A program made the translations under genes and the position numbers. Below, piece after piece: positions 1 to 52,730 of a stretch of 52,730 bases of DNA. Numbering within the stretch: the stretch's first letter is position 1; every line of letters begins with the position of its first letter. The stretch is taken from NCBI GenBank assembly GCA_024643345.1, contig JAHENB010000018.1, positions 1 to 52,730 of the forward strand, read 5' to 3'. The DNA comes from Maribacter sp. (GTDB lineage: Bacteria; Bacteroidota; Bacteroidia; Flavobacteriales; Flavobacteriaceae). Under the pieces are notes generated by a model that saw only the letters and a program-made list of their open reading frames with translations, had not been told where the DNA came from and searched no databases.

Positions 1-198
1 CACCGTTTCTTTGATCTGGTACGTTGGGGCGTTGCCGCTGAAGAGTTGAACGCCTATTTGGCCTATGAGTCAACGCTCTTGGTGACCAAATTCGGCGGTG
101 CCAGCTTTAAAGCAGGGAAAAGTGAATTTTATCCCATACCACAGACACAAATCGATATTCAAGGAACTGATATTTTAACGCAGAACCCCGGGTATTGA
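1..198 (+). CDS. RagB/SusD family outer-membrane nutrient-binding protein, C-terminal fragment
   Basis: The first 65 codons read open from the window edge to TGA at 196-198. They match the end of SusD proteins: an HRFFDLVRWG segment, then FYPIPQTQID and a terminal LTQNPGY. SusD proteins are surface lipoproteins that capture glycans for a SusC TonB-dependent transporter. The SusC gene is expected just upstream, outside the window. A strong terminator follows 26 bases later, so this is the end of a transcription unit. The substrate cannot be told from this fragment. The family call is firm; everything upstream is missing. Confidence 0.9.
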   Translation, partial: HRFFDLVRWGVAAEELNAYLAYESTLLVTKFGGASFKAGKSEFYPIPQTQIDIQGTDILTQNPGY

Positions 199-220
199 TC
201 CGTTTGAACAAATTAAGTTA

Positions 221-249
221 AAAGCCGCCCAATGGGCGGCTTTTTTTTT
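221..249 (+). terminator. Rho-independent terminator after the susD fragment
   Basis: A perfect 7-bp GC-rich stem (GCCGCCC at 224-230, GGGCGGC at 234-240) with an AAT loop is followed by nine T residues at 241-249. This is a textbook intrinsic terminator on the plus strand. Confidence 0.95.
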
Positions 250-251
250 GC

Positions 252-278
252 TTGTTTACCAAGGTTCGCGCATCTTTG
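252..278 (+). promoter_or_regulatory. Possible promoter of the VCBS-repeat lipoprotein gene
   Basis: TTG at 252-254 is followed after 16 bases by CATCTTTG at 271-278. This differs by one base from the Bacteroidota -7 consensus TAnnTTTG, and the spacer is one base under the usual range. It lies 33 bases before the start codon and just past a terminator, which is where a promoter is needed. Confidence 0.4.
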
Positions 279-311
279 TACCATAAAAATATTATTAATT
301 CTTAGTCATCG

Positions 312-3300
312 ATGAAATTTAAGAATTTACCTTTTCTTCCCTTTTTTGGCGCTTTGGTCTTTTTACTGATCAGTGTTTCGGGATGTACCGATACCTTGCC
401 CACTACCCTATTTACCGTAGTGCCCAATACCTATACCGGATTGGAGTTCAACAACCAACTCACCGAAAATGACAGTATCAATATTCTCGACAACGAGTTC
501 GTATACAATGGGGCCGGGGTCGCCTTAGGGGATGTTAATGGTGATGGTTTGGACGATTTGTTCTTCGCGGGCAATCAAGTGGCCAATACATTATTTCTAA
601 ATAAGGGAAAGTTACAATTTGAAGATATTTCTACCATTGCCAACATCACCAAACCCGATTCCTTGATGTGGTCTTCCGGCGTGTCGATCATCGACGTGAA
701 TGCCGATGGCAAATTGGATATCTACGTATGCAATACCTTTAGAAAGGAACCCACCCAAAGAAAGAACCTGTTGTACATCAATCAGGGAAACAATGATAAA
801 GGCCTACCTACTTTTAAGGAAATGGCACAAACCTATGGTATGGCCGATGACACCTATTCCTCGCACGCCCAGTTTTTTGATTATGACAATGATGGCGATC
901 TGGATCTTTTTATCGGTGTGAACCGCATCGAAGGCATCGATCCCAGCGAGTTCAGGCCATTGGATGATGATGGCACGTCAATGAGCAGGGACAAGCTTTA
1001 TGAGAATACCTTTAATGATAGTCTCAACCGCCAGATCTTTGTAGACGTTTCCGAAAAAGCGGGGATACGATATCACGGTTACAGTCACAGTACGGTGATC
1101 CACGATTTTAACGAGGATGGGTGGCTCGACATTTATGTTGCCAACGATTTCCTCAGCAATGATATCATCTATATCAACAACCACGATGGTACCTTTACGA
1201 ACCATGCCAACGATATCTTCAAGCATTTCAGCCTTTCCTCTATGGGCAGTGATATTGCCGACGTAGACAACAACGGCCGTATGGATATCTATACCACCGA
1301 AATGCAGCCCTATTACAACAAACGGAAAAAATTGTTCCAGGGACCGAGCAGTTATCAAAAGGAAATTTTTACCAAAAAATATGGTTACGAATTTCAGTAC
1401 GCCCGAAATACCTTGCAGGTGAACATGGGCAAGAATCCGCTGACCGAGCTACCGATTTTTGGCGATGTGGGCATGTTTGCAGGGGTACAGGAAACCGATT
1501 GGAGCTGGGCACCGTTATTTGCCGATTACAACAATGACGGCTGGCAGGATCTTTTGATCACGAATGGGTTTCCCAAAGATGTCACCGATCGCGATTTCGG
1601 GGATTTCAGGATGACCGCGAGCCGCCTTGTAAGCAAGGAGAAATTGATCAGTGCCATCCCGGAGATCAAGCTGCCCAATTTTATCTTTAAGAACAACGGC
1701 GGCCTCGAATTTACCGATGAAACCCAGAACTGGGGCCTAAATTTCGGGACTTTTTCCAGCGGTGCCGTTTATGGTGATCTTGATTTGGATGGGGATTTGG
1801 ATATTGTGATCAACAACATCAACGATCCGGCACTACTCTTGGAGAACCATAGCGACCAACTGGCCCCGGACCAACATTATTTAAGGCTAAAACTCCTGGG
1901 CTCCCAAAAGAACGTCAATGCCATTGGATCGTCGGTGGAAATCTTTGCCGAAGGAAAGCAACAAAAAAAAGAAATTCTTTCGGGTCGGGGCTATCTCTCG
2001 CAACCGGAACAGGTACTTCATTTTGGATTGGGGGCAATCGATCAAGTGGACAGCATCAAAATCAGATGGCCCAACGGATCTGAACAGCTATTGGGCCGTT
2101 CAAAGGTCGACACTACCTTAAGCATCGCTTATGATGCGAAAGTGGTCAGTGGCAAAAGACCTCCTAAACCAGGTCATAAAGCCATTTTCAAAGAATCTGC
2201 CGCCGCGCACAATCTTGACTTTTTAGCAAGTGATTACGACTTTGTTGATTTTAATTTTCAACGCACCATACCCCATAAATTTTCGCAATATGGGCCCTCG
2301 CTTGCCGTGGGGGATATCAATAACGACGGTTTTGACGACATATTTGTGGGTGCAAGCCGCATGTTCAAGGAAAACTGGTTCATACAAAGTAAAAATGGCG
2401 TTTTTGACCGTAGGGAAGTAAGTTACAAGACCAGTACAAAACTTGAAGAGGAAGATTCGGGAAGTTTGCTGTTCGATGCCGATAACGATGGTGACTTGGA
2501 TCTATATATTGCCAGGGGATGCGGCCAGTATCCCATCAATCACGAATTCTATACCGATGTACTCTATAAAAACGATGGAAAAGGCAATTTTAGCGAAGCA
2601 ATGGATGCGCTTCCAGTGATCACGGCGAATTCGTCCACCGTGAAAGCGGCAGATTTCGATATGGATGGTGATCTTGATCTTTTTGTGGGCAGCAGAGTAT
2701 TGCCGTTTTCTTATCCCATGGCCGATAGAAGCTACATCTTAAGAAATGAGAGCACGGCGGGAAATCCAAAATTCGTGGATGCCACCGAATCGGTTTCCAA
2801 AGAACTCGCCTTTGCCGGAATGATTTCGGATGCGCTATGGACCGATTTCAACGGTGATGCCAGGCCCGATCTGATTTTGGCCGGGGAATGGATGCCTTTG
2901 AGGTTCTTTCAAAACGAAAATGGAAAATTGGTTGAAATCACTGCCAATACCGGACTTAAGGATAATTTGGGTTGGTGGAACAGCTTAGCCGCAGCAGATT
3001 TCGATAATGATGGAGATATGGATTATGTGGCCGGAAATTTTGGAAAGAATATGTATCTGCGGGGAAATAGTGAAGAACCCGTGCGTGTCTATGCCAAGGA
3101 TCTTGACGGCAATGGTACCATTGACCCGTTGATTTCCTATTATTTGAGAGACAGTGTCGGAACCAAAAAAGAATATTTGTACCACCCTTGGCAGGATGTC
3201 ACGAAGCAATATGTGGGCATTCGAAAAAAGTTCAATTCCTATGGAGCATTCGGCGAATCAACCTTACCGGAAATGTTTTCTGATGGCATGTTGAACGATG

Positions 3301-3899
3301 CGACCCAACTCACCTTCAACTATATGCAAAGTGCTTGGGTGGAAAATTTGGGCGATGGTAAATTCAGTTTACATCCTTTACCCATCGAAGCCCAATTGGC
3401 GCCGATTTATGGAATACTCCCTGAAGATATCGACGGGGATGGCAATACAGACCTTTTGCTCATTGGCAACGATTATGGGATGGAAGTACAACAAGGTAAA
3501 GCCGACGCCTTAAATGGCGTGGTATTGCACAACAAAGGCAATGGCGACTTTTATACACTGGCACTTGAACGAAGCCACTTTTTTGTCCCTGGTGATGGAA
3601 AAAGTCTGGTCACCATAGACCTGGCCAATGAAAGTCAGTTGATCATCGCTTCGCAAAACAACGACTCCTTAAAGGTTTTTGAACCCCAGTCCAGGCCATT
3701 GGGCAAACTGCTAAGACTCGCCCATAACGAAGTAAAGGCAAAAATTAAATTCACCAATGGTGCCGAAACCATTAAGGAATTTTATTGGGGAAGCACCTTT
3801 GAGTCACAAAGTAGCCGCTCTATTTTCATGACAGGCAATATAACGTCGGTTCAGCTATTTGATAATTTTGGAAAAGAGACACGAAACATAACTGATTAA
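312..3899 (+). CDS. VCBS/FG-GAP repeat lipoprotein with an ASPIC/UnbV domain
   Basis: This is a 1195-residue exported protein. The N-terminus has a hydrophobic segment ending in a lipobox (SVSGC, Cys25). Two blocks of FG-GAP/VCBS repeats (about residues 60-520 and 640-1090) carry roughly fourteen calcium-loop motifs of the type DxNxDGxxD, such as DVNGDGLDD and DYDNDGDLD. Between them, at about 535-605, is an ASPIC/UnbV-like domain (NAIGSSVEIF to KIRWPNGSEQ). Such beta-propeller proteins sit on the cell surface and are common beside SusCD pairs, where they are thought to bind glycan or calcium. No catalytic residues are visible. The gene follows the susD terminator and has a candidate promoter of its own. 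The domain call is strong; the role is inferred from context. Confidence 0.88.
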   Translation: MKFKNLPFLPFFGALVFLLISVSGCTDTLPTTLFTVVPNTYTGLEFNNQLTENDSINILDNEFVYNGAGVALGDVNGDGLDDLFFAGNQVANTLFLNKGKLQFEDISTIANITKPDSLMWSSGVSIIDVNADGKLDIYVCNTFRKEPTQRKNLLYINQGNNDKGLPTFKEMAQTYGMADDTYSSHAQFFDYDNDGDLDLFIGVNRIEGIDPSEFRPLDDDGTSMSRDKLYENTFNDSLNRQIFVDVSEKAGIRYHGYSHSTVIHDFNEDGWLDIYVANDFLSNDIIYINNHDGTFTNHANDIFKHFSLSSMGSDIADVDNNGRMDIYTTEMQPYYNKRKKLFQGPSSYQKEIFTKKYGYEFQYARNTLQVNMGKNPLTELPIFGDVGMFAGVQETDWSWAPLFADYNNDGWQDLLITNGFPKDVTDRDFGDFRMTASRLVSKEKLISAIPEIKLPNFIFKNNGGLEFTDETQNWGLNFGTFSSGAVYGDLDLDGDLDIVINNINDPALLLENHSDQLAPDQHYLRLKLLGSQKNVNAIGSSVEIFAEGKQQKKEILSGRGYLSQPEQVLHFGLGAIDQVDSIKIRWPNGSEQLLGRSKVDTTLSIAYDAKVVSGKRPPKPGHKAIFKESAAAHNLDFLASDYDFVDFNFQRTIPHKFSQYGPSLAVGDINNDGFDDIFVGASRMFKENWFIQSKNGVFDRREVSYKTSTKLEEEDSGSLLFDADNDGDLDLYIARGCGQYPINHEFYTDVLYKNDGKGNFSEAMDALPVITANSSTVKAADFDMDGDLDLFVGSRVLPFSYPMADRSYILRNESTAGNPKFVDATESVSKELAFAGMISDALWTDFNGDARPDLILAGEWMPLRFFQNENGKLVEITANTGLKDNLGWWNSLAAADFDNDGDMDYVAGNFGKNMYLRGNSEEPVRVYAKDLDGNGTIDPLISYYLRDSVGTKKEYLYHPWQDVTKQYVGIRKKFNSYGAFGESTLPEMFSDGMLNDATQLTFNYMQSAWVENLGDGKFSLHPLPIEAQLAPIYGILPEDIDGDGNTDLLLIGNDYGMEVQQGKADALNGVVLHNKGNGDFYTLALERSHFFVPGDGKSLVTIDLANESQLIIASQNNDSLKVFEPQSRPLGKLLRLAHNEVKAKIKFTNGAETIKEFYWGSTFESQSSRSIFMTGNITSVQLFDNFGKETRNITD

Positions 3900-3958
3900 G
3901 TCAATAGGCCAAAAATGATCTGAATTCAAAGATTTTAGCAGCCTGCCATCAAGTTTTA

Positions 3959-5446
3959 CTAATATTCATTGGGATGTTTAAAATCCCCGAACCGATATTT
4001 TATCGTTCTTTTCAATGGGATGTTCATTCCTTTTGTCTTTTCCAGCCAATCATAGATGTCCGTAGCCATCGATTTTACAATTTCCTGTTTGTCCGGATCA
4101 GCAATAAGGTTGTACATTTCTTCGGGGTCGTTTTGAAGATCATATAGTTCGTTCCTGTCCCAGATACCTTGGTACTTAATGTACTTATATTGGTCGGTTC
4201 GCATACCAAAAACCGTTGGGGTCATTGGAAAATCGTATTCCCAAAAGTACTCATAGAAAACCTCCTTTCGAGAAAAAGCATTTACATCACCCGTTAAAAT
4301 CGGAATAAAGGATACGCCAGGCATATCATCGGGTTGAGCCACCCCCGCTTCCGCTAGGATCGTCGGTCCAATATCAATGTTCTGGACCATTTGTGTAGGC
4401 CTATTGCCCCCTTTAAATAATTCAGGACACCGCACCAATAGTGGCACCTTCACCGATTCCTCATAAAAATGCCGCTTGTCTATTAGGCCATGTTCTCCCC
4501 AGCTAAACCCGTTATCTCCCATATATATCACCAGGGTAGATTCGTCCAATCCCTCTTTTTTCAGAAAATCCATCAGGGTACCCACACTTTCATCGACACC
4601 CAATAAGGTCTCGCAATAATCGACGACCATCTCGTGTATGTCTTTGTTGTCATGGTACATATAATCTACCCCATGCCAACTGACGCGCTGGTCTGCGACC
4701 CATTGGGGCCATTTCAAATCACGGTATTTGCCTGTTTTGGTCTGGTCATAGGTTGAGGGGAGCGCAATCTTGTTGCCCTTGTACTTTCCCTTGTGGCGTT
4801 GTGCAGGTTGAAATCCCGCATGTACCGCTTTGTGCGATAAATAAAGGAAAAATGGTTTCTTTTTATCCCTCTTTTCCAGCCAATCCACCGCGTGTTCTGT
4901 CAACAAGTCGGTGATGTAGGTAGAATCGGTATAGGCAACCCTGTTGCCGTTGATATTTAAGGTAGGGTTATAATAGACCCCTTGTCCGGGAAAACTTTCC
5001 CAATGTGTAAATCCGGGTTGGGGTTCGTCTCCATGGTCTCCCATATGCCATTTGCCAAAAAACCCGGTCTGATAGCCCGCCTTTTGAAGATATTGTGGGA
5101 AGTAGGTCAAATTGCCCGGATCGGGTGCCTGATTGTCGACGATGGTATGGGCATGTGAAAATTGCCCCGTTAATATGGAGGCCCTGCTCGGGGAACATAA
5201 GGAGGTGGTGACAAAGGCATTCGAAAGATAGGCCCCTTCTGTCGCCAGCTTGTCCATATTGGGCGTTTCCAGCCAAGGCACCTTGCCCGTGAAGCCCATA
5301 TAATCGTAGCGGTGGTCATCGGTAAGAATGAAAATAACGTTTCTTGGCTTTTTCTTGTCTTTGTCTATAGCGCTAGTATGGGCGAAAATCTTGCCCGACG
5401 TAAAGAGGGCCAAAACGACAATTAGAATATAGGTCTGGTTTTTCAT
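3959..5446 (-). CDS. Family S1 (formylglycine-dependent) sulfatase, exported
   Basis: A 495-residue protein with an N-terminal signal peptide (about residues 1-23). It has all the hallmarks of a type I sulfatase: metal ligands in LTDDHRYD (Asp43, Asp44), the maturation motif CSPSR with Cys84 as the residue converted to formylglycine, GKWHMGDHG, and a late MGDNG motif. The end (residues about 430-450) is a typical NELYDLQNDPEE segment. The enzyme would remove sulfate esters from a polysaccharide in the periplasm or at the surface. The formylglycine-generating enzyme it needs is not in this window. The gene is convergent with the VCBS gene and 88 bases from the esterase gene's stop. Subfamily and substrate cannot be fixed by eye. 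Confidence 0.92.
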   Translation of the reverse strand: MKNQTYILIVVLALFTSGKIFAHTSAIDKDKKKPRNVIFILTDDHRYDYMGFTGKVPWLETPNMDKLATEGAYLSNAFVTTSLCSPSRASILTGQFSHAHTIVDNQAPDPGNLTYFPQYLQKAGYQTGFFGKWHMGDHGDEPQPGFTHWESFPGQGVYYNPTLNINGNRVAYTDSTYITDLLTEHAVDWLEKRDKKKPFFLYLSHKAVHAGFQPAQRHKGKYKGNKIALPSTYDQTKTGKYRDLKWPQWVADQRVSWHGVDYMYHDNKDIHEMVVDYCETLLGVDESVGTLMDFLKKEGLDESTLVIYMGDNGFSWGEHGLIDKRHFYEESVKVPLLVRCPELFKGGNRPTQMVQNIDIGPTILAEAGVAQPDDMPGVSFIPILTGDVNAFSRKEVFYEYFWEYDFPMTPTVFGMRTDQYKYIKYQGIWDRNELYDLQNDPEEMYNLIADPDKQEIVKSMATDIYDWLEKTKGMNIPLKRTIKYRFGDFKHPNEY

Positions 5447-5534
5447 AAGGGTCTAAAATTATATTTCGACCTGTTTATTACAGATCGCTTAATACCCTAC
5501 AAAATACCTAAAAAATATTTGCCAGACCAGTATT

Positions 5535-6254
5535 TCAATCTTTTCGGGCCTGCTCCATAAACCATTCGTAAAGTTCTTCGGTATCGTAGGCCTGTATCCA
5601 AGAATCATGGCCTACCCCGGGATATCTGGTGAACCTTACCTTATAGCCCATCCCAAGCAGACGGTTGACCATATTTTCCGATTCCGAAATCGGAATAGAC
5701 TCATCTTCCTCCCCATGAAATACCCAAATGGGCATTCTCTTGTCGATCCAAGCCGCATAAGGTAGCGGTGCCATCCCGCAAACCACGGCCAAGGCCGCAA
5801 ACCTGTCGGGATATTGCACGGCGAGTTCCCAAGCAGCTCCCCCTCCCCTGCTCAATCCCGTGAGATAAATCCTTTTTTTATCTACACGGTTATTCGCTAC
5901 AATGGTATCCAACAATTGCATCACCGCCTCGGTATTCCACCATTTCATTCTATGCGGATTTTGTGGGGCCAAGATCAGAAAAGGAAATTGTTTACCCCTT
6001 ACGATCAGTTTTGGGGGGCCATTTCTTTTTACCGACACCAAACTATCTCCGGCCTCCCCACCACCATGAAGAAAAAGCAGTAACGGGAATTGTTCCAAAC
6101 TGTCTACTTTATAATCTTCCGGATAATAAAGATAATATCGCAATTTTTCGGTTACCACGGTCTCCATGGAACCATTGATCAATTGTGATTTCGATTGTGC
6201 GGCGCATCCTTGCAAAAGGATGACCACCATAAGGGCAATAATACTTAGCTTCAT
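5535..6254 (-). CDS. Alpha/beta-hydrolase lipoprotein (COG4099-type esterase or predicted peptidase)
   Basis: A 239-residue lipoprotein: the signal peptide ends in a lipobox with Cys17 (LLQGC). The alpha/beta-hydrolase fold shows an HGGGEAGD oxyanion segment near residue 63, the nucleophile elbow GLSRGG (Ser135), a likely acid Asp184 in HGEEDESIP, and His216 in VGHDSW. This spacing fits phospholipase/carboxylesterase and feruloyl-esterase-like proteins. In a polysaccharide locus it may remove acyl groups from the glycan before hydrolysis. It lies 32 bases from the stop of the GH144-like gene upstream and precedes the sulfatase gene, all on one strand. Peptidase activity is the alternative named by the COG. 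The substrate is unknown. Confidence 0.82.
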   Translation of the reverse strand: MKLSIIALMVVILLQGCAAQSKSQLINGSMETVVTEKLRYYLYYPEDYKVDSLEQFPLLLFLHGGGEAGDSLVSVKRNGPPKLIVRGKQFPFLILAPQNPHRMKWWNTEAVMQLLDTIVANNRVDKKRIYLTGLSRGGGAAWELAVQYPDRFAALAVVCGMAPLPYAAWIDKRMPIWVFHGEEDESIPISESENMVNRLLGMGYKVRFTRYPGVGHDSWIQAYDTEELYEWFMEQARKD

Positions 6255-6286
6255 TGTTATACCTATTGCGACTTTAAATCAATTCA

Positions 6287-7651
6287 TCATTTATGGGTGA
6301 ACCCGAGCCGAGATAGCCCATCGATAACATCATTGTTTTTCATAAACAGATTCCAAAGTAAGCCGGTTCTGTAGTTCTCGATCATTACAGGGATGGGTCC
6401 CTGATCGATGGCCAAATATCTTGGCAAATACCAGTTATATTGTTCGCTGAAAGCATCGTAGGGCCCGTATTTTCCAACCAAGGAATCATGTTTTTGATAG
6501 AGGTTCCGCAGAAAGGCCATACTCTCGTTGGGTGTATAAGGCATCGACGAAAGGGCTGCCGTAGGCGTAATTACCCCAACATCCTGGCCTGGTCTATGGG
6601 CTTCATAAAAAACATTTGCCGAATAACTGGCGGTAAGGCCCCATGTTTCCGATCCATAGCCCTTAAAATTCTTGGGATTATCGACACAATAGCGATAGTT
6701 GATCAAGCTGTGGTTTACATTGAGCTTCCAGTAATCGGCATACTGATCTTCCAAGCCCTTTGGATTAAGTCCCAAATATGAATAATGCGCCCAGAATAGC
6801 GGTCCTACCGGCTCATCATTGGTTTCATAATGATCTAAAACCGTGGGAAGTCCATAAAAGCTGGTATTGGATTTAATGGCGCCGTTACGGGCCCAGCCCT
6901 TTTCATAAACCACTTTCGAAATGGGATGTGTAGGTGATGCTGCGGCAAGGACATACATGATCAGACACTCGTTATAGCCCCTTACGGCAAAATTCATTTG
7001 CCATTGGTGGTTTGGAGACCAATGCCAATATAATACATCTTGTCCTTGGGTGAACCAATCCCATTCCACTTCCTCCCAAAGTCTTTGTATCCGGTTTCCC
7101 AAAAGTTTCTCCCGCACATCCGTCCCGTTGAAATATTCCTTTACGGTCAAAAGACCTTGAACCAAAAATGCCGTTTCCACCAAATCGGCACCATCATCTT
7201 TTGGACTGAAAGGTTTGGTTTTTCCAGTAGTACCATCCAACCAATGGGGCCAAGCGCCATGAAAACGGTCTGCAGTTTCAAGAAAAGTCACTATTCGCTC
7301 CAATCGCGCCAAGGCCAGGTCCCTTGGAATAAAGCCCCTTTCGATGCCTACCAAAATACCCATCAGACCAAATCCCGTACCCCCGGTGGTTACGATCTTT
7401 TGGTCGTTATCTGGATAAATGCCATCCAAATGAATCCTTTCCGCAGCCATGCCCGAATTCGGTTCGGCCCCTGTCCAGAAATAATCAATGGTCTGTTTTT
7501 GAACCTTGTCGAGCAATTCGTCATTGGTCAAGACCTCCTCATTTATAGTAATGCCGCTCTCTTTTGTACTTCCAGCGTATCCACTTTCGCAAGCATTGAC
7601 CAAAAGTTGTATGGTCGCGAGCATTACCATTAATAAAATCTTGTAGTACAT
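6287..7651 (-). CDS. Glucoamylase-fold lipoprotein (PF10091, GH144-like)
   Basis: A 454-residue lipoprotein with lipobox Cys21 (LVNAC). Residues about 35-200 form the first half of an (alpha/alpha)6 barrel, and about 210-440 match the PF10091 'glycoamylase' domain: QMNFAVRGYNECLIMYVLAA, a following ASPTHPIS stretch, and a C-terminal YNWYLPRYLAIDQGPIPVMI segment. Characterised relatives in family GH144 are endo-beta-1,2-glucanases, but other activities exist in this clan. The gene has its own promoter-like sequence upstream and likely begins a three-gene unit with the esterase and sulfatase. Fold and export are secure; the linkage cleaved is an inference. Confidence 0.82.
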   Translation of the reverse strand: MYYKILLMVMLATIQLLVNACESGYAGSTKESGITINEEVLTNDELLDKVQKQTIDYFWTGAEPNSGMAAERIHLDGIYPDNDQKIVTTGGTGFGLMGILVGIERGFIPRDLALARLERIVTFLETADRFHGAWPHWLDGTTGKTKPFSPKDDGADLVETAFLVQGLLTVKEYFNGTDVREKLLGNRIQRLWEEVEWDWFTQGQDVLYWHWSPNHQWQMNFAVRGYNECLIMYVLAAASPTHPISKVVYEKGWARNGAIKSNTSFYGLPTVLDHYETNDEPVGPLFWAHYSYLGLNPKGLEDQYADYWKLNVNHSLINYRYCVDNPKNFKGYGSETWGLTASYSANVFYEAHRPGQDVGVITPTAALSSMPYTPNESMAFLRNLYQKHDSLVGKYGPYDAFSEQYNWYLPRYLAIDQGPIPVMIENYRTGLLWNLFMKNNDVIDGLSRLGFTHK

Positions 7652-7672
7652 ATCACATTCTTTTTACAGAGG

Positions 7673-7701
7673 TAAAGATATTGTTTAATTGTTTGTTTCA
7701 A
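7673..7701 (-). promoter_or_regulatory. Candidate promoter of the GH144-like gene
   Basis: Read on the minus strand, TTG (7701-7699) is followed after 18 bases by TATCTTTA (7680-7673). This matches TTG-N(17-23)-TAnnTTTG except for the last base. It ends 21 bases before the ATG at 7651. Confidence 0.5.
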
Positions 7702-7808
7702 TTCATAAAAAAATACTCATGGGTCAACCTATTCAGGAATGGAATTAATTTTGAAGTTTTTTTTACAATCCCTGCGTTGGATACTTGTTGCTGAAATAAA
7801 ATGCCCAA

Positions 7809-7842
7809 ATAAAAAAGGGATGCCAATTTTTGACATCCCTTT
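7809..7842 (-). terminator. Rho-independent terminator of the giant SprB-repeat gene
   Basis: On the minus strand, AAAGGGATG (7842-7834) pairs with CATCCCTTT (7822-7814), and extra CAA/TTG pairs lie inside the loop. The stem runs into a T tract (complement of the A residues at 7809-7816). It starts 26 bases after the giant gene's stop and separates it from the GH144-like gene. Confidence 0.85.
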
Positions 7843-7868
7843 GGATAATTATAAATCACCGTTACCTT

Positions 7869-10800
7869 TTATCGGTACAGTGTAAAATGTCCAACGAAGC
7901 GCGTGTTCCTTGCATCGTTTTGGTTTACCACATACCAATAGTCACCACTTGGCAAATCTTTTCCTTCATAAGTGCCGTCCCAATTGGTCACCTGATCGAG
8001 AATGGCCACCACTCGGCCGTATCGATCATAAATTTTGATTTCTATATAAGGGAAGAAATCCCTGCCATTTATCGTCCATAGGTCATTTTCCCCATTGCCA
8101 TCGGGTGTAAAGAAATTAGGAAATTCAAGCATACCTGTGAACTCAAATGGAATCATCACTACGGCCACGCAACCCATCTGATCGACTACCTTGACCTCTA
8201 CGTCCCCACTGACATTGGTAAGGTACACATTATCGCTTCCTTGGGGTTGGCCTTGGAAATAATACTCATAGCCGCCAAAACCACCCGATGCCGAAGCGGT
8301 GAGTTCGTTTGGTCCCGTTTTTTCGGCTGTCAAAGTTAGAGGACCATAAGGGTCGACAATAAATTCCACCATATTGGAACATCCGTTTGAATGAAACATG
8401 TGCACCCTATATTGCCCGGCGGGTAAATCTCCATAGGTATTTTCAGGTTCTGCAAGATTGATCATCTGCGACATGGTGAGCGGGGGGGCCGTAGAATTCA
8501 AATCTTCCAGATAAAACAACATCTGGGGCAAAAGACTCGAATCTTGCATTTCTACGGTAACCGTGCTGTTGGGGAAAATTCCCTCGCAACCATATTGAAC
8601 CGTTGGTTCGGCCGTGAGATCTACCCCAATGCCCACATTGAAGACATCAGATGCGCTACAGAGATTTGCGTCCTGGATATAAATGGCATAGGACGCGCCT
8701 CCCTGTAAATTCTGAATCGGCATCCCATCATAAGGTGCAAAAACACCGGTGCCCGTCTGGTCGATCGGCGCGATCATCTCAACCTTGTATTCAAAATAGG
8801 GCAAAGGACTCACCAATGGATCAACAAAAGGGGTGCCACCGACCACTTCGAAGACCATGGAGCCATCATTGGCGCCTATGCAAAGCTCTGGGACTACTTG
8901 AATATTGGTTAACTGAATTGACAAGGGTTCGGTGACCGTTATGACGTCTTTTTCAAAACACCCGTTCTCGTCCTGAATCAAAATTTCATAGTCGCCCGCG
9001 GCCAGGTCATCAAACGTATAGGTTCCAGGCGTTGCAGGATCGCTAAAAAATTCATTGAAATTGGGTTCTATGGCAAATTGTATCAAGCCCACACCGCCAC
9101 TCATCACCTCAACGGTTACGGTTCCATCTTGCTCCCCATTACAGCTCACCGGTGTAGAATCGGCATTGAACACGATAGGTTCTGGTCTCAAAATCTCAAA
9201 AGGTCCGGCAATATCTTGGCAGGTTGCGCCACTTGTGACGGCGATATAGTACTGATTGCCTTCGGGCAAACCTTCGAAGGTACCAAAGTTCTGCGGACCT
9301 CGAAATGCTGCAACTACCGGACTGAAAGCATCGACCGGATCACCGATGTACAAGGTAAATATATCATTGCCCACCCCGCCATTGATGAACGATTCGATTC
9401 GGCCATCAAGTTCCGATGCACAGGAAATATCATCGGGTTGGTTGGGCAACAAGGTCACACCGGTTGCATCCGTCATCGTAATCCCGTTGGATCGTACCGG
9501 ATTACAAGTATTTGAGGCATTTTTCTTGCGAACATCGAACTGATACAAAACTCCGGCGATTCCAGGAATCAAAATCGAATTGCCCACCAAATCGGTATAG
9601 GGATCATTAATGGGATCGGGCGTAGGAGCGATTCGGTATTCATAGGTAAACAATGGATCCGGATTTTCTATGTATAGACGCATTTCTCCCATTCCACCGC
9701 ATCCTGGAACTTGGGTCTGTACCAATTTGGGCTGTACCGGTGGCGGCGGCACCACTTCATAGGGTGGCGTGATGAAACTACAGTTATAACTGGAAGTGAT
9801 TTCGATGGCATACCATCCCGCACTTATGACCCCGCCAAAGGCCCCAATAAAAGTAGGGCTGTCTTGAAGGCCACTTCGTTCGCGCTCATCGGCGATATTA
9901 TTACTGTTCAAATAGATCAATTGATATTTATAACCCGCGCCCGCTACCCCACCTATGGCCCCAGGATTACCCGATATTAGGTCATAAGCTTCCAACACCG
10001 CATTATTTCCGCCAGGACACACCAAATTCTGCGGCTCGCGAATACCGGCCTGAATCGATGGAATGGCCGATAATGTAATATCAAAGGTGTCGGTACAGCC
10101 TTCCACATCCCTGATCTCGACCCTATAATCGCCGCTCGTCAGATTTTGAAATTGATTGTTGGCGTTAAAACCTACTTCAACCAAATAGGTGCCCGAGCCG
10201 TCATCTTTCAATAATTGATATTCATAGGGTGTGGTGTCCCAACCACCACTTCCCGTGGCGTCAATGGTCCCAAGGTTATCATCACAACTTACATTGCCCA
10301 CCTCTACAGCTTGAACATCCAATGCACCATTGGGTGTGCGCACCGTAACCACATTGCTGTCGGCAGCACAATAAGGTGCGGCCGCTTCCACCACTTCCAC
10401 AAAGAAATTCCCAGCGGGAAGGCCTGTAATTCTGGCAAGATCTCCATTGATGTCCGGAAAATTGGCAGTGTCAAAACTACCGGTCGCCATTGGTGTGGTT
10501 TTGGTAATATCGGCTGAGCGGTATACCGTATAATTATACAAACCTGTATAAGTGCTGACATCAATAAATAATTCTCCATTGGAATCCCCAAAACAAGTGA
10601 CCGGTTTGGCCTCGCTTACCGCAGCGACGGGATCTATCGGGGCAATGACGGTATGTTTGGGCAGCGGATAATCACAGCCATTGGGCGAATCGTCGCGAAC
10701 AATGATCAAATAATCCCCGGCATCGGGCAGTAATACAGTGGCCGTACTGGCTCCGGTTACACTTACATTGGGCACTACGGTACCCAAAGGCCCACTGGTG

Positions 10801-13800
10801 ATCAGCGTAAAATCGGTGGTTCCTGTCACACTGATTTCAACCGCTTCCGGATCTCTACAATTCAAAGTTGATACCACTGTTAACGTAGGAACCACATCGG
10901 TCGGTGGATTGATGGTGGGCAGGTCAAAAGTAGTTTGACACCCGTTGCCGTCAATGGCATAAACAGTGATGTTCTGAGGCAACCCATTATCAACGATTTC
11001 AAAGGTATTGCCCAATTGGTAATTGCTAAAACCGGTAATGCTATATTGATATCCACTTCCCACCGTACCCGGGTTGCCCGGATCTACGTTCACCGTGATG
11101 ATCGTGGAACTGAAACGGTTTGCACCTGGTTCACAGGTAAAATCGGGAGCGCTTGCGGTTATGGCAAAATCACTTGGTTCTATAATTGTAAGGGGAGCTG
11201 AAAGTACTGAACATCCCCTGGCAGTCAGCACCTCTACTTGATATTGGGCCGGGGGTAATCCTGAGAAGGATCCCGTATTGTTGCGATCATGCTCCAATCC
11301 ACTACCGAGGTCGTTCAATATATATTCAATAGGGGTATCCACATCGGTGCCAAATTGCAATAGAATATCGATGCTACCATCATCGGAACCGAAACAACTG
11401 ATATCTTGTTTGAGTTCACTGGCGATTATTGGTGGAATGGCGGGCAACAATTGTACATTCACTATAAAGTCGCAAAGGGTCTCTGTGTCGGTTACTTCCA
11501 CTTGGTAGGTTCCCGGCGCAATTCCGTTAAAAATACCCGCTGTTCGATCGCCAGTGATAGGCGCTCCAATATTGGTTCCTACCCCATCCTGCAATTGATA
11601 ACTGAACTGGTTGCTACCACCTATGACACTTACTGTAATCACACCATCTGCATTGTTACAGGAAGGGCTAGAAGAAAAATCGCCAGAGGCTGACAAGAAT
11701 TCATAAACTTCGGCGGTACCCTGACTGGTACAGCCATTGGCATCGGTTACGTCGACCACATAGACGCCGGGACTGCTGACCTGAAAGGTGTATTCATATC
11801 GATTGTTTCCAATATTCAGCACTCCAAATTGGGTATCCCCGGCCAAGGTAAACCTTGGGGTGTCCACCAGGTTGGCATCCATGCTTACCGTAACATCGAA
11901 TTGTGTCGCAGTGACCACGCATTGGTTATCGACAGTAATGGTCGGTGGCACCAAGTTCGGCTGTAATTGGATCACAGTCGCAATGGCAAAGGAAGTACAA
12001 CCACTGATATCCCTCACAAAAACATCATAACTCCCCGCAGCGGCCACAAAAGTGGTTTCCAAGGTCCAATCGCCCACAGCAGGGGTGGCCCCAGTGGCCA
12101 TATAGGCAAACTCGTAGGGTCCACCTGCACCGCCTGCGCCCTGAACCGTAATTTGCCCTGCGGCATTACAATTTGCGGGTTCCTCCACCAAAATATCAAT
12201 GGTGGGCAGGTTTTGATCGATAATGATTCCCGTGGCATCAGTACAATCATCCGTTAAATTGGTCACGATTACCTGATAGTCTCCGGGCAAGGCAAGATAA
12301 TTATTGATATAAGGATCCACTCCAGGTGCTATGGTTTCAACAATAATGCGCGTTCCATCCAAGTTATTGAGCAGTTCAATCTGCAAATTATCCCCGGGGG
12401 CAAAACCCGTAACGGTGTAAATGATCTCGCCATTTCTGTTGACATCACAAAAACCAGCGGTAGAGGTTGCGGTGACATCCAAAGTTGAAGGCCCATTAAT
12501 TGGCGGAATCAAATCCAAATAGATACACCCTGTTGCCGTATCGGTAACCTCGACGGTATAGGCCACACCATACTGAAGTCCATTGAAGGTATGTCTTCTA
12601 GGGGGGGAATTTGGTGAAACAGGCGGTAATGGGTCATTCGCCAAGCGAATCAAGAACGGCCCTGTACCACCGAAAATTTCCACCGTATTGCTAAAACCTG
12701 TAGCACTACAGACCGGTAATGGTACAGGATCGGGAACCACATTGACGGTATTTTGAGTAATGGTCAAAGGATCGACATCCCTACATCCATTGGCATCCAA
12801 GGTAACTACGGTATAATTGCCAGGTATCAAAAGTGGATCATTAACGACCAGTGGCAACGAAGCAGGTGCCACATTATTGAAAGTGAACATTTGATTTCCC
12901 AAATTGTCCTCTATGATAAAGGTAAAATTGGCCGTGCCATTGCTTACACTATTGATGGTGATTCCTCCACTTACGCTACCCGCGCTACAAGTGGCTTGAA
13001 TCTCACTTACATTGGCATCAGGTCCTGGCGTAGCGTCCAAAGCGATGTTAACAAGTGCCAATGGTGTTTCACAACCTCGGGCATCCCTAACGATATAGGG
13101 ATAATTTCCGACTGCCAAATTGGAATAGACCGTTTGGGCGGTAAATGGGCCACCATTAAAACTGATTTCATATGGGGGTATACCACTTGTGGCATCCGGA
13201 GTGATAGTTACCGTACCATTGTTGGGGTTACCACAACTGACCGGTGTGGTCGAGACTATGGCGGGCGCAATCTGTTGCGGCGGGTCTACCACCAAAGGAG
13301 ATGAAAAAGCCTCACATCCTTCATTATCGGTAACCCTAAATATATAAGTACCGCCAGCTGTGACAGGATAAAGGAAGTTATTGGCCGCCAAAGGCTGCGA
13401 AACGCCATATGTGGCACCATTGTCGTTGCTCACCTGGTATTCCTTTGGGGTGGCACTGGCCAAATAGCCACCTGTGACCTGAACTTGAATCTGCCCGGGA
13501 GCCCCACCACAAGGAATGGCGGTATCTAAACTGATATTGACCCTCAATTGGGGATTTATAGTCACTCCGATCTGGTCCCTACAATTATTGCCATCTACTA
13601 CTTCAATGGTGTAATTGCCGGGACTCAGCCCCGCAAATATCGGACTGGCCTGCAAACTACCACCATTGATGCGATATTGATGGGTCGCCAAAGCCGCGGT
13701 TCCAGCGGTCGAGGTAACGGCAATGGTCGCACCGGTCCCAGGGATATAGCAGTAATCGCTCGAAGCGGCATCGACGGCTATGGTGGGCGAATCGATAGGC

Positions 13801-16403
13801 GTTAGGGTAAAATCATACGTGGTGGTGCATCCTTCGGCATCGGCCACAGAAAGGGTATAGGTACCCGGCACTGAGAGGTTATTAAAGGTGGTTCCCGTTT
13901 TTGGGCCTACGGTAGTCCCACCGCCAGGGTATACCAAGGTATACCTATAACCGCCCCATCCTCCGGATGCCGATGCGATCACCCTGCCTATATTGCCATT
14001 GGCACAACTCATAGCGGTTACATTTCCAGTAAGTGCAATGGGTGTTACAGGTTCAGAAATGGTAAAACCAATCGAATCTGTACAACCGGAATCTACATCC
14101 GTCACGGTTATGGTGTAGGTACCTGCCCCAGAAGGTGGCAAAATGACTTCAGCACCACTTTGTGGTCCGCCAGAGTATAGTCCCCCATTGATATCATAGG
14201 TATAATTATTTGCAAAACCATCGATGATATAGGTTCCGGTGCCGTCGGTTGCCCCGGTACAAACCCTTAAATCGCCCCCGGATTTTACCCTTGCCCTGAT
14301 GGAGCTAATTTGGGCGGGCGTAAAGCTTTCGGTAATGCTACAGCCATTGACATCGGTCGCCATAAACTGATAAGAAACATTGGTGGGCAATCCAATAAAA
14401 TTATTGCTCCCCCCATTGTTTAACGAAATGGGCGCAATTATTTCATAGGTAGCTATCGCGGCATTGGCCGTTACCGTCAATTGAACGTCCGATGTGCCGG
14501 CCGAACAATTAATATTACTCTGTGCAAAGGCAATATCGGTTGGTGGATCAACATTATTTATAACTATAGGGGTAAGGTCTCTTCTACAACCACTGTCATC
14601 AATAATGGCAGGGACATAACTACCTGCGGCCAAGCCCGTAAAATTAGGTGAAGGTGAAAAATTCACACCATCGATGCTATATTGGTAGCCAGTTCCCGAA
14701 CCCCCGGATACGCCTTGAATATCTATTTCACCACCATTGACGCCCCCTCCCGCAGCACAAGTCCTATCGGCGATTTTTATGGCAGTGCCATTGATGGCGC
14801 CCACTTCGGTTACCGTGACCGAATTGGGCATCGATAATATACAATTGAATGCTCCCGATTCGTATAGGACCTCAATATTATTATAAGTACCCGCGGATAC
14901 GGAAAGCACGGGGTTGGTACTCCATGGATCTCCGGAATCGGCCCTAAAAGACAGGTCGTATCCTTTGGCATCGGTAATATTGAATTGCAATCGAGCTCCA
15001 CCATTCGTACAGGTACCATCAACGCCATTTACCGTAATATCGGGCGGGGTAAGCTCTTCTACGTTTGCCGATGCCGTAATCGTACATCCATTGCTATCGG
15101 TTATCGTAAATTCATAGGTGCCTGGACTGTTAATGGTATGCACCCTTGAAGCGGCATAAGGCGGACTGGATGGCCCTGCTCCGTTAACAATGTAGCTATA
15201 TGGGGGTGTTCCGCCCGAGGTGTACACCGTAATGTCTACACTATTGATACCACATGCCGCGCTGAAACTATTGTTGGGCTCAGCGGAAGCAGCTAACGCC
15301 ACGACCCCATTTCCAATAATGATGGGATTCCCGGAGGTGTCCAAATTTTGCCTTGGTGGCAAGATACCGTTCAGGGGATCTCCTGTACATTGCTGGGTCT
15401 CGACCTGTACCGTGTAGGTGCCAAAACCTACTGCGGCAAAAGTATAAGGATTATTGGGTATAAATGCAGTAAATTCCTGTGCGGTCCCAGAAGCATCGAG
15501 CAAGGTATACTTGTATGGCCCGGGCACGTTGTTGGCCGTAACGGTAATCGTACCGGTATCCCCGGCACATTGTGCATCGGTAAATGTCACATCAATGTCT
15601 ATGTCCAGTTGTTGGATAACAATGGGTGCATAAGGATATTCACAAGCATCCGGCGTATTCTTTAAACGTGCTTTTACTACATAGGAACCGGGATTCAGGT
15701 TGTTGAAAATAGGACCCTGCCAAGGTCCAAAGCCGCTCCCGCTATTGATGCTGAACTCATAAGCGCTCGATAGGTTGGTTATCTGTATTCTTCCAGGAAC
15801 TCCACATATAAAATCGTTTTTCACGAAAGTCTGGGTAATATTACTCTTCTTAACTTTGAAGAAATATTGTTGGCCATCGGCAACCACCCTGAATTCAGCA
15901 CCTATGGAGGAAGGAATGGAAGCAGCATTGATCGTAAAGCTTGACCCGGTGGCCACTTGGGTATAACAGGAAGTGTTTGTATTTGGGCAATCGTTGTTGA
16001 TGTCTGCACTACAACTGCCCCCTAAAATTTGCCATGAAACGGAAGAATGACTACCCGAAAGGGTCACTAGCCTATTGTCGGAATCCCCGCAAAGGTTAAA
16101 GCGTGCCAGGGTACTGCCATCGTTTGCACAACCCACCAATTGGTCGGCCCCTTGGATAATGGTCGCAAACACGGGCTGAAAATAGGTGGATTCCTTCTTG
16201 GCCGCGCTCATCTGGCCGTCTAAAATCTTGTTGGTATCATCCAAGTTCCCCTCCTTGGATGCGCTATAGGGTCTTTCCAAAACGGAAGCCAATTCAGAAA
16301 TAAAATCAAATATTCTTGGGTTAGCTACGGCAGAAGTACATACTGCAGATAGGGCCAACAGCAGTACGGCATAGTAAATATGCCTTGTTTTTTTTGGGAG
16401 CAT
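7869..16403 (-). CDS. Giant SprB-repeat surface protein with T9SS type B sorting domain
   Basis: This 2844-residue protein is the largest in the window. A signal peptide spans about residues 1-27. A unique N-terminal region of about 200 residues follows, then about 28 tandem beta-rich repeats of roughly 80-100 residues. Each repeat begins with a cysteine before an acidic or glycine turn (for example PVSCNGEQDGTVTV) and most end in a D-x-x-G-C motif (DANGC, DENGC, DVEGC). This is the SprB-repeat pattern (PF13573). The last 85 residues are a type B T9SS sorting domain: FPNFFTPDGNGENDLW, KIYDRYGR and a final VGHFTLYR. SprB of Flavobacterium johnsoniae is a motile gliding adhesin. No PorP/SprF-type gene is adjacent. 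Surface location is well supported; a gliding role is inferred. Confidence 0.93.
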   Translation of the reverse strand: MLPKKTRHIYYAVLLLALSAVCTSAVANPRIFDFISELASVLERPYSASKEGNLDDTNKILDGQMSAAKKESTYFQPVFATIIQGADQLVGCANDGSTLARFNLCGDSDNRLVTLSGSHSSVSWQILGGSCSADINNDCPNTNTSCYTQVATGSSFTINAASIPSSIGAEFRVVADGQQYFFKVKKSNITQTFVKNDFICGVPGRIQITNLSSAYEFSINSGSGFGPWQGPIFNNLNPGSYVVKARLKNTPDACEYPYAPIVIQQLDIDIDVTFTDAQCAGDTGTITVTANNVPGPYKYTLLDASGTAQEFTAFIPNNPYTFAAVGFGTYTVQVETQQCTGDPLNGILPPRQNLDTSGNPIIIGNGVVALAASAEPNNSFSAACGINSVDITVYTSGGTPPYSYIVNGAGPSSPPYAASRVHTINSPGTYEFTITDSNGCTITASANVEELTPPDITVNGVDGTCTNGGARLQFNITDAKGYDLSFRADSGDPWSTNPVLSVSAGTYNNIEVLYESGAFNCILSMPNSVTVTEVGAINGTAIKIADRTCAAGGGVNGGEIDIQGVSGGSGTGYQYSIDGVNFSPSPNFTGLAAGSYVPAIIDDSGCRRDLTPIVINNVDPPTDIAFAQSNINCSAGTSDVQLTVTANAAIATYEIIAPISLNNGGSNNFIGLPTNVSYQFMATDVNGCSITESFTPAQISSIRARVKSGGDLRVCTGATDGTGTYIIDGFANNYTYDINGGLYSGGPQSGAEVILPPSGAGTYTITVTDVDSGCTDSIGFTISEPVTPIALTGNVTAMSCANGNIGRVIASASGGWGGYRYTLVYPGGGTTVGPKTGTTFNNLSVPGTYTLSVADAEGCTTTYDFTLTPIDSPTIAVDAASSDYCYIPGTGATIAVTSTAGTAALATHQYRINGGSLQASPIFAGLSPGNYTIEVVDGNNCRDQIGVTINPQLRVNISLDTAIPCGGAPGQIQVQVTGGYLASATPKEYQVSNDNGATYGVSQPLAANNFLYPVTAGGTYIFRVTDNEGCEAFSSPLVVDPPQQIAPAIVSTTPVSCGNPNNGTVTITPDATSGIPPYEISFNGGPFTAQTVYSNLAVGNYPYIVRDARGCETPLALVNIALDATPGPDANVSEIQATCSAGSVSGGITINSVSNGTANFTFIIEDNLGNQMFTFNNVAPASLPLVVNDPLLIPGNYTVVTLDANGCRDVDPLTITQNTVNVVPDPVPLPVCSATGFSNTVEIFGGTGPFLIRLANDPLPPVSPNSPPRRHTFNGLQYGVAYTVEVTDTATGCIYLDLIPPINGPSTLDVTATSTAGFCDVNRNGEIIYTVTGFAPGDNLQIELLNNLDGTRIIVETIAPGVDPYINNYLALPGDYQVIVTNLTDDCTDATGIIIDQNLPTIDILVEEPANCNAAGQITVQGAGGAGGPYEFAYMATGATPAVGDWTLETTFVAAAGSYDVFVRDISGCTSFAIATVIQLQPNLVPPTITVDNQCVVTATQFDVTVSMDANLVDTPRFTLAGDTQFGVLNIGNNRYEYTFQVSSPGVYVVDVTDANGCTSQGTAEVYEFLSASGDFSSSPSCNNADGVITVSVIGGSNQFSYQLQDGVGTNIGAPITGDRTAGIFNGIAPGTYQVEVTDTETLCDFIVNVQLLPAIPPIIASELKQDISCFGSDDGSIDILLQFGTDVDTPIEYILNDLGSGLEHDRNNTGSFSGLPPAQYQVEVLTARGCSVLSAPLTIIEPSDFAITASAPDFTCEPGANRFSSTIITVNVDPGNPGTVGSGYQYSITGFSNYQLGNTFEIVDNGLPQNITVYAIDGNGCQTTFDLPTINPPTDVVPTLTVVSTLNCRDPEAVEISVTGTTDFTLITSGPLGTVVPNVSVTGASTATVLLPDAGDYLIIVRDDSPNGCDYPLPKHTVIAPIDPVAAVSEAKPVTCFGDSNGELFIDVSTYTGLYNYTVYRSADITKTTPMATGSFDTANFPDINGDLARITGLPAGNFFVEVVEAAAPYCAADSNVVTVRTPNGALDVQAVEVGNVSCDDNLGTIDATGSGGWDTTPYEYQLLKDDGSGTYLVEVGFNANNQFQNLTSGDYRVEIRDVEGCTDTFDITLSAIPSIQAGIREPQNLVCPGGNNAVLEAYDLISGNPGAIGGVAGAGYKYQLIYLNSNNIADERERSGLQDSPTFIGAFGGVISAGWYAIEITSSYNCSFITPPYEVVPPPPVQPKLVQTQVPGCGGMGEMRLYIENPDPLFTYEYRIAPTPDPINDPYTDLVGNSILIPGIAGVLYQFDVRKKNASNTCNPVRSNGITMTDATGVTLLPNQPDDISCASELDGRIESFINGGVGNDIFTLYIGDPVDAFSPVVAAFRGPQNFGTFEGLPEGNQYYIAVTSGATCQDIAGPFEILRPEPIVFNADSTPVSCNGEQDGTVTVEVMSGGVGLIQFAIEPNFNEFFSDPATPGTYTFDDLAAGDYEILIQDENGCFEKDVITVTEPLSIQLTNIQVVPELCIGANDGSMVFEVVGGTPFVDPLVSPLPYFEYKVEMIAPIDQTGTGVFAPYDGMPIQNLQGGASYAIYIQDANLCSASDVFNVGIGVDLTAEPTVQYGCEGIFPNSTVTVEMQDSSLLPQMLFYLEDLNSTAPPLTMSQMINLAEPENTYGDLPAGQYRVHMFHSNGCSNMVEFIVDPYGPLTLTAEKTGPNELTASASGGFGGYEYYFQGQPQGSDNVYLTNVSGDVEVKVVDQMGCVAVVMIPFEFTGMLEFPNFFTPDGNGENDLWTINGRDFFPYIEIKIYDRYGRVVAILDQVTNWDGTYEGKDLPSGDYWYVVNQNDARNTRFVGHFTLYR

Positions 16404-16538
16404 AGGTTAAGTCTGATTTGGCCGGAACAACCATGATTTGGGGATCGGATTATTCCTCAGCGTAATTATTTAAACTTATAATTTCTATTTATATTTAACC
16501 CTTGGGTTACTTTAATAATAATTATCTAACGAAAAATC

Positions 16539-17657
16539 ATGAAGAATAGTGTGTTAATGATATGTTTATTCGTTGTAATGTTCAATTTTTCTTGCGGACA
16601 GGATGCTGAAAATCAAGTTGATATACCATCGGATGTTCCATTTTCCCCTGAGCTGTTAATCGATGGGCTACTGATTCCATGGGGAATGGCGTTCCTTCCT
16701 GATGGGAGCTTGCTGGTTACCGAAAAATCAGGAGAATTGATTCATTTTATAGATGGAAAAAAAATTGCAGTTTCTAATGTTCCCGAAGTATATGACCGGG
16801 GCCAAGGCGGCCTGTTGGACATCGAACTACATCCCGATTACGAAAATAACGGTTGGATCTACATCACCTATGCCTCGCCCGAGGGGCCGGTCAAAGGGGG
16901 GAACACGGCAATAATAAGGGCAAAATTAAAAGATAATGCTTTGGTAAACAAAGAGTTATTATATAAAGCCGAACCCAATACTACAAAAGGGCAGCACTTC
17001 GGTTCGAGAATTGTCTTTGATAATGACGGCTATCTTTATTTCTCTATCGGGGAGCGCGGGGAGCGCGATGTCAATCCACAGGATATCACATTGGACGGGG
17101 GTAAGATTTATAGACTTTTTGATGACGGCCGAATTCCCGAAGACAATCCTTTCGTGGGCACTTCAGGAGCCAAAACGGCCATATATAGTTACGGACATCG
17201 CAACCCACAAGGTTTGGCCAAAAATCCAGATTCGGGAGAAATATGGGATCATGAACATGGGCCTCGTGGCGGGGATGAAATCAATATCATCAAAAAAGGA
17301 GCAAACTATGGCTGGCCCTTAATTACCTATGGCATCAATTATAGCGGCACACCGATTACCGATAAAACCGAAATGCAAGGCATGCAGCAACCTATTCATT
17401 ACTGGGTTCCCAGTATTGCACCTAGTGGGATGGCCTTTATAACCACTGGCAAATACCGTGGATATAAGGGAAGTATTTTGGTGGGCTCCCTGGCCTTCCA
17501 ATATCTGGAACGACTGGAACTCGATGGGACCAAGGTGATGAAACGCGAGAAACTATTGGAAAACTTGGGGCGGGTTCGCAATGTAAAGCAAGGACCTGAC
17601 GGACTCATATATGTTGCGATTGAGGGCAAGGGTATCTATAGATTAAATCCAAACTAG
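16539..17657 (+). CDS. PQQ-dependent sugar dehydrogenase (soluble aldose dehydrogenase family), lipoprotein
   Basis: A 372-residue protein with an N-terminal hydrophobic segment and lipobox (FNFSCGQ, Cys19). It is a six-bladed propeller of the GSDH family (PF07995): a PWGMAFLPDGSLLVTEKSG first blade, GQHFGSR with His153 at the position of the catalytic histidine of soluble glucose dehydrogenases, YGHRNPQG, EHGPRGGDEIN and a final VRNVKQGPDGLIYV blade. These enzymes oxidise aldoses with PQQ and pass electrons to a carrier. The next gene, 53 bases on, encodes a c-type cytochrome, which is a fitting acceptor. The gene is divergent from the giant adhesin gene with 135 bases between. No PQQ biosynthesis genes are seen here. 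Confidence 0.88.
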   Translation: MKNSVLMICLFVVMFNFSCGQDAENQVDIPSDVPFSPELLIDGLLIPWGMAFLPDGSLLVTEKSGELIHFIDGKKIAVSNVPEVYDRGQGGLLDIELHPDYENNGWIYITYASPEGPVKGGNTAIIRAKLKDNALVNKELLYKAEPNTTKGQHFGSRIVFDNDGYLYFSIGERGERDVNPQDITLDGGKIYRLFDDGRIPEDNPFVGTSGAKTAIYSYGHRNPQGLAKNPDSGEIWDHEHGPRGGDEINIIKKGANYGWPLITYGINYSGTPITDKTEMQGMQQPIHYWVPSIAPSGMAFITTGKYRGYKGSILVGSLAFQYLERLELDGTKVMKREKLLENLGRVRNVKQGPDGLIYVAIEGKGIYRLNPN

Positions 17658-17710
17658 CGCAGGCCACCATGACCTACACTGCTCTTAAAATCAATACCCA
17701 AAATCATTAA

Positions 17711-18115
17711 ATGAAGACTTTCTTATTCTCGTACTTCACAATCGTGTGTGTCCTTTCACTATATGTCTTTCAAGAGCCCGCCTTGGAGGCAAGTATTCAG
17801 CGTGGTAGCGAGATATATGCCGATTTTTGCGTTACCTGCCATTTAGATCAGGGAGAAGGTGTGGCCAATACCTTCCCTCCCTTGGCAAAATCTGACTATT
17901 TGGCGAACAATAGGGAAGGCAGCATTAGGGGGGTCAAATTTGGGCAACAGGGTAATTTGGTAGTGAACGGGGTGACCTATAACAGCGTTATGGCCCCCTT
18001 GGGTTTGGAAGACGACGAGGTGGCCGATGTGATGAATTTTATCCTAAATTCTTGGGGCAATACTTCCGAAAAGATGGTAACGGTCGAAGAGGTTGGGGCC
18101 ATTCAAAAAAAATAA
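17711..18115 (+). CDS. Class I c-type cytochrome, exported
   Basis: A 134-residue protein with an uncleaved or cleavable N-terminal hydrophobic segment (residues 2-21). It contains one haem motif CVTCH (Cys40, Cys43, His44), followed by FPPLAKSDYL and a likely axial Met94 in NSVMAPLG, then the closing helix DDEVADVMNFILNSWG. This layout is that of small mono-haem cytochromes found as partners or domains of quinoprotein dehydrogenases. It sits right after the sugar dehydrogenase gene and the two are probably cotranscribed. It would move electrons from the dehydrogenase to the respiratory chain. Confidence 0.9.
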   Translation: MKTFLFSYFTIVCVLSLYVFQEPALEASIQRGSEIYADFCVTCHLDQGEGVANTFPPLAKSDYLANNREGSIRGVKFGQQGNLVVNGVTYNSVMAPLGLEDDEVADVMNFILNSWGNTSEKMVTVEEVGAIQKK

Positions 18116-18126
18116 GGTCCCTCATC

Positions 18127-18154
18127 AAAAAAGGGGCATTGATTGATTCAATGC
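18127..18154 (-). terminator. Probable intrinsic terminator of murQ
   Basis: On the minus strand a 7-bp stem (GCATTGA at 18154-18148 and TCAATGC at 18142-18136, 5-base loop) is followed by CCC and six T residues (complement of A at 18127-18132). It begins 7 bases after the murQ stop. A T tract at 18164-18169 on the plus strand may let it also serve the cytochrome gene. Confidence 0.7.
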
Positions 18155-18160
18155 ATGGGC

Positions 18161-18973
18161 CTATTTTTTATGCGTATCCAGTGCTTTCTTGACCGAGCCA
18201 TATTTTTGTAGCAGCTGCTCCGCTTCTTTATAATCAAGACCCAAACCTTCCATCACATAGCGGACGCCACGATCTACCAATTTGGTATTGCTCAACTGCA
18301 TATTAACCATTTTATTTCCTTTAACACGTCCTATTTTTATCATCAAGGCCGTCGAAATCATGTTGAGGACCAACTTTTGCGAGGTCCCGCTCTTCATTCT
18401 GGTGCTTCCTGTAACGAATTCAGGTCCCACGTTGATTTCAATGGCAATATCTGTGGCGAGGGCCAAGGGAGAACCTGGGTTATTCGTGATTCCGGCCGTG
18501 AGCAAGCCGTTCTTTTTGGCCTCTTCCACTCCGCCCAAAACGTAGGGCGTGGTTCCCGAAGCAGCAATTCCCACGACCACATCTTGTTTATTGATATCAT
18601 GCACCATGAGATCTTTCCAGGCCTGCTGCCGGTCATCCTCTGCGTTTTCAACCGACTTTCTGATGGCGGTATCGCCCCCAGCGATCAATCCGACCACGCG
18701 AGAATGTGGCATACCGTAAGTAGGGGGGATCTCAGAAGCGTCAAGAATGCCCAATCTCCCACTGGTACCGGCCCCAATATAGAAAAGTCGCCCTCCTTTA
18801 TCAAAACGTTCGGCCAAGGCATCTACCAAAAGGGTAATCTGCGGTATGGCCAAAGCCACTGCCTCGGCCACTTTACGATCTTCCAGATTCATTTTGGTGA
18901 GAATGGTCTGGGTATCCATCATGTCCAAACCCTCATGATGTGATGGTGTTTCGGTAATTTTTATGTATCCCAT
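18161..18973 (-). CDS. murQ: N-acetylmuramic acid 6-phosphate etherase
   Basis: A 270-residue SIS-domain enzyme that splits MurNAc-6-phosphate into GlcNAc-6-phosphate and D-lactate in the cytoplasm. The N-terminus carries the TETPSHH substrate segment. The SIS core has YIGAGTSGRLGILDASEIPPT, in which Glu81 corresponds to catalytic Glu83 of Escherichia coli MurQ. ENAEDD near residue 110 covers the second acidic catalytic position, and VTGSTRMKSGT follows. It is about 28 residues shorter than the E. coli enzyme, mainly at the C-terminus. It lies 8 bases downstream of the DeoR-type regulator gene on the same strand and divergent from the rest of the recycling operon. Confidence 0.96.
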   Translation of the reverse strand: MGYIKITETPSHHEGLDMMDTQTILTKMNLEDRKVAEAVALAIPQITLLVDALAERFDKGGRLFYIGAGTSGRLGILDASEIPPTYGMPHSRVVGLIAGGDTAIRKSVENAEDDRQQAWKDLMVHDINKQDVVVGIAASGTTPYVLGGVEEAKKNGLLTAGITNNPGSPLALATDIAIEINVGPEFVTGSTRMKSGTSQKLVLNMISTALMIKIGRVKGNKMVNMQLSNTKLVDRGVRYVMEGLGLDYKEAEQLLQKYGSVKKALDTHKK

Positions 18974-18981
18974 ATGAAAAT

Positions 18982-19731
18982 TTATAAAAGACGGATGTCG
19001 TGGTTTCTAAAAAGGTTCAGCAAGTTATTGTCGGGTTCCAACTCCGTTATCATGGTATTGATGGCATTGATATCGCAGGTTTTGTACCGGTGCTGTGAAT
19101 TGAGTTTTTCCGAAATACATAAAAGTACCGTTTTTTTAGAAGCCTTGATCACTGCCTTTTTAAGTTGTACGATATCCCAATCGAACTCCGTTAGGCCGTA
19201 CAATGAATCTACATATCCCGTTCCAATAAAACTATAGTCGACCTTAATTTCAGACAATTGATGAATGGCATGAGATCCGATTGAAATTTGGGCATCCCTG
19301 GATATTTTACCCCCAATAAAGATCACGTCGATATTGGGCTTGGCCAATAATTCAAAGGCAACCGGGAGGCTTAGGGTAAAACAAGTAAGTTCGAGATTCG
19401 TGGGAATCAAACGAGCCAATTCCAAACAGGTAGTACCCCCATCGATGAAAATGACGCCCCCTTGTTTCAATAACCTAATCGCTTTTTCAGCTATTTTGGT
19501 CTTTTCCTCTAATGCATAAATAGTTCCATTTCTTGCACCATAACTTGTAAAACCCAAGGAAACGGCCCCCCCATGAACTTTCTTCAATTTGTTTTCACCA
19601 TCAAGTTCCTTTACATCACGCCTGACCGTATCGATGGATACGTCCAACGATTCCGCGATGTCGGTGAGCAGCACTCGGTTGTGCAAGGCCACTTCGTTTA
19701 AAATAAGTTGCTGACGTTCTTCTTTGAGCAT
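18982..19731 (-). CDS. DeoR/GlpR-family transcriptional regulator
   Basis: The start is placed at ATG 19731, giving 249 residues that begin MLKEERQQLILNEV, the usual DeoR opening. The frame stays open 41 codons further upstream, but that part is low-complexity and crosses the promoter. The N-terminal winged helix (residues about 5-55) includes LTDIAESLDVSIDTVRRDV. The C-terminal DeoRC sugar-phosphate sensor domain (about 75-235) includes FIDGGTTCLELARLI. The family usually represses sugar catabolic operons and releases DNA on binding a phosphorylated sugar. Located between murQ and the nagB-fusion operon, it most likely controls both. The inducer would plausibly be GlcNAc-6-P, GlcN-6-P or MurNAc-6-P (inference). 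Confidence 0.9.
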   Translation of the reverse strand: MLKEERQQLILNEVALHNRVLLTDIAESLDVSIDTVRRDVKELDGENKLKKVHGGAVSLGFTSYGARNGTIYALEEKTKIAEKAIRLLKQGGVIFIDGGTTCLELARLIPTNLELTCFTLSLPVAFELLAKPNIDVIFIGGKISRDAQISIGSHAIHQLSEIKVDYSFIGTGYVDSLYGLTEFDWDIVQLKKAVIKASKKTVLLCISEKLNSQHRYKTCDINAINTMITELEPDNNLLNLFRNHDIRLL

Positions 19732-19751
19732 AAAAATTGCTATTGAGTTCA

Positions 19752-19759
19752 CAAAGATA
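19752..19759 (-). promoter_or_regulatory. -7 promoter element for the deoR-type/murQ unit
   Basis: TATCTTTG on the minus strand (19759-19752) matches TAnnTTTG and lies 20 bases before the ATG at 19731. No TTG is present at the -33 distance. That position is instead covered by the inverted AAACTGCACAA element (19782-19772). Confidence 0.55.
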
Positions 19760-19771
19760 GAAAATAATCCG

Positions 19772-19854
19772 TTGTGCAGTTTTTTACCGTTTTTAATTTT
19801 GTATTCGATTTTTTTATAATAAAAACGCATAATACTGCAAATAAAATTGCACAA
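19772..19854. promoter_or_regulatory. Candidate operator sites of the DeoR-type regulator
   Basis: The 11-mer AAATTGCACAA is at 19844-19854 on the plus strand. A near copy, AAACTGCACAA (10 of 11 identical), is at 19782-19772 on the minus strand, so the two face opposite ways. The plus copy is also part of a palindrome, TGCAA-N6-TTGCA, at 19836-19851. The minus copy overlaps the expected -33 region of the regulator's own promoter. The arrangement fits paired operators for autoregulation and looped repression. This is pattern evidence only. Confidence 0.5.
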
Positions 19855-19879
19855 AACAGCAGCGTGTTCATTTTTTAAT

Positions 19880-19887
19880 TACCTTTG
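19880..19887 (+). promoter_or_regulatory. -7 promoter element for the recycling operon
   Basis: TACCTTTG fits TAnnTTTG and ends 28 bases before the ATG at 19916. No TTG is found 17-23 bases upstream. The proposed operator palindrome ends 28 bases upstream. Confidence 0.5.
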
Positions 19888-19915
19888 CCTCATAAAATCT
19901 TTAAACCTTAAAAGA

Positions 19916-21859
19916 ATGGCCGGAACTTCCACAAAACCCAAAACAATGAACTTTCCTACGGATGAAGAATCGAAAAAATTCGAGAAGATAAATACCATTA
20001 TCCATGAGAGCTCCAACGATGCATCCTTCTTTGTGGCCAACGAAATTGCCGAACTGATCCGGCAGCGTCAAAAAGAAGGAAAAAATATGGTCTTAGGCCT
20101 GGCAACGGGATCAACGCCGACGAAAGTCTATGAATTCCTGGTCAAATTCCACCATGAAGAAGGCTTAAGTTTTAAGAACGTAATCACTTTCAATCTTGAT
20201 GAGTACTATCCGATTTCGGCCGATTCCATCCATAGTTATGTTCGTTTCATGAACGAACATCTTTTTAACCATATCGATATCAAAAAGGAGAATATCAATA
20301 TTCCAGACGGGAATCTGGACAAGGAAGATGTTAAGGAATTTTGTGCCCTATATGAAAAGAAAATAGAGGAAGCGGGGGGCATCGACATTCAAATTCTGGG
20401 TATCGGAAGAACCGGTCATATCGGTTTTAACGAACCTGGATCGTCCTTAAAAAGCAAAACCCGTATGGTAAGGCTAGACCGGGTGACCCGTTTGGATGCG
20501 GCCAGTGATTTTTTTGGATTGGAAAACGTTCCTTCCAAGGCGCTGACCATGGGTGTTGGGACCATAATGGCCGCAAAACGTATTGTTCTGATGGCCTGGG
20601 GCGAAGGAAAGGCCGGGATTATCAAGCTGGCCGTCGAGGGCAAGATTCAGGAATCGGTTCCCGCCACTTTCTTACAGCAACATCCAAATTGTGATTTTAT
20701 AGTTGACCAAGCCGCCGCCTCTGCCCTAACCCGGATATGCACCCCTTGGTTGGTGAGTGAATGCATATGGACCGACTCCTTGATCAAAAAGGCCGCCATT
20801 TGGCTTTCGGATAAAGTGGATAAGGCCATTTTAAAACTCACAAATGAACACTACAACGAACATGGAATGGGTAGTTTGGTCGCCGAAATCGGTTCTGCCG
20901 AACATATCAACCTAAAAGTATTCAATCAACTTCAACGCACCATCACGGGATGGCCGGGAGGCAAACCCAATGCCGATGATACCAACCGTCCCGAGCGCAA
21001 TGCACCCTACCCAAAAAGGTCGATGATCTTTAGTCCACACCCCGATGATGATGTCATCTCCATGGGTGGTACCTTATTGCGCCTGGTAGACCATGGACAT
21101 GAAGTGCACGTAGCGTACCAAACTTCTGGAAATATTGCGGTATTCGATGATGAGGTGATTCGGTTCATGGATTTTGCCACGGACATCCAAAAAGAAAATA
21201 AGTCCTTAAGGGAAGAATTTAAAAAGGTCAGGGAATTCTTGAGCAACAAATCCCCTGGAGAAATAGACAGTCCTGAAATACAACGTTTCAAAGGCCTTAT
21301 ACGAAAAGGTGAGGCGCTGGCCGCCTGTAGGTACTGCGGTGTCGATGAAAAAAATGCCCACTTTCAGAACCTTCCCTTTTATGAAACCGGTACCGTAAAG
21401 AAAAAACCGCATTCAGAAGCAGACGTTCAAATTACCTACAATCTTTTAAACCAGGTTAAACCCCATCAGATTTTTGCAGCGGGAGATCTTTCAGATCCCC
21501 ATGGCACGCACCGGGTTTGCCTTCAGATCATTTATGAAGCCTTGGACCGATTGGTGAAAGAAGGCGCGGAATGGATCGATGACTGTTATCTTTGGTTATA
21601 CCGGGGCGCATGGCAAGAGTGGGATATTGCCGACATGGAAATGGCAGTGCCAATAGGACCAAAAGACATGCAAAGAAAGAAAAACGCCATTTTCAAGCAC
21701 CAGTCGCAAAAAGATGCCGCCATGTTCCCAGGTAACGACGATCGGGAATTTTGGCAACGGGCCGAACAGCGAAATATGGATACCGCCCGAAAGTACAATT
21801 CGCTGGGATTGGCCGAATATGAGGCAATGGAAGGCTTTGTGAGGTATAAGTTCAAATAA
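19916..21859 (+). CDS. NagB-type glucosamine-6-phosphate deaminase fused to a PIG-L/LmbE deacetylase domain
   Basis: The start is ATG 19916 (647 residues); an in-frame TTG at 19847 would add 23 unlikely residues and overlap the operator. Residues about 15-300 are a NagB/RpiA-fold domain: phosphate loop GLATGSTPTKVYE, Asp95 in FNLDEYYP (E. coli Asp72), and GRTGHIGFNEP with His168 and Glu173 conserved. The residue matching catalytic Asp141 of E. coli NagB is Thr166. Residues about 365-600 are a PIG-L domain with the zinc motif HPDDD (His375, Asp377, Asp378) and HGTH (His529, His532). PIG-L enzymes de-N-acetylate GlcNAc conjugates. The protein could thus do deacetylation and deamination in one chain, but the Asp-to-Thr change leaves the deaminase activity open. 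First gene of the recycling operon. Confidence 0.9.
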   Translation: MAGTSTKPKTMNFPTDEESKKFEKINTIIHESSNDASFFVANEIAELIRQRQKEGKNMVLGLATGSTPTKVYEFLVKFHHEEGLSFKNVITFNLDEYYPISADSIHSYVRFMNEHLFNHIDIKKENINIPDGNLDKEDVKEFCALYEKKIEEAGGIDIQILGIGRTGHIGFNEPGSSLKSKTRMVRLDRVTRLDAASDFFGLENVPSKALTMGVGTIMAAKRIVLMAWGEGKAGIIKLAVEGKIQESVPATFLQQHPNCDFIVDQAAASALTRICTPWLVSECIWTDSLIKKAAIWLSDKVDKAILKLTNEHYNEHGMGSLVAEIGSAEHINLKVFNQLQRTITGWPGGKPNADDTNRPERNAPYPKRSMIFSPHPDDDVISMGGTLLRLVDHGHEVHVAYQTSGNIAVFDDEVIRFMDFATDIQKENKSLREEFKKVREFLSNKSPGEIDSPEIQRFKGLIRKGEALAACRYCGVDEKNAHFQNLPFYETGTVKKKPHSEADVQITYNLLNQVKPHQIFAAGDLSDPHGTHRVCLQIIYEALDRLVKEGAEWIDDCYLWLYRGAWQEWDIADMEMAVPIGPKDMQRKKNAIFKHQSQKDAAMFPGNDDREFWQRAEQRNMDTARKYNSLGLAEYEAMEGFVRYKFK

Positions 21860-21874
21860 TACCGCAGACCAGGA

Positions 21875-21909
21875 CATGGGCATTCCATATTATTGTGGAA
21901 TTGCCCATG
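21875..21909 (+). other. Strong hairpin between the nagB fusion gene and the GHL10 gene
   Basis: CATGGGCA-TTCCA (21875-21887) pairs with TGGAA-T-TGCCCATG (21896-21909): a 13-bp stem with one bulged T and an 8-base loop. A T-rich but interrupted tract follows (21911-21925). It may be an attenuator, an RNA-processing or stability element, or a leaky terminator inside the operon. Confidence 0.6.
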
Positions 21910-21934
21910 CTTTATTCTGTTTTTACATCCAACC

Positions 21935-23452
21935 ATGAGGCCTAGACTTTTATGTTTTTTATTAGTGGTACTTGCTAGTTCCTGTACCATTTTCAGACCC
22001 ATACCTCATCCTAAAACCGAATTTAGAGGGGTTTGGATCGCCACGGTGGCGAACATAGATTGGCCCAAAAACGGTAACGATGCCGTTCAAAAGCAAAAAG
22101 CGGATTACCTCACCATATTAGACTTCTACCAGGATTTGAACTTTAACGCGGTCATTGTACAAGTGCGTACGGCGGGCGATGCTTTCTATGTTTCTGAATA
22201 TGCACCATGGTCTCGTTTTTTGACCGGGGAAGAGGGCCGGACTCCCAATACTCAAGAAGATATTTTGAAATGGATGATCACAGAGGCCCATCTTCGTGGA
22301 ATGGAGTTCCATGCATGGCTTAATCCTTATCGAGCCACCTTCGACTTAAAGACCGAACGGCTTAGCCCTACACATGATTTCAACCTGCATCCCGAGTGGA
22401 TGCTAAAATACGGCACCAAATACTATTATGACCCGGGGATACCCGAAGTTCAAGATCGTTTGGTTGCCATCATTGGGGAGGTCGTCTCCAGATACGATAT
22501 CGATGCCATTCATTTCGATGATTACTTCTATCCTTATAAAATAAAAGATGCGGTATTTGAGGACGCCAATACTTATCGATTCTATCATAAAAGTGTCGAA
22601 TCCCACGAAGATTGGCGACGGGCGAATATAGATTCGCTTATCAAAAATACACACCACATCATCAAAGCCAACAAACCATGGGTGCAATTTGGCGTCAGTC
22701 CGTTCGGGGTTTGGAAAAACAAAGCAACTGACCCCAAAGGATCCGATACCCAGGCCGGCCAAACCACATATGAAGACCTTTATGCGGACCCCCTTTTATG
22801 GTCTAGCAGGGGTTGGTTGGATTATCTGGTACCACAAGTGTATTGGAGCATGGATTTGCCAGTGGCCTCGCATAGAAAAATCATGGAATGGTGGGCCAGC
22901 AACATCAAAAATACCAATCTCTACATCGGAAACGGGGTCTATAAAATAAGGAACAATACCGATAGTGTTTGGTACGACAAAAGGGAACTACCTAGACAGC
23001 TGACCCTTGCCAGAAAAACCACAAAGGTAAATGGCAACGTATTTTTCAGTGCCAAGAGTTTAATGCAGAACCATAGCGACATTGTCGCCCATCTTAAGAA
23101 AAAATATTATCGTCTGCCTGCACTGCCCCCTTCATCGGATCCGAAGCCGATAAAGGAAAACGCCAGTTTAGCAATGTCAAGCTCACCTTCTGGCGAACTA
23201 ACCTTTAAAATTCCGGAAGGTTATAGGTATGCAATGGTATATGACTCTGGGAGAAAGCGAAAAAAGGACTATTCAATGAAAAAATTGAAATTAAAAATTT
23301 CAATCTTAGACGAAAATTTGTTGACGCTACCAAAGTCGGTTTTAACCAATAAAAAACAGCTTGCAATTTCATTTATAGATTTTTATGGCCGTGAAACCAA
23401 TCCAATCTTAGTACATTTAAACCAAACCAACCATTATGATCCAAAAAAATAA
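21935..23452 (+). CDS. GHL10-family glycoside hydrolase lipoprotein (PF02638, DigH-like)
   Basis: The start is ATG 21935 (505 residues); this begins a compact signal peptide with lipobox LASSC. Residues about 30-350 form the GHL10 domain (formerly DUF187): EFRGVWIATVANIDWP, QVRTAGDAFY, GMEFHAWLNPYR, DAIHFDDYFYP, WVQFGVSPFGVW and YLVPQVYW. The C-terminal 120 residues are a less conserved extension. The E. coli member DigH (YddW) is a division-associated lipoprotein that cuts denuded peptidoglycan glycan strands. Its place inside a recycling operon, overlapping the ampG-like gene by 17 bases, supports the same role here: making transportable fragments outside the cytoplasm. The family call is strong and the substrate inferred. 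Confidence 0.85.
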   Translation: MRPRLLCFLLVVLASSCTIFRPIPHPKTEFRGVWIATVANIDWPKNGNDAVQKQKADYLTILDFYQDLNFNAVIVQVRTAGDAFYVSEYAPWSRFLTGEEGRTPNTQEDILKWMITEAHLRGMEFHAWLNPYRATFDLKTERLSPTHDFNLHPEWMLKYGTKYYYDPGIPEVQDRLVAIIGEVVSRYDIDAIHFDDYFYPYKIKDAVFEDANTYRFYHKSVESHEDWRRANIDSLIKNTHHIIKANKPWVQFGVSPFGVWKNKATDPKGSDTQAGQTTYEDLYADPLLWSSRGWLDYLVPQVYWSMDLPVASHRKIMEWWASNIKNTNLYIGNGVYKIRNNTDSVWYDKRELPRQLTLARKTTKVNGNVFFSAKSLMQNHSDIVAHLKKKYYRLPALPPSSDPKPIKENASLAMSSSPSGELTFKIPEGYRYAMVYDSGRKRKKDYSMKKLKLKISILDENLLTLPKSVLTNKKQLAISFIDFYGRETNPILVHLNQTNHYDPKK

Positions 23453-24716
23453 ATGGGCCTGGGCTTGGGTTCCCATTCTTTATTTCACCCAAGGTTTGCC
23501 TTACGTGATGGTGGTCACCGTTTCGGTGATCATGTACAAAAAATTAGGAATAAGCAATGCCGATATCGGTCTTTATACCAGTTGGCTTTACCTTCCCTGG
23601 GTAATCAAACCGCTGTGGAGTCCGTTCGTTGACTTAAAAAGTACGAAGCGCAACTGGTTTCTAACCACACAATTGGTTATTTCTTTGGCCTTATTGGGGG
23701 TAGGACTCACGATACCGACGAATATTTTTTTCATCACTTCTCTGGCATGTTTTTGGATGGCCGCCTTCGCATCGGCTACGAACGATATTGCTTCCGACGG
23801 CTATTACATGATAGGCCTTACCGAGGAAAAACAATCATTTTTCGTAGGGCTGCGAAGCACCTTCTATAAATTATCGACCGTTACCGGACAGGGGCTTCTG
23901 GTCATTCTGGCCGGTTTTCTTGAAAACGAATACGGCGATAATACAAAAGCTTGGTCGATCACTATGATTTGTGCCGCTTTCTTAATGCTTTTGCTGACCA
24001 TCTCCAACTTTTTAGTAACCCCGAAGTTCGAAACTTCAGATGCCATTGCGCTCGACAAACCGGCCAGTTTCATGGAAGTGTTCATCTCATTCTTTAAAAA
24101 ACGGGGTATGGCCGCCGCCTTGACATTTATCTTGCTCTTTCGCCTGGGCGAATCGCAATTGGTAAAAATGGCGTCACCATTCTTATTGGATCCGACTTCT
24201 GTGGGGGGTCTGGGATATACCACTTCTCAGGTTGGAACCATATATGGCACCATTGGGGTCATTATGTTGACCGTTGGGGGAATCTTGGGAGGAATCCTAA
24301 TATCAAGGGATGGATTGAAGAAATGGATGTTGCCCATGTTGCTTTCCTTAAATGTTCCCAATGCATTATATGCCTTACTGGCCATTACCAAAACTACCAA
24401 TATCGCTGCCGTTGTGGGCACGGTGGTACTTGAGCAATTTGGTTATGGTTTCGGCATTGCTGGTTTTATGGTATACCTGATCTATATAGCGGAAGGAAAA
24501 TCGAAAACCTCCCATTATGCCATTGCAACAGGATTTATGGCTCTAGGCATGATGCTTCCAGGCCTGATCAGTGGTTATATTCAAGAGTGGCTTGGGTACG
24601 GCGGTTTTTTTGTGTGGGTTGTCATTGCGGCTTTTCCCGCCATCATAATGTTAAGATATATCAACTATCCGGCCGATTTTGGCAAAGCAAATACAAGAAA
24701 TGCAGAAGGTTCTTAG
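23436..24716 (+). CDS. AmpG-like MFS muropeptide permease
   Basis: A 426-residue protein with about 12 predicted membrane helices and no signal peptide. The N-terminus has WVPILYFTQGLPYVMVVTV, then GLYTSWLYLPWVIKPLWSP, the AmpG-type first helices and loop, and a SATNDIASDGYYM segment. AmpG proteins import GlcNAc-anhydroMurNAc, with or without peptide, across the inner membrane. The start ATG 23436 overlaps the GHL10 gene by 17 bases, and its own end overlaps the GH3 gene by 17 bases, which points to translational coupling. Genomic context (NagZ, AnmK, MurQ) favours muropeptide over other sugars. Confidence 0.85.
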   Translation: MIQKNKWAWAWVPILYFTQGLPYVMVVTVSVIMYKKLGISNADIGLYTSWLYLPWVIKPLWSPFVDLKSTKRNWFLTTQLVISLALLGVGLTIPTNIFFITSLACFWMAAFASATNDIASDGYYMIGLTEEKQSFFVGLRSTFYKLSTVTGQGLLVILAGFLENEYGDNTKAWSITMICAAFLMLLLTISNFLVTPKFETSDAIALDKPASFMEVFISFFKKRGMAAALTFILLFRLGESQLVKMASPFLLDPTSVGGLGYTTSQVGTIYGTIGVIMLTVGGILGGILISRDGLKKWMLPMLLSLNVPNALYALLAITKTTNIAAVVGTVVLEQFGYGFGIAGFMVYLIYIAEGKSKTSHYAIATGFMALGMMLPGLISGYIQEWLGYGGFFVWVVIAAFPAIIMLRYINYPADFGKANTRNAEGS

Positions 24717-26316
24717 TTATCGGCAAGCCAAGGGCTTGCTTACACCCTTAGAAAAGGTCGGGCAATTATTCATGCCAGCGGCCTTTATCAATGATACGGA
24801 GGTTGAAATAAGACAATTGGAACAGCTGATCGGAAAACATCATGTAGGTGGACTCTGTTTTTTCCATAGCCGTGCGAGTGCCGCAACCAACTATGAAGGA
24901 AAGAAAAAGGTCGTCTATAATGAGAAGAGCTTCGAAGTGCTTTCTGCACTAATTCAGCGTTACCAAAAAGTGGCAACTTATCCATTGCTCATAGCCATCG
25001 ATGCCGAGTGGGGATTGGCCATGCGTGTCGAAAATACACCACAATACCCCTATGCCATTACTCTAGGGGCCATACAAGGTGATGATGACCTGATTTTTGA
25101 GATGGGAAAAAACATCGCTAAAGACTGCCAAGCGGCTGGAATCCATTGGAATTTGGCCCCAGTGGTCGATATCAACAACAACCCAAGTAATCCGGTGATC
25201 GGATACCGTTCATTTGGCGAAGATAAGATCAAGGTAACCCAAAAGGCATTGGCGTACGTTAAAGGCATGGCACATGAGGGCCTCTTGACAAGTATTAAAC
25301 ATTTTCCGGGCCATGGTGATACCGAAACAGACTCGCATTTGGGACTTCCATTAATAGATAAGACCAAGGAAGCCCTAATACAAAACGAACTATTTCCTTT
25401 TCAAGAATTGATAGATAAGGGCGTAGATTCTGTGATGGTGGGGCATTTATCTGTCCCTTCCTTGGCAAACGGAAATACCGTTCCTTCCAGTATTTCCAAA
25501 GAAATCATCAAAGGTGTATTACGTAAGGAAATGGGGTTTAAAGGCGTTGTAATTTCAGACGCATTGAACATGCATGCAGTATCAAAAAACTACCCTGTCA
25601 AAGGGGAACTGGAATGGCTGGCCTTCGATGCAGGCAATGATGTGCTCTGCTTTGCGGAACACACCAAGGAGGCCATTGGTACCATCCTCCGTAAATCTTC
25701 GGAACAAGCGATTGAAGAAAGCTTTGAACGGATTTGGCGCCTTAAGGAAAAGGCCATCAAACCAAAATCCTTCGAATCATCGGCATTTCAAAGAACGATT
25801 TTGTCCGATCCTTCGGTATTGAACCAAAAAATTGCCCGTAAAAGCTTGATACTTGCCAAAGGCAATGAAGATAAAATTGCCGCTTTTGCGTCGAAAAAAT
25901 TTCTAAAGCTATCGATGCCCCAAACTGAAAATAACTTCTTTTTTAAGGCCCTCGATGAAAAACTGCCCAATTCCGGCATGTCTTTGGACATCAATGATGA
26001 GGTGCAATATGCCAAGGTTTTGGAAACCCAAAAAAGTATACTTTTGGCTTTGTTTCCGCGTCAGATAAAGCCCGCCAATAATTTCGGATATAGCAAAGCG
26101 GAGTTAAAAGCGATCAATAGACTTATTCAAACCAAGGAGGTGATGCTTTATCTTTTTGGAAATCCTTATGTATTAAGGCTTCTAGACATTTCAAAGGCAA
26201 AAGCCGTAGTGGTTGCCCATCAAGATCTTGAGGACTTCCAAAAAGAGGCCGCAGCGCATTTTTCGGGTGAATTCAAAGCTTGCGGCAAATTGCCTGTAAC
26301 ACTTCGAAAGCCATGA
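24700..26316 (+). CDS. Cytoplasmic GH3 beta-N-acetylhexosaminidase (NagZ-like)
   Basis: The start is ATG 24700 (538 residues); an upstream in-frame TTG at 24679 is less likely. The GH3 barrel (about 15-340) has the NagZ hallmark KHFPGHGDTETDSH, with the general-acid His205 and Asp207 dyad, and the nucleophile Asp287 in VVISDALNMH. IAIDAEWGLAMRV precedes these. A C-terminal alpha/beta domain of about 180 residues follows. There is no signal peptide, unlike the long exported GH3 proteins of many Bacteroidota, which suits an enzyme acting on disaccharide imported by AmpG. It would release GlcNAc from anhydroMurNAc. It overlaps the anmK gene by 4 bases (ATGA). Confidence 0.9.
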   Translation: MQKVLSYRQAKGLLTPLEKVGQLFMPAAFINDTEVEIRQLEQLIGKHHVGGLCFFHSRASAATNYEGKKKVVYNEKSFEVLSALIQRYQKVATYPLLIAIDAEWGLAMRVENTPQYPYAITLGAIQGDDDLIFEMGKNIAKDCQAAGIHWNLAPVVDINNNPSNPVIGYRSFGEDKIKVTQKALAYVKGMAHEGLLTSIKHFPGHGDTETDSHLGLPLIDKTKEALIQNELFPFQELIDKGVDSVMVGHLSVPSLANGNTVPSSISKEIIKGVLRKEMGFKGVVISDALNMHAVSKNYPVKGELEWLAFDAGNDVLCFAEHTKEAIGTILRKSSEQAIEESFERIWRLKEKAIKPKSFESSAFQRTILSDPSVLNQKIARKSLILAKGNEDKIAAFASKKFLKLSMPQTENNFFFKALDEKLPNSGMSLDINDEVQYAKVLETQKSILLALFPRQIKPANNFGYSKAELKAINRLIQTKEVMLYLFGNPYVLRLLDISKAKAVVVAHQDLEDFQKEAAAHFSGEFKACGKLPVTLRKP

Positions 26317-27389
26317 AAACCTATACTATTTTAGGTCTTATGTCGGGCACTTCCTTGGATGGGTTGGACCTAGCCCATTGCCAATTCATCAAAACCCAAG
26401 ATCGTTGGGAATACCAGATCTTAGCACATAAAAGCATTCCTTATTCGAAGCAAATGCGGACAGCATTAAAGGATGCCATATTTTTAAAGGCGGAAGATCT
26501 TTTGCAATTGAACAATTCATATGGCACGTGGCTTGGTGAACAAGCCAGATCGTTCATTGAAGATCACCGATTGCAGGTCGATGCCATTGCCAGTCACGGT
26601 CATACCACCCACCACCAGCCAGATAAGGGTTTTACCTACCAGATCGGTTCCGGGCAACACTTGGCTAATGCATGTGGCTTGAAGGTCATTTGTGATTTCA
26701 GGACCAATGATGTCGCTTTGGGTGGGCAGGGTGCCCCATTGGTCCCTATCGGAGACCAACTGCTTTTCGGACAATATGACTTTTGTTTGAACCTAGGGGG
26801 TATCAGCAATATTTCATTCGACCTGAATGGAATTCGGATCGCTTACGATATAGGACTTGCCAATATGATCTTGAACCATATCACGAGGAAAATTGGCCTC
26901 GACTTCGATCGTGGCGGTGCTTTGGCACGCAATGGAAAACGCAACGAGGCCATGTTGTCAAAATTGAACCAGCTTGAATTCTATACCTTGCCCCCTCCAA
27001 AATCAATCGGCTATGAATGGTTTGTTGAAAAGGTCGTACCCATTGTGGATGCTACCGATGACAACACCGAAAATTTGCTTCATACGGCCGTAATCCATAT
27101 CTGTGCAAAAATTTTCGATCAGATAAAGCGCCATCAAAAATCGAAAGGTCAAACAATGTTAGTGACAGGCGGTGGGGCCTGGAACGATTTTTTAATAGAG
27201 ACCCTGCAGCAAGATCTGGGACAAGACACCAAAATCGTCTTACCTTCAAGTGTTTTGATCGAGACCAAGGAAGCCTTGATTTTTGCTTTGATGGGTGCAT
27301 TGCGCTTGGAACATCAGATCAATGTATATGCCTCGGTAACCGGAGCAAGAAGAGATTCTTCTAGCGGGGTTTTATATCTCCCAAGTTGA
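26313..27389 (+). CDS. anmK: Anhydro-N-acetylmuramic acid kinase
   Basis: The start is ATG 26313 (358 residues), coupled to the GH3 gene through an ATGA overlap. The N-terminus GLMSGTSLDGLDLAH is the family signature. CDFRTNDVALGGQGAPLVPIGD, the catalytic-Asp region AYDIGLAN (GPGN in many homologues) and VTGGGAWNDFLIE follow in order. The enzyme opens 1,6-anhydroMurNAc with ATP to give MurNAc-6-phosphate, the substrate of MurQ encoded at the other end of this locus. It is the last gene of the operon before the acetate-transport module. Confidence 0.95.
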   Translation: MKTYTILGLMSGTSLDGLDLAHCQFIKTQDRWEYQILAHKSIPYSKQMRTALKDAIFLKAEDLLQLNNSYGTWLGEQARSFIEDHRLQVDAIASHGHTTHHQPDKGFTYQIGSGQHLANACGLKVICDFRTNDVALGGQGAPLVPIGDQLLFGQYDFCLNLGGISNISFDLNGIRIAYDIGLANMILNHITRKIGLDFDRGGALARNGKRNEAMLSKLNQLEFYTLPPPKSIGYEWFVEKVVPIVDATDDNTENLLHTAVIHICAKIFDQIKRHQKSKGQTMLVTGGGAWNDFLIETLQQDLGQDTKIVLPSSVLIETKEALIFALMGALRLEHQINVYASVTGARRDSSSGVLYLPS

Positions 27390-27448
27390 TTATTTACAAC
27401 ACAAATGACTATATTGGGTACCCTAAAAGCAGCACTAAAACCAACCTT

Positions 27449-27709
27449 ATGCCCACCAAACAACAGAAGGCCACCGCTTACTGGAAAGAAAATGTAAAAT
27501 ACCTGTTTATACTTCTGAGCATTTGGTTTGCCGTTTCCTATGGAGCCGGAATTCTTTTCAAGGATGCCTTGAACCATATCAAAATTGGAGGCTTCAAGCT
27601 TGGATTTTGGTTTGCTCAACAAGGCGCTATTTATGTATTTGTGATATTGATATTTGTATACGTTCACCTGATGAACAAGTTGGACAAAAAATACGGCTAC
27701 GACGAATAA
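27449..27709 (+). CDS. DUF4212 small membrane subunit of a sodium:solute symporter
   Basis: The start is ATG 27449 (86 residues). There are two membrane helices (about residues 18-38 and 50-74), separated by a short amphipathic segment, with a charged end NKLDKKYGYDE. This matches DUF4212 proteins, which almost always precede VC_2705-type symporter genes. It lies 27 bases before the symporter gene and is probably an accessory subunit. Confidence 0.88.
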   Translation: MPTKQQKATAYWKENVKYLFILLSIWFAVSYGAGILFKDALNHIKIGGFKLGFWFAQQGAIYVFVILIFVYVHLMNKLDKKYGYDE

Positions 27710-27736
27710 CACCACCAACCGAAAACAAGATTAATT

Positions 27737-29437
27737 ATGGATGTTCAAACATGGACCTATATTTTAGTGGGAATTACCTTTTCGCTCTATATCGGTATCG
27801 CCATTTGGTCCCGTGCAGGTTCCACTAAAGAGTTCTATGTAGCCGGAGGGGGCGTTTCACCATGGGCCAACGGCATGGCCACGGCTGCCGATTGGATGTC
27901 GGCCGCATCCTTCCTTTCAATGGCAGGGATCATCGCTTTTGCAGGTTACGACGGTTCTGTTTATTTGATGGGATGGACCGGCGGTTATGTATTGTTGGCC
28001 TTGCTATTGGCACCTTACCTGAGAAAATTCGGCAAATTTACCGTTCCCGATTTTATAGGCGATCGGTATTATTCCAATTCATCGAGGATCGTAGCGGTAT
28101 TCTGTGCGCTTTTGGTGTCATTCACATATGTGGCAGGGCAAATGCGGGGCGTTGGAGTGGTTTTTTCACGATTTCTTGAGGTGGATATCAATACCGGTGT
28201 GATTATCGGGATGGTCATCGTTTTGTTCTACGCGGTACTTGGCGGCATGAAAGGAATAACATACACCCAAGTAGCGCAATATTGTGTGTTGATTTTTGCG
28301 TTTATGGTACCTGCCATATTTATTTCGATCCAAATGACGGGAAACCCTGTTCCGCAATTGGGCATGGGTTCGGCATTGAACGATGGTTCGGGGACCTATC
28401 TTCTGGATAAGCTCAATGGACTCTCCACCGAGCTCGGTTTTGCAGAATATACTTCGGGCACAAAAAGTACGCTCGATGTCCTGGCGATAACCTTGGCATT
28501 GATGGTAGGAACGGCCGGACTGCCCCATGTCATTGTGCGCTTCTTCACCGTAAAAAGGGTCAAGGATGCGAGAAAATCGGCCGGCTTGGCCCTTTTGTTG
28601 ATCGCTATTTTGTATACCACTGCCCCCGCAGTAGCCGTTTTTGCAAAAACCAACCTGATCGACACGGTAAGCAATCAACCATATAATACCTTACCAGTCT
28701 GGTTCAAAAATTGGGAAAAAACCGGCTTGTTGACTTTTGAAGACAAGAACGGGGATGGCAAAATACAATACGTGGCCGACCCCAAAACCAATGAGCTTAA
28801 GATCGACAACGATATTATGGTCTTGGCCAATCCAGAGATTGCCAATCTCCCTGCCTGGGTCATCGCTTTGGTGGCGGCCGGTGGCCTTGCAGCCGCCCTT
28901 TCCACTGCAGCGGGCTTGTTATTGGTAATTTCGTCTTCGGTATCCCATGACCTCATTAAAAAGGTATTCGTACCCAATATCTCAGAGCGGGGGGAATTAT
29001 GGACCGCCAGAATTGCCGCCACCTTTGCCGTGGTGGTCGCGGGATATTTCGGCATTAATCCGCCTGGTTTCGTTGCCGCCGTTGTGGCCTTGGCCTTTGG
29101 TCTGGCTGCCGCTTCTTTTTTTCCCGCCATTGTATTGGGCATTTTTTACAAAAAAATGAACAAGGAAGGCGCTGTAACGGGCATGATCGTAGGAATCACC
29201 CTAATGTTGTACTACATGATCAAATATAAATTGGGCTGGTTCGACAGCACCCTTCCAAATAAAAGCGAATGGTGGTTCGGCATTTCCCCCGAAGGATTTG
29301 GGGCCGTTGCGATGCTCGCCAATTTTCTTGTTTCAATTTTGGTGATGCGGTTTACACCTCCTCCTCCACAGCACGTTCAGGATATTGTTGAAGATATTCG
29401 TATTCCAAGTGGGGCAAGGGAAGCTACCGGGCACTGA
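27737..29437 (+). CDS. Sodium:solute symporter, VC_2705 subfamily (probable acetate/short-chain acid permease)
   Basis: A 566-residue integral membrane protein with about 13-14 helices of the SSS family. Residues about 30-60 hold the EFYVAGGGVSPWANGMATAADWMS signature in parts, with a second conserved stretch GTAGLPHVIVRFFTV near 260. Between helices around 315-375 is a soluble loop with an EF-hand-like sequence DKNGDGKIQ beginning at Asp336, a known feature of this subfamily. Relatives import acetate or other monocarboxylates. The partner DUF4212 gene upstream and acs downstream (37 bases) make acetate the best guess. Confidence 0.88.
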   Translation: MDVQTWTYILVGITFSLYIGIAIWSRAGSTKEFYVAGGGVSPWANGMATAADWMSAASFLSMAGIIAFAGYDGSVYLMGWTGGYVLLALLLAPYLRKFGKFTVPDFIGDRYYSNSSRIVAVFCALLVSFTYVAGQMRGVGVVFSRFLEVDINTGVIIGMVIVLFYAVLGGMKGITYTQVAQYCVLIFAFMVPAIFISIQMTGNPVPQLGMGSALNDGSGTYLLDKLNGLSTELGFAEYTSGTKSTLDVLAITLALMVGTAGLPHVIVRFFTVKRVKDARKSAGLALLLIAILYTTAPAVAVFAKTNLIDTVSNQPYNTLPVWFKNWEKTGLLTFEDKNGDGKIQYVADPKTNELKIDNDIMVLANPEIANLPAWVIALVAAGGLAAALSTAAGLLLVISSSVSHDLIKKVFVPNISERGELWTARIAATFAVVVAGYFGINPPGFVAAVVALAFGLAAASFFPAIVLGIFYKKMNKEGAVTGMIVGITLMLYYMIKYKLGWFDSTLPNKSEWWFGISPEGFGAVAMLANFLVSILVMRFTPPPPQHVQDIVEDIRIPSGAREATGH

Positions 29438-29474
29438 TATTTTTTTTAATTTTATGACATAAACCATAGCTGGT

Positions 29475-31382
<1,908 letters not shown>

Positions 31383-31388
31383 AAACTG

Positions 31389-31417
31389 GAAAGGACTTTA
31401 AGTGAAAGTATCCTTTC
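31389..31417 (+). terminator. Possible terminator hairpin between acs and the efflux gene
   Basis: GAAAGGA-CTTT (31389-31399) pairs with AAAG-(TA)-TCCTTTC (31405-31417), 11 bp with a two-base bulge. No T tract follows, so it is a weak intrinsic terminator at best. It lies between two convergent genes, where a stop signal is expected. Confidence 0.4.
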
Positions 31418-31441
31418 GCTTGGATGTCGCCGATACCAAGT

Positions 31442-32671
31442 TTACGATATTGACCGTTTTGCCATACTCTTGGCGGCCAACCTCCTCCAAAGCATTACGC
31501 TAAATATGAGCAAGGATATGAGCCCACAGGTGGCAAGACCGGCAAAAAGGGGCAATACCCGCCCTACCACAAAACTTCCGATATAGGTTGCGATGGGTAT
31601 CGATAATACGGTGGATATGAATCCTGTTATCGAAGCACCAATACCCGCGATATGCCCTATGGGTTCCATGGCAATGGAACGCAGGTTGCCCCAGATAAAA
31701 CCCAAACAAAAAAACTGTAGTGCCAAAAAAACGAACAGCACCCCTACCGAGGGATTAGGGCTATCCCAAAACAATATAACGTACAAAAGGGCCAGGATAC
31801 AGAAAAACGATAAGGCAATAAAAGACAATTTCCGCATGCCGAACCTCAATACCAGTGTACCGTTCAAAAAAGTGGATAAGCCTATGGAGATGGCCAATCC
31901 CGCAAAAATATAGGGAAAAGAATCCTTCAAACCGTACTGATCTTCGAATACATGCTGAGCGGCACTCAGATAAACCAAAAAAGCCCCCGTGATCAGTCCG
32001 CTGATAATGGTAAACGCCATGGTTTCCCTATATCTGACCAATTCTTTGATTCCGTCAAAGAAAACATGGGAGGAAAACGGTATTTTATAAATGGGCTTTA
32101 GGGTTTCGGGCTGGCGCTTCCAGAACCAAATTCCGACCAGTAATGCAAAAAATAGCTGCATGTAAAAAATTGCCTGCCATCCAAACTGATCCATGACTAC
32201 TTTTCCAATGGCAGGAGCTACTACAGGTACCAATATGAAAAATGCGGTAACGAAAGACATCACCCTGGCCATATGATCTCCCCGATAGGTATCCCTGATA
32301 ATGGATATACTGATGGTTCTCGGTGCGGAAAGGCCAATGCCCTGGAGAATACGGCCAAATACCATCCATTCCATGGAGGGTGCCATTACACAAATAATAC
32401 TTGCAAGGGTAAAAACCACCAAACCAATATAAACAATGGGCTTACGACCAAAGCTGTCTGATAGCGGGCCAAAAAAAAGCTGGCCTAGCCCTAGGCCCAA
32501 AAATATCATTGTGATCAACAATTGGTTATCGGTGGGGTCCAAGCTGTTGATGTCAATTCCTATATTTGCGATGGCCGGTAAAAGCGCATCGATGGCAAGG
32601 GCTACAATCGACATCAAGGAGGCCATCATCGCCACAAATTCAAAATGGGGTGTCAATTTTTGTTCTTGCAT
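31442..32671 (-). CDS. Bcr/CflA-family MFS multidrug efflux transporter
   Basis: The start is ATG 32671 (409 residues); the frame runs upstream but would cross the promoter. Twelve membrane helices are visible. Motif A is GLGQLFFGPLSDSFGRKP between helices 2 and 3, and LQGIGLSAPRTISISIIRD is the helix-4/5 motif of Bcr/CflA drug:proton antiporters. It acts in the inner membrane and exports small molecules; the substrate is unknown. It is divergent from udk and convergent with acs. Confidence 0.9.
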   Translation of the reverse strand: MQEQKLTPHFEFVAMMASLMSIVALAIDALLPAIANIGIDINSLDPTDNQLLITMIFLGLGLGQLFFGPLSDSFGRKPIVYIGLVVFTLASIICVMAPSMEWMVFGRILQGIGLSAPRTISISIIRDTYRGDHMARVMSFVTAFFILVPVVAPAIGKVVMDQFGWQAIFYMQLFFALLVGIWFWKRQPETLKPIYKIPFSSHVFFDGIKELVRYRETMAFTIISGLITGAFLVYLSAAQHVFEDQYGLKDSFPYIFAGLAISIGLSTFLNGTLVLRFGMRKLSFIALSFFCILALLYVILFWDSPNPSVGVLFVFLALQFFCLGFIWGNLRSIAMEPIGHIAGIGASITGFISTVLSIPIATYIGSFVVGRVLPLFAGLATCGLISLLIFSVMLWRRLAAKSMAKRSIS

Positions 32672-32675
32672 CCGG

Positions 32676-32704
32676 CAAAAATAGGAATATGGCCGCCAAA
32701 CCAA
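32676..32704 (-). promoter_or_regulatory. Promoter of the Bcr/CflA gene
   Basis: On the minus strand TTG (32704-32702), an 18-base spacer, and TATTTTTG (32683-32676) form a full match to the Bacteroidota consensus. It ends 4 bases before the ATG, so the transcript is nearly leaderless or the true start is slightly downstream. Confidence 0.65.
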
Positions 32705-32728
32705 ACTATAAAAGTTCGATTTTAGGAT

Positions 32729-32762
32729 TTGTAGAAAATTGCCATGCAAATCGCTACTTTTG
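32729..32762 (+). promoter_or_regulatory. Candidate promoter of udk
   Basis: TTG at 32729-32731, a 23-base spacer and TACTTTTG at 32755-32762, 15 bases before the ATG at 32778. The -7 box is a full consensus match; the spacer is at the upper limit. Confidence 0.5.
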
Positions 32763-32777
32763 TGCAAAACGAAAAAG

Positions 32778-33386
32778 ATGTTGATCATAGGGATTGCGGG
32801 CGGTACCGGTTGTGGCAAAACAACGGTGGTGAACCAGATCATCAACGAGCTTCCAACCGGTGAAGTGGGTGTTATTTCCCAGGATTCATATTATAGGGAT
32901 TTATCCCACTTGGATTTGGAGGAAAGAAGAAATACCAATTTTGACCATCCAAAATCAATCGATTTCGACCTTTTGGAAAGACATTTGACCTTGTTAAGGT
33001 CGGGCATTTCCGTGGCGCAACCCGTATATTCTTTTTTAGAATGCAACAGAACCGACAAGACCATTGCTACAAAACCCACCAAAGTGTTGATCGTGGAGGG
33101 GATTTTAATATTGACCAACCCAACCATTAGAGACATGTTCGATATCAAAATTTATGTACATGCCGATTCAGATGAGCGTTTGATACGAAGGGTGAAAAGG
33201 GATGTCAATGAACGGGGCTGGAACTTGGATGAAACACTTCAAAAGTATCAGACCAACATCAAGCCAATGCACGAACAGTTCATTGAGCCCTCGAAAGAAT
33301 ATGCGGATATCATCATTCCCAACAATACCTATAATACCGTTGCAATCGATATCGTTCGCACCATCATCAACCAGAAAATAGTCTAA
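32778..33386 (+). CDS. udk: Uridine kinase
   Basis: The start is ATG 32778 (202 residues). The Walker A motif is GIAGGTGCGKTT, followed by a SQDSYYRDLSHL segment for nucleoside binding and the family stretch FDHPKSIDFDLL. The lid region RRVKRDVNERGW and a closing PSKEYADIIIP stretch are all in order. It phosphorylates uridine and cytidine in pyrimidine salvage. The upstream in-frame codons to 32739 cross the promoter and are unlikely to be translated. The FtsB-like gene starts 2 bases after its stop. Confidence 0.95.
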   Translation: MLIIGIAGGTGCGKTTVVNQIINELPTGEVGVISQDSYYRDLSHLDLEERRNTNFDHPKSIDFDLLERHLTLLRSGISVAQPVYSFLECNRTDKTIATKPTKVLIVEGILILTNPTIRDMFDIKIYVHADSDERLIRRVKRDVNERGWNLDETLQKYQTNIKPMHEQFIEPSKEYADIIIPNNTYNTVAIDIVRTIINQKIV

Positions 33387-33388
33387 CA

Positions 33389-33724
33389 ATGGGTCTCAAG
33401 GAAATCAAAAAGAAAAAATGGTTCAGCATCCTCACTAATATGTATGTCCTGGTGCTGACCGTTTTTCTTGTCTGGATGGTCTTTTTTGACACGAATTCAT
33501 TGTTGATCCATTTAGAACTTAAAAGGGAAATCGACAAACTCGAAAAACAACAGGAGTTTCTGAAGGAAGAAATAGCGAACGATAAAAAAATCATAGAGAA
33601 ATTGTCTGACCCCGAAGAATTAGAAAAATTTGCCAGGGAACATTACTATCTCAAAAAGAAAAACGAGGAGATTTATCTCATTGAGTTTGAAGATAGTTTA
33701 AAGGTAAATAAGGAAGATGAATAA
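33389..33724 (+). CDS. FtsB/DivIC-family septum formation initiator
   Basis: A 111-residue single-pass membrane protein. A basic cytoplasmic tail (KEIKKKKWF) is followed by one helix at about 15-33 and a coiled coil at about 45-80 (LKREIDKLEKQQEFLKEE), then the FtsB-type ELEKFAREHYYLKK segment and an acidic tail. Family members bridge FtsL and FtsQ in the divisome. It is directly downstream of udk (2 bases) and likely cotranscribed. Confidence 0.9.
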   Translation: MGLKEIKKKKWFSILTNMYVLVLTVFLVWMVFFDTNSLLIHLELKREIDKLEKQQEFLKEEIANDKKIIEKLSDPEELEKFAREHYYLKKKNEEIYLIEFEDSLKVNKEDE

Positions 33725-33938
33725 TTAATTTGGATTTTTCGAGGGAGATTCGGGCAGGCAATTGAAAAATGGCATATGGCATTGAACCCATTACAATGAT
33801 TAAGCATATAGCAAAACCGGCCAAAACCTTTTAACTTACTTTAACACACTGCCCTTAAGTTATTCACTTTCTGTTAACAAAATTCGTTTTCTGGCATCGT
33901 AAATAATCGTATTTTTACCCTCTTAACTTACAAGCATA

Positions 33939-34712
33939 ATGGGCAAAATAATTGCTATTGCGAATCAGAAGGGTGGTGTCGGAAAAACAACGACTACCGT
34001 AAATTTGGCTGCTTCTTTGGGGGTGCTCGAAAAAAAGGTCTTGTTGATCGATGCCGATCCCCAAGCCAATGCCACTTCCGGTCTTGGCGTTGATGTAGAT
34101 AGCATTGAATTAGGGACCTATCAATTTTTGGAACATTCCAAAACTGCTGCAGAAACCATTATAAAAACCTCCTCCCCCAATGTAGACCTAATTCCTTCCC
34201 ACATAGATCTTGTGGCCATAGAAATTGAATTGGTCGATATGGATCGAAGGGAATACATGATGAAGCAGGCCATTGGCGATTTGAGGGATGCCTATGACTA
34301 TATATTAATCGACTGTGCCCCTTCGCTGGGATTATTGACGCTCAACGCGCTTACCGCCGCCGATTCGGTAATCATTCCGATTCAGTGCGAATATTTTGCG
34401 CTGGAAGGATTGGGCAAGTTGCTCAATACTATTAAGAGTGTGCAAAAAATACACAATCCAGATCTTGACATTGAGGGTATGCTCCTCACCATGTTCGATT
34501 CAAGATTGCGACTCTCCAACCAAGTGGTGGAAGAAGTGCGGAAGCATTTCGCCGATATGGTCTTTGATACCATAATCCAAAGAAATGTTAGGTTAAGTGA
34601 GGCACCAAGTTATGGGGAAAGCATAATAAAGTACGATGCCAGCAGTAAAGGTGCTGAAAATTACCTCAATCTTGCCAAAGAAATGGTAACGCGAAATAAG
34701 GAAAAAGTATAA
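33939..34712 (+). CDS. parA: Chromosome-partitioning ATPase ParA
   Basis: A 257-residue deviant Walker ATPase: KGGVGKTTTTVNLAASLG at residues 10-27, LLIDADPQANATSG, and YILIDCAPSLGLLTLNAL. It moves ParB-bound origin regions using nucleotide-dependent DNA binding. The 214-base gap upstream contains a TATTTTTA -7-like box at 33910-33917 but no clear -33 element and nothing else I recognise. The stop overlaps the parB start by one base (TAATG), so the pair is coupled. Confidence 0.96.
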   Translation: MGKIIAIANQKGGVGKTTTTVNLAASLGVLEKKVLLIDADPQANATSGLGVDVDSIELGTYQFLEHSKTAAETIIKTSSPNVDLIPSHIDLVAIEIELVDMDRREYMMKQAIGDLRDAYDYILIDCAPSLGLLTLNALTAADSVIIPIQCEYFALEGLGKLLNTIKSVQKIHNPDLDIEGMLLTMFDSRLRLSNQVVEEVRKHFADMVFDTIIQRNVRLSEAPSYGESIIKYDASSKGAENYLNLAKEMVTRNKEKV

Positions 34713-35614
34713 TGGCGAAGGCGACCAAAAAACAGGCTTTGGGCAGGGGATTATCGGCCCTTCTCAGAGATCCGGAAAATGACATCCAATCGGTTTCCGA
34801 CAAGAATGCCGATAAAGTCGTTGGAAATATCGTGGAACTCGACCTTACTGCCATTGCCGTCAACCCCTTCCAACCGCGATCCAATTTTAACGATGAAACA
34901 TTGCAGGAATTGGCCAGCAGTATAAAGGAACTTGGTGTAATCCAACCCATTACAGTTCGAAAAGTAGATTTCAACCAATACCAACTGGTCTCTGGCGAAA
35001 GAAGGTATAGGGCTTCGAAACTGATCGGCATGGAGACCATTCCCGCTTACATCAGAATTGCCAATGATCAGGAGTCATTGGAAATGGCCTTGGTAGAGAA
35101 TATTCAGCGACAGGATTTAGACCCCATTGAAATCGCATTGAGCTATCAGCGTTTGATCGATGAAATTGAACTTACCCAAGAAAAATTAAGTGAACGCGTA
35201 GGCAAAAAACGATCGACAATTACCAATTATCTCCGATTGCTAAGACTCGATCCTATTATTCAAACCGGGATACGCGATGGTTTCACCACCATGGGCCATG
35301 GAAGGGCCTTGGTCAATATTGACAAGAAAGAAGACCAGATTGCACTTTATGAGCGTATTGTTGGGGAAAATCTTTCGGTTCGGGATACGGAAAGAGCGGT
35401 CAAAACGTATCAAGAAGGTCCAAGCCCTAGAAAAACGAAACCTTCAGCACCTCAGGTTCCCGAATTCATTGCAAATGACTCAGCCGAACTTACTGAACGT
35501 CTTTCTGTGAAAGTTGGCATACAAATTACCGAAAAAGGCAAGGGCAAGATTACCATACCTTTTCGGTCAGAAGCCGATTTCAAGCGAATAAAAAAAATAC
35601 TATTGGGTGGGTAA
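34712..35614 (+). CDS. parB: Chromosome-partitioning protein ParB
   Basis: A 300-residue protein with the N-terminal ALGRGLSALL segment, then the CTPase/ParB-N domain (NPFQPRSNF at about 52-60, LVSGERRYRASKL at about 92), VENIQRQDLDPIEIA, and a helix-turn-helix around 155-175 (LSERVGKKRSTITNYLRLL). The C-terminal dimerisation domain closes the chain. It binds parS and spreads as a CTP-dependent clamp. I did not find a convincing parS next to it. It is coupled to parA upstream and to the DUF5683 gene downstream. Confidence 0.96.
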   Translation: MAKATKKQALGRGLSALLRDPENDIQSVSDKNADKVVGNIVELDLTAIAVNPFQPRSNFNDETLQELASSIKELGVIQPITVRKVDFNQYQLVSGERRYRASKLIGMETIPAYIRIANDQESLEMALVENIQRQDLDPIEIALSYQRLIDEIELTQEKLSERVGKKRSTITNYLRLLRLDPIIQTGIRDGFTTMGHGRALVNIDKKEDQIALYERIVGENLSVRDTERAVKTYQEGPSPRKTKPSAPQVPEFIANDSAELTERLSVKVGIQITEKGKGKITIPFRSEADFKRIKKILLGG

Positions 35615-36260
35615 AAACCGATATATGGTCTCTTTACTGCTGCTTATCGCTCTGGTTTGTAAGGCACAGGAAGACGAACCGGTCAAGACTCAAGTGGATT
35701 CAGCAAAAATCGATCTAAAGGAGCAAGGAATCGCCATTAATGATTCCAAGGTTGAAAAAAGAAAGCCCATCAATCCATTAGCACCCAGTAAGGCAGCTTT
35801 TTACTCAGCCATTTTCCCTGGTATGGGTCAAATATATAACAAACGTTATTGGAAAGCACCTTTGGTGTGGGGGGCCATAGGAACCGGGATTTACGCTTAC
35901 ACCTGGAATAATGACCTTTATGGTCGTTACAGAACGGCCTTCAAAAGAAGACAAGCCGGGTTTACAGATGATGAGTTTTATGATATCAGAACACCTGATG
36001 ACGGTATCCTGCCTGCAGAACCAGATTTGCCGGATTCCGCTTTGGAAGATGCACAGGAACGTTATCAAAGAGACCGAGATCTGGCTTTGGTGATCACTAT
36101 TGGACTATATATATTGAACATCGTGGATGCCAATGTGGATGCACATTTGAAACAGTTCAATATCGACGATGACCTTAGTTTTGATTTACAACCCTATTTG
36201 GAACTCAACCCCATTACCAATAATCCTAATTATGGGATGGCGATGGTCATAAGGTTTTAA
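35607..36260 (+). CDS. DUF5683 membrane protein, exported
   Basis: A 217-residue protein with a signal peptide ending near LVCKAQ. I chose GTG 35607, which overlaps parB by 8 bases, because it supplies the basic N-region (MGKNRY); ATG 35625 is the alternative and leaves no positive charge. A polar stretch is followed by PSKAAFYSAIFPGMGQIYNKRYWKAP, the DUF5683 core, with one or two membrane helices, and a later helix near residue 165. The function is unknown. Its fixed place between parB and dapB is typical of Bacteroidota. Confidence 0.8.
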   Translation: MGKNRYMVSLLLLIALVCKAQEDEPVKTQVDSAKIDLKEQGIAINDSKVEKRKPINPLAPSKAAFYSAIFPGMGQIYNKRYWKAPLVWGAIGTGIYAYTWNNDLYGRYRTAFKRRQAGFTDDEFYDIRTPDDGILPAEPDLPDSALEDAQERYQRDRDLALVITIGLYILNIVDANVDAHLKQFNIDDDLSFDLQPYLELNPITNNPNYGMAMVIRF

Positions 36261-36341
36261 TTAAAAGGCATTTAAAACCGGGGATGGCAACCATTGGAAT
36301 TAAAAAACGATATCGGGTCGATATCCGAATTGCATGAAGCT

Positions 36342-37040
36342 ATGAGAATCGCATTGTTTGGTTACGGAAAAATGGGTAAAATGATCGAAGCGGTCGCCAC
36401 GGATAGAGGGCATCAAATTGTAGCTAAGATCGATATTGGAACGACAAAAATAGACTTTGACAACATGGATGTGGCCATTGATTTCAGTACCCCGGATGCC
36501 GCATTTGAAAACATCACCAATTGCTTTGAACATGGCATACCGGTAATATCCGGAACTACGGGGTGGCTCGAACGGTTCGATGAAGCCGTTGGTCATTGTA
36601 AGAAAATGGAAGGGGCCTTTATCTATGCCTCAAACTTCAGTCTGGGGGTAAACGTGTTCTTCGAACTGAATTCTTATTTGGCCAAAATGATGCGCCAGTT
36701 GAAAACCTATAAGGTCGCGATGGAGGAAATTCACCATACCGAAAAATTGGATGCCCCAAGCGGTACCGCAATTACCTTGGCAGAAGGTATCTTGGCAAAT
36801 TCCGATTATCGACGGTGGAACACAAGCAATGCGGGGGAATTTGAAATACCCATTACCTCAAAGCGGATCGGGAAGGTCCCAGGCACCCATAGTGTTTTAT
36901 ATGCTAGTGAAGTGGACCAAATTGAGATAAAGCATACGGCACATAGCCGTGAAGGTTTTGCCTTGGGTGCCATTGTCGCTGCCGAATGGCTAGTTGGCAA
37001 AAAGGGCGTCTACGGGATGAAGGATGTATTGGGGCTATGA
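36342..37040 (+). CDS. dapB: 4-hydroxy-tetrahydrodipicolinate reductase
   Basis: The start is ATG 36342 (232 residues), giving the canonical MRIALFGYGKMGKMIE Rossmann opening. ISGTTGW is at about 70-75. The catalytic segment EEIHHTEKLDAPSGTA holds His131, His132 and Lys135. The enzyme makes tetrahydrodipicolinate for lysine and peptidoglycan diaminopimelate. It is about 40 residues shorter than the E. coli form, as is common in this phylum. It sits between DUF5683 and lepB in a cell-envelope gene cluster. Confidence 0.95.
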   Translation: MRIALFGYGKMGKMIEAVATDRGHQIVAKIDIGTTKIDFDNMDVAIDFSTPDAAFENITNCFEHGIPVISGTTGWLERFDEAVGHCKKMEGAFIYASNFSLGVNVFFELNSYLAKMMRQLKTYKVAMEEIHHTEKLDAPSGTAITLAEGILANSDYRRWNTSNAGEFEIPITSKRIGKVPGTHSVLYASEVDQIEIKHTAHSREGFALGAIVAAEWLVGKKGVYGMKDVLGL

Positions 37041-37172
37041 CAGACCTAAATCCGATAAGAAATATAGCAAACACAAATTCAATACGAGTTGACAACGAAT
37101 TGGTGAATAAGCCCAGGAATTTGGGAAAAGCAGTGACAGAAAACCAAAAATCATAATCAATACAATACAAAA

Positions 37173-38876
37173 ATGGACGGCACACAGTGGATTCTTTTTA
37201 TGTTGATCGTACAGCTGGTACACTTTTTAGGCACATGGAAATTGTACGTAAAAGCTGGCAGAAAGTCTTGGGAAGCTGCCATTCCGATCTATAATGCCAT
37301 TGTATTGATGAAAATCATCAATAGGCCTAAATGGTGGGTCTTTTTGCTCTTCATTCCCATCATAAACCTTTTGATGTTTCCTGTGGTATGGGTGGAGACC
37401 ATTCGCAGCTTCGGACGGAACAGTCTTCTGGAAAGTTGGTTGGCCGTCCTCACCTTGGGCTTCTATATCTATTATATAAACTATGCCCAAGAGGTTACCT
37501 ATATTGAAAATAGGAGCCTACACCCGAAAACGGCTCTAGGAGAATGGGTAAGTTCCATTGTTTTCGCCATTGTGGCCGCTACCTTGGTACATACCTATTT
37601 TATTCAACCCTATGTGATTCCCACTGGTTCTTTGGAACGTACTTTAAGAATCGGCGACCTATTGTTCGTCAGTAAATTCCATTACGGAGCGCGCACCCCC
37701 ATGACCACCATTGCGGCCCCAATGGTTCACGATACCTTACCAGGGATTGGGGTTAAATCTTATCTGAACAAACCACAACTCCCCTACTTCAGGCTACCGG
37801 GATTCACAAAAGTAAAGCGAAACGATATTGTAGTTTTCAGCTGGCCGGCCGATACCGTATATCAGTTTTTCAGAAAAGATAAAGGGGTCAAAAAACCCAT
37901 CGATAAAAAATCGAACTATGTAAAGCGCTGTGTTGGTGTCCCTGGAGATTCCTTGGAGGTCATTGACGGCTACGTCTATATCGATGGCAAAAAATTGGAA
38001 TTGCCGGAACGGGCCAAACCCCAGTATGACTATACCGTTTATGGCAATAATGGGGTTTCTTCCAAATTGTTGCAGGAAATAGGAGTCATCGATTTTCAAA
38101 GAAAGTTCATATCCCCGCCCTTGAACCAAACACAGGTGGATGCCTTGGGCAAATACATTATAGGGTTCAATAGGCGTGGTGACGGGCAATTGGAACTCTA
38201 CACCAAGGAAACAGGCATACCTGTTGACCTTATCCGAAAATTGAACCTCCCGTTAAAAGAAGAAACGGCAAGGGCCAGGGAAGCCGCCTTGACCGATGAA
38301 ATGGTGGCCGAACTGAAGAAGAACCCCTCTATTGACTCGGTCGAACGCGTCATAGCGCCTAAAGGAAAACGCGGTATCAACCTTTTTCCACAAAGCCCCG
38401 ATTATGATTGGAACTATGACCAATTGGGACCCATTTATATCCCTGAAAAAGGAAAAACGGTGGCCTTGAATCTCAAAGTGCTCCCCTTATATAAAAAGAT
38501 CATCCGTGAATATGAAGGCAACAAGCTTGCAGTCTCTGGAAACCAGATTCTGATCAACGACCAAGTGGCCGATTCCTACACTTTTAAACAGGACTATTAT
38601 TGGATGATGGGCGATAATCGCGATCATTCTGAAGACAGTCGCGCCTGGGGGTATGTCCCTGAAAACCATATCGTAGGGACGCCCATATTTATCTGGTTGA
38701 GTTTTGATAACTTCAATGATGGGATTACCCATTGGAAACCCCGATGGGACCGTATCTTTACAACGGTTCACGGTGACGGACAACCAAGATCTTACTTCAG
38801 ATATTTTTTGATCGCATTGGCCGCTTACTTTATAGGCAGTTATTTTTGGGGCAAAAGAAAGAAAAACAAGAAATAA
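37173..38876 (+). CDS. lepB: Signal peptidase I with an extended N-terminus and a large insertion
   Basis: A 567-residue membrane protease. Residues 1-100 form a DUF5684-like helical region with several membrane segments; another helix lies near 125-145. The catalytic serine is Ser153 in PTGSLERTLRIGDLLFVSK, where most enzymes have Met after the Ser. The catalytic lysine is Lys251 in YVKRCVGVPGD. Between there and the late box MMGDNRDHSEDSRAWG (about 478-493) lies an insertion of about 190 residues. A C-terminal membrane helix ends the chain. It removes signal peptides at the periplasmic face of the inner membrane. The length is usual for Flavobacteriaceae but nearly twice that of the E. coli enzyme. 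Confidence 0.93.
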   Translation: MDGTQWILFMLIVQLVHFLGTWKLYVKAGRKSWEAAIPIYNAIVLMKIINRPKWWVFLLFIPIINLLMFPVVWVETIRSFGRNSLLESWLAVLTLGFYIYYINYAQEVTYIENRSLHPKTALGEWVSSIVFAIVAATLVHTYFIQPYVIPTGSLERTLRIGDLLFVSKFHYGARTPMTTIAAPMVHDTLPGIGVKSYLNKPQLPYFRLPGFTKVKRNDIVVFSWPADTVYQFFRKDKGVKKPIDKKSNYVKRCVGVPGDSLEVIDGYVYIDGKKLELPERAKPQYDYTVYGNNGVSSKLLQEIGVIDFQRKFISPPLNQTQVDALGKYIIGFNRRGDGQLELYTKETGIPVDLIRKLNLPLKEETARAREAALTDEMVAELKKNPSIDSVERVIAPKGKRGINLFPQSPDYDWNYDQLGPIYIPEKGKTVALNLKVLPLYKKIIREYEGNKLAVSGNQILINDQVADSYTFKQDYYWMMGDNRDHSEDSRAWGYVPENHIVGTPIFIWLSFDNFNDGITHWKPRWDRIFTTVHGDGQPRSYFRYFLIALAAYFIGSYFWGKRKKNKK

Positions 38877-39000
38877 CGATTTCTGGTAACGGATCTGAAA
38901 AATGATAAGCTCCAATCCAATTAGATATAAGAATCTGAGCCTATTGGATACTTTTGGTATGTGATGCCCAATGTTCTTAAGAAGATAAGTAAGAAAAAAT

Positions 39001-39633
39001 TTGAAACTGCTCATTCATCCCACTTATTTCCCCAGCATTGCCACTTTTTCGGCGATGCAGCAGCGTGCAATAATTTGGGAAATAGAAGACAACTACCAGA
39101 AACAAACCTATCGCAATCGTTGTTATATATGCAATGACATAGGCAGGCAGCTGCTCAGCATTCCGATTGAACATGTTGGTGGTCACCAGGGCCGGCAGAA
39201 ATATAAAGAGGTGCGGTTAGATCACTCTTATCATTGGCAACGCTTGCATTGGAGAACCCTGCAGACCGCATATCGCACTTCCCCATTTTTTGAGTTTTAC
39301 GAGGATGATTTGGCCCCTTTGTTTGAAAAACAGTATACCTATTTACTCGATTTCAATCTGAACACCATTGCAGTGATATGCAGTTGCCTACAAACAGAAA
39401 TGCCCAGCGAAAAAACAAGCCTTTATGAAACCCAACCCAAAAACATCATCGATGGCAGACAATTGGTCGATGCGAAGGTTCCACTCGCATTTCGACCACA
39501 GGAATATGTGCAGGTTTTTGGCGACCGTCACGGTTTTGTGGGCAATTTGAGTATTTTAGACCTGATGTTCAATGAAGGTACCAATACCCTGAATTACTTA
39601 ATATCGCAATCCTTGTCTTTTCTTGATGCTTAG
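39001..39633 (+). CDS. WbqC-family protein
   Basis: A 210-residue protein starting at TTG 39001, which gives the conserved opening LLIHPTYFPSIATFSAMQQ; no ATG is available in frame nearby, so TTG is the likely start. QKQTYRNRCYI, the DHSYHWQRLHWRTLQTAYRT stretch and PFFEFYEDDL follow. Some WbqC relatives act in O-antigen and surface-sugar assembly, but no reaction is established for this branch. A TACTTTTG box lies at 38949-38956. The stop overlaps the DUF6122 start. Confidence 0.85.
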   Translation: MKLLIHPTYFPSIATFSAMQQRAIIWEIEDNYQKQTYRNRCYICNDIGRQLLSIPIEHVGGHQGRQKYKEVRLDHSYHWQRLHWRTLQTAYRTSPFFEFYEDDLAPLFEKQYTYLLDFNLNTIAVICSCLQTEMPSEKTSLYETQPKNIIDGRQLVDAKVPLAFRPQEYVQVFGDRHGFVGNLSILDLMFNEGTNTLNYLISQSLSFLDA

Positions 39634-39949
39634 GCTCGTACTTCATTATGGAATCCATTTTTTGGTCCCTCTGCTTATCGTTTGGGGCTTCTATAAGGGA
39701 TATCGGTTACAGGCGCTTTTGATCCTTTGGGCCGGTATTTTGATCGATCTGGATCACTTATGGGCCGTACCGATTTTTGACCCGAACCGCTGCAGTATCG
39801 GTTTTCATCCGTTGCACGAATATTGGGCGATCGCCATTTATTTCTTGTTGTTGCTCCCGAAGGCCACCAGGATATTTGGTTTGGCTTTGCTACTGCATAT
39901 CTTCGCCGATCAAGTTGATTGTTGGTTATTGTTCCTTCAAACGAAATGA
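39626..39949 (+). CDS. DUF6122 small membrane protein
   Basis: A 107-residue protein from ATG 39626, overlapping the WbqC gene by 8 bases. Three or four hydrophobic helices are seen, with conserved polar motifs LHYGIHFLVP, GILIDLDHLWA, GFHPLHEYW and HIFADQVDC. The paired Asp and His residues within helices recall metal-dependent membrane hydrolase folds, but no function is known. Its 3' end overlaps the convergent EEP-family gene by 24 bases. Confidence 0.78.
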   Translation: MLRLVLHYGIHFLVPLLIVWGFYKGYRLQALLILWAGILIDLDHLWAVPIFDPNRCSIGFHPLHEYWAIAIYFLLLLPKATRIFGLALLLHIFADQVDCWLLFLQTK

Positions 39950-40945
39950 GGCCATCACGGGATAGTGATCGGAAAAACGCTCATTATAATTCTTATGCTC
40001 CCGAACTTCGAACCCAGGGTCTGCCATAATAAAATCAATTCGGAACGGTAAACCCAAACTTTTGTAGGTCCGTCCTAAACCCTGACCTTTTTCAATATAG
40101 GAATCGTTCATATCGCCTTTGATCAAATTGTAAACATAAGAAAATTGTGTGTTGTTGAAATCCCCGCATAGGATGATCTTATGAAATACCGATGCCCTAT
40201 GCTCCAAAAAAAGTTTGGCTTCCTCGGCCTGTTTACGAAAGGTAACATTTAATCGGTTCAGCAAGGAACCCGATATTTCAGATAAGATTGTTCCCGTTTT
40301 GGGATGAAATTTAAACGATTCCAAATGGAGGTTATAAATCCTTATCGTATCGTTTTTATATAAAATATCCACAAAGGCCCCATTATTACCAGTATTGGGC
40401 CAATCTAAAGTACCTTCGCCCACAATCGGATATTTTGAGATTATGCCCAATATGCTCCGGTCTACGAGTCCTTTATACTTAATCGATTGATATGGATATT
40501 GTGTAAAATCCTTACGCCTGCGAACATCCATTTCCTGAAAACAGATGATATCGGGATCTTCCTTGGAAATAAATTGAAAAGTATCCTCAAAGCTGTTTGG
40601 GTTTTTAATCCGTCCCAGCCTATTGAATGCTCTTACGTTAAAGCTCATTACTTTCAAATCCTCGGATTTTATCGCTTCTTTAGAGAAGTTAATCCTAAAG
40701 GAAGGTCCAAATATGGCGTAGGAAAAAAGAAGGACCAGGGCCGATGGAATGGAATTTATTCTTTTGACCAAAATCCAATACAATACAAAAAAAAGGTTCA
40801 AACTTTGAAGAATTGGAACGCCCAGGCCCAATAATGAAAGATAAGGAAAAGAATCTGAAGGGATAAAAGGTACTAAAGAGGATAAAAAAAGAGCAATCAC
40901 AAACAAACAATTTACCCAAAAAACAACCTTATTCAATATCGCCAT
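39926..40945 (-). CDS. Membrane-anchored endonuclease/exonuclease/phosphatase (EEP) family protein
   Basis: The start is ATG 40945 (339 residues). Residues about 1-85 hold three membrane helices. The EEP domain follows from about 100: MSFNVRAFN, the metal-binding Glu in ICFQEMD, CGDFNNTQFSYVY, IDFIMAD and the final FSDHYPVMASF. All catalytic signatures of the DNase I-like fold are present. Members cleave nucleic acids or phosphoesters; the substrate cannot be chosen here. It is the last gene of the mutL-rhomboid unit, 13 bases after the second rhomboid gene. Confidence 0.88.
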   Translation of the reverse strand: MAILNKVVFWVNCLFVIALFLSSLVPFIPSDSFPYLSLLGLGVPILQSLNLFFVLYWILVKRINSIPSALVLLFSYAIFGPSFRINFSKEAIKSEDLKVMSFNVRAFNRLGRIKNPNSFEDTFQFISKEDPDIICFQEMDVRRRKDFTQYPYQSIKYKGLVDRSILGIISKYPIVGEGTLDWPNTGNNGAFVDILYKNDTIRIYNLHLESFKFHPKTGTILSEISGSLLNRLNVTFRKQAEEAKLFLEHRASVFHKIILCGDFNNTQFSYVYNLIKGDMNDSYIEKGQGLGRTYKSLGLPFRIDFIMADPGFEVREHKNYNERFSDHYPVMASFRLKEQ

Positions 40946-40958
40946 ATTGCCAATAATT

Positions 40959-41834
40959 TCAATCTTCCTTACCTGCTTTAAACAAAAAATCTTTTTCGGT
41001 CTTTGAAAGGCTTTCGTAGCCCGACTTGCTAATCTTATCCAAGATAGCATCGATTTTTCTTTGATGCAGCTCCTTGTCGTAATTTACCGATGTGGAAGCG
41101 GCGGTCTTTTGTTTTCGATATACCGTTTTCAATGGTGCTTTTTTTTCTTTGCCCTTAAAAAGCCCGGCGATGCCTTCGAGCATTTTGGAAAACCCTTCCC
41201 CGATATCGCGTCCCTTGAGCAATTGTCTTCCATACAGATAACCCAAAGCTGCTCCGCCCAAATGCGCCAAGTGGCCGCCAGCATTCGTGCCATATGGAAT
41301 CTGAATAAGATCGATCAATACCACCACGAGTCCGAGTTGCCATAATTTTATATTAAAAAAGATTATCCGAACCTCTTGATTGGGCATGTAGGCACAAATG
41401 AAGATCAATACCGACGTAACCCCGGCAGAAGCACCGATCAAGGTAGAGTTGACCCCCATAAATGCTGGAAAAACGTTGTAACTCAACATAAAAAGTAGCC
41501 CCCCAAAAATGACACCCAAAAAATATACGTTCACAAATCTTCTGGACCCAAAAACGTTAAGGAAGATCCGAGCTGCGAAATACAACAATAGCATGTTCCA
41601 AAAGATATGTCCCAAACTGCCATGAAAAAAAGAATAGGTGACCAAAGACCAAGGCTGTGTGATAAAGTCACCCAAATTTCTGGGGAGTGCGAACCACCTA
41701 TCTATGGCATCTGGGGCCAGGCCCAATAAAAAAGGGACCAAGGCATTCAAAACAAAAACACCACCATTGATGGCGATCAGTTTTTCGGCAATGCTCAAAC
41801 TGGCAAATTGATATCTTAATCCTCCACTGTTCAT
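40959..41834 (-). CDS. Rhomboid-family intramembrane serine protease with a C-terminal tail
   Basis: The start is ATG 41834 (291 residues), 2 bases after the preceding rhomboid stop. Six membrane helices span about 20-200. The active-site serine is in LIGASAGVTS (GASA in place of the common GASG) and the catalytic histidine is in HLAHLGGAALGYLYG. The WSLVTYSFFHGSLGHIFWNM loop is typical. The last 80 residues are soluble and end in a small helical module (KISKSGYESLSKTEKDFL), seen in many Bacteroidota rhomboids. The substrate is unknown. Confidence 0.9.
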   Translation of the reverse strand: MNSGGLRYQFASLSIAEKLIAINGGVFVLNALVPFLLGLAPDAIDRWFALPRNLGDFITQPWSLVTYSFFHGSLGHIFWNMLLLYFAARIFLNVFGSRRFVNVYFLGVIFGGLLFMLSYNVFPAFMGVNSTLIGASAGVTSVLIFICAYMPNQEVRIIFFNIKLWQLGLVVVLIDLIQIPYGTNAGGHLAHLGGAALGYLYGRQLLKGRDIGEGFSKMLEGIAGLFKGKEKKAPLKTVYRKQKTAASTSVNYDKELHQRKIDAILDKISKSGYESLSKTEKDFLFKAGKED

Positions 41835-41836
41835 CC

Positions 41837-42580
41837 TTAATTCCAACGGTTTTTGTTAAATTGATTCTTTTTCCAATACCACATCATAATAAACCCTGCC
41901 ACGGCGCCACCAACATGAGCAAAATGAGCAATTCCCTGGCCGAAGATACCATAACCGGTTACCCCTGAAAAGAGATCCAGCGCGATCAAAACCGGAACAA
42001 AGTATTTGGCTTTTATGGGAATAGGCAGAAATATGAGCATAAGTTCGGCTTGCGGAAAACTAAATGCAAATGCAACCAATACTCCGTAAATGGCACCTGA
42101 AGCCCCGACCGCAGGGGTATTATAGGCACTTAAAAAATTATCTATCGTACCCTTTCCGGCAATCTCGTACCAACTTGGGCTATACTTACCCTCAGAAATA
42201 ATTTCGAGTACTTGGCTTTCCGTGAGTCCTGAATTGACCAAAGCTGACATCCCTTCATTAAAATGATAATAATTGATCCCCGTATGCAGCAACGCAGCGC
42301 CCAAGCCAGCCGAGAAATAAAAAAAGAAAAATTTGTTCCTTCCCCACATCGATTCCAAAGGGGAGCCAAAAGCCCATAATGCATACATATTGAAGGCGAT
42401 GTGCATAATACCGCCGTGCATGAACATATGGGTAACGACCTGCCACATCCCAAAATTTTCATTCTTGGGGAACCACAGTGAAAACCACTGGTACATCTGA
42501 TCTCCGTATAAGGAGGTGGCCAAAAAAAACAGGATGTTGATGATCAATAAATGCTTTATGGCCTCGGTAAGTCTTCCCAT
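41837..42580 (-). CDS. Rhomboid-family intramembrane serine protease
   Basis: A 247-residue protein with six membrane helices. The catalytic serine lies in AVGASGAIYGVLVAF and the histidine in GIAHFAHVGGAVAGFIMMW. The MWQVVTHMFMHGGIMHIAFN loop is conserved. A soluble insertion of about 50 residues sits between helices (residues about 100-150). It follows mutL without any gap and precedes a second rhomboid gene by 2 bases, making a tandem pair. Confidence 0.92.
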   Translation of the reverse strand: MGRLTEAIKHLLIINILFFLATSLYGDQMYQWFSLWFPKNENFGMWQVVTHMFMHGGIMHIAFNMYALWAFGSPLESMWGRNKFFFFYFSAGLGAALLHTGINYYHFNEGMSALVNSGLTESQVLEIISEGKYSPSWYEIAGKGTIDNFLSAYNTPAVGASGAIYGVLVAFAFSFPQAELMLIFLPIPIKAKYFVPVLIALDLFSGVTGYGIFGQGIAHFAHVGGAVAGFIMMWYWKKNQFNKNRWN

Positions 42581-44446
42581 CTAAATAAATTTTTTATCTA
42601 TATCGTTTTCAGTTATGGTTATATAAACGGGTTTATTAAACGGACTCACCCTAGTTTCCTTACAAGCAAACAAATCGTTTACTAAAGCCAGCTGGGAAGC
42701 ATTATCAAGGGCTTCTCCTGTTTTTACCGCCAAGGTCTTTGCCAAGGTTTTCGAAAGAATATCGCTTTGGGAAAAACCTACACCCGATACTTCCTGCTGA
42801 CAATCGGCGATCAGTTGATCCAACACCATGCCCACTTCGCTTTCCGGCACCAACAAGGGCACTCCAGATACTTGTACCGATGCCTCCTCGATTTTCCCGA
42901 AAACAAATCCTACAGCGGTAAGGGTCTCCTTTATTTCCTTCAAAATGCATATATCCGTCTTCGAAAATGAGAGAGACAATGGAAACAATAGTTGCTGACT
43001 TATCGCTTGTTTTATAGTGCTATGTCTCAAAAACCTTTCATATAGCACCCTTTGGTGGGCCCGACTTTGATCGATGACCACCATGCCCGACTTTATTGTG
43101 GTAACGATATATTTGCGACGCAGCTGAAACGTAGTGGAAAACTCTTCGAAATTTTCGATTTTTCCATCAAAAATTGAACTACTAATGGTTTCCGATTCAT
43201 ATTCCAGACTGCTGAAGCTGTTTTCTTTGCCCCATTTCGATTCAAGGCCCAAATATAGGCTTTCCCAATGACGGCCCTGTACAGCGGGATTCTCTTTTTT
43301 TCGCTGGTAATCAATGGTTTCTTTTCGGTCCCTTGATTCTTCAAAGGGATTAAATCCAGAATCAACGGAAATCCTAGGCACCTCCGCTTCCTTGTTCCTG
43401 TAGGCATAGGGGGTCTCCAAATTTTGGTCGGTCTCAAAATCAAGCACGGGGACCACATTAAACTGCCCCAGGCTGTGTTTTATCGTAGATCGGAGAATGG
43501 CATATAAGGTGTGTTCATCATCAAACTTGACCTCTGTTTTTGTAGGATGGATGTTGATATCTATCGAGGCTGGATCTACCTCCAAGTACAAAAAGTACCC
43601 CGGGTGGTTCTCCGCCTTAACAAGCCCTTCAAAAGCGGAGACCACCGCATGATGTAGATAGGGACTCTTAATAAAACGATCGTTCACAAAAAAGAATTGC
43701 TCACCCCTGCTTTTCTTTGCAAATTCGGGTTTATTGATAAAACCTCTTATCTTGACTACTTGGGTATCTTCCTCTACAGGAACCAATTTTTGATTGGTCT
43801 TATTTCCGAAAATATGAACGATGCGCTGTCTCAGATTGCCCTTTGGAAGGCCAAAGAGTTCCCCTCCATTGAGATAATATTCAAATGCAATATTGGGATG
43901 GGCGAGTGCTACACGGTGAAATTCGTCCGTGATATGACGAAGTTCCACCTGATCCGATTTTAGAAAATTCCGACGGGCCGGGATATTGAAAAAAAGGTTT
44001 TTGACCGATATGGAAGTGCCTTTGGGCACCAACTTTACCTCCTGAAAAATGACCTTGCTGCCTTCGATCCGTAAATGGGTTCCCAATTCGGCATCTTCGG
44101 GCTTGGTCTGCATTTCAACATGGGCTATGGCGGCAATCGAGGCCAAGGCTTCGCCCCTAAATCCTTTGGTGGTGAGCTGAAACAGATCTTCTGCCCTTTG
44201 TATCTTAGAGGTCGCATGTCGTTCAAAACTAAGTCTTGCATCGGTTTCGCCCATTCCCGATCCGTTGTCGATGATCTGAATCAAAGTCTTGCCACCATCT
44301 TTGATAACAAGCTTTATTTGGTCCGCGCCCGAATCTATTGCATTCTCAAGCAATTCCTTTACCACGGAGGAAGGCCTTTGCACCACTTCTCCCGCTGCAA
44401 TTTGATTGGCAACGTGGTCTGGCAAAAGTTTAATGATATCTGCCAT
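42581..44446 (-). CDS. mutL: DNA mismatch repair protein MutL
   Basis: A 621-residue protein. The N-terminal GHKL ATPase (about 1-330) has ELLENAIDSGAD, IIDNGSGM, RHATSKI and TTKGFRGEALASI, followed by the transducer domain with PASIDINIHPTKTEVKF. A linker of about 90 residues leads to the C-terminal dimerisation domain (about 430-621). The segment VIDQSRAHQRVLYE aligns with the endonuclease motif DQHA(X)2E(X)4E but has Ser in place of His and is otherwise divergent. Likewise VSPFNKPVYI stands where CPHGRP-type motifs occur. It couples MutS mismatch recognition to strand removal. The start overlaps the preceding gene's stop by one base. Confidence 0.95.
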   Translation of the reverse strand: MADIIKLLPDHVANQIAAGEVVQRPSSVVKELLENAIDSGADQIKLVIKDGGKTLIQIIDNGSGMGETDARLSFERHATSKIQRAEDLFQLTTKGFRGEALASIAAIAHVEMQTKPEDAELGTHLRIEGSKVIFQEVKLVPKGTSISVKNLFFNIPARRNFLKSDQVELRHITDEFHRVALAHPNIAFEYYLNGGELFGLPKGNLRQRIVHIFGNKTNQKLVPVEEDTQVVKIRGFINKPEFAKKSRGEQFFFVNDRFIKSPYLHHAVVSAFEGLVKAENHPGYFLYLEVDPASIDINIHPTKTEVKFDDEHTLYAILRSTIKHSLGQFNVVPVLDFETDQNLETPYAYRNKEAEVPRISVDSGFNPFEESRDRKETIDYQRKKENPAVQGRHWESLYLGLESKWGKENSFSSLEYESETISSSIFDGKIENFEEFSTTFQLRRKYIVTTIKSGMVVIDQSRAHQRVLYERFLRHSTIKQAISQQLLFPLSLSFSKTDICILKEIKETLTAVGFVFGKIEEASVQVSGVPLLVPESEVGMVLDQLIADCQQEVSGVGFSQSDILSKTLAKTLAVKTGEALDNASQLALVNDLFACKETRVSPFNKPVYITITENDIDKKFI

Positions 44447-44745
44447 TATTTGGAATAGAATATAGAAAGATCGAAATCGATGATGTAAAGGAAAATGAAA
44501 AACAAGATGACCAGGATTGCCAGAAATCGTATCCTTTGGTTTTGGTCACCTTTGCGCCGCAGGTCTTCGGCAGCACTTCTAACCTTATTTTTTAATCCTC
44601 TAGGAGTATCAACCGTACTCCGGAACTTATCGAATTTATGCTCAAATTTAAATGGGCTCCCCTCGCCTTTGTCATCGTAATAACGGGGGGCATAACCAAA
44701 TTTTTTGTTCCTTCTAAGCTTGGTAAATTTATCTAGTATACCCAT
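44446..44745 (-). CDS. Small single-pass membrane protein of unknown function (homologues often mislabelled riboflavin synthase beta)
   Basis: The start is ATG 44745 (99 residues). The N-terminus is basic and aromatic (KFTKLRRNKKFGYAPRYYDD), the middle is charged, and one membrane helix spans about residues 74-93 (IRFLAILVILFFIFLYII). It shares nothing with lumazine synthase; the true ribH is 192 bases upstream. A TAACTTTG promoter core directly precedes it, so it probably heads the unit with mutL. Function unknown. Confidence 0.8.
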   Translation of the reverse strand: MGILDKFTKLRRNKKFGYAPRYYDDKGEGSPFKFEHKFDKFRSTVDTPRGLKNKVRSAAEDLRRKGDQNQRIRFLAILVILFFIFLYIIDFDLSIFYSK

Positions 44746-44750
44746 TTTTT

Positions 44751-44758
44751 CAAAGTTA
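44751..44758 (-). promoter_or_regulatory. -7 promoter element for the mutL unit
   Basis: TAACTTTG on the minus strand matches TAnnTTTG and lies 5 bases before the ATG at 44745, predicting a leaderless or very short-leader transcript. No TTG is seen at the -33 distance. Confidence 0.5.
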
Positions 44759-44937
44759 CTCAAAATCAAAAAATATGCAGTAAACCCAATGCCAAAATTT
44801 GTTAACACATCATGCCGAATTGGATTGTTTTAAGGGATAGGCAGCAGTAAAAGCCATGAAGTCCACGAACAAGGGAATGGCCTTCCTAAGTATTAAAAAC
44901 TTTAAAACTGTCCGGTGGATGTGCGATAATTAAGGGG

Positions 44938-45420
44938 TTATTTACCTAAAACGGCCATTTGCATGGCCGCAACGGCCGCTTCGGTACCTTTATTGCCATG
45001 TTTTCCACCGCTCCGATCCTTTGCTTGTTGCAGGGTATCATCAGTTAAGACACAGAAAATAATAGGGGTATCTAGATGCACATTCAGATCTTTGATACCT
45101 TGCGAGACCGCATTACATACAAAATCGAAGTGTTTGGTTTCTCCCTGGATCACGCTTCCGATCGCAATGACGGCATCTACTCTATGATCGGCGAGCAACT
45201 TCTTACAACCGAATACCAGTTCGAAGCTACCGGGAACATTCCACCTAATGATATGATCATTCTTTGCCCCACAATCCAAAAGCGTCCCATAGGCACCATT
45301 GAAAAGCGCTTCTGTAATTTCCCTGTTCCATTCGGCGACTACAATCCCAAACTTAAGGCGCTCCAGATTGGGGATTTTTGAAAGGTCGTATTCGGAAAGG
45401 TTTTTATGCGCCGTGGCCAT
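44938..45420 (-). CDS. ribH: 6,7-dimethyl-8-ribityllumazine synthase
   Basis: A 160-residue enzyme of riboflavin synthesis. It shows FGIVVAEWNREITEAL near the N-terminus, NVPGSFELVFGCKKL, AVIAIGSVIQGETKHFDFV with the catalytic histidine region, and PIIFCVLTDDT. It joins the pyrimidine and butanone-phosphate precursors and assembles as a hollow oligomer. Its ATG overlaps the TPR gene's stop by one base. No FMN riboswitch is apparent upstream of the pair. Confidence 0.96.
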   Translation of the reverse strand: MATAHKNLSEYDLSKIPNLERLKFGIVVAEWNREITEALFNGAYGTLLDCGAKNDHIIRWNVPGSFELVFGCKKLLADHRVDAVIAIGSVIQGETKHFDFVCNAVSQGIKDLNVHLDTPIIFCVLTDDTLQQAKDRSGGKHGNKGTEAAVAAMQMAVLGK

Positions 45421-46187
45421 TATTTTCCACTTTTGGCCATCCCTATAAACGCATCGATCGTTCGGGCCTCATCGGCCGTGGCGAACTCATCCTTTATCCT
45501 TTGGAAGTATTGTAGGGCCTTGTCGTTCTGGTTGAGTTCCAGCGCGGTGACCCCAGCCTTGTAAAGGAACCTTGGCGTCGTATACTTGTTATTGCCCAGC
45601 GAAAAAGCATTTTCGTAATACCCCAGAGCATCATTGGGTTGCCCTAACTGCATAAAGGCATCCCCTAGGCCACCCTTGGCCATTGCACCCAAAACCTCGT
45701 CATCTGAGGAAAAATTGCCCAGATAAGTGATGGCCTCCTGATATTTTTGCATACTCAAATAGGCCATACCGGCAGCATAATTTGCAAGATTGGCCGCTTT
45801 GGTACCAGGGTATTCGTCAATAATATCAAGAAATCCGTATTTTCCTTCAGCACCGTTCAAGGCAAGATTAAAAAGTGAATCTTTTTCGACGGTGGCATTC
45901 AATGCCTGGTCAAAATATTGCTGGGGATAGTAAAGTTCGTTGGCAGCGCCAATATCCTTGGGCTTCTGCACAAACTGATCATAGGCCAGATACCCTAAAA
46001 GCGCAACGGCGATTACGCCAATAAAGCCCAAAATATAGTTTTGGTTGTTTGATACCCATTCCTCTGTCCGAGAAGCGCCCTCGTCCAATGAACTAAAAAC
46101 TTCAGCGGTGGTACTTTCCTGCTCCCCCAAGCGCTGTTCCTCTTCCCTGTCTTTCGGTTTATAGCCCCGCTTCTTGTATGTTGCCAT
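45420..46187 (-). CDS. Membrane-anchored TPR protein (YfgM-like)
   Basis: A 255-residue protein. A charged cytoplasmic N-terminus (residues 1-48) is followed by one membrane helix (about 50-70, [18 protein letters not shown]) and a periplasmic tetratricopeptide region from about 80 to 250, with [20 protein letters not shown] and [16 protein letters not shown] as clear repeats. The topology resembles YfgM, a periplasmic chaperone partner of SecYEG. It is paired with ribH, an association common in Flavobacteriaceae but without a known reason. Confidence 0.85.
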
Positions 46188-46208
46188 TGTTTTCTTTTAT
46201 TGGTGGCG

Positions 46209-46216
46209 CAAAAATA
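46209..46216 (-). promoter_or_regulatory. -7 promoter element for the TPR-ribH unit
   Basis: TATTTTTG on the minus strand, 21 bases before the ATG at 46187. It matches TAnnTTTG; a TTG at the right distance is lacking. Confidence 0.5.
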
Positions 46217-46252
46217 AAGTTTTTATCCAAAACCGAAAGGGTATTTATTCGT

Positions 46253-46260
46253 TATTTTTG
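46253..46260 (+). promoter_or_regulatory. -7 promoter element for the recF unit
   Basis: TATTTTTG matches TAnnTTTG and lies 51 bases before the recF ATG at 46312. With the facing element at 46209-46216 it forms a divergent promoter region. No -33 TTG was seen. Confidence 0.45.
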
Positions 46261-46311
46261 ATATTTCACCATGTCGCCAGTGGCGTCAAACGAAAACCAT
46301 ACCCAATAAGA

Positions 46312-47391
46312 ATGTTTCTGAAGAAGTTGTCGCTTATCAATTACAAAAACTTTGAATCGCGTGAATTTGAATTCGATCATAAAATCAACTGTTTTGTGGG
46401 TGCCAATGGCATTGGTAAGACCAATATCCTCGATGCCATTTATCATTTATCTTTTGGTAAAAGCTATTTTAATCCGGTAGCGACCCAAAACATAAAGCAC
46501 GGGGAAGAATTTTTTATGATCGATGGGGAATTTCAAAAAAAAGGCCAAAACGAAAAAATCGTTTGTAGCGTGAAGAAGGGCTTAAAAAAAATAATCAAAC
46601 GCAATGGCAAGGCATACGATAAGTTATCTGACCATATCGGTTTTCTTCCCTTGGTGATCATTTCCCCCGCCGACCGCGATCTTATCCTTGAAGGCAGCGA
46701 TACGCGACGCAAGTTTATGGATGGGGTAATTTCACAGTCGGATAAGCAATATTTACAAGACTTGATCTATTACAACAAGGTACTGGTACAACGCAACTCC
46801 CTGTTGAAGTATTTTGCGGCCAATCGCACCTTTGATCAGGCAAATCTTTCGGTCTATGACGAACAATTAGACCAATATGGAACGGAAATATTTAAAAAAC
46901 GTAAGGCATTTCTAGAAGCCTTTATACCCATATTCAGGGAACAATATGTGGCCATCTCCGGCGGCAAAGAAGAAGTTGACCTTGGTTATGATAGCAGATT
47001 GAACGAAGAGGGCCTTTTGCGCCTTTTGGAACGCCACATCGAACGAGATCGCGCCTTACAGTACAGCAGTGTGGGCATACATAAAGATGACCTAAATTTT
47101 GAAATAGCGGGCCACCCCATCAAGAAATTTGGTAGCCAAGGCCAGCAAAAGTCCTTTCTGATCGCCCTTAAATTTGCCCAGTTCCAATTTATAAAGGAAC
47201 AGGCCAAAACCACTCCAATTTTGCTCTTGGACGATATTTTCGATAAACTCGACGAACATCGGGTTGCACATATTGTAGCTTTGGTCAATAATCAAAACTT
47301 TGGTCAGATATTTATCAGCGATACACATGTGGAACGAACCGAAAGTGTCATAAAAAACATCCATCAAACGTATAAAATCTTTAAATTATAA
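46312..47391 (+). CDS. recF: DNA replication and repair protein RecF
   Basis: The start is ATG 46312 (359 residues), giving [16 protein letters not shown], the family opening. Codons further upstream are in frame but cross the divergent promoters. Walker A is GANGIGKTN (Gly30 to about 38), the ABC signature is [15 protein letters not shown], and Walker B is [14 protein letters not shown]. It helps load RecA at gaps with RecOR. It is not next to dnaA or dnaN here. A lipoprotein gene begins one base after its stop. Confidence 0.95.
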
Positions 47392-47392
47392 A

Positions 47393-47812
47393 ATGGGTAA
47401 ATGGCAGTATGTCTTAATGGTCGCATTTTTGATGGGCTGTGCTCCAGAAGTGACCAAGGAGATCATGCCCCGATTGAATGGTTATTGGGAAATCAAAAAA
47501 GTGGTTTTTCCTGATGGGCAGATCAAGGAATATGGCGTGAGCACCACCATCGATTATATTCAAATAGATGGTTTAAAGGGATTTCGCAAAAAAGTACAAC
47601 CGAAATTCAATGGCACCTTTGATACTTCAAATGATGCTGAATTTTTTACCATTCAAGAAAGGGAAGGTGCTTTTGTCCTATTTTATAAAACCCAATGGAG
47701 CGAATGGACCGAAAAGTTGGTGCTTCTGGATGCAGACGATTTTTCGGTAGTTAACGAAGATGGCATTCGTTACGTCTACAAGCGATTTTCCCCTATTAAG
47801 ATAGAAGAATAA
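47393..47812 (+). CDS. Small lipoprotein with a lipocalin-like beta fold
   Basis: A 139-residue protein with a short signal peptide and lipobox FLMGC (Cys16). The rest is beta-rich: LNGYWEIKKVVFPDG, then IDYIQIDGLKGFRKKV and EREGAFVLFYKT. This recalls the lipocalin-like lipoproteins of Bacteroidota. No catalytic residues are visible and the function is unknown. It is coupled to recF upstream (one base) and to the DUF721 gene downstream (one-base overlap). Confidence 0.78.
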   Translation: MGKWQYVLMVAFLMGCAPEVTKEIMPRLNGYWEIKKVVFPDGQIKEYGVSTTIDYIQIDGLKGFRKKVQPKFNGTFDTSNDAEFFTIQEREGAFVLFYKTQWSEWTEKLVLLDADDFSVVNEDGIRYVYKRFSPIKIEE

Positions 47813-48108
47813 TGGCAAAGAGAAAAAATGATCTTGTACCCCTTGGCGATGCCCTGAATGCGTTTATCAAGGCAAATAAACTTCAGGGAGGGATTAATAA
47901 AGTGGAGGCTCGGGAAGCATGGGCAAAGCTTATGGGGAATGGGGTAAATCATTATACCTCAGGGGTAGAGCTCCAAAAAGACACCCTATATGTCTCGCTT
48001 ACTTCTTCGGTGCTACGGGAAGAACTGGGCCACGGAAAATCAAAAATTATCGCCATGCTCAATGAGGAACTTGGAAAAGATCTGATCAAAAAATTGGTGC
48101 TGCGGTAA
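47812..48108 (+). CDS. DUF721 protein (DciA-like)
   Basis: A 98-residue protein. The fold is the short KH-like DUF721 domain: LGDALNAFIKANKLQ, EAREAWAKLMGNGVNHYT and LYVSLTSSVLREELGHGK. DciA, the characterised member of this family, loads the replicative helicase DnaB in bacteria without DnaC. The cotranscription with recF suits a DNA-replication role, but the short Bacteroidota form is not certain to act as a loader. Convergent with ndk. Confidence 0.85.
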   Translation: MAKRKNDLVPLGDALNAFIKANKLQGGINKVEAREAWAKLMGNGVNHYTSGVELQKDTLYVSLTSSVLREELGHGKSKIIAMLNEELGKDLIKKLVLR

Positions 48109-48109
48109 T

Positions 48110-48140
48110 AAAAAAACCCAACAGCGGAATGGCTGTTGGG
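48110..48140 (-). terminator. Rho-independent terminator of ndk
   Basis: A perfect 9-bp stem (CCCAACAGC at 48117-48125, GCTGTTGGG at 48132-48140) with a 6-base loop. On the minus strand it is followed by seven T residues (complement of A at 48110-48116). It lies 23 bases after the ndk stop and just past the DUF721 stop. Confidence 0.88.
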
Positions 48141-48163
48141 CTATGGGGCTATTGTTTTAGACT

Positions 48164-48583
48164 TTAATATATTTCCCTGCCCGCAAAATGGAACGCCCCT
48201 TCAATGGCCGCGTTTTCATCGCTGTCCGAACCATGAACGGCGTTTTCCCCTATATCTTTAGCGAACATTTTGCGTATGGTTCCTTCCGCAGCTTCGGCAG
48301 GATTGGTGGCCCCGATCAGAGCCCGAAAATCATCAACCGCGTTATCTTTTTCAAGAATGGCGGATACAATTGGTCCCCTGGTCATAAAATCGACCAACTC
48401 CCCGAAAAAAGGCCGTTCCCTGTGAATGGCATAGAATTCTCTGGCATCCCTTTTGCTCAATTGTGTATATTTTAAGGCGACGATCTTAAATCCGGCCCGG
48501 GTGATTTTTTCCAAAATGGCACCAATATGGCCATTTTCAACCGCATCGGGTTTTATCATTGTAAAGGTTCTATTTGTTGTCAT
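48164..48583 (-). CDS. ndk: Nucleoside-diphosphate kinase
   Basis: A 139-residue enzyme. It begins [18 protein letters not shown], with [17 protein letters not shown] in the middle and the phosphohistidine motif NAVHGSDS (His117). [14 protein letters not shown] comes just before. It exchanges gamma-phosphates among nucleotides in the cytoplasm. It has a consensus promoter upstream and an intrinsic terminator downstream, so it is probably monocistronic. Confidence 0.97.
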
Positions 48584-48601
48584 GCTATTTTAAATTTTGT
48601 G

Positions 48602-48631
48602 CAAAAATACGCTTTTCGTGCCAACCAACAA
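48602..48631 (-). promoter_or_regulatory. Promoter of ndk
   Basis: On the minus strand TTG (48631-48629), a 19-base spacer, and TATTTTTG (48609-48602): the best full match to the Bacteroidota consensus in the window. It lies 18 bases before the ATG. Confidence 0.72.
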
Positions 48632-48634
48632 CTT

Positions 48635-49423
48635 TTAATAGGTTTGTTGCAACCTACCATATAGCGATCCATTATCGCCCAGCATTGACAAAAACACTTT
48701 TTTCTGGTCCAGGTCGAATTGCAACAGACCAAAACTTTCTTTAGCCACGACTGTCCCAACCCTGTGAGAATTGGGCTCGTTCTCAAATCTGGAATACACA
48801 TGGGTCAATCCGCTGCTGGTAAAATCGACAAGTGGATATGCCATTCCTGGTATGCTGGTCCCTGAAAATTCAGAAATATGTCGATCCCCGGAAAGTATAA
48901 TGACTCCCTTTGCCTTCGATGTCACCAACAAATTCTTGAAGCGATCTACCTCATGTGGAAAATTGCCGCAGCATTCAAAACCATGTTCATTCGAAAGCAC
49001 TTGAATACTGCTCACGATCACGTTAAAGTCGGCCTTTGATTCCCGAAGCTCGGTTTCCAACCAATTCCATTGTACTTCGCCCAAAAAGGTGCCCAAACCG
49101 TATGCATTGGGTTTAAATCGCTTTTTCGGACTTGGATCGGAGGTCAGGGCGGTCCTGAAAAAGCGGGTGTCCAACATTATAATTTTGATGCTTCCATTGG
49201 ATTTTTCAAATTCATGGGCCCTATACACCCCCTCTTGTTTTCTTATGGGATCATCCTTTGCAACCCCTATGAAATCGAAAAACTCCCGTTGACTTTTCTT
49301 TTTTTCATTGAATTCTACCCCTCCATCTTTTTTGCCATAGTCATGGTTATGGTTTTGGTATCCCAACAAAAATAATACAACCACATTTAAGGCTAAGTTA
49401 TTAAATCGTATCTTTGCCCGCAT
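48635..49423 (-). pseudogene. Internally deleted PhoD-like alkaline phosphatase remnant
   Basis: A 262-residue frame from ATG 49423. Residues 1-25 look like a lipoprotein signal, but the expected lipobox Cys is Tyr (FLLGYQN). The text then jumps into the middle of a PhoD-like phosphatase at NHDYGKKDGGVEF, where intact relatives read WDDHDYG. From there the C-terminal half is intact: IIMLDTRFFRT, ADFNVIVSSIQVLSNEHGFE, ILSGDRHISEFSGTS and DFTSSGLTHVYS. About 110 residues holding the first metal ligands and GGDN-type motif are missing. The protein is probably inactive. The remaining part is well preserved, so the loss may be recent. The family comparison is from memory, without an alignment. Confidence 0.75.
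49409..49416 (+). promoter_or_regulatory. -7 promoter element of the DHH phosphoesterase gene
   Basis: TATCTTTG matches TAnnTTTG and lies 5 bases before the ATG at 49422. It falls inside the 5' end of the phoD remnant. No -33 TTG is seen. Confidence 0.5.
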
Positions 49424-50447
49424 GAATTTTGAGAAAATCAAAGCCGTTCGGGAACTGCTGTCATCGCCACAAAAAATTGTGATCGTACCCCATAAAAACC
49501 CTGATGGCGATGCTATTGGTTCATCCCTTGCCCTGTGCTTCTATCTTAACGGGAAAGGACATTCCGCCGCGGTTGTTGTGCCCAATGACTTCCCTAAATT
49601 TTTAAAGTGGTTGCCGGGCAACGACGAGGTGCTCAATTTTGAGAAACAAAATAGCCGGGCCAAAGAAAAATTGGAAGAAGCGAACCTAATTTTTACGCTC
49701 GATTTCAACCATTTGGGAAGAAGCGGTCAAATGACCCCTTTATTGGAGGGGTCAAAAGCCATATTCGTGATGATCGACCACCACCAAGAACCAGGTGACT
49801 ATGCCCAGATCACCTATTCTGACGTTAACATGAGCTCTACCTGTGAGATGGTTTATAACCTTATCGAATATTTGGGAGATCGCGATGCCATCACCCCTGA
49901 AATGGCCAATTGTATCTATACCGGAATCATGACCGACACGGGTTCCTTTAAATATTCCTCGACCACCAGCCGAACCCATAGAATAGCAGCCGATCTTATC
50001 GATAAGGGTGCCGATAATACCAGTATCCATAATCTGGTTTTCGACACCAATACGCCCAGCAGATTGCACCTTTTGGGCTGCGCTCTGAAAAACATGGTCA
50101 TTTTAGAGGATTATCAAACGGTATATATCACCTTGAGCCAGGAAGAATTGAATCTGTACGGATATCAAAAAGGAGATACGGAAGGTTTTGTAAATTACGG
50201 GCTCACCTTGGACGGTATTTGCTTTGCCGTAATTTTCATTGAAAATAAGGAGGAAGGTATTATAAAGATCTCCTTGCGCTCGGAAGGAAATTTTTCGGTA
50301 AATGAGTTTGCCCGAAAACATTTTAACGGAGGTGGCCATATGAACGCCGCTGGTGGAAAGAGCGATGTTTCGATGGAACAGACCGTTTCCAATTTTTTGG
50401 AATCCCTGGAAGAATATAAGACAGAATTGACACAATTGGTCCGGTAA
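49422..50447 (+). CDS. DHH-family phosphoesterase (NrnA-like oligoribonuclease/pAp phosphatase)
   Basis: A 341-residue protein. The DHH domain has VPHKNPDGDAIGSSLAL near residue 25, TLDFNHLGRSG, and MIDHHQEPGDYAQI with the DHH triad, then TGIMTDTGSFKYSSTT. The C-terminal DHHA1 domain ends with FNGGGHMNAAGGKS. NrnA-type enzymes degrade short RNA oligomers and 3'-phosphoadenosine 5'-phosphate in the cytoplasm. The start codon overlaps that of the minus-strand phoD remnant at CATG 49421-49424. gldI follows after 42 bases. Confidence 0.9.
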   Translation: MNFEKIKAVRELLSSPQKIVIVPHKNPDGDAIGSSLALCFYLNGKGHSAAVVVPNDFPKFLKWLPGNDEVLNFEKQNSRAKEKLEEANLIFTLDFNHLGRSGQMTPLLEGSKAIFVMIDHHQEPGDYAQITYSDVNMSSTCEMVYNLIEYLGDRDAITPEMANCIYTGIMTDTGSFKYSSTTSRTHRIAADLIDKGADNTSIHNLVFDTNTPSRLHLLGCALKNMVILEDYQTVYITLSQEELNLYGYQKGDTEGFVNYGLTLDGICFAVIFIENKEEGIIKISLRSEGNFSVNEFARKHFNGGGHMNAAGGKSDVSMEQTVSNFLESLEEYKTELTQLVR

Positions 50448-50489
50448 CATATGTTGGCAATGGTTTCGAGAAGGATTCAGCATTCATTA

Positions 50490-51068
50490 ATGATCAATAT
50501 CAATACTTTGAGGCAGTTATTTTTAATTTTTACAATGCTCTCTTTTATGGGCTGTCAGGGTCCCGAACCTAGAAAGCCCATAAAAGTGAAATCTGGAAGT
50601 TATTTCAAGGAATCGATCGATAGGAACAAGCAACTTTTGGCTTCAGAGCAAAAACAGATCGCACAGATCATCCAAAATGATTCATTGCATCTTTACGAAC
50701 ACAGTGCCAATGGCTCCTGGTTTTATTACGAATCCAAAAATGACACATCCGATTACTTCCCAAAAACGGATGATTTGGTCACTTTAAGTTACAATCTGAT
50801 CAGCCTTTCCAATGACACCATTTATAGTGTTGATGAAATTGGGATTCAAAGTTACAAGGTTGACAAGCAAGATGTTTTCCCCGGTCTTCGATCCAGCGTG
50901 AAACTTTTAAAGGAACATGAAAAAGCGACCTTTCTGTATCCTTCTTCCCTGGCCTATGGATATCATGGCGATGACCATAAAATTGGAATCAATGTGCCCT
51001 TGAAGGCCACCATAAGTATCCTAAAAATTGAAAAAGCATTGCAAACAGATTCAATACCAAAACCCTAA
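50490..51068 (+). CDS. gldI: Gliding-motility FKBP-type peptidyl-prolyl isomerase GldI
   Basis: The start is ATG 50490 (192 residues), which places a compact signal peptide before lipobox SFMGC; an earlier ATG at 50451 adds 13 residues. Residues about 20-85 are a helical N-terminal region with many Gln and Lys, and about 90-180 an FKBP domain (DDLVTLSYNLISLSNDTIY, FPGLRSSVKLLKEHEKATF, SLAYGYHGDDHKIG). GldI is a lipoprotein needed for gliding in Flavobacterium johnsoniae, probably helping fold secreted motility proteins. Its presence fits the T9SS-exported SprB-type protein elsewhere in the window. It lies 35 bases before another isomerase gene. Confidence 0.88.
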   Translation: MININTLRQLFLIFTMLSFMGCQGPEPRKPIKVKSGSYFKESIDRNKQLLASEQKQIAQIIQNDSLHLYEHSANGSWFYYESKNDTSDYFPKTDDLVTLSYNLISLSNDTIYSVDEIGIQSYKVDKQDVFPGLRSSVKLLKEHEKATFLYPSSLAYGYHGDDHKIGINVPLKATISILKIEKALQTDSIPKP

Positions 51069-51103
51069 AATCAAAAATCATCCCATAAATCAAAACAATT
51101 CAA

Positions 51104-52213
51104 ATGAAAAAAGCTTCTCTAATACTCTTCATCGCCTCCATGGCATTATCAAGCTGTAAATCGAGTCAGTACACCGATCTGGGCGATGGTGTCTTTGCGG
51201 ATATTACAACCAATAAGGGCGATATCATTGTAAAATTGGAATATGAAAAAACTCCTCTTACCGTTGCCAATTTCGTTTCCTTGGCCGATGGCTCCAACCC
51301 CTTTGTAAGTGAGGAATATAAAGGAAAAAAATACTATGATGGCATAATCTTTCATCGCGTGATCAAAGATTTCATGATTCAAGGTGGAGACCCCACCGGA
51401 ACCGGAACCGGTAATCCTGGTTATAAGTTCAAAGACGAATTCAATGATTCGCTGAAGCATGATAAGGGCGGTATACTGTCCATGGCGAACGCCGGACCCA
51501 TAACCAACGGCAGCCAGTTTTTCATCACCCATAAAGAAACCCCGTTCCTAGATGGCAAACATACCGTTTTTGGCGAAGTGGTGATAGGGATGGACGTCGT
51601 GGATTCAATTGCCAACGTGCGCACCACTGCTGGCGATAAGCCTGTGGATACCGTAAGAATGAACGGTGTTAAGATCATCAGAAATGGCAAAGCTGCAAAG
51701 AAGTTCGATGCGGTGGCGGTCATGACCGATTACTTTGCTGAGGAAGATGCAAGGCAGGCCGCGATGGCAAAGATCAAATCAGAATTCGCAGCGGAATTAC
51801 AACAACAAATGGAAAAGGCAGAATCGTTGCCATCGGGACTTAGAATATTGAGTTTGCAAAAAGGCTCTGGGGAAGCTCCAGTAGTTGGGCAACAAGTCTT
51901 GGTCCGTTATGCCGGTTATCTAATGGATGGGACCTTATTCGATAGCAATGATGAAGCTGTGGCCACCAAATATGGCATGTTCGACCCCAACAGAAAAGAC
52001 CAGGGCGGCTATGAGGCCATTCCGATGGATTATAGCCCTGATGCCCGGTTGATCGCAGGCTTCAAAGAAGGATTGATGACCATGAAAATTGGTGATAAAG
52101 TACGCCTATTCATACCTCCGCATTTGGGTTATGGCGCCCAAGGTGCCGGGGGGGTTATTCCACCCAACGCCGATTTAGCCTTCGATTTGGAGATAACCGG
52201 AACGGCAAATTAA
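51104..52213 (+). CDS. Lipoprotein with fused cyclophilin and FKBP peptidyl-prolyl isomerase domains
   Basis: A 369-residue lipoprotein with lipobox ALSSC (Cys18). Residues about 28-195 are a cyclophilin domain: [38 protein letters not shown] and [16 protein letters not shown] charged linker of about 45 residues follows, then an FKBP domain at about 240-369: [37 protein letters not shown] and [19 protein letters not shown]. Both domains keep their core motifs, so both may be active on periplasmic proteins. Such two-domain forms occur in Bacteroidota. Tandem with gldI. Confidence 0.92.
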
Positions 52214-52231
52214 AAAAACAGCAGCAAAGAA

Positions 52232-52258
52232 AGAGGCCCGATATACGGGCCTCTTTTT
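52232..52258. terminator. Bidirectional intrinsic terminator
   Basis: A perfect 9-bp stem, AGAGGCCCG (52232-52240) and CGGGCCTCT (52246-52254), with an ATATA loop. It is followed by T residues on the plus strand (52254-52258), and on the minus strand by a TTTCTTT tract. It can serve both convergent genes, though it overlaps the last codons of the minus-strand one. Confidence 0.88.
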
Positions 52259-52730
52259 ATTTGGCAAGGGTCTCGATAATTGAAGCGTCTTCTTTGGCCA
52301 ACCTATCACGATCTTCGCGCCGCGACTTCTTTTTAAAATACCGTACCGTGAAGTAAAAAACGCCCAAAGCCGCAATCACCATTGCATAGTGCCTTCCATT
52401 ACTTTCCATTGCCGAACGCCCCTCGAACCAATTCATATTATAAGCCAATAACAGGGTTGCACCCATCATCCAAATAAATGAGGTATTATATTCCTTAAAG
52501 AACACCTTTTTTAGATTGAATTCATTTTGTTTGAAGGTTTGGCCAATTCCCTTCAGATTAGGTAGCCATCGGTTAACCTTTTGGCAGTAATCATCGAATC
52601 CGGGACCGAATTTGCCCCTTAAAAAATCTTCTTCCGCCCGCACAATGGCTTGGTAGATGAATATAAAAAGGGGAATCATCACAAAAAGTGCCACGATTGA
52701 ATTGGATAAGATGCTCATCCCGATGATCAA
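52257..52730 (-). CDS. ICMT/PEMT-family membrane methyltransferase, partial
   Basis: About 157 residues are visible; the 5' end runs off the window. The signature AEEDFLRGKFGPGFDDYCQK, followed by VNRWLP, is typical of isoprenylcysteine carboxyl methyltransferase-like and phospholipid methyltransferase membrane enzymes. It normally lies at the C-terminal end of the catalytic core. Membrane helices lie before it (SIVALFVMIPLFIFIYQAIV) and two more after it, an extension of about 105 residues beyond the core, ending in a basic tail. The methyl acceptor is unknown. Confidence 0.75.
   Translation of the reverse strand: MIIGMSILSNSIVALFVMIPLFIFIYQAIVRAEEDFLRGKFGPGFDDYCQKVNRWLPNLKGIGQTFKQNEFNLKKVFFKEYNTSFIWMMGATLLLAYNMNWFEGRSAMESNGRHYAMVIAALGVFYFTVRYFKKKSRREDRDRLAKEDASIIETLAK

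Follow-up and report, generated by a model that had tools for sequence, protein, structure and literature searches.

The window, that is, the whole stretch of 52,730 nucleotides analysed here (contig JAHENB010000018.1 of the Maribacter sp. assembly GCA_024643345.1), carries on its plus strand a gene in which a NagB half, a linker and a PIG-L half are joined in one open frame, and this gene sits in a muropeptide-recycling cluster. The features are given below, one per line, with neighbour counts obtained by tblastn of the window proteins against 80 named loci, which are the best 80 of 208 relatives and therefore close kin. Residue counts refer throughout to an alignment of 171 rows, made up of the window protein and 170 further fusion ORFs, which, minus two duplicate rows, holds 169 distinct sequences.

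18161–18973, minus strand: MurQ, MurNAc-6-phosphate etherase (TIGR00274, 304.7 bits, cut-off 302); 80/80 named loci
18982–19731, minus strand: DeoR-family regulator, divergent from the fusion (DeoRC 137.4 bits, HTH_DeoR 50.7 bits); 80/80 named loci
19916–21859, plus strand: NagB–linker–PIG-L fusion gene of the NF002557/PRK02122 family, 647 aa, open from ATG to stop
19979–20740, plus strand: NagB (glucosamine-6-phosphate deaminase) half, residues 22–275 (NCBIfam, Pfam, Foldseek match to 2bkv)
20411–20413, plus strand: codon ACC of Thr166, at the E. coli Asp141 position
20507–20509, plus strand: codon GAT of Asp198, at the E. coli Arg172 position
20741–21013, plus strand: conserved linker, residues 276–366, absent from the split pair of genome G218
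21014–21856, plus strand: PIG-L zinc deacetylase half, residues 367–647 (Pfam)
21038–21052, plus strand: HPDDD motif, residues 375–379 (H375 in 169/169, D377 in 165/169, D378 in 169/169)
21500–21511, plus strand: HGTH motif, residues 529–532 (H529 and H532 each in 167/169)
21893–23452, plus strand: GHL10 glycosyl-hydrolase-like protein (246.3 bits); 54/80 named loci
23436–24716, plus strand: AmpG-like muropeptide MFS transporter (TIGR00901, 182.2 bits, below the cut-off of 350); 70/80 named loci
24679–26316, plus strand: NagZ-like GH3 beta-N-acetylhexosaminidase (NF003740, 158.2 bits, below the cut-off of 207); 65/80 named loci
26280–27389, plus strand: AnmK, anhydro-MurNAc kinase (NF007144, 507.5 bits, cut-off 436); 53/80 named loci

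Pfam places Glucosamine_iso at residues 39–255 and PIG-L at residues 370–542 of the window protein, both above the gathering score (for PIG-L, PF02585, 65.6 bits against 28.2), and NCBIfam matches residues 8–646 to NF002557 with 1068.7 bits (cut-off 384). The protein also passes TIGR00502 (nagB; 266 bits, cut-off 236.9), and TIGR00221 (NagA) is absent among the 10 NCBIfam families that match it at E 0.01. Together with the open frame itself, these results bear out the initial annotation, in which the gene was read as a NagB fused to a PIG-L deacetylase; the elements named there, being Asp95, His168, Glu173, the phosphate loop, HPDDD, HGTH and Thr166 (GRTGH against GNDGH in E. coli), are all present. 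An AlphaFold2 model made with 65 sequences has a pLDDT of 89.8 and a pTM of 0.82. A chance origin of the joined frame can be dismissed: another 170 ORFs from relatives' loci span both halves, and a match above the NF002557 cut-off is present in 125 genomes of a phylum sample of 296. The window protein is an ordinary Thr-type member of this already named family, which it matches over its full length and in which nothing sets it apart. The family name, glucosamine-6-phosphate deaminase-like protein, makes no claim of tested function, and in the titles, abstracts and passages covered by searches of open-access literature, no description of the activity of a NagB–PIG-L fusion was found. Two papers list BT0258 in a table row with glucosamine-6-phosphate deaminase (PMC10434189) and PGN_0606 as deaminase-like (PMC3764172), both of them possible members of the family.

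The PIG-L half of the window protein carries the HPDD and HxxH zinc motifs, in common with the PIG-L deacetylases at large (archaeal diacetylchitobiose deacetylase, BshB and MshB), from which the fusion differs in its NagB half, its long conserved C-terminal part and its proposed 6-phosphate substrate. When the predicted model was compared with solved structures by Foldseek, the region taken as the PIG-L half appeared to resemble archaeal diacetylchitobiose deacetylases, with an rmsd of 5–6 Å and a TM score of 0.62–0.67 on the target, which is a loose match.

The neighbourhood is that of muropeptide recycling. The DeoR and MurQ genes always lie upstream and on the strand opposite to the fusion (80/80 named loci), with no more than 203 bases separating the DeoR gene from the fusion frame. 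Of the 68 loci whose flanks are long enough on either side, 29 have all six neighbours; when neighbours are counted more strictly, as blastp clusters lying within 6.5 kb, MurQ remains in 79, the AmpG-like transporter in 64 and the GH3 enzyme in 56. MurQ, the reaction of which yields GlcNAc-6-P, occurs in 124 of the 125 fusion genomes. As a further partner, a BadF-type GlcNAc kinase was rejected on the grounds that the genome of the window has no PF01869 match; ROK matches number three in the same genome. Downstream of AnmK, positions 27710–31379 hold a VC_2705-family sodium/solute symporter and the acetate–CoA ligase AcsA, which could take up and activate acetate; their inclusion in the system is unsupported, with a symporter match in 10 of the 66 loci with enough flank. 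Elsewhere in the window, at 7869–16403 of the minus strand, lies the gene for a protein of 2844 aa that combines SprB repeats with a CHU_C type IX secretion signal domain at its C-terminus, an architecture like that of a gliding adhesin.

No nagA had been seen in the window by the initial annotation, and this extends to the whole genome (99.94% complete), in which the best TIGR00221 match reaches 28.7 bits against a cut-off of 225.65. Elsewhere in this genome, and not noted by the initial annotation, there is a second NagB-family gene (L216 1492–2211, G000:C51), of galactosamine-6-phosphate-isomerase type; it scores 266.6 bits with that family, its closest, just under the cut-off of 271. Among close relatives, 39 of the 40 genomes searched, representing 40 of the 80 named loci and including several metagenome-assembled ones of unstated completeness, are likewise NagA-less. 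In the phylum sample of 296 genomes the fusion occurs in 125 and NagA in 44, distributed over 24/125 fusion genomes, 18/30 standalone-NagB-only genomes and 2/141 genomes of neither type. Standalone-NagB-only here means a TIGR00502 match at E ≤1e-30 and no fusion, a class that includes a few low-scoring NagB relatives. NagA is thus lacking in 101/125 fusion genomes versus 12/30 standalone-NagB-only genomes (Fisher p 2e-5, uncorrected for kinship). With a lenient definition of NagA (at least 150 bits) the three counts become 30, 20 and 2, and 105 genomes then have a NagB-type protein and no NagA, 104 of which carry a NagB and PIG-L arrangement: 95 the fusion, one a split pair and eight a long variant. 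In the remaining genome, G147, no such arrangement was found.

The split pair belongs to the NagA-less genome G218 (L230 8175–9850, minus strand) and consists of a 263-aa NagB ORF and, 23 bases further on and in the same orientation, a 286-aa PIG-L ORF, an order that matches that of the two halves in the fusion; they score 312.6 and 263.6 bits with NF002557. It has no linker, has Asn at position 166 and Asp at position 198, and keeps the zinc motifs; trees place it near the Ser-type fusions with mixed support. That the two halves also occur as adjacent separate genes supports a shared pathway. The long variant, of approximately 790 aa and found in other Bacteroidota families (L231–L242), falls short of the NF002557 cut-off of 384 bits, 12 examples scoring 198–219, and in the two long variants scanned with Pfam at 1e-5 neither domain was found. 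The PIG-L residues His375, Asp377, Asp378 and His532 are kept in it, but Glu stands in place of His529 and Val or Ile in place of Glu173. It was found in 3/10 NagA-positive standalone-NagB genomes searched (of 20) and in 0/10 genomes without NagB.

Judged from this genome context, the fusion is probably a bifunctional GlcNAc-6-P deacetylase and GlcN-6-P deaminase, and as such a stand-in for NagA. AmpG-like import, processing by the NagZ-like enzyme and AnmK, and then MurQ would deliver GlcNAc-6-P to the fusion, the C-terminal zinc hydrolase of which would remove acetate from it, this being the NagA step carried out by an enzyme unrelated to NagA in fold. The GlcN-6-P so formed would then be deaminated and isomerised to fructose-6-phosphate and ammonia in the NagB half at the N-terminus. 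GlcN-6-P may be handed over between the two sites, and the DeoR protein may regulate the cluster. This scheme predicts both enzymatic activities, a 6-phosphate substrate for the PIG-L half, the regulation and any hand-over. With NagA itself (TIGR00221), an amidohydrolase, the fusion would share reaction and position in the pathway, a likeness of proposed function without membership; the fold and zinc site of NagA are unrelated to those of the PIG-L half. A precedent for the pairing exists in the archaeal chitin route, where the PIG-L deacetylase Dac works with a SIS-type glucosamine-phosphate deaminase. There, unlike in the fusion, the two are encoded by separate genes, and the deaminase has another fold than NagB. 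This archaeal deaminase is also set apart in PMC4281351.

The suggestion of the initial annotation that the fusion could replace NagA is strengthened by the NagA-less genome of the window, by 39/40 relatives and 101/125 fusion genomes, by the split pair and by the half-broken copies described below. It is qualified by coexistence, as NagA accompanies the fusion in 24 (strict) or 30 (lenient) of the 125 genomes. In one case, G067, the two are neighbours: nagA immediately precedes a fusion gene on the same strand, with approximately 84 bp between match ends. In G244 nagA follows a fusion gene at a distance of approximately 5 kb. The family to which the window belongs has NagA in 5/24 fusion genomes and in 0/8 others. 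Simple displacement of NagA by the fusion is therefore too strong a statement, the two coexisting in 24/125 genomes and NagA being confined to fusion genomes within that family.

Such coexistence is also what would be seen if the NagB half were a GlcN-6-P deaminase and the PIG-L half acted on free GlcNAc, diacetylchitobiose, a GlcNAc muropeptide or another N-acetylated sugar, with GlcNAc-6-P handled otherwise. We consider this rather unlikely, though it accommodates several observations. The solved PIG-L-type proteins matched are diacetylchitobiose deacetylases. In an Asn-type clade of the fusion (23 sequences, tree support 0.947, zinc motifs intact), 16 members are from NagA-positive genomes and one from a NagA-like-positive genome, and 7 of the 23 loci have a neighbour that clusters with a GH20 hexosaminidase, one representative of that cluster being annotated. 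MurQ, moreover, is common without NagA, NagB or fusion (63 of the 139 genomes that lack both NagB and NagA), so the presence of MurQ need not imply the fusion route and is weakened as proof of a need for a deacetylase. MurQ is likewise present in 8/8 genomes of the window's family that have neither NagA nor fusion over the cut-off (G028, G052, G056, G087, G153, G225, G256 and G289). Against another substrate stands the finding that most fusion genomes lack NagA and that 100/101 of these NagA-less genomes have MurQ, which calls for a GlcNAc-6-P deacetylase. The genome of the window has five PIG-L matches, and those other than the fusion are BshB1 and three with signal-like starts (judged by eye). 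Fusion to, or adjacency with, a 6-phosphate deaminase finally suggests consecutive steps.

Experimental work on F. johnsoniae is also counted against the stand-in reading. According to PMC5127042, deletion of the F. johnsoniae ChiUL nagB (Fjoh_4557, a possible member of the fusion family) leaves chitin use unaffected, and three further nagB-like genes are present in that organism; NagA is predicted there, and E. coli did not serve as a host for expressing the Fjoh_4557 protein (PMC5127042 and PMC7426924). Both NagA and NagB are reported from another flavobacterium in PMC4324048, and a table in PMC10673404 lists, for one chitin-degrading strain, MurQ and a deaminase without a deacetylase, and for two other strains both.

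We now turn to the deaminase site. The catalytic positions of NagB, which we take to be Asp72, His143, Glu148 and Lys208 in E. coli numbering, are all occupied as expected in the window protein and are nearly invariant in the family (D95 168/169, H168 168/169, E173 169/169, K232 169/169). Two further positions depart from E. coli NagB. At the Asp141 position the window protein has Thr166, and the family as a whole has T in 133, N in 23, S in 12, V in 1 and D in 0 of 169, so Thr is not invariant in it. Asn is found here in B. subtilis NagB (2bkv), as well as in 7 of the 30 standalone Bacteroidota NagBs with the best scores; NagBs thus vary at this position, and Thr166 is a trait of the fusion family. 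The initial annotation had raised a new reaction or mere substrate binding on the basis of this Thr, which by itself is a weak argument, the position varying in NagBs and the other catalytic residues being kept; as the sole sign of a new reaction it was rejected. At the Arg172 position, passed over by the initial annotation, the window protein has Asp198, and the family has D in 138, E in 12, S in 10, A in 4, G in 2, T in 2, N in 1 and R in 0 of 169, thus Asp or Glu in 150/169 distinct members, while Arg is found in 30/30 best-scoring standalone Bacteroidota NagBs and in the five solved NagBs compared. This is the larger change and the more interesting question about the site. E. coli Arg172 presumably contacts the substrate phosphate; no paper stating this contact was found in the open-access literature searched.

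At the position of the allosteric residue Lys160, 168 of the 171 alignment rows have V or I. PMC4281351 includes Lys160 among the activator-binding residues of E. coli NagB and describes the B. subtilis type as monomeric and without known activator. The NagB half is like the latter type at this position, and its predicted structure superimposes on B. subtilis NagB 2bkv (PDB title: structure and kinetics of a glucosamine-6-phosphate deaminase) with 1.1 Å rmsd over approximately 247 columns. With this monomeric GlcN-6-P deaminase (2bkv/2bkx) the fusion shares the fold, the Asp, His, Glu and Lys residues and a residue other than Asp at the Asp141 position; it differs in having Thr where the B. 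subtilis enzyme has Asn, in having Asp198 where that enzyme keeps Arg, and in its PIG-L half.

Copies of the fusion with one broken half further inform on the role of each domain. In G229 (L031/L208) and G237 (L207), of one genus, the NagB half lacks Asp95 and His168 and has Val at 166, and the PIG-L motifs are intact; in both genomes NagA is absent and a separate NagB scores above the cut-off. Conversely, in L173–L176 Asp377 is replaced by Ala (and in two of the four also His532 by Tyr) with the NagB residues kept, and each of these genomes, G118 included, has a second fusion gene with intact motifs. The halves thus decay singly where another gene can cover, as expected if both are enzymes, and since L173–L176 keep their NagB residues while losing PIG-L residues, the NagB half appears to be kept for its own sake. 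Natural copies of this kind are also pointers to controls.

That the altered NagB site (Thr, Asn or Ser for Asp141 and mostly Asp for Arg172) confers a new specificity or a regulatory or binding-only role, with the PIG-L half as the working enzyme, would fit the loss of Arg172 from all 169 members and the persistence of the gene in G229 and G237, but is improbable in view of the near-invariant catalytic residues, of Asn at the Asp141 position in an enzyme titled a glucosamine-6-phosphate deaminase, and of the four copies that lose PIG-L rather than NagB residues.

Returning to the fusion as a bifunctional stand-in for NagA, further observations are counted against it: the Asn-type clade has intact zinc motifs although most of its members are from NagA-positive genomes; L168, the sole fusion match in the NagA-less genome G145, has His529 changed to Asn; the long variant has changes at Glu173 and His529 and no Pfam match to either domain in the two scanned; and the Arg172 position is lost in all members. 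A wider proposal, which we put forward tentatively, is that the PIG-L half may be the missing GlcNAc-6-phosphate deacetylase of the many Bacteroidota in which a NagB-type deaminase is present and NagA absent. This deacetylase would occur in three architectures, namely the fusion, adjacent split genes and the approximately 790-aa long variant, and the deaminase site of the fusion, with no Asp141, no Arg172 and a conserved linker, may have been rebuilt for hand-over of GlcN-6-P. If true, an unrelated deacetylase fold, concealed by the annotation of its genes as glucosamine-6-phosphate deaminase, would close a widespread gap in the GlcNAc and peptidoglycan-sugar metabolism of Bacteroidota, and pathway predictions in which such genomes count as NagA-deficient, or the gene as NagB only, would have to be revised.
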